This document shows positions 1-22,683 of a DNA stretch of 22,683 bases, piece by piece. The notes beneath the pieces were generated by a model. It was not told the DNA's origin and did no database searches. It saw only the letters and a list, made by a program, of their open reading frames with translations. The position numbers and the translations under genes are program-made. This DNA comes from Gracilariopsis chorda (taxonomy: Eukaryota > Rhodophyta > Florideophyceae > Gracilariales > Gracilariaceae): the NCBI GenBank assembly GCA_003194525.1, contig NBIV01000540.1, positions 1-22,683 of the forward strand, in the 5' to 3' direction. Position 1 is the stretch's first letter; each line of letters starts with the position of its first letter.

Positions 1-267
1 TCTGTGGTGAAGTTGGACTTCATCGTTTGCCGTTCATTGGCAGCACCAGTTATACTGGGATGTGATTACTGCGACAGATTTGTCGACGCAATCAGGCCCC
101 GCCTCAGGCGTGTAGAACTTGACGACGGATCGTCGGTTCCGATTGTTCGCCGCCCGCTAAAGCGGTCCTCTCGGAAACAAGTTCCGCTCCCTGCTGCGCA
201 GGAACCACCGCCCGCGTCCCGCGAGTCCACCAAGCTCCGCGTCGCTGCCTCGGTTTATACCGGCTGA
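1..267 (+). pseudogene. Element A aspartic protease, C-terminal remnant
   Basis: The reading frame open from the window edge contains the second conserved retropepsin block, a hydrophobic stretch ending in VILGCDY. It aligns with SCILGTSF in the element B protease. The catalytic DTG lies upstream, outside the window. The segment continues as a basic, Ser/Pro-rich linker and runs into TGA at 265-267. A frame change near 250 appears to carry the homologous reading on. The function would be maturation cleavage of Gag and Pol. Confidence 0.75.
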
Positions 268-775
268 GTCCCAAGTCTGGGTACAGGTAAATTCCCGTCA
301 ACACGGTCTTCGGGTTATACAACCCCTCGCCTCGTTGTACGAGAAATCCAGCTGGCGCTGGCTAATGGAATTGTCTCCATTTCCCCGGATGTTCCTTTCC
401 GGATATTGGTTGCCAACCTTGGCAAACACCCCCAGTATCTGGTCAAACACCAAGTAATTGGGAGTGTAACCCCCATCCTATGGGAATGCTGCCAACGAAG
501 ATGACAGCCGCCGATGTACTCGGAGTTACCACCTCTTCTGAGGAGTTCACCCCGCCGTCCGAAGACGTCAAGTCTAAGGAGGGGGAGGAAACCGCTACTT
601 CAGCGTCGAACATACCGAGTAACTCGGAATTGCGAACCACACCTGTTCCACAGGACAATGCTCCATCGAGCAATGACCGGATTGATCCGGAAAAAGCACT
701 TGAAGCGCTGGACTTCAGCCACGTGCCAGAGTCGCACCGCGACAAACTCCGTACTATGTTACGGGAATTCACCAC
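268..775 (+). pseudogene. Element A protease-RT linker
   Basis: Two frames are involved. Around 328-470 the reading gives a block with ALANGIVSISPDVPF, which aligns with LLANGIMELRPDVPF in the element B linker (about 11990-12040). From 480 another frame gives an acidic Ser/Thr/Glu-rich stretch that ends in ESHRDKLRTMLREF, matching SHREKFRDMLRDF at the right end of the window in element C. This is the usual spacer ahead of RT. Frame changes sit near 325, 485 and 775. The last one falls at the 10-bp perfect palindrome CCACATGTGG (770-779). Confidence 0.7.
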
Positions 776-1606
776 ATGTGGGATGGCTCGCTTGGCGAGA
801 TTGATGCAACGGAACACCGGATCGATTTAATCCCCGGTGCGCGACCGGTTGCACAACCCCCTTACAGGGCAGGTCCGAAAGCTCGGGAAGAGGAGCAGTC
901 CCAGGTGGACAAGATGCTCCGCGCAGGTGTGATTGAGCCCGCTCAATCGCCCTGGGCATCCCCAGTTGTACTGGCTTTAAAGGCTGACGGAACCTGGAGG
1001 TTCTGTGTCGACTACCGCCGGCTCAATGCCGTGACTGTTAGGGACACGTACCCCATCCCTCGTATGGACGAGTGCATTGACTCCCTTGGAGACGCCACCG
1101 TGTTCACGGCCCTTGATGCCAATTGGGGATATTGGCAAGTACCTGTCAGACAGGAGGATCGCGACAAAACCGCATTCACCTGCCATGCAGGAACGTACCG
1201 CTTCAAGCGGATGCCATTTGGGTTAACCAACGCCCCCGCCACCTTTCAGCGTGCAGTAGATATTCTACTCAACCGCTTTAAGTGGCGGAGTTGTCTGGTC
1301 TACCTTGATGATATTATCATCTTCTCCAACTCGTTGGACGACCATCTCACTCACGTCCGAGACGTGCTGACCGTACCGCGATGCGGGAATTACCCTCAAG
1401 TTGAGGAAATGCGAGTTTTTCACAGATACTGTGAAGTATCTGGGTCACATTATCCGTCCTGGACGGTTAGCGATCGAGAAAGCTCGAGTCAAATCCCTCG
1501 TTGAGGCGAAAGAACCCCGTACTCAAACGGAACTGCGCTCCTTTCTGGGGCTGGTCAACGTCTATCGACGGTTTATCCCGAACTTTTCGGATACTGCAGC
1601 GCCCTG
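776..1606 (+). pseudogene. Element A reverse transcriptase
   Basis: RNA-dependent DNA polymerase domain. The frame from 776 carries the classic Ty3/gypsy RT blocks in order: the ASPVV block, FCVDYRRLN, TVFTALDANWGYWQ, RMPFGLTNAPATFQR, and the catalytic YLDD at 1301-1312. Near 1375 the frame is lost. The RT thumb/connection continues in another frame at about 1395-1606 with VKYLGHIIRPG and ELRSFLGLVNVYRRF. The sequence is close to the element C RT at 21888-22683. One oddity is DANWGYWQ where B and C have DANSGYWQ (Ser to Trp). The domain is not translatable as one piece. Confidence 0.9.
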
Positions 1607-2384
1607 AACGCGTTGTTGCGAAAGGGGAACCCCCCAAAACTGGGAACATTTACGCCCGAGCAATCGGAAGCCTTTAACTCCTTGAAGGAGGCTGTCACAT
1701 CAGCACCAATCCTACATCTCCCAAAACTTGGGTTGCCATACTCCGTAGATACGGACTCGAGCGACTACCAAGTCGGGTGTGCTCTTTTTCAAACCACCCC
1801 CGAGGGGGAACGACACCCAATTGGTTATTGGTCGCGCTCGCTCAATGTCCATGAGCGGAACTACTCCGTATCGGAGAAAGAGTGCCTCGCCGTCGTATGG
1901 GCGATGACCACTCTGCGCCCTACCTTATGGGATTTCCATTTCACGTGTACACGGATCATTCCTCACTGAGGTGGTTAATGAATATCTCCGACCCGTCGGG
2001 ACGCCTCATGCGCTGGAGACTCCGCCTCGCGGAATATGACTTCCAAGTCATTTATAAAAAGGGCGCGCAGAACACCCAAGCCGACGCTCTGTCGCGTTTA
2101 CCCACAAGTGGGGAGGCACTCCCAACGGAGGATGATGAAGTCCCATGTTTCATGGCAATGGACCCGGATGATCCGGAATGGGCCGTCGAGGCTGAGCCAG
2201 AAAACTGGGACGAAGATGCTGACTTCGACTACCTACTCGCATCGCGAGATGATTCTGAGAAACCCATACCGGGAAATTATGTACCGGTTGAGACCGAGGA
2301 AATGATCCGAGAACAATTCGGGGACCCCTTCTGTACAAGGATACGTGCACGCCTCAACGGCGGAGAGAACCTCCCTTCGGGGTG
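1607..2384 (+). pseudogene. Element A RNase H
   Basis: Ribonuclease H domain that degrades the RNA strand during reverse transcription. It is split between two frames. The frame at 1613-1969 carries VDTDSSDYQVGCALF (first catalytic Asp region), HPIGYWSRSLN and SEKECLAVVWA. The frame at about 1935-2385 carries YTDHSSLRWL and QADALSRL, followed by the acidic tether to integrase. The frame change near 1930 fits loss of one C. The last frame ends in TGA at 2383-2385, beside a CCC-TTC-GGGG hairpin where one C seems to be missing. Homologous to 21151-21816 on the minus strand. Confidence 0.88.
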
Positions 2385-3490
2385 AACGACATTGGTTACC
2401 TCGTGAGGACCGTCGAGGCTACCCCACAAGTTGTGGTACCGCACACGCTACAGAAGCGGATATTGCACCTTTCGCATTACCCGAAACTCGGGGGACACTC
2501 CGGTGGGAGGAAGCTTTATCTAACCCTTCGCAGGGATTTCTACTGGCCCGCCATGGCGGTTGATTGCTACGCTACGGTGCGGTTTTGCACGCAATGCGCG
2601 AAGAACCGGGTCAAACTCCGGAAGCACTCCAAACGGATGAAGCTATTCCCCGCCAGGGCGCCGCTCGAGTTTTGTCGCAATTGACATTCTCGGACCATTG
2701 CTCTCTACCAGGAGAGGCAACAAGTTCCTACTCGTTATTACGGACAGGTTCTCGAAATTAGTTCGGACAGTCCCTCTAAAGAGGATTACCGCCTACACGG
2801 TCGCTCCACGCCTTTGTGCGGCATTGGGTGTTTGCCTACGGACCTCCTTTGGAGCTACTTTCCGACAACGGGAAACAGTTCGCATCGCGATTTTTCCAGG
2901 ACGTCTGTCGGATACTGGACGTGAAGAATCTCTTCACGACCACGTATCATCCCCAGTCTAATGGGCAGGTCGAGCGTTTCAACCGGACAATGCTCGCAGC
3001 TCTCCGTGCTTACACGGCTGACCACCCCAAGACTTGGGATATCTACACGGATGCCGTGACCTTTGCGTACAATACGCAGGTACACCGGACTACCGGAATA
3101 TCCCTTTCGAGTTGGTCCTTTCACGGACACCCCCGCCAATGGCGTTGGAATCCCAACCTAGGTTGGACGCGTTCCCTTCTGTGAAGGATTACCGCCAGAA
3201 GTGGAAAGCATGGCTGACCAAGCTGGTACCCGCAGCGCGGAAGGCGATGGACCACGCCCAAGCCGTCTACAAACGGAATTTCGATGCTCGCTTGCGAGGA
3301 GGCAAACCGGAACAGATCAACTCCGGGGACTTCGTATTCGTCCGCAAGGAGTACTACAACCCTGAAAGGGAGAAGCACCATAAGCTCTCGCCTGTGGCGG
3401 ATGGTCCTTTCAAGGTTATCTCCGTCACGACGGACACAGTGGTTGTGGAAATGGGTGACGCGCATGAGCGGTTATCTCGCGATCGCATCG
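2382..3490 (+). pseudogene. Element A integrase
   Basis: Retroviral-type DDE integrase in four frame segments. The zinc-binding HHCC region lies at about 2460-2620 (HLSHYPKLGGH, then CTQC), with LTLRRDFYWPAM between. The catalytic residues are Asp at 2683-2685 (AIDILG), Asp at 2864-2866 (LLSDNGKQF) and Glu at 2972-2974 (NGQVERFN). The last two are 36 codons apart, the DD35E spacing of the family. The C-terminal GPY/F-like module (DGPFKVISVTTDTVVVE) follows at about 3400-3450. Frame changes near 2675, 2808 and 3098 disable it. It would join the cDNA ends to the target DNA. Confidence 0.9.
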
Positions 3491-4944
3491 TGCTAGCTCC
3501 GCCACCCTCGACTGAGGCTGCACCAGCTACGCTGGACCCTACGCTGGAATATGGCTCTGCATCCGATACATCGGTGGTGAGACGGCCTACCGTGCTACCA
3601 CACCCCTCCCGGGGACTTTCAGACCTACCGACCCTGTCGGACTCACCGGCTCAGCCGGGTAATTCGGGCCTCTCTGTGCCCGCCCCTATGGCGCGAATCT
3701 ACACCCGCCAGGCGGGGCATGTTATCCCTTATCCCGCCGCTCCGTCTCAGGAGGGGGAGGAGAACACTCGTTTTCGAGGAATGAGATCGCCGTCGCAACG
3801 GGAAACACGCCGTACCATACGGACAACTGACCGTGGAGCACGGAGTATCTCACGCGACACTAATCCCCCGTCCTCGGGCAGCGCTGTGCAACAGGAACCA
3901 GACGCGCAGGTCCCGCAAAGGCGGCAAATACACCGTGTTACACGGGAAGCTGAAACGCAGCTACCGCACACCCCTGTCAGGGAAGGATCCCCGATACGGG
4001 AGTACGGCGACAATCGCCCTCAATCCCCTGAGCAGGGAGATGCCTCAAAGCCGCCATTGGCGGAAGTCCCCGCGGAAGCGGTTCAATCAGGTCGCTCAGA
4101 CCCGCGCCCCGCGGAGAAGAGGCGCCCAGATACACCAGCGCCGCTGGGAAATACCCACACCCCTATCGGGGAAAAGGGTAGCCAAGCCGCATCCGAAGCT
4201 TCAGGCCCTGGCGCGCAGCGCTCGGAAACGCTCCCCGTCGCAGACGGAATCGAAGCCCCCGTTCCGGGGAATAATTTGCGCCAACCACCGCAACGCTGCG
4301 GCGAAGAACCGAGGAACTCGGGAAAAACGCGCGCCATCGCACGCTCGAAACCGGTCGTATCGGACGCTGCTCCTCCTCATGGAGACGGTGCACCGCACTT
4401 AGCGGCCAGGCCCCTGAAAAGGGTGTCATCGGCACCTGCCCGGCACCCCCAAAGGGGAATTTTGACCAAAATACCGGTGTACCGGAGTTAGCCTTAGGCA
4501 ACCCCCCAGTAGCCGGGGACACCACGGCGCCGCCGGAACGTACGGTGCAGAGCGCTCGTGCGCCTGGCAGGGAGGCGGTTTGCCATCCAACCACCGTGTC
4601 GCACGGGACCCCCCAGGGGATCGTGGAAACGCCGATTCCGCAGGAGCGGTCATCTTCCCGCAAACTCGCGGTTCGTGAGTTCAACCGCGAATGCGGAGTT
4701 CAAGTCCCCCGCCGGTTGGCGGTTCGCCTGGCCTACCGTGAAGACGGGAACAACGACACCCCAATGGGGAATGACTTGCCGGGGAAAACCGTGACACCAC
4801 ATACCCTCTTGAGGGATATTTTCCCGCATGAGCAGCGGCCACTAAGACAGCGCACGGCAACGTCGGAGTTATCGCCGAACACCCTGCTAAGGGACATTAT
4901 ACCGCACCGCGGACAACCCTCGCAAGGGAGTACAACCACCACCC
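3490..4944 (+). pseudogene. Element A integrase-chromodomain linker, unusually long
   Basis: About 480 codons of Pro/Arg/Ser/Glu/Thr-rich, apparently disordered sequence separate integrase from the chromodomain. One frame is open to 4491 and a second from at least 4545. The stretch shares little with element C except the block VLPHPSRGLSDLP (C: VLPHPKRGLSDLP). Near its end a short motif, TLLRDI followed by PH, occurs twice (about 4797-4830 and 4873-4908). The segment is exceptionally dense in short perfect inverted repeats (see findings). Long open frames also appear here on the other strand, but they lack homology and I treat them as by-products. Confidence 0.7.
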
Positions 4945-5171
4945 GGCACGGCCGGCAGGTCTACGAACGAGAGTTCGTAGTAGACCGACTTGTCGGACAC
5001 ACCTGGGACCAGGATGGTATTCTACAATACCGCGTCCGCTGGTACGGGTACGACCCCAGTGGGGATACGTGGGAGCCAATTGAACACCTCCCACGGTCGC
5101 AGATCGTGCGATACCACCGTCAAACGGGAACTGCAGCCCCAGCCACGCTGGTTAATGCCCAAGTTGGGTAA
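4945..5171 (+). pseudogene. Element A chromodomain and Pol C-terminus
   Basis: The open frame 4545-5171 ends in a canonical chromodomain at about 4962-5125. It contains EFVVDRLVGH, a variable loop, then YRVRWYGY and DTWEPIEHL, which is the beta-sheet and C-terminal helix signature. Chromodomains of chromovirus integrases bind methylated histone H3 and steer integration into heterochromatin. The domain itself is unbroken although the upstream Pol is not. It aligns with the minus-strand chromodomain of element C (18658-18820). The stop at 5169-5171 leaves 193 bp before the stop codon of the convergent gene. Confidence 0.9.
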
Positions 5172-5364
5172 CGTTGCCGCGCGAGCGGAGGGCAATGAGA
5201 AAGGATAGCAAGGGAAAGTCCGTCTAAGACGGGGAATGCTAATTGGAAATCACCGTTCTAAACGGGAAAGTTTATTCAGGGGAGCAGCTAGCTCCTCACG
5301 ATACTACACTACACTAACTGGCATAGCCAGGGAAAGAATACCAGGAAAACTGGACAAAAGGAGC
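5172..5364. other. Element A convergent intergenic region with hairpins
   Basis: This lies between the stop codons of pol (+) and the antisense gene (minus). It contains four clean short hairpins: CCGTC-TAA-GACGG at 5220-5232, CCGTT-CTA-AACGG at 5253-5265, GGAGC-AGCTA-GCTCC at 5281-5295 and CTGGC-ATA-GCCAG at 5318-5330. Two facing transcripts must end here, so a role in 3'-end formation is possible but not shown. Confidence 0.6.
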
Positions 5365-7044
5365 TCACTCTTCGCCGTTGCCCGGGGCGTAACCCCCAAC
5401 AAGGCGGTAGGCCAACGCGTCCGCCATGGTGGTGACATCCCCCGATACCTCGGCAGCGCTAAGACCGGCACCCCGGAGGAAACGTGCGATGATTTCGTTT
5501 TCATTCGCCGTCACCCCGCTGGGGATAGAAGGTCCGGCACTTGCCGTTGAAGGGTCAGCAGCCGGCTCGGCCGGAGATACCCCCTCTGGGAAAGCTTCCG
5601 CGCTAGCGCCGGTTTCCTCTACGTCCATCTCCCCGGGTTCTTCCGGTTCGTTATCGACCATTGGGTCATCCCCGCCGTATGCGTGGTAGTAGTCGTCAGA
5701 ATCGACGTACCCCACCGGGTGGTCTTCCGGCACATGCCGGGGCGTATCGCGGAGCTCTCGCGCCTCCTCGGAGGAAATTTCCCGGAACTCCCAGGGGTCG
5801 AAGTAGATAAAATCCCCCGCAAGGGCGGTGTTTCTACCGAGTCCCGGACCACCGGTGTTACCGCTGCCGCCATCCAGACGACCGCTTTGCTCCAGCGGGA
5901 CCTCACTCCAGCTAACGCTGTCGATGTACCCAAGTAATTGGAGGACCTCTTCATTGTTGGCCTGGCCCCCAAGGGGGATGCGAAGATCCAGGTTTCGGAT
6001 CGCTGCCCGCACACGCGGTTGAAGGAACCAGAGACGATACTGGTCGTACGCCTCGTTGAGGATATAAGCCGCACTGCGGGCCGCCCACTCCGTAACCACT
6101 ACGGACCACAACCCCGACCGGGGATCCTGCATGAGCAGCGAACCGAGGTACGTAAGTACCGGCGGGAGTTCTATGTAGCACCCCCAGCAGGCTTCATGGA
6201 AGCGCCACCACTCGGGGAGTGCTACATACCGACCTAGTCGGTGAGGCGGCGCAATCCGCTCTATCTCCACGTTCTGATACGGGATAAAGTACCCGAATCG
6301 GGATCGCCAACGCCGCTCGTAGCGGATGAAGTTTTGGAGAAAGTTGGACCGGTATTGCCGGGGAAGGTACCTGAACTCCGCCCGAATAATCGGTCGCTCC
6401 CAGCAAAGGGCCTCTTGCCGCGCTGCGGGGAAATTCCTCCAAGCGAGGGTCTCGAGGCGGAACAGGTTCTCGCCGTACCCAATCTCCCCGCGAGTGCGGA
6501 AGTAGCTAACGTCGAAGCCAAACTCCGGTGGGACCGGTACATCGAATGGAGCCCGGCTCTGCCGTTGATACGCCATACGCGTCAGCGCGGTCTGTGCCGC
6601 AGTGACGGTCTCGCCCGAGTTTCTTCGGAGGTGGTGACGCGGAATCGCAATCCGGTGACGCCAATCCCACGATGTGGTGACTGCTCTGGGCAGATCCCCC
6701 GGAAGGGTGTCTGAACCATCCGCATAAGCGGTGACCAATCCCTCATTGAGGACGGCGACCGGGTGAAACCACGGGGCAAGGCGCAGGCGCGACGCGTGAT
6801 TCCGATTCATCGGGTTGAGCCCCACCAGGGTGTTGTAAGTTGGCCAGTTGGACACCGGAGTGGTCCCGGAGGACACCACCGAAGGTGGTAGTGCGAAGGG
6901 ATGGTCGGCTTCAGCAGCCATATTTCCCGGTTGTACCGGATTTCGATCGCCCTGAGGCAGGGGAACTGACCGGAAACCGGTGGTGTATCGCCCGAGAAGT
7001 CTCGGAGGTTGGCTGTGGTTATTGATGTTGTTGTCGTCGTTCAT
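5365..7044 (-). CDS. Element A antisense gene: unknown conserved protein, 559 aa
   Basis: An intact gene on the strand opposite to gag-pol. I do not recognise the family. I start at the ATG at 7044 because a TATA-like box (7139-7146) overlaps the region just after the further upstream in-frame ATG (7152). The N-terminal ~80 residues are low-complexity Asn/Gln/Pro. A Trp/Arg/Tyr-rich core of ~300 residues follows (APWFHP, SWDWRHRIAI, RPIIRAEFRYL, SRFGYFIPYQNVEIER, TEWAARSAAYI, IPLGGQAN, IYFDPWEF, RHVPEDHPVG). Then come an acidic stretch (DDPMVDNEPEEPGE) and a short predicted-helical tail. I see no signal peptide, membrane segment, zinc motif or Env-like feature. The product of 16559-18274 is homologous over the whole length, roughly 45% identical by eye in the core. 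It carries no frameshift, unlike the adjacent pol. Function unknown. Confidence 0.85.
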   Translation of the reverse strand: MNDDNNINNHSQPPRLLGRYTTGFRSVPLPQGDRNPVQPGNMAAEADHPFALPPSVVSSGTTPVSNWPTYNTLVGLNPMNRNHASRLRLAPWFHPVAVLNEGLVTAYADGSDTLPGDLPRAVTTSWDWRHRIAIPRHHLRRNSGETVTAAQTALTRMAYQRQSRAPFDVPVPPEFGFDVSYFRTRGEIGYGENLFRLETLAWRNFPAARQEALCWERPIIRAEFRYLPRQYRSNFLQNFIRYERRWRSRFGYFIPYQNVEIERIAPPHRLGRYVALPEWWRFHEACWGCYIELPPVLTYLGSLLMQDPRSGLWSVVVTEWAARSAAYILNEAYDQYRLWFLQPRVRAAIRNLDLRIPLGGQANNEEVLQLLGYIDSVSWSEVPLEQSGRLDGGSGNTGGPGLGRNTALAGDFIYFDPWEFREISSEEARELRDTPRHVPEDHPVGYVDSDDYYHAYGGDDPMVDNEPEEPGEMDVEETGASAEAFPEGVSPAEPAADPSTASAGPSIPSGVTANENEIIARFLRGAGLSAAEVSGDVTTMADALAYRLVGGYAPGNGEE

Positions 7045-7138
7045 TTCTCCCTTGTCGAGGGTGGCTGTTGTTGTCGTTTGTGCACTTGAGGACTCTGGTG
7101 CGGAGGAATTTACCGGAGAACCGGAGACAAAGCACTCG

Positions 7139-7146
7139 CTTTTATC
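7139..7146 (-). promoter_or_regulatory. TATA-like box of the element A antisense gene
   Basis: The minus strand reads GATAAAAG here, about 95 bp before the ATG at 7044. It aligns by position with the better TATAAATAG of element C (16447-16455): both lie some 45-50 bp beyond a shared GAAAACGA block next to the polypurine tract. The agreement in place is the evidence; the sequence alone would be weak. Confidence 0.5.
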
Positions 7147-7196
7147 ACCCATTTTCGTCTGGGAATCCTCCGCGTCCGCGGTCGTTTTCCCGTCTT

Positions 7197-7206
7197 AGGG
7201 GGGGGA
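7197..7206 (+). other. Element A polypurine tract
   Basis: AGGGGGGGGA lies immediately before the LTR start. In Ty3/gypsy elements such a tract primes plus-strand DNA synthesis. Element C has AGGAGGGGGA in the same place, and both are preceded (in pol orientation) by a shared CGTTTTC block. Confidence 0.8.
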
Positions 7207-8015
7207 TATGAAGTGCAACGCCCTCAGGGAGGGATTCTTGGTACTTGATTGTTTTCCCGATATTATCGGTTGTGTAGTGTGTATATGAACTACGCCCCAC
7301 TACGGTGGGTATGGACACGTGGGACACGGTTTTGGGTCAATTGGCGGTTGGCCACAGTAGTGGATGTTGCCACGGAATGTGGAGTACTTTAGTTAATTTT
7401 ATTTATTATTTTCACACCCATTTCTGGGAAGCTAGTACTTAGTGCGACGGCGCACTGCCGTCGCACCAGTAAACCTTCCCCAACAAGGGACCCCAACCTG
7501 GGGAATTGGCTCTGAGCTTTACCGCCTCCGCGTGTTCTCAACTCCTCCTTGGAGGGAAGCACCGTAGTGTACGGAAGTTCACCCCCCTTGCACATCTAAA
7601 GGAGACCCATCATTGGGAGTACTAATTGTTCCAATCATCTTGGTGTTTCGCCCTGTATAGGGAGTCCTGTCCACCGGCATCGCCGTATCTACTCGTCGCT
7701 CTCGCGACCCACTCGTCCTTCCTCTTTCCCCTTTTTAGGGTAGCACCTCCCGCTATCCGCGGCCCTCGTGTGCGCATCCGCTCACACACCCCCACTTACG
7801 TGGAAACATACCTCTACTGAGGACCACACCCCGCTCACGCGGATACCGATTCTTCGCCTTCACCTCCCTGCGCGAGTCGCGACAGGTGTCCCTGCTCTTA
7901 CAAACCGGCTTCGCCGTGACACCTCTGGGAGGGCTCTACCCAACTGGGTTCACCTCGTGAGAGGAAGATCCCGGACGTCTTTCGGTGTTTTTCCCCTTTG
8001 GGGCATTGCACCACA
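7207..8015 (+). repeat. Element A 3' LTR (809 bp)
   Basis: It starts directly after the polypurine tract with TATGAAGTGCAACGCC, which aligns with TGTGTAGTGCAATGC of the element C LTR, so the first dinucleotide TG appears mutated to TA. It ends with ATTGCACCACA at 8005-8015; the inverse complement of this, TGTGGTGCAAT, is also the terminal sequence of the C LTR. An AT-rich promoter-like stretch at about 7388-7415 is followed by GCTAGTACTTAGTGC (7431-7445) and a 10-bp-stem hairpin at 7442-7466. The 5' copy is outside the window. Open frames crossing it are not genes. Confidence 0.85.
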
Positions 8016-8305
8016 AATGGACGACAGCATCAATCCCGAATTAGAAGAACTCGCCCTCCGCCAGTCCACGATCGAACAGGCCATGCAGCCGCATGCTGAT
8101 AATCCACAAGACGGTACGATATATGATCTCGACTCCGCAGCCTACCCTTCCTATATCACTAACAAAACTGAGCTGCAACCGCTGAGCTCACCACTCACTA
8201 CCAAAACTGCCGACGGTAGAACGCACAACGTAACACACCGTAGACAGATAACGCTGACAACGAGCAATAAACCGATCACAATCCGGACAGCTCTATATTC
8301 CCCAT
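8016..8305. other. Unassigned 290-bp segment between elements A and B
   Basis: This lies between the A 3' LTR and the B 5' LTR. A + strand frame is open from ATG at 8017 up to the start of the B LTR (97 codons, first residues DDSINPELEELALRQ). The 5' part looks protein-like and acidic, the rest is Thr/Ser-rich. It has no counterpart elsewhere in the window. It could be a host exon fragment, the gag start of a further element, or non-coding DNA. Its first bases could act as one copy of A's target duplication (8016-8020) and its last bases as one copy of B's (8301-8305, cccat). Confidence 0.45.
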
Positions 8306-8969
8306 TGTAGTATAGCGGGCCCGCCCGGGAGTGCACTTCAGAGTGTGCTTGAGTGCCTTCAAGCACCGTATCCGAGCGGATTGTTTGGCACGTTATGATT
8401 GGCCGAACGGAATCATTGAGTGGTGCACGGGAGCGGGCAATGCCATTGGTTGTGCACTCATAGCCCACAGGTGTACACGTGCCGGACGGCTGAGGTGCAG
8501 GGTTGCTGCGCCAGACGGACAGGTAGCCACGTGGCTGGTGGCATTTGTACGATAGGCTTAGATATTTTAATAATTTTATCCGTACGTAGTAGAAGGGTAG
8601 CGATTGCGGTGCAGGTTGAGCTCGAGGTGCAGTACTTAGTGCACCTCGCTCCCCGCTACCCACACTCAGTAAACGGTAAGCACCACCGTCCCGAACTACT
8701 TTTGTCTCTAAAGCAGACCTGAGACATTACTCCGTACGGGACTCAACTAGGTTTACAAGCCGTTCGGACTCTTCGCGCGTATCTCGACCGCGCCTGACGT
8801 ACCTAACCGCCCAGTCTTTCCTACGACCGCCCGGTGCTGGCGCTCGTCCCCACGCATCACCTCCCCCCCGACCGGATCTCGTGACCCATCACGCCCCGCT
8901 ACGCACGCCGAGCGGATACTGCTTCTAGGACACACTTTCAATTGTGTGAATTAGAGTCACTATCTCACA
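8306..8969 (+). repeat. Element B 5' LTR (664 bp)
   Basis: I place it from TGTAGTATAG to CTATCTCACA, ends that are near-inverted repeats of each other, directly before a tRNA-primer-like TGG. The boundaries are inferred, because the 3' copy is not in the window. Inside are an AT-rich promoter-like stretch (about 8560-8581) and a 9-bp-stem hairpin whose loop contains GTACTT (8623-8648). The element A LTR has GTACTTAGTGC at the corresponding place. Two copies of the element-wide octamer also occur (8403-8410, 8760-8767). Confidence 0.75.
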
Positions 8970-8970
8970 C

Positions 8971-8982
8971 TGGTCTCCCGAC
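8971..8982 (+). other. Element B primer-binding site (candidate)
   Basis: TGGTCTCCCGAC begins one base after the LTR end. The TGG start is what a site complementary to the CCA 3' end of a tRNA requires. I cannot name the tRNA without the host tRNA set. Confidence 0.55.
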
Positions 8983-9044
8983 CTAGAAGTGGGACTCGTG
9001 ACTTTCCGTACGGATTTTAGAACGTTTTGGATAACGAACACGAG

Positions 9045-11285
9045 ATGCAGACACGTGACGCAAACGTAGAGTCGACCGCAACGGTCGATGTCGAAAAAGA
9101 ATTGGCTCCGTCCGGCGAGCCACCAATGCAGACCGCTTCGGACAATGCCTCGGTTGGCCGCCGCAGCACCCGTAGCACTGCACCAGCTCCGGACGTCCGA
9201 TTGGAGAACCCCGAGGCGCTCGTGCGCAAAGCTCCTTGCTCCTCCCGGGCTTCTCAAACGCCTACCGACCGGAATTTAGGCCCGTCAATAAACCCAGAGG
9301 GTGCAGCACCGCTCCCTCTACTTGCCACTCCGACCGGCCTAGTGGCAGCCGAAATTCCCGCACGGACGCTCCCAGAACTGTGGAAGCAGCTCGAGCCCTA
9401 TTGGGGTTACAAGCTGAAGAGCGAGCTTGCTGCTCGTGTCCCCGTTCGGGTTGAGCGCTACCTGCAGGAGCGCCTGCCAGAACTGCTGGCAGAACTGATT
9501 ACCCCGACGGTCCGCCAGACCACCGAGGCAATCCTTCAGCAGCTCCTTCCGACCGGACTTGGTGCCATGAAGCACGAGGACCGTACGGCAGTTTATACGG
9601 CAGCGACAACGCTGCCACCCCTTCCCAAGTTTTCCCTTGGCCGACCGGACCAAGCCCAATTACACACCGGACGGGATGAGGAACCCCACCCAGAAGGGGG
9701 CCATCAGAGTGCCCCCATGGTCCCAGTCCTCCCGGTGGTTCCCCACCGAGATGATCCGAACGGAAATTCAGACAGCTCCTCTTCTAACGAGGGAAGAGGG
9801 GGCCGCCGTGACAGGGGCGGCAGAGCTGACAAGTCCGACACGGATCGCCCTCGCCGCGCACGGAAGAATCGTCGCCGCAGGAAAAAGCGACATTCCTCCG
9901 GTTCGGATACTGATTCTGACCGCTCGGATAGTTCCGATGCCGTTTCCGGAACTGATAGCGACTCAGACTCCGACCGTTCTGGCCGCAGAGGCCGCTCCGA
10001 CCGGTATCGTTCCCGTTCGGAAAGATCCGCGCCTCGGCGCATCAAACCACTGAACGAATTGTTCACCAGGGTGGTGAATTATCGTACGTACCGGCTAACC
10101 AATCGTAGCCAATCGTACAACTCGCGAGTCGCGCGTAAGATTACGCGCTACCAGAAGAAACTGAATGTCCAGATGAAGGGACATTCGTTTTCCGGAGCGG
10201 ATCCGATATCCGTTCTAAACTTTTTACAGCGGTTCAAGACCGCCTGTAACCATAACGGACTGTCCGAGGGAGCAGCGGTATGGTGCTTCCAATTCTACCT
10301 GACCGGACCGGCTCACTCACTGATCCAGTCACGGCTCATGGGAGAGTCGGGCGCCGTGGATGTACGACGTGGCGAGATGCTCCGCTCATACTCCGAAGTC
10401 GTCAACTTTTTATTGACAACGTACGCAACGGATGAAATAATTGCCGACGCGTACTCCGAGGTCACCCTCTACCGTCAGTCGTCGGGTATGTCCGAAACGG
10501 AGTATTCACAGAAGCTGTGGAACAAGGCCCTCCGTTGCGGCAATGTATTCTCCGACCGGCGTTTAAAGTCTCTATTCGTGGAAGGATTACTTCCTTCCAT
10601 TCGGGCGAAGGTGAGAAATCACCTTACGACGCATCCGTCCATCGGCTATGATGCGTTGGCGAGGTATGCCGAATCGTATGGCGACACCAGCCGTTCGGTA
10701 CGACGACAATCCGTTCGGCTTGACTCCCTTCCCCATCCCACGGGGAAAAGGGTGGCCGCTCGTACAGACCGTCGGAGTGTCCTAAGCATGGGGAGCCGTA
10801 CGGATTCGGTAGCCTCCGACACCGATGACGGTGAGGCCGTCCTGGCATTTACCCCGGTCGGCTCCGCCCCATCACCCCCCACGACGCCGTCAACCGCGAC
10901 GACCTCGTACCGTTCGGGACCCTCCCGATCGGATTTTTATAAGCCTGCTGACGCTCGGGCACCAACGAACCGACAGCCGGACGGGAGGCAGTTGATGGAC
11001 AAACCGTGTCGGATTTGTCTGTCACGGGAACCGGACCACTGTCAAATGATCCCTCCGAACGTTCGGGATGCTCTGCTAGCCGCTCGGGAACAAAACTACC
11101 AACTTCGCAAAGAAGAGAGTTACTACAACCGTAACACTCCCGGTCGGTCCAGCATTGGGGTCCGGACCCCTGGGTCAGCAGACTCCGAACGGAAACCTCC
11201 TGCATACGATCACGTCAACCGCTCAATAATGGCCGTTGAAGATCACGGCATGTCCGAGTCGGAAAACGATGTGGAGGGAGCGTAG
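9045..11285 (+). CDS. gag: Element B Gag (746 aa)
   Basis: Structural protein of the virus-like particle. The frame is open from before 9027, and the first ATG is at 9045. The N-terminal ~100 residues are low complexity. A helical, charged stretch follows at about 109-152 (LWKQLEPYW to LPELLAEL). Residues ~239-332 form an Arg/Ser/Asp-rich region with a strongly basic run near 266-282, resembling an SR-protein domain with a nuclear signal. The capsid-type Retrotrans_gag domain is at about 382-552 (FSGADPISVLNFLQRFK to YAESYG). Near the C-terminus C655-x2-C658-x6-H665-C666 resembles a zinc knuckle but lacks the standard CX2CX4HX4C spacing. The protease frame overlaps the last 46 nt in the -1 frame. 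No breaks. Confidence 0.93.
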   Translation: MQTRDANVESTATVDVEKELAPSGEPPMQTASDNASVGRRSTRSTAPAPDVRLENPEALVRKAPCSSRASQTPTDRNLGPSINPEGAAPLPLLATPTGLVAAEIPARTLPELWKQLEPYWGYKLKSELAARVPVRVERYLQERLPELLAELITPTVRQTTEAILQQLLPTGLGAMKHEDRTAVYTAATTLPPLPKFSLGRPDQAQLHTGRDEEPHPEGGHQSAPMVPVLPVVPHRDDPNGNSDSSSSNEGRGGRRDRGGRADKSDTDRPRRARKNRRRRKKRHSSGSDTDSDRSDSSDAVSGTDSDSDSDRSGRRGRSDRYRSRSERSAPRRIKPLNELFTRVVNYRTYRLTNRSQSYNSRVARKITRYQKKLNVQMKGHSFSGADPISVLNFLQRFKTACNHNGLSEGAAVWCFQFYLTGPAHSLIQSRLMGESGAVDVRRGEMLRSYSEVVNFLLTTYATDEIIADAYSEVTLYRQSSGMSETEYSQKLWNKALRCGNVFSDRRLKSLFVEGLLPSIRAKVRNHLTTHPSIGYDALARYAESYGDTSRSVRRQSVRLDSLPHPTGKRVAARTDRRSVLSMGSRTDSVASDTDDGEAVLAFTPVGSAPSPPTTPSTATTSYRSGPSRSDFYKPADARAPTNRQPDGRQLMDKPCRICLSREPDHCQMIPPNVRDALLAAREQNYQLRKEESYYNRNTPGRSSIGVRTPGSADSERKPPAYDHVNRSIMAVEDHGMSESENDVEGA

Positions 11286-11860
11286 AGGCAACGCCCCCTC
11301 CGAGGTCGGAACGCCTCACCCGAACGAACGGTTTAGATTCTTCGCCCAAGCCGGACGAAGTGTACGTTGTAGATGAGTATGAGCCGACAGCCCCAGTGGC
11401 CCTTTTAAAGAATACCCACTATAAGATAAACTTTTCTGTGGGATTCTCCCGCTCGGTCTTGTACCCCCTCACCGGTGTACTTGACACCGGCGCTGGCCCT
11501 AACCTCATCCACGAACGGAACCTCCCCCCTAATTGGGAGGAGCATCTCCAATCCCGTTCGTTCACCAACATCACGGATGCCTCTCGGAATCGTAGGAACA
11601 TCCGTGGTGTTGTTCCCCTACTCGTACACATCGGAGCTCTAACCGTTCGGATCCCCTTTCTCGTTGCCACCAACCTCGCGGCCAGTTGTATTCTCGGTAC
11701 TTCTTTTATCGATAAGTACGTCATGCCAATACTACAGACCCCCCTCCTGGACAATAATCTTACGTCACTCCCACCCCGTGGCAATTCAATCTTCTGCCGG
11801 TCGGTCCTCTCGCTCGCCGGGAGAGCACGTACCGGCTACCACTCGGAAGACCCCTTCTAA
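11240..11860 (+). CDS. Element B aspartic protease
   Basis: Retropepsin that matures Gag and Pol. The frame is open from 11240 (after TGA at 11237-11239) and is -1 relative to gag, so a -1 frameshift inside the 46-nt overlap is the likely route of expression; no ATG stands at its start. The active-site triad is in DTGAGPNLI (DTG at 11483-11491), and the second conserved block is SCILGTSF at about 11685-11710. From about 11775 the homologous reading passes into the +1 frame of RT, and the protease frame runs on to a stop at 11860. The switch coincides with a CCCC run (11774-11777), consistent with a one-base insertion or a sequencing error. Confidence 0.85.
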   Translation, partial: RSRHVRVGKRCGGSVEATPPPRSERLTRTNGLDSSPKPDEVYVVDEYEPTAPVALLKNTHYKINFSVGFSRSVLYPLTGVLDTGAGPNLIHERNLPPNWEEHLQSRSFTNITDASRNRRNIRGVVPLLVHIGALTVRIPFLVATNLAASCILGTSFIDKYVMPILQTPLLDNNLTSLPPRGNSIFCRSVLSLAGRARTGYHSEDPF

Positions 11861-14800
11861 TAAGATACGGGTCGCCCGACCGGTCGTCATACCCCCCATG
11901 TCGGAATCATCCGTCCGGGAAACCACCAAGGCGGCCGGCCTTGCATTCTTGCAAGGATATCACCGTTCGGCTAGCCGGCAGGAGTTAACCCTCCTGGCCA
12001 ATGGCATCATGGAACTCCGTCCGGACGTACCATTTTACGTCCAAGTGGCGAACTTTTCCGACCGTCCGGTACGCTTACACAAGCGTACAATCATCGGATT
12101 AGCTCTACCCTCCCCCATCGCGTTAATCACACCGGAATTTCCGTCACGGAGTGACGAAACTAAGGAGGGGGGACCCTTGCCTAATTCATTTTCCGATACG
12201 GACAACGCAGCTAACCCGCGCGTTCAGGCGCCACCAAAGGATCCGGACGATTGGATATCCAATATCCAATTGGCGCCCGAACACGAATCCGAACGGACGA
12301 AGATTGTCGAGCTACTGCGCCCATTCCGGGATATGTGGGACGGCCATCTCGGACGTGTGGCAGCGGCAAAACACCGCATTGAGCTGGAACCCGGCACGCG
12401 GCCAATTTACCAAATGCCGTACCGTGCGGGCCCCGCTCGTAGAGAACTTGAACGAGCGGAAGTCGAAAAGCAGCTCAGACAGGGCGTTATTGAGCCCTCT
12501 ATATCTGAGTGGGCCAGCCCGGTCGTGTTTGCTCAGAAGAAGGACGGTAGCCTGCGCTTCTGCGTAGACTACCGCCGCCTAAACAAAGCAACCGTACGGG
12601 ATACCTATCCACTACCGAGGATGGATGAATGCATCGACTCCCTTGGGGAGGCGAAGGTTTTCACCACCCTCGATGCCAATAGCGGATATTGGCAAGTGGA
12701 AGTGGATGAGACCGATCGGGACAAGACTACCTTCACCTCACACATGGGGCTGTTCAGGTATTTACGAATGCCGTTCGGATTGAAGAATGCTCCGGCGACG
12801 TTCCAACGTGCACTGGATATCATCCTATCCCGTGTGAAGTGGCAGTACGCATTGGTCTACCTTGATGACGTCATCATCTACTCCAGTTCGGTAACCGAGC
12901 ACTACGAGCACGTACGGACAATTCTGACCCTACTCCGATCGGCAGGCGTGACGCTACGTCTGGACAAGTGCCACTTTTTCAGTAGCACGGTCGACTACCT
13001 TGGCCACATCATCCGTCCGGGCAAGCTTCAAGTGTCCACAAAGACACAAGAAGCAATCCGAGCGGCTAAGCCACCGACCAACCAGACAGAGCTCCGATCG
13101 TTCTTAGGCCTGTGTAACGTCTTCCGCCGGTTCGTCAAGAATTTCGCTCGAGTTGCGGCACCGCTTAACCGCAAGCTCGAGAAAGGCCAACCGGTCTGCT
13201 TCGATACTCTGTCCGATGAGGAATACCAGGCGTACGATGAGTTACGGCAACGGCTCATTCGACCGCCTATCTTGGCAATTCCGCGCCAAGATATGCCGTA
13301 CGTTCTGGACACTGATGCCTGTGATAAACAGGTAGGTTGCGTTCTCCTACAGAAGCAACCGGACGGCGACCTACTCCCGATCGGCTACTGGAGCCGTTCT
13401 TTGTCGAAACCCGAACGGGACTACACCACGACCGAACGGGAATGTCTCGCCGTTGTATGGGCGATATTGCACCTCCGACCGTACCTGAAAGGCCAGAGGT
13501 TCACGCTCCGCACGGACCACCACGCATTACGGTGGATACTCAATCTGGCCGATGCCACCGGTCGGCTAGCGCGATGGCGCCTGCGCCTCATGGAGTACGA
13601 ATTTGACATCGTACACCGACCGGGAGTTAAGCATCAGGCAGCCGATGCTCTTTCCCGAATCCGAACGGACGGCGAAGACACCAACCCCCTTGACGAGGAG
13701 GTGCCGTGCCTCCTGATATCCGACCGAGCGGAAGAAGACGACGATTTGGTCGCCGATGTCACCATCGACGGACAGGAGCACCGAGGCGTCACGCTGGACA
13801 CCCCGTGCGGACATGACCCGGTCGGAATTCCAGAGGTCCTCGCAATAGTCGAGGAAGAGACGGACGTCCGGCCAATCACGGTCGAAGAATTCGTCCGAGC
13901 CCAGGCCGAAGACGGATATTGCAAGACCGTGCGGAAGGACATTGGTAACGGTGTCACGCTATTCGACGTGAACCGGTACGGAATTATCGTCCGACGCTCC
14001 CCCTTGGATGGTGCTCTCCAGCGAGTGGTGCCCCGTGCACTGGTACCGCGCGTGCTGTATCTCGCGCACTATCCGCGCTTGGAAGGGCACCCGGGCGGGA
14101 CCCGCATGTACAATACCCTGAGGAGGGATTTCTACTGGCCGCAAATGGCGAACGATGTGTTCCAGACCGCACGGGACTGTCGATCGTGCGCTGCCGTGCG
14201 GGGAACTCAGTACCGGTCGCAGAAGCGACTCAAGCTGTTTCCCGCTGCCGGACCATTGGAATTTGTCGCAATGGACATTGTCGGTCCATTCCCGAAGTCC
14301 GTCAACGGCTACGAGTATATCCTCGTCATTACCGACCGGTTCTCTAAATTATGCCGCGCTATCCCGCTACGGTCAACCACAGCTCCCGTGGTTGCCAGGG
14401 CTTTCCTGGAAAACTGGGCGTATCCGTACGGCATTCCTAACCACCTACTTACCGATAACGGCCCGCAGTTCGTCTCCAAGTTTTTCGAAGACGTCTGCGC
14501 CGCACTGGGGACAAAGCACGTGCGGACCACGGCATATCATCCCCAGACGAACGGTCAAGCCGAACGGTTTAACAAGACACTGGTGCAACGACTGCGACAC
14601 TATGTCGCAGACCACCAGTCTAACTGGCACGCTTACGTGCAACCAATTACGTACGGATATAATCTACAGGTCCACCGCAGCACCGGGACCACGCCTTTCG
14701 ATTTGGCGTTAACCCGTGTCCCGCCGAACGTAATACTGGATGAGCCCAGTTCCGCAACGGACCCGCGAACGCCGGTGCAACCGACGCCCGCACAGATGAA

Positions 14801-15536
14801 GCGTTACACTCTACGTCTTTTAAAGACGACACTTCAGTCCGCTCGGAATCGCCTCACCGCTGCGCAACGGCGTTACAAAGAGGACTTCGATAAATCCGTA
14901 CGGCTAACTCCAACCTTCCGAGTGGGACAGGAAGTCTTTCTAGACCGCCCGGCTACTACTTCGACCGATGCGGCCCTGGAGGAGCACGAACGTACGTCAC
15001 GGAAGTTTTCATTGAGAACGACCGGTCCGTACGTCATCATATCCGCGACGGACACCACCGTGACCATCGACGTTGACGGCGTTCATGACACCGTCAGCAT
15101 CGATCGCGTCACGTTGGCCCCCGCTCGGCAGTCGAAATCGCACGGCAGGAGCCCCCCGGACGGAAATGCCCAAGACACGCTGACCGGAAGCACTCCCGCT
15201 CAATTGCGAGATACCCCGAGCGGTACAAATAGTTCCAAGCGGACGTCCCGGCCACTAACACCTAACACACCCCCAGCCACCGAATTGGCAGAACCGGACG
15301 GCAGAGTGGATCTCCCTAAGGCGGGAACCTCACCAAACGGAGACACAACACCTGCCCGGGACCACGAGTCTTCCCCGAACGGAAACCGACCGCCAACGAC
15401 GTTGGCCGTTGTCGACCGCATTGTCGACCACGGCCGATCGGCCAACCACCCGTACGGAAGATTATACCTGTGGTGCAATCCCGGTGTGGGAAAGGCACCC
15501 ATAGCAGCTCGAAGCCTTGCTCTCTTGGAGAGGTAG
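11664..15536 (+). CDS. pol: Element B Pol: RT, RNase H, integrase, truncated chromodomain
   Basis: The frame is open for 1290 codons, but the homologous reading starts only near 11778; the upstream part of this frame overlaps protease. RT: FCVDYRRLN, DANSGYWQ, MPFGLKNAPATFQR, YLDD at 12858-12869. RNase H: LDTDACDKQVGC, TERECLAVVWA, TDHHALRW, ADALSR. Integrase: zinc region (HYPRLEGHPG, CRSC), then Asp 14274-14276, Asp 14454-14456, Glu 14562-14564 (DD35E), and a GPY/F module (TTGPYVIISATD). The chromodomain begins at about 15403 (VVDRIVDHGRSANHPYGRLYL) and breaks at 15468. The last 21 codons and the stop are element C LTR sequence. Probably catalytically competent, but targeting is lost. Confidence 0.92.
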   Translation: MPPTSRPVVFSVLLLSISTSCQYYRPPSWTIILRHSHPVAIQSSAGRSSRSPGEHVPATTRKTPSNKIRVARPVVIPPMSESSVRETTKAAGLAFLQGYHRSASRQELTLLANGIMELRPDVPFYVQVANFSDRPVRLHKRTIIGLALPSPIALITPEFPSRSDETKEGGPLPNSFSDTDNAANPRVQAPPKDPDDWISNIQLAPEHESERTKIVELLRPFRDMWDGHLGRVAAAKHRIELEPGTRPIYQMPYRAGPARRELERAEVEKQLRQGVIEPSISEWASPVVFAQKKDGSLRFCVDYRRLNKATVRDTYPLPRMDECIDSLGEAKVFTTLDANSGYWQVEVDETDRDKTTFTSHMGLFRYLRMPFGLKNAPATFQRALDIILSRVKWQYALVYLDDVIIYSSSVTEHYEHVRTILTLLRSAGVTLRLDKCHFFSSTVDYLGHIIRPGKLQVSTKTQEAIRAAKPPTNQTELRSFLGLCNVFRRFVKNFARVAAPLNRKLEKGQPVCFDTLSDEEYQAYDELRQRLIRPPILAIPRQDMPYVLDTDACDKQVGCVLLQKQPDGDLLPIGYWSRSLSKPERDYTTTERECLAVVWAILHLRPYLKGQRFTLRTDHHALRWILNLADATGRLARWRLRLMEYEFDIVHRPGVKHQAADALSRIRTDGEDTNPLDEEVPCLLISDRAEEDDDLVADVTIDGQEHRGVTLDTPCGHDPVGIPEVLAIVEEETDVRPITVEEFVRAQAEDGYCKTVRKDIGNGVTLFDVNRYGIIVRRSPLDGALQRVVPRALVPRVLYLAHYPRLEGHPGGTRMYNTLRRDFYWPQMANDVFQTARDCRSCAAVRGTQYRSQKRLKLFPAAGPLEFVAMDIVGPFPKSVNGYEYILVITDRFSKLCRAIPLRSTTAPVVARAFLENWAYPYGIPNHLLTDNGPQFVSKFFEDVCAALGTKHVRTTAYHPQTNGQAERFNKTLVQRLRHYVADHQSNWHAYVQPITYGYNLQVHRSTGTTPFDLALTRVPPNVILDEPSSATDPRTPVQPTPAQMKRYTLRLLKTTLQSARNRLTAAQRRYKEDFDKSVRLTPTFRVGQEVFLDRPATTSTDAALEEHERTSRKFSLRTTGPYVIISATDTTVTIDVDGVHDTVSIDRVTLAPARQSKSHGRSPPDGNAQDTLTGSTPAQLRDTPSGTNSSKRTSRPLTPNTPPATELAEPDGRVDLPKAGTSPNGDTTPARDHESSPNGNRPPTTLAVVDRIVDHGRSANHPYGRLYLWCNPGVGKAPIAARSLALLER

Positions 15537-16384
15537 GCCCAGCTGGGTAGAGCCCTCCGTGTCCCGTATGACGGGTGTAACTCCGTCGGGAGCCTGGATG
15601 TACCTCGGAGGTTTAGGGGTTAGAACGGGTCGGAACCACGGCTGGTCCGGAAGTAGCCTGCGAACAGTGGAACAAAAGAGGGAAAGGGACCACCCGACGG
15701 GGGCGTGCGGAAAGCGGGAACAGACCCCGGAGGGGGGTGCCGATACACACACCCGAACACGCACCGCGCGGCGGCTAGGGGATATGAGGGGAAGGGATGG
15801 TCTCACGGTCTCACGACACACGTCGGTAATATCAATACCCAAAACTGGGGCGGAGGTAGGGCCTGTACGGGCGGTCACACGACAACAACGAATACCACGA
15901 GTGGTCACAACCCACTGGGTACGACGAGCACGGTCTCCTCGGTGGTGCGAGTCGGGTGAAACTATCGGGCAAGCGGTGTACCTCCGCGAGGAGCTAGACA
16001 CTTCGCATGGCGAATAGAGTCAGAGCCGAACTCTTGTTACTTTTCTTGGTGAGCTCTGCCGCCGTGCGGCCGACGCTCAAGTACTAGCTCAGTGCAGTAC
16101 AGTAGGTAGTGCACTAGCCTAAGTAAAATTAACCCCTAAACTATACTAAAATAAGTAGCCATTTTGGGCCTCCTGGCCGGGGCTGTAGCCACGTGTCCAC
16201 CACCCTTGCCAGGCAAGTACCACAAAATATGAATGTTCCCATAACCACCCTGGGTAACCAGACCGCTAATTAGCCCGGTAAACGGGGGCTAAAATTCATG
16301 CATCCCGCTTCATCGCTCGCACCGAGTACACCTCAGATATGAGTTTCGCCATCGCCCGTACGCGGGAATGCATTGCACTACACA
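15469..16384 (-). repeat. Element C 3' LTR (916 bp)
   Basis: On the minus strand it runs from TGTGTAGTGCAATGC (16384 downwards), just after the polypurine tract, to ATTGCACCACA ending at 15469. The ends form an imperfect 11-13-bp inverted repeat, and both ends resemble those of the element A LTR. Internal landmarks on the minus strand are an AT-rich stretch (GGGGTTAATTTTACTT, about 16119-16134), GAGCTAGTACTTGAGC (16075-16090) and a GC-rich hairpin (16058-16070). Open frames on both strands here (for example 15517-16017 +) show no homology and are not called. Confidence 0.8.
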
Positions 16385-16399
16385 TCCCCCTCCTTAAGG
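16385..16399 (-). other. Element C polypurine tract
   Basis: The minus strand reads CCTTAAGGAGGGGGA directly before the LTR. It corresponds to 7197-7206 of element A and would prime plus-strand synthesis. Confidence 0.8.
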
Positions 16400-16446
16400 G
16401 CCGAAAACGAACGCGAGTATAGGCGTGAGGAGATGAGGCGCGAGGG

Positions 16447-16455
16447 TATAAATAG
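16447..16455 (+). promoter_or_regulatory. TATA box of the element C antisense gene
   Basis: TATAAATAG, a near-ideal TATA box, stands 62 bp inside the LTR boundary and 104 bp before the ATG at 16559. It lies within the frame that extends upstream to the ATG at 16373, so that ATG would precede the expected transcription start and is not the likely start codon. Element A has a TATA-like box at the matching position on its minus strand. Confidence 0.7.
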
Positions 16456-16558
16456 TCCCGACAAGGGAATCGCCGAGATACCGGTCTCCCGTACCAACAC
16501 GGTTACAACTGATCAACCCTCAGTACCTTCTTCAACAGACTCTGCGCCCCTCTCTACT

Positions 16559-18274
16559 ATGACCAACACTCCGTTTTCGAACGACCCGCCTGCGGGCGCC
16601 CCGCAGGGGACTTCCGCGAGCGGACAACCTTCCTTCGCGACGCCGGGGTCGTGGGTTCGTCACCCAACCTCTGGGTTCCTCTCCTTGCCTCTGCCTGGGG
16701 GATCGTCTCATGTTCCAACCATGGATGCCTCGGATGCCGCGAGTATCGCCGCCTGGAATTCCGCTCAAGCGATACCGATCACTGCGACCGCCGCCGGCTG
16801 GGTGTCACCATCGACACTTTGGGCCCGCAATCCCCGGGAAGACGCTCTCCTCTTTTCGCGTGCGCCCTGGTTCCACCCCACATGGGTTTCCGACTCGGAC
16901 CTCATCGACTCCTATGTGGAGGAGGGCGAGCTCCCAGGGGGACTAGGCCGGGATATGGTCGACTCCTTCGACTGGAGGACGCGTATCGCGGTAGAGCCAC
17001 AGTTCCTCGCACGGAAGCGCACCAGATATGGTTTCGAGACGCTGAATGAAGCCCGTGCCGGGATGGCCAAGGTCGCCTACGACCGTCTCGCCCGCGCGAG
17101 TTATCCGGATGAGCTGATACCAACGGAATACAGCTTTGACCTCTCGCGGTACCGTACCTACGGTGAAGTCTCATACTGCGAGAACCTTGCTGCCTACCAG
17201 CCATCTACACCGTTCCGGTCCACTCCAATAGAAGCCGGGATGCTCCTCTGGAGGCGCCCAATTCTGCGTGCAGAGTTCCGATATCTTCGTCGTCCGAATC
17301 ATCGCGGATCCTTCTTCGACCGACTCCGGTTTGAGCGAAAGGCGCGCTCCCGCTTCGGGTTCCTGGTACCATACCAAAATCTCGAGGTCGAGAGGCACCG
17401 CCCATCCGCGATGCGCGGCCGGTATGCACCTCTTCCCCATTGGTGGAGCAGGTTCGAAGTCCCGAGGGGATGCTTTGCGGAGATGCCTCCGTGCCTCAGC
17501 TACATCGGTTCACGATTAATCAACAATCCGGATTCCGGTTACTGGACTCTCTTCCTCGCCGAATGGGCTGCTCGCGTTGCCGCATTTCTCCTCTGGGAGG
17601 TGTAGGACAAGAACCGTCTGTGGTACATTCCTCCTCACCTACGCCAGGTTATCCGCCAATTGGATCTCTATATCCCTCTGGGATCCGAAGCCAATGTGGA
17701 TGAGATTCAGTGCCTTCTGAACACCATCGATATGGTTAACTGGGATACAGTCCCAGTCTCCAACGTCCCTGACGGTGAGCCTTCCAGGCATGATCGCTCT
17801 CCAGGCCGGAGAAATCCAAACGCTGGCAACTTCGTCTTCTATGACCCTTGGGAGGTATCCGTGACTTCACGGGCTCACGCGCTAGCGTTACGCGATGTAC
17901 CACGCTCCGTTCCGCGAGGCCACCCGGTTGGGTTCATGTTTTCCGATGACTGGCACGGTTCCTACGAGGATGATCCAATGGTGGATGACGACCCCGATGA
18001 GGTGGGGGAGGCCGTAGCCCCGGTAACGGCGATGGTCAACGATCTCGACGGATCCGGCCAGCATGTGGCTGCTCCAGATGGCTGGAATATGGCCGCCAGT
18101 GCGGCTGCTTCTCCGTCTACCGCATCTCCGGTCCCCGTGGACCCTCAGGCCGTTGCCCTCAGGGCTCACCTCCAGTCCATTGGAGTGGTTGCGCCTTCCA
18201 ACCTCACCAGCGTGAGCGAGTTATTGGCTTTCGCGTCTGCGAACTACCAACCGCCAACGAGCGGCTCATCCTAA
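16559..18274 (+). pseudogene. Element C antisense gene: homologue of 5365-7044, one in-frame TAG
   Basis: The frame reads from ATG 16559 to 18274 (571 codons plus the terminal stop), interrupted only by TAG at 17603-17605. The core matches the element A protein block by block: APWFHP, SFDWRTRIAV, RPILRAEFRYL, SRFGFLVPYQNLEVER, AEWAARVAAFL, YIPLGSEAN, VFYDPWEV, RSVPRGHPVG, then acidic DDPMVDDDPDEVGE and a helical tail (LRAHLQSIGV). The TAG falls where A has Tyr (A: AYDQYRLW; C: V-stop-DKNRLW), so a single base change explains it. The homologous sequence on both sides and the lack of indels suggest a recent nonsense change or readthrough. The in-frame ATG at 16373 lies inside the LTR and upstream of the TATA box, so I reject it as start. 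Function unknown. Confidence 0.82.
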
Positions 18275-18610
18275 GTCAGGATCCTGGACCGTGGCACGCA
18301 CACCTGATATAGGTTAGCGCTTAACGCTCCATAGCTTGTGGTAAACGACTTCCTTCTTCTATATCCGTATGTCCGGACTCTTCTTTTTCTTCTTCATAGC
18401 ATCTTCATGCTGGACCGCTAGGCGGTATTCTTCATTAAACCGTTACTTCGGTCGGACCGCTAGGCGGTGTGACGTCCAATGACCATTGGTTTCCCTATCC
18501 AGTCCATTACTTCGTGTAACCTTCTGTAGCCAGATCTCTTCCTGTGTCCTCTTCTCTTCGGAGACTTCTCTTCCGTCTTCGGAATCTTCTGCATAGTGCA
18601 GTGTATCGTC
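18275..18610. other. Element C convergent intergenic region
   Basis: 336 bp lie between the stop of the antisense gene and the stop of pol. It has a pyrimidine-rich stretch on the + strand (about 18349-18398, CTTCTTCT and TCTTTTTCTTCTTC). An exact 15-bp repeat at 18412-18426 and 18454-18468 contains the hairpin ACCGC-TAG-GCGGT. The inverted repeat CCAATG-AC-CATTGG follows at about 18476-18489. No open frame of note. Confidence 0.6.
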
Positions 18611-19394
18611 CTACCCAACCTGGGCCATGTCCAAAGTGGATGGGAGTGGGAACCGCGTCCGGCGGTGGTAGGTTATCACCTTGGAACGAGGAAGGTGCTG
18701 AATGGGCTCCCATGTGTCCTCTTCCGGGGGGTATCCGTACCATCGGATTTGGTAAAACCACACTCCTTTGGAGTCCAGAACATGATCCACGATGTGGTCA
18801 ACGACAAACTCCTGGTCGTACGTAGCCGGTTCCTGACCCGTCATGGCAGGGCTTAAGGGGAGAACCCTGTGAGGGGACTTGCCTGAAATTGGCGCGACCC
18901 TGCGGGCAAAGTCAGCTTTCCTCGACGCTGCGAGTGCTGGGACTTGATACCGCATTGCGGTCTTTCCGCTTCCTAATCCTCTCCTTGTGGGGGGGGCCTT
19001 CCGTTCTAACCGGATTCCCCTATTGACGCGCAGCTCGCGAGCTCTTCTCCCACGCGACCCGTGCAACTCTGGTGAGTTTGACCGTTCACGGTGAGGGAGG
19101 CGGTTCACTACGGTTCCGACGCCAGGAGGCGGATTGCCATGCATCACACACTGTGATTGGCTGGCCGCTGGCGGCAAGTGTCGCGCGCGGTCTTTCCACG
19201 ACGCGGGTCTTGACTGTACTCCTGACGCCGGCCGGCGGTATGTACGTGTACACCTTTCCACGGTTTGGAATTTCGGGCTTCGTCCGCGTGACAGTAGCGT
19301 CACAGTGTCCATTTGTAGTGCTCTGCGGTAACGCACGCAGTGTCAACCACACTCTCCGTGTCCGCGGTTGCTTTTCAGCTCACCACGAAACTGG
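18611..19394 (-). pseudogene. Element C chromodomain and Pol C-terminus
   Basis: The frame open to the stop at 18611 ends in a chromodomain at about 18820-18658: EFVVDHIVDHV, WFYQIRWYGY, EDTWEPIQHLPRSK and TYHRR. It matches the element A chromodomain and, by family knowledge, would recognise methylated H3 tails. The upstream part of the frame is low-complexity linker with little likeness to A. Both copies end with almost the same last residues (A: NAQVG; C: DMAQVG), so the Pol terminus is conserved. Confidence 0.88.
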
Positions 19395-21122
19395 TTAGGA
19401 CCGAGGTTGTATGTGCTCCGTGCTCGGAGATATCATTCGCCACATTAGTGACCACACCGAGTCCGGTTCACTACTTCCTCCTTCGCTACCCAGCGACTCG
19501 CTCGACAGGAGTGCATCCGGGTCCGCGGAGACGGCCTTCTCGCTTCGCGATGCGTTCAACTCCTCCCTGCTCCGGGGGTGCTCATCCGACGATGCCGTAT
19601 GAAACGGGACACCGTCCGACGCCGGAGCTTCCTTCCGCGATGGCGCGATCGATTCCCGTCCCTCCCCCTCCTTAGGTGAGAGGGCGGTGGGTTCAGGATG
19701 AAGGACCTCCGCGGGCGGAGTAACGGTTAGGCGTTTGGGGTCAAGCGTGCGTTGCACGATACGCGCGGCGCGCCCAACCGGTTGATCGGCAATTGGAAGA
19801 TCCGAGAGTCCCCGTTTCGGGTGCGGTAAGACGGGTGGGCGGGACGGAAGCAGATTATCCGTTGGCCGAGTTACGAGGTCATCCTCCGGGATTGTCACGA
19901 GCGGTGATGAGCCCTCAGGGGGCGCAGGCGCGTGGGCTACGCGGTCGCGAGAGACGCGTTCGAACTGGTTATCGATGTCCAGTACGACTGTGTCGTCGGC
20001 GACGGAAACCACCCGATAGGGTCCATTCACTATCGGTGACAACTTGTGGCGCTTCTCCTTTTCGGGATTATAATATTCCTTTCGCAGGAAGACAGAATCC
20101 CCTTCCGAGACCTGGGGTATCGGGGAACGAATCTTCGCGTCGAAGTTCTGTTTGTATGCCTCCTGGGCTTTTCCCATAGCCTTTCGGGCGGTAGGGACCA
20201 TGTTCTTCAACCATTCCTTCCAGGAATCTCGATATAACCTTGGTGAAGGGTACCCCGAGACGTTCGGTTGCGCTTCAATAGCCATGGGTGGCGGAATCCG
20301 AGACAGGACCAGCTCAAATGGAGCGAGGGTCGTGACCCGGTGTACCTGGGTGTTATACGCGTACGTAATAGCGTCCGTGTACAAGTCCCATTCCATGGGG
20401 TGATCCGCGACATACGCGCGCAGTGCGTTGAGCATAGTACGATTGAATCGTTCCACTTGTCCGTTACACTGCGGGTGGTAGGTGGTAGTAAACATATTCT
20501 TGATTCCCAAGATTCTACATACGTCCTGAAAGAACTTTGAGGTAAATTGAGATCCGTTGTCGGAGAGTAGGTGTACCGGCGGGCCGTAAGTAAAGACCCA
20601 GTGGGTTACGAACGCACGCGCAACCACGTCCGCGGTAATCCGTTTAAGCGGTACTGTTCTCACCAACTTTGAGAAGCGGTCAGTAATGACGAGAAGATAC
20701 TTGTAACCACGTTTGGTTTTGACAAGCTCGCCCAAGATATCAATAGCGACATATTCGAGTGGCGCCCGTGCCGGGAATAGTGTTAACTTCTTCGAGTACT
20801 TCCGAAGTTTTACATTATTCTTCGCACATTCCACGCACGAGCGGCGAACTGCATAGCAGTCAAATGCCATAGCAGGCCAATAGAAGTCCCTGCGAAGGGT
20901 CAGGTATAGTTTCCTCCCGCCGGGATGTGCACCCAGCTTCGCGTAATGCGATAGATGCAAGACGCGCTGCTGCAGCGTGTGAGGTACAACGATCTGTGGG
21001 GTCCGTGTCAGCAACCTGACTAGGTAGCCTCGATCGTTCACCGCAAAGGGTATCTGTGCGCCCCCGTTAAGACGGGCACGAATCTGGGCACAGAAAGGAT
21101 CCTGCTGTTGTTCACGGATCAT
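19395..21122 (-). pseudogene. Element C integrase and start of linker
   Basis: This is the longest intact piece of C pol (575 codons from ATG 21122, though the homologous frame starts somewhat earlier). The zinc region has LSHYAKLGAH and CVEC. The catalytic core has AIDILGE, LLSDNGSQF (Asp at 20561-20559) and NGQVERFN (Glu at 20453-20451), with 36 codons between the last two (DD35E). The C-terminal module has NGPYRVVSVADDTVVLD. A disordered linker follows, with VLPHPKRGLSDLP conserved with element A. The frame ends at 19395, and the chromodomain is in another frame. Confidence 0.9.
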
Positions 21123-21150
21123 TTCCTCAGAGGATATGGGAACAACCTGG

Positions 21151-21887
21151 TCATCCGGAGGATCCGTAGGGTTTTGCAGCTAGAATATCGTCACAGATGT
21201 CATCCCCATTCACGTCTGGGTTGTCTTCTTCCGTTCCCTCCGGGGATTGTGCCATGAAACATGGTATTTCCAGATCGTCGACCGGTTCGGTTTCCGCTGA
21301 TGTTCCTAAGCGCGATAGGGCGTCAGCCTGAGTATTCAGGGATCCCTTCTTGTAGAGGACATCAAATGTAAATTCCGAGAGTCGGAGACGCCAACGCATG
21401 AGGCGGCCCGACGGTTCTCGAATTTCGAGTAGCCAACGGAGAGCCGAGTGATCGGTGTGAACCTTGAAATGGTTACCCATAAGGTATGGGCGAAGCGTTG
21501 CCAACGCCCAAACAACAGCAAGACACTCCTTCTCGGACACCGAGTAGTTGCGCTCGTGAACGTTCAACGAACGTGACCAATATCCGATCGGATGTCTTTC
21601 TCCTTCTTCCGTGACTTGAAACAACGCACAACCCACCTGGTGGGCACTTGAGTCAGTATCCACTTCGAAAGGTAAGTCCGGGTGCGGTAAGGCCAGAACT
21701 GGCGGGGACGTTACAGCGTCGACAAGAGACGAGAATGCTGACGACTCAGCCTCGTCAAAGACGTCCAGTTCGGTAGGTTGTCCTTTCCGGAGGAGTGCGT
21801 TAAGCGGTGCTGACAAGTCGGCGAAGTTCGGGACGAATCGGCGATATACATTGCAAAGTCCTAGGAAGGATCGAAGCTCCGTTTTGA
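21151..21887 (-). pseudogene. Element C RT connection and RNase H
   Basis: The frame 21816-21151 shows LNALLRKGQPTELDVF, then RNase H blocks VDTDSSAHQVGCALF, HPIGYWSRSLN, SEKECLAVVWA, HTDHSALRWL and TQADALSRL. A tether rich in Glu and Asp ends at TAG near 21180, where the frame changes before integrase. It aligns without gaps in the core with 1613-2300 of element A, where the same domain is split. Confidence 0.88.
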
Positions 21888-22683
21888 TTAGTCGGATGTT
21901 TCGCCTCTCGAAGTGACTTTCACTCTTGCTTCATCGATTGAAAGCTGTCCGGGGCGGATGATGTGCCCCAGATATTTTACCGAATCGGCGCAGAACTCAC
22001 ACTTTCCCAGCTTCAGGGTGATGCCCGCGTTGCGGAGCACTGTCAAGACTTCCCGGACATGGGACAGGTGATCGTCCAAGTTATTGGAGAACACTATAAT
22101 GTCGTCCAAGTATACCAGACAGCTGGTCCATTTGAACCTCGCCAAGAGGATATCGATTGCCCGTTGGAATGTAGCTGGGGCATTCGTTAGTCCAAACGGC
22201 ATTCGCTTAAAGCGATATAGTCCTTGATGGCACACAAACGCGGTCTTATCACGATCTTCTTTCCTAATAGGGACCTGCCAGTATCCCGAATTGGCATCGA
22301 GGGTAGTGAACACCGTTGCGCTCCCCAGGGAGTCAATGTACTCGTCCATTCGTGGAATCGGATAGACGTCCTTGACAGTAACCGCATTCAGGCGGCGGTA
22401 ATCCACACAGAAACGCCATGATCCATCGGCTTTCGGAACAAGGACAACAGGAGAAGCCCAAGGGATTGTGCTGCTTCGATAACTCCAGCTCGCAGCATCT
22501 TCTCCACCTGAGATTTCTCTTCCCCCCTTGCTTTAGGGCCTGCCCGATATGGGTGCTGTGCAATAGGCCGTGTATCCGGCAACAAATCAATCCGATGTTC
22601 GGTTACCCCTATCGTCCCCAGGGAACCGTCCCACATGGCGGTAAAGTCCCTGAGCATGTCACGAAACTTCTCACGATGAGATT
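21888..22683 (-). pseudogene. Element C reverse transcriptase
   Basis: The first frame (22657-22388) carries MWDGSLG, HRIDLLPDTRPIAQ and KMLRAGVIE, then shifts near 22460. The second (to 21888) carries DYRRLNAVTVKD, TVFTTLDANSGYWQ, RMPFGLTNAPATFQR, catalytic YLDD at 22112-22101, and KYLGHIIRPG. The frame is lost again near 21905 just before the ELRSFLGL block, which reads in the next frame. All polymerase motifs are present and the catalytic residues intact. Confidence 0.9.

Follow-up and report, generated by a model that had tools for sequence, protein, structure and literature searches.

Antisense genes between pol and the 3′ LTR of retrotransposons form an established class, one without proven function in the sections of the plant review cited here (PMC7264820). 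Why the LTR elements of distant hosts place an extra protein gene antisense, with functions given as unknown in the same sections, is the question raised by a gene at positions 5365–7044 (minus strand) of a 22,683-nt stretch of DNA from the red alga Gracilariopsis chorda. This stretch, hereafter the window, is contig C536 of the 91.3-Mb assembly of this florideophyte. The gene has a defined position relative to pol, is present in many copies and many families, and is under purifying selection in the family of its own element. We consider it the third gene of red algal chromodomain Ty3/gypsy elements. By analogy with antisense proteins of other elements, its product would most likely be a trans-acting nuclear regulator of the transcription of its own copies or an antagonist of host silencing, a reading to which we give a probability of about one half. 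Open-licence literature, searched by title and abstract start, yielded no description of such a gene in the retrotransposons of red algae. The red algal case adds many diverged families within one small genome and, in a young family, selection acting on codons; it makes testable whether unrelated antisense proteins have arisen for the same job.

The element that carries the gene, A, reads on the plus strand in the order pol, chromodomain ORF, antisense gene (7044 to 5365, minus strand), polypurine tract and 3′ LTR. Its reverse transcriptase to integrase region (704–4491, plus strand) is split into ORFs at 704–1504, 1505–1969, 1855–2385 and 3022–4491. The chromodomain ORF (4275–5171, plus strand; PF00385, E = 5.3 × 10−11) lies in a frame different from that of the integrase ORF, and its end at 5171 converges on the end of the antisense gene at 5365. 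A polypurine tract (7197–7206, plus, the sense strand), found at the same place in six family copies, adjoins the 3′ LTR (7209–8015, plus strand), which was delimited from LTR copies and pairs, ends and flanks. The LTR is directly followed by AATGG (8016–8020), the target duplication of a matching insertion on another contig (C198:131676–143217). Since the two share a flank and encode 100% identical proteins, they are probably one insertion represented in two contigs; the LTRs of the C198 insertion differ at 1 of 809 positions. The pol of window A (366–4491, plus strand) is broken into several ORFs and the antisense gene of the same copy is intact. Pol frames reach 1885 aa in some A-like copies.

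The antisense frame of A runs uninterrupted from 7194 to a stop codon at 5365–5367 and contains possible start codons at 7152 and 7044. Among seven copies, pN/pS along this frame is 0.29 in codons 1–14, 0.76 in codons 15–50, 0.20, 0.14, 0.13 and 0.12 through codons 51–510, and 0.35 and 0.30 in codons 511–609. Because codons 15–50 look unconstrained and constraint begins at the inner methionine, we favour the start at 7044, which gives a protein of 559 aa plus stop; the upstream in-frame extension (7045–7194, minus strand), with the second methionine at 7152, is probably leader rather than coding sequence. An antisense additional ORF is expected to be conserved and present in most copies of its family. 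Here the frame is under selection in family A and free of internal stops in 62 of 72 family rows among the matches listed, a sample rather than a census that includes both the window copy and its C198 twin.

Element C presents the mirror image. On the minus strand it comprises a chromodomain ORF (18611–19342; PF00385, E = 1.6 × 10−10), again in a frame different from that of the integrase ORF, and a reverse transcriptase to integrase region (19395–22532) with ORFs at 21888–22532, 21151–21930 and 19395–21179, the last with rve and Integrase_H2C2 domains. Its polypurine tract (16385–16395, minus, the sense strand) occupies the same place in four family copies, and its 3′ LTR (15469–16382, minus strand) was placed from LTR copies, pairs and ends. 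The antisense gene lies on the plus strand as a first piece (16559–17605) and a second piece in the same frame (17606–18274), whose end converges on the chromodomain ORF end at 18611. Aligned with the product of A, the pieces share 130 of 322 residues (40%, E = 4 × 10−65) and 53 of 123 residues (43%, E = 2 × 10−30), and such values over two stretches show that the likeness is not due to chance. The preliminary description of this DNA had credited A and C each with a homologous gene facing pol. The homology holds; the C copy, however, is interrupted by an in-frame stop (17603–17605), with which the first piece ends. A 643-aa frame free of stops is found in 39 of 106 C-family rows among the matches listed, some of which are pieces of one copy, so that this too is a sample and not a census. 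The frames, polypurine tracts and LTRs confirm the placement originally proposed, after pol and before the 3′ LTR; in both elements the gene is antisense to gag-pol at this site, the layout that defines the aORF-3R class. In the window copies of both A (3022–5171, plus strand) and C (18611–21179, minus strand), the chromodomain ORF is out of frame with the integrase ORF, an offset that may reflect frameshifting, splicing or damage.

Between A and C lies the 5′ part of a further element, B (8306–15468, plus strand), with a 5′ LTR from 8306, gag at 9021–11285 and pol from 11643 that encodes RVT_1, RNase H and rve domains. C sits in the chromodomain region of B and interrupts it at about 15468; B copies elsewhere run through this point and have integrase and chromodomain in one frame. 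The antisense gene of window B would lie beyond the window. On contig C163, a 468-aa antisense frame past the B pol (L077) and before a B LTR matches family members, although it is very diverged (best match E = 2 × 10−9, 25.5% identity over 192 aa). Judged from these alignments, the nested element B is the twelfth family of the antisense-gene set. Chromoviruses are characterized by reverse transcriptase, RNase H and integrase together with a chromodomain that closes pol on its 3′ side, and these domains are found here (RVT_1, RNase H and rve in B, rve in C, Chromo in A and C), an assignment made by domain content.

Is the gene part of whole elements? We chose ten cases in which both LTRs appeared among the matches listed, six of family A (contigs C198, C161, C8, C23, C135 and C46) and four of family C (C75, C3, C33 and C69). 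All enclose the gene, with LTR spacings of 10.7 kb (A) and 10.0–10.5 kb (C) in elements of about 11.5 kb and 10.9–11.5 kb, respectively. In all ten, the LTRs are 99.6–100% identical (0–2 gap columns not counted) and a 5-bp target duplication is readable. The likely primer-binding site, TGGTCTCCCGACC, follows the 5′ LTR in eight, has one base changed in the C46 and C69 copies, and is also present in element B. All ten are complete, young insertions.

We then asked how widely the arrangement occurs. A search of the host genome for elements of the same layout, as the preliminary description had suggested, gave 54 loci, gathered with A, C, BWQ96_03215 and P0005 as queries plus one further search and thus not a random sample. 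In 47 of the 54, the 3′ end of the gene is followed by a chromodomain encoded on the opposite strand. The remaining seven (L021–L027) all belong to the BWQ96_03215, or P2, group and have no chromodomain within about 1 kb past the gene 3′ end; in L023 and L024 one is present on the other side of the gene, and the ORF listing of L026 shows nothing obvious. This group is perhaps non-autonomous, or has been rearranged. The representatives make up 11 families less than 70% identical to one another (A, P2, P3, C, C2, D, E, G, H, I and J), and with that of element B the sampled families at this threshold number 12 in this genome. Relatives of the protein occur in Gracilaria domingensis, Agarophyton chilense and further database records; these searches scored the best 8000 candidates each, and wider relatives may exist.

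Two relatives, BWQ96_03215 and FGB62_50g12, are annotated as ordinary hypothetical proteins, as might be expected if the gene were a host gene carried as a passenger. We regard such a capture, or a chance open frame, as very improbable. BWQ96_03215 of G. chorda, matched at 100% over residues 1–491 on contig C30, itself belongs to a multi-copy group, and the number of families, the selection in A and the convergent chromodomains at 47 loci also speak against both. With 12 families less than 70% identical sampled in one genome, the gene is no stray capture, and the single capture of a host gene that the preliminary description named as its refutation is not what we find. The BWQ96_03215 product on C30, annotated as a host hypothetical protein, is a member of a repeated element gene family, and some proteins annotated as hypothetical in red algal genomes are explained in this way as element genes.

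Selection was estimated from copies within and between families, as point values. For the family A gene, pN/pS is 0.276 (nine copies), indicating purifying selection, and the control frames give 1.24 (+1), 1.54 (+2) and 1.04 (antisense). Between G and G2, dN/dS is 0.22, and the printed pairs between families have dN of 0.29–0.70 with dS above 1 or saturated. Ratios in C (0.56), E (0.66), D (0.70), H (0.73) and P2 (1.03) are less favourable and come variously from a single pair, from very young copies or from old ones. A dN/dS near 1, with no homologues in other elements, had been put forward as a refutation; values are well away from 1 in A, in G and between families, but 0.56–1.03 in these five. 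The earlier proposal of an accessory protein of a chromodomain-element lineage is supported by the 12 families, the red algal relatives and the purifying selection in A.

Whatever messenger the gene produces runs antisense to the 3′ region of the genomic RNA. The RNA itself could thus be the main agent, pairing with the 3′ genomic RNA and limiting copy number or feeding small-RNA silencing, or the protein could be a self-limiting copy-number factor; the review names this possibility (PMC7264820). We think this unlikely. Amino-acid constraint in family A is confined to the gene frame and absent from the three other frames tested, which argues against RNA alone while saying nothing against a self-limiting protein. 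Selection at the codon level means that the protein matters; the antisense RNA may have a further role too.

Trees of the gene and of pol for nine families share the groups (D,J) and (A,(G,G2)), and the gene tree supports the second at 94/97; the pol tree was built from short pieces (90–230 aa). Only midpoint rooting puts B, which has a long branch, outermost, and the positions of C, H and I differ between the two trees, at weakly supported forks. As far as these sequences go, the trees agree with co-descent of gene and pol, short of proving it.

The antisense protein, about 560–690 aa, consists of a disordered N-terminus (residues 1–100 in A, numbered from the methionine at 7152), a helical core of ~380 aa, an acidic linker and a short helical end. 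An acidic tail is present in 26 of 26 rows. The core is predicted with a mean pLDDT of 89.4 and a pTM of 0.89 (29 sequences). Searches against Pfam, the PDB and known folds gave no convincing match, and the core model matched no solved structure in the search run; this confident model without a match is part of what the red algal case adds. In Pfam, the 26 members hit 7 weak families only, with no nucleic-acid-binding domain recognized. Lysine is very rare in the family cores. The A core (5671–6789, minus strand) contains none, as is also true of the P2 and G cores, and arginine makes up about 11–13% of all three.

A protein conserved in so many families could serve a core function of the element. 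Made from antisense messages of resident copies, it might act in particles or integration: in assembly, in bringing the cDNA complex into the nucleus, or in an Env-like or cell-to-cell capacity. Such roles are discussed in the plant review (PMC7264820). In a Kyte-Doolittle scan over 19 residues, five rows out of 26, from the D and E families, reach 1.65–1.99, which would suit such a role, but the other 21 stay below 1.6. No Gag-, Env- or import-like Pfam domain was found among the 26 members, and the gene is antisense in A and C, unlike env, which has sense orientation. The lack of similarity to Env noted at the outset is borne out by this orientation and by the Pfam result, and we view a particle or integration role as possible but doubtful.

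Known antisense proteins provide a frame for comparison. The Retand protein of flowering plants carries a TRP28 domain (PF04195), with function unknown in the part of the source cited, and belongs to a non-chromovirus lineage (PMC11963269); PF04195 is found in 0 of 26 members at the thresholds used, and A and C carry a chromodomain. Judged by the Retand domain, this agrees with the original impression of a protein unlike the plant antisense ones. The antisense genes of maize Grande (gene23) and of RIRE2 share position and strand with the gene described here, a likeness of layout (PMC7264820). In the fungus Botrytis, the Boty element has an extra antisense gene, brtn, alike by description (PMC8365987) and grouped with the cases between pol and the 3′ LTR (PMC7264820). 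HBZ of HTLV-1 is likewise encoded antisense and expressed under the 3′ LTR of the integrated element (PMC3736048, PMC10186651). It is a bZIP factor, whereas the protein here has no such Pfam domain, so that HBZ is a working likeness only. We place the gene in this layout class and in no named protein family, gene23, RIRE2 and brtn having been compared by description only.

These systems also suggest how the gene may work. HBZ is reported to act on transcription (PMC3736048, PMC10186651); the Retand domain is predicted to bind DNA, and an effect on transcription has been proposed for the Retand antisense protein. The Grande protein is found in the nucleus and has a promoter of its own (PMC7264820). 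Here, the messenger would start at or near the edge of the 3′ LTR. As genomic RNA is of the other polarity, element DNA would be the only source of the protein, and a gene expressed from DNA copies, from a start near the 3′ LTR, would be suited to trans action on the resident elements. Such action would most likely take place in the nucleus and, on the model of HBZ and the plant proteins, consist of transcription regulation or anti-silencing. Six of 11 representatives (A, P2, P3, C, H and I) have a methionine codon 45–55 nt from the beginning of a stretch of pyrimidines, which is likely the polypurine tract seen from the strand of the gene. In A, this is not the favoured start, which counts against the start model. 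The LTRs of A, B and C contain an AT-rich block 178–245 nt inside; exact TATA-like boxes occur in B, C, D and E, and none in 5 of 13 representatives.

A nuclear role in transcription or anti-silencing draws on the young LTR pairs, the 47 of 54 convergent chromodomains, the selection in A and G/G2, the 12 families, the shared tree groups, the acidic tails and the plant parallels. Against it we count the absence of a recognized nucleic-acid-binding domain, the pN/pS of 0.56–1.03 in C, E, D, H and P2, the conflicting placement of C, H and I, the P2-group loci and the non-uniform TATA-like boxes.

Lysine content offers a lead, and a lead only, toward a more specific version. Lysine deserts have been described for the ubiquitin-proteasome system (PMC10169902). 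Conceivably, though we would not expect it, the protein could have a new fold and serve the retrotransposon that encodes it as an antagonist of silencing, with DNA copies as its only source. It would work with the host degradation machinery in the manner of a lysine desert while its scarcity of lysine shields it from ubiquitin. Gene pieces from the 12 family representatives contain 0–7 lysines versus 4.9–11.1 expected from base composition, a shortage that counts as one trend because the representatives are related. Among gag and pol pieces, lysine is above expectation in 6 of 7, the reverse transcriptase of A being below it (6 versus 6.7).
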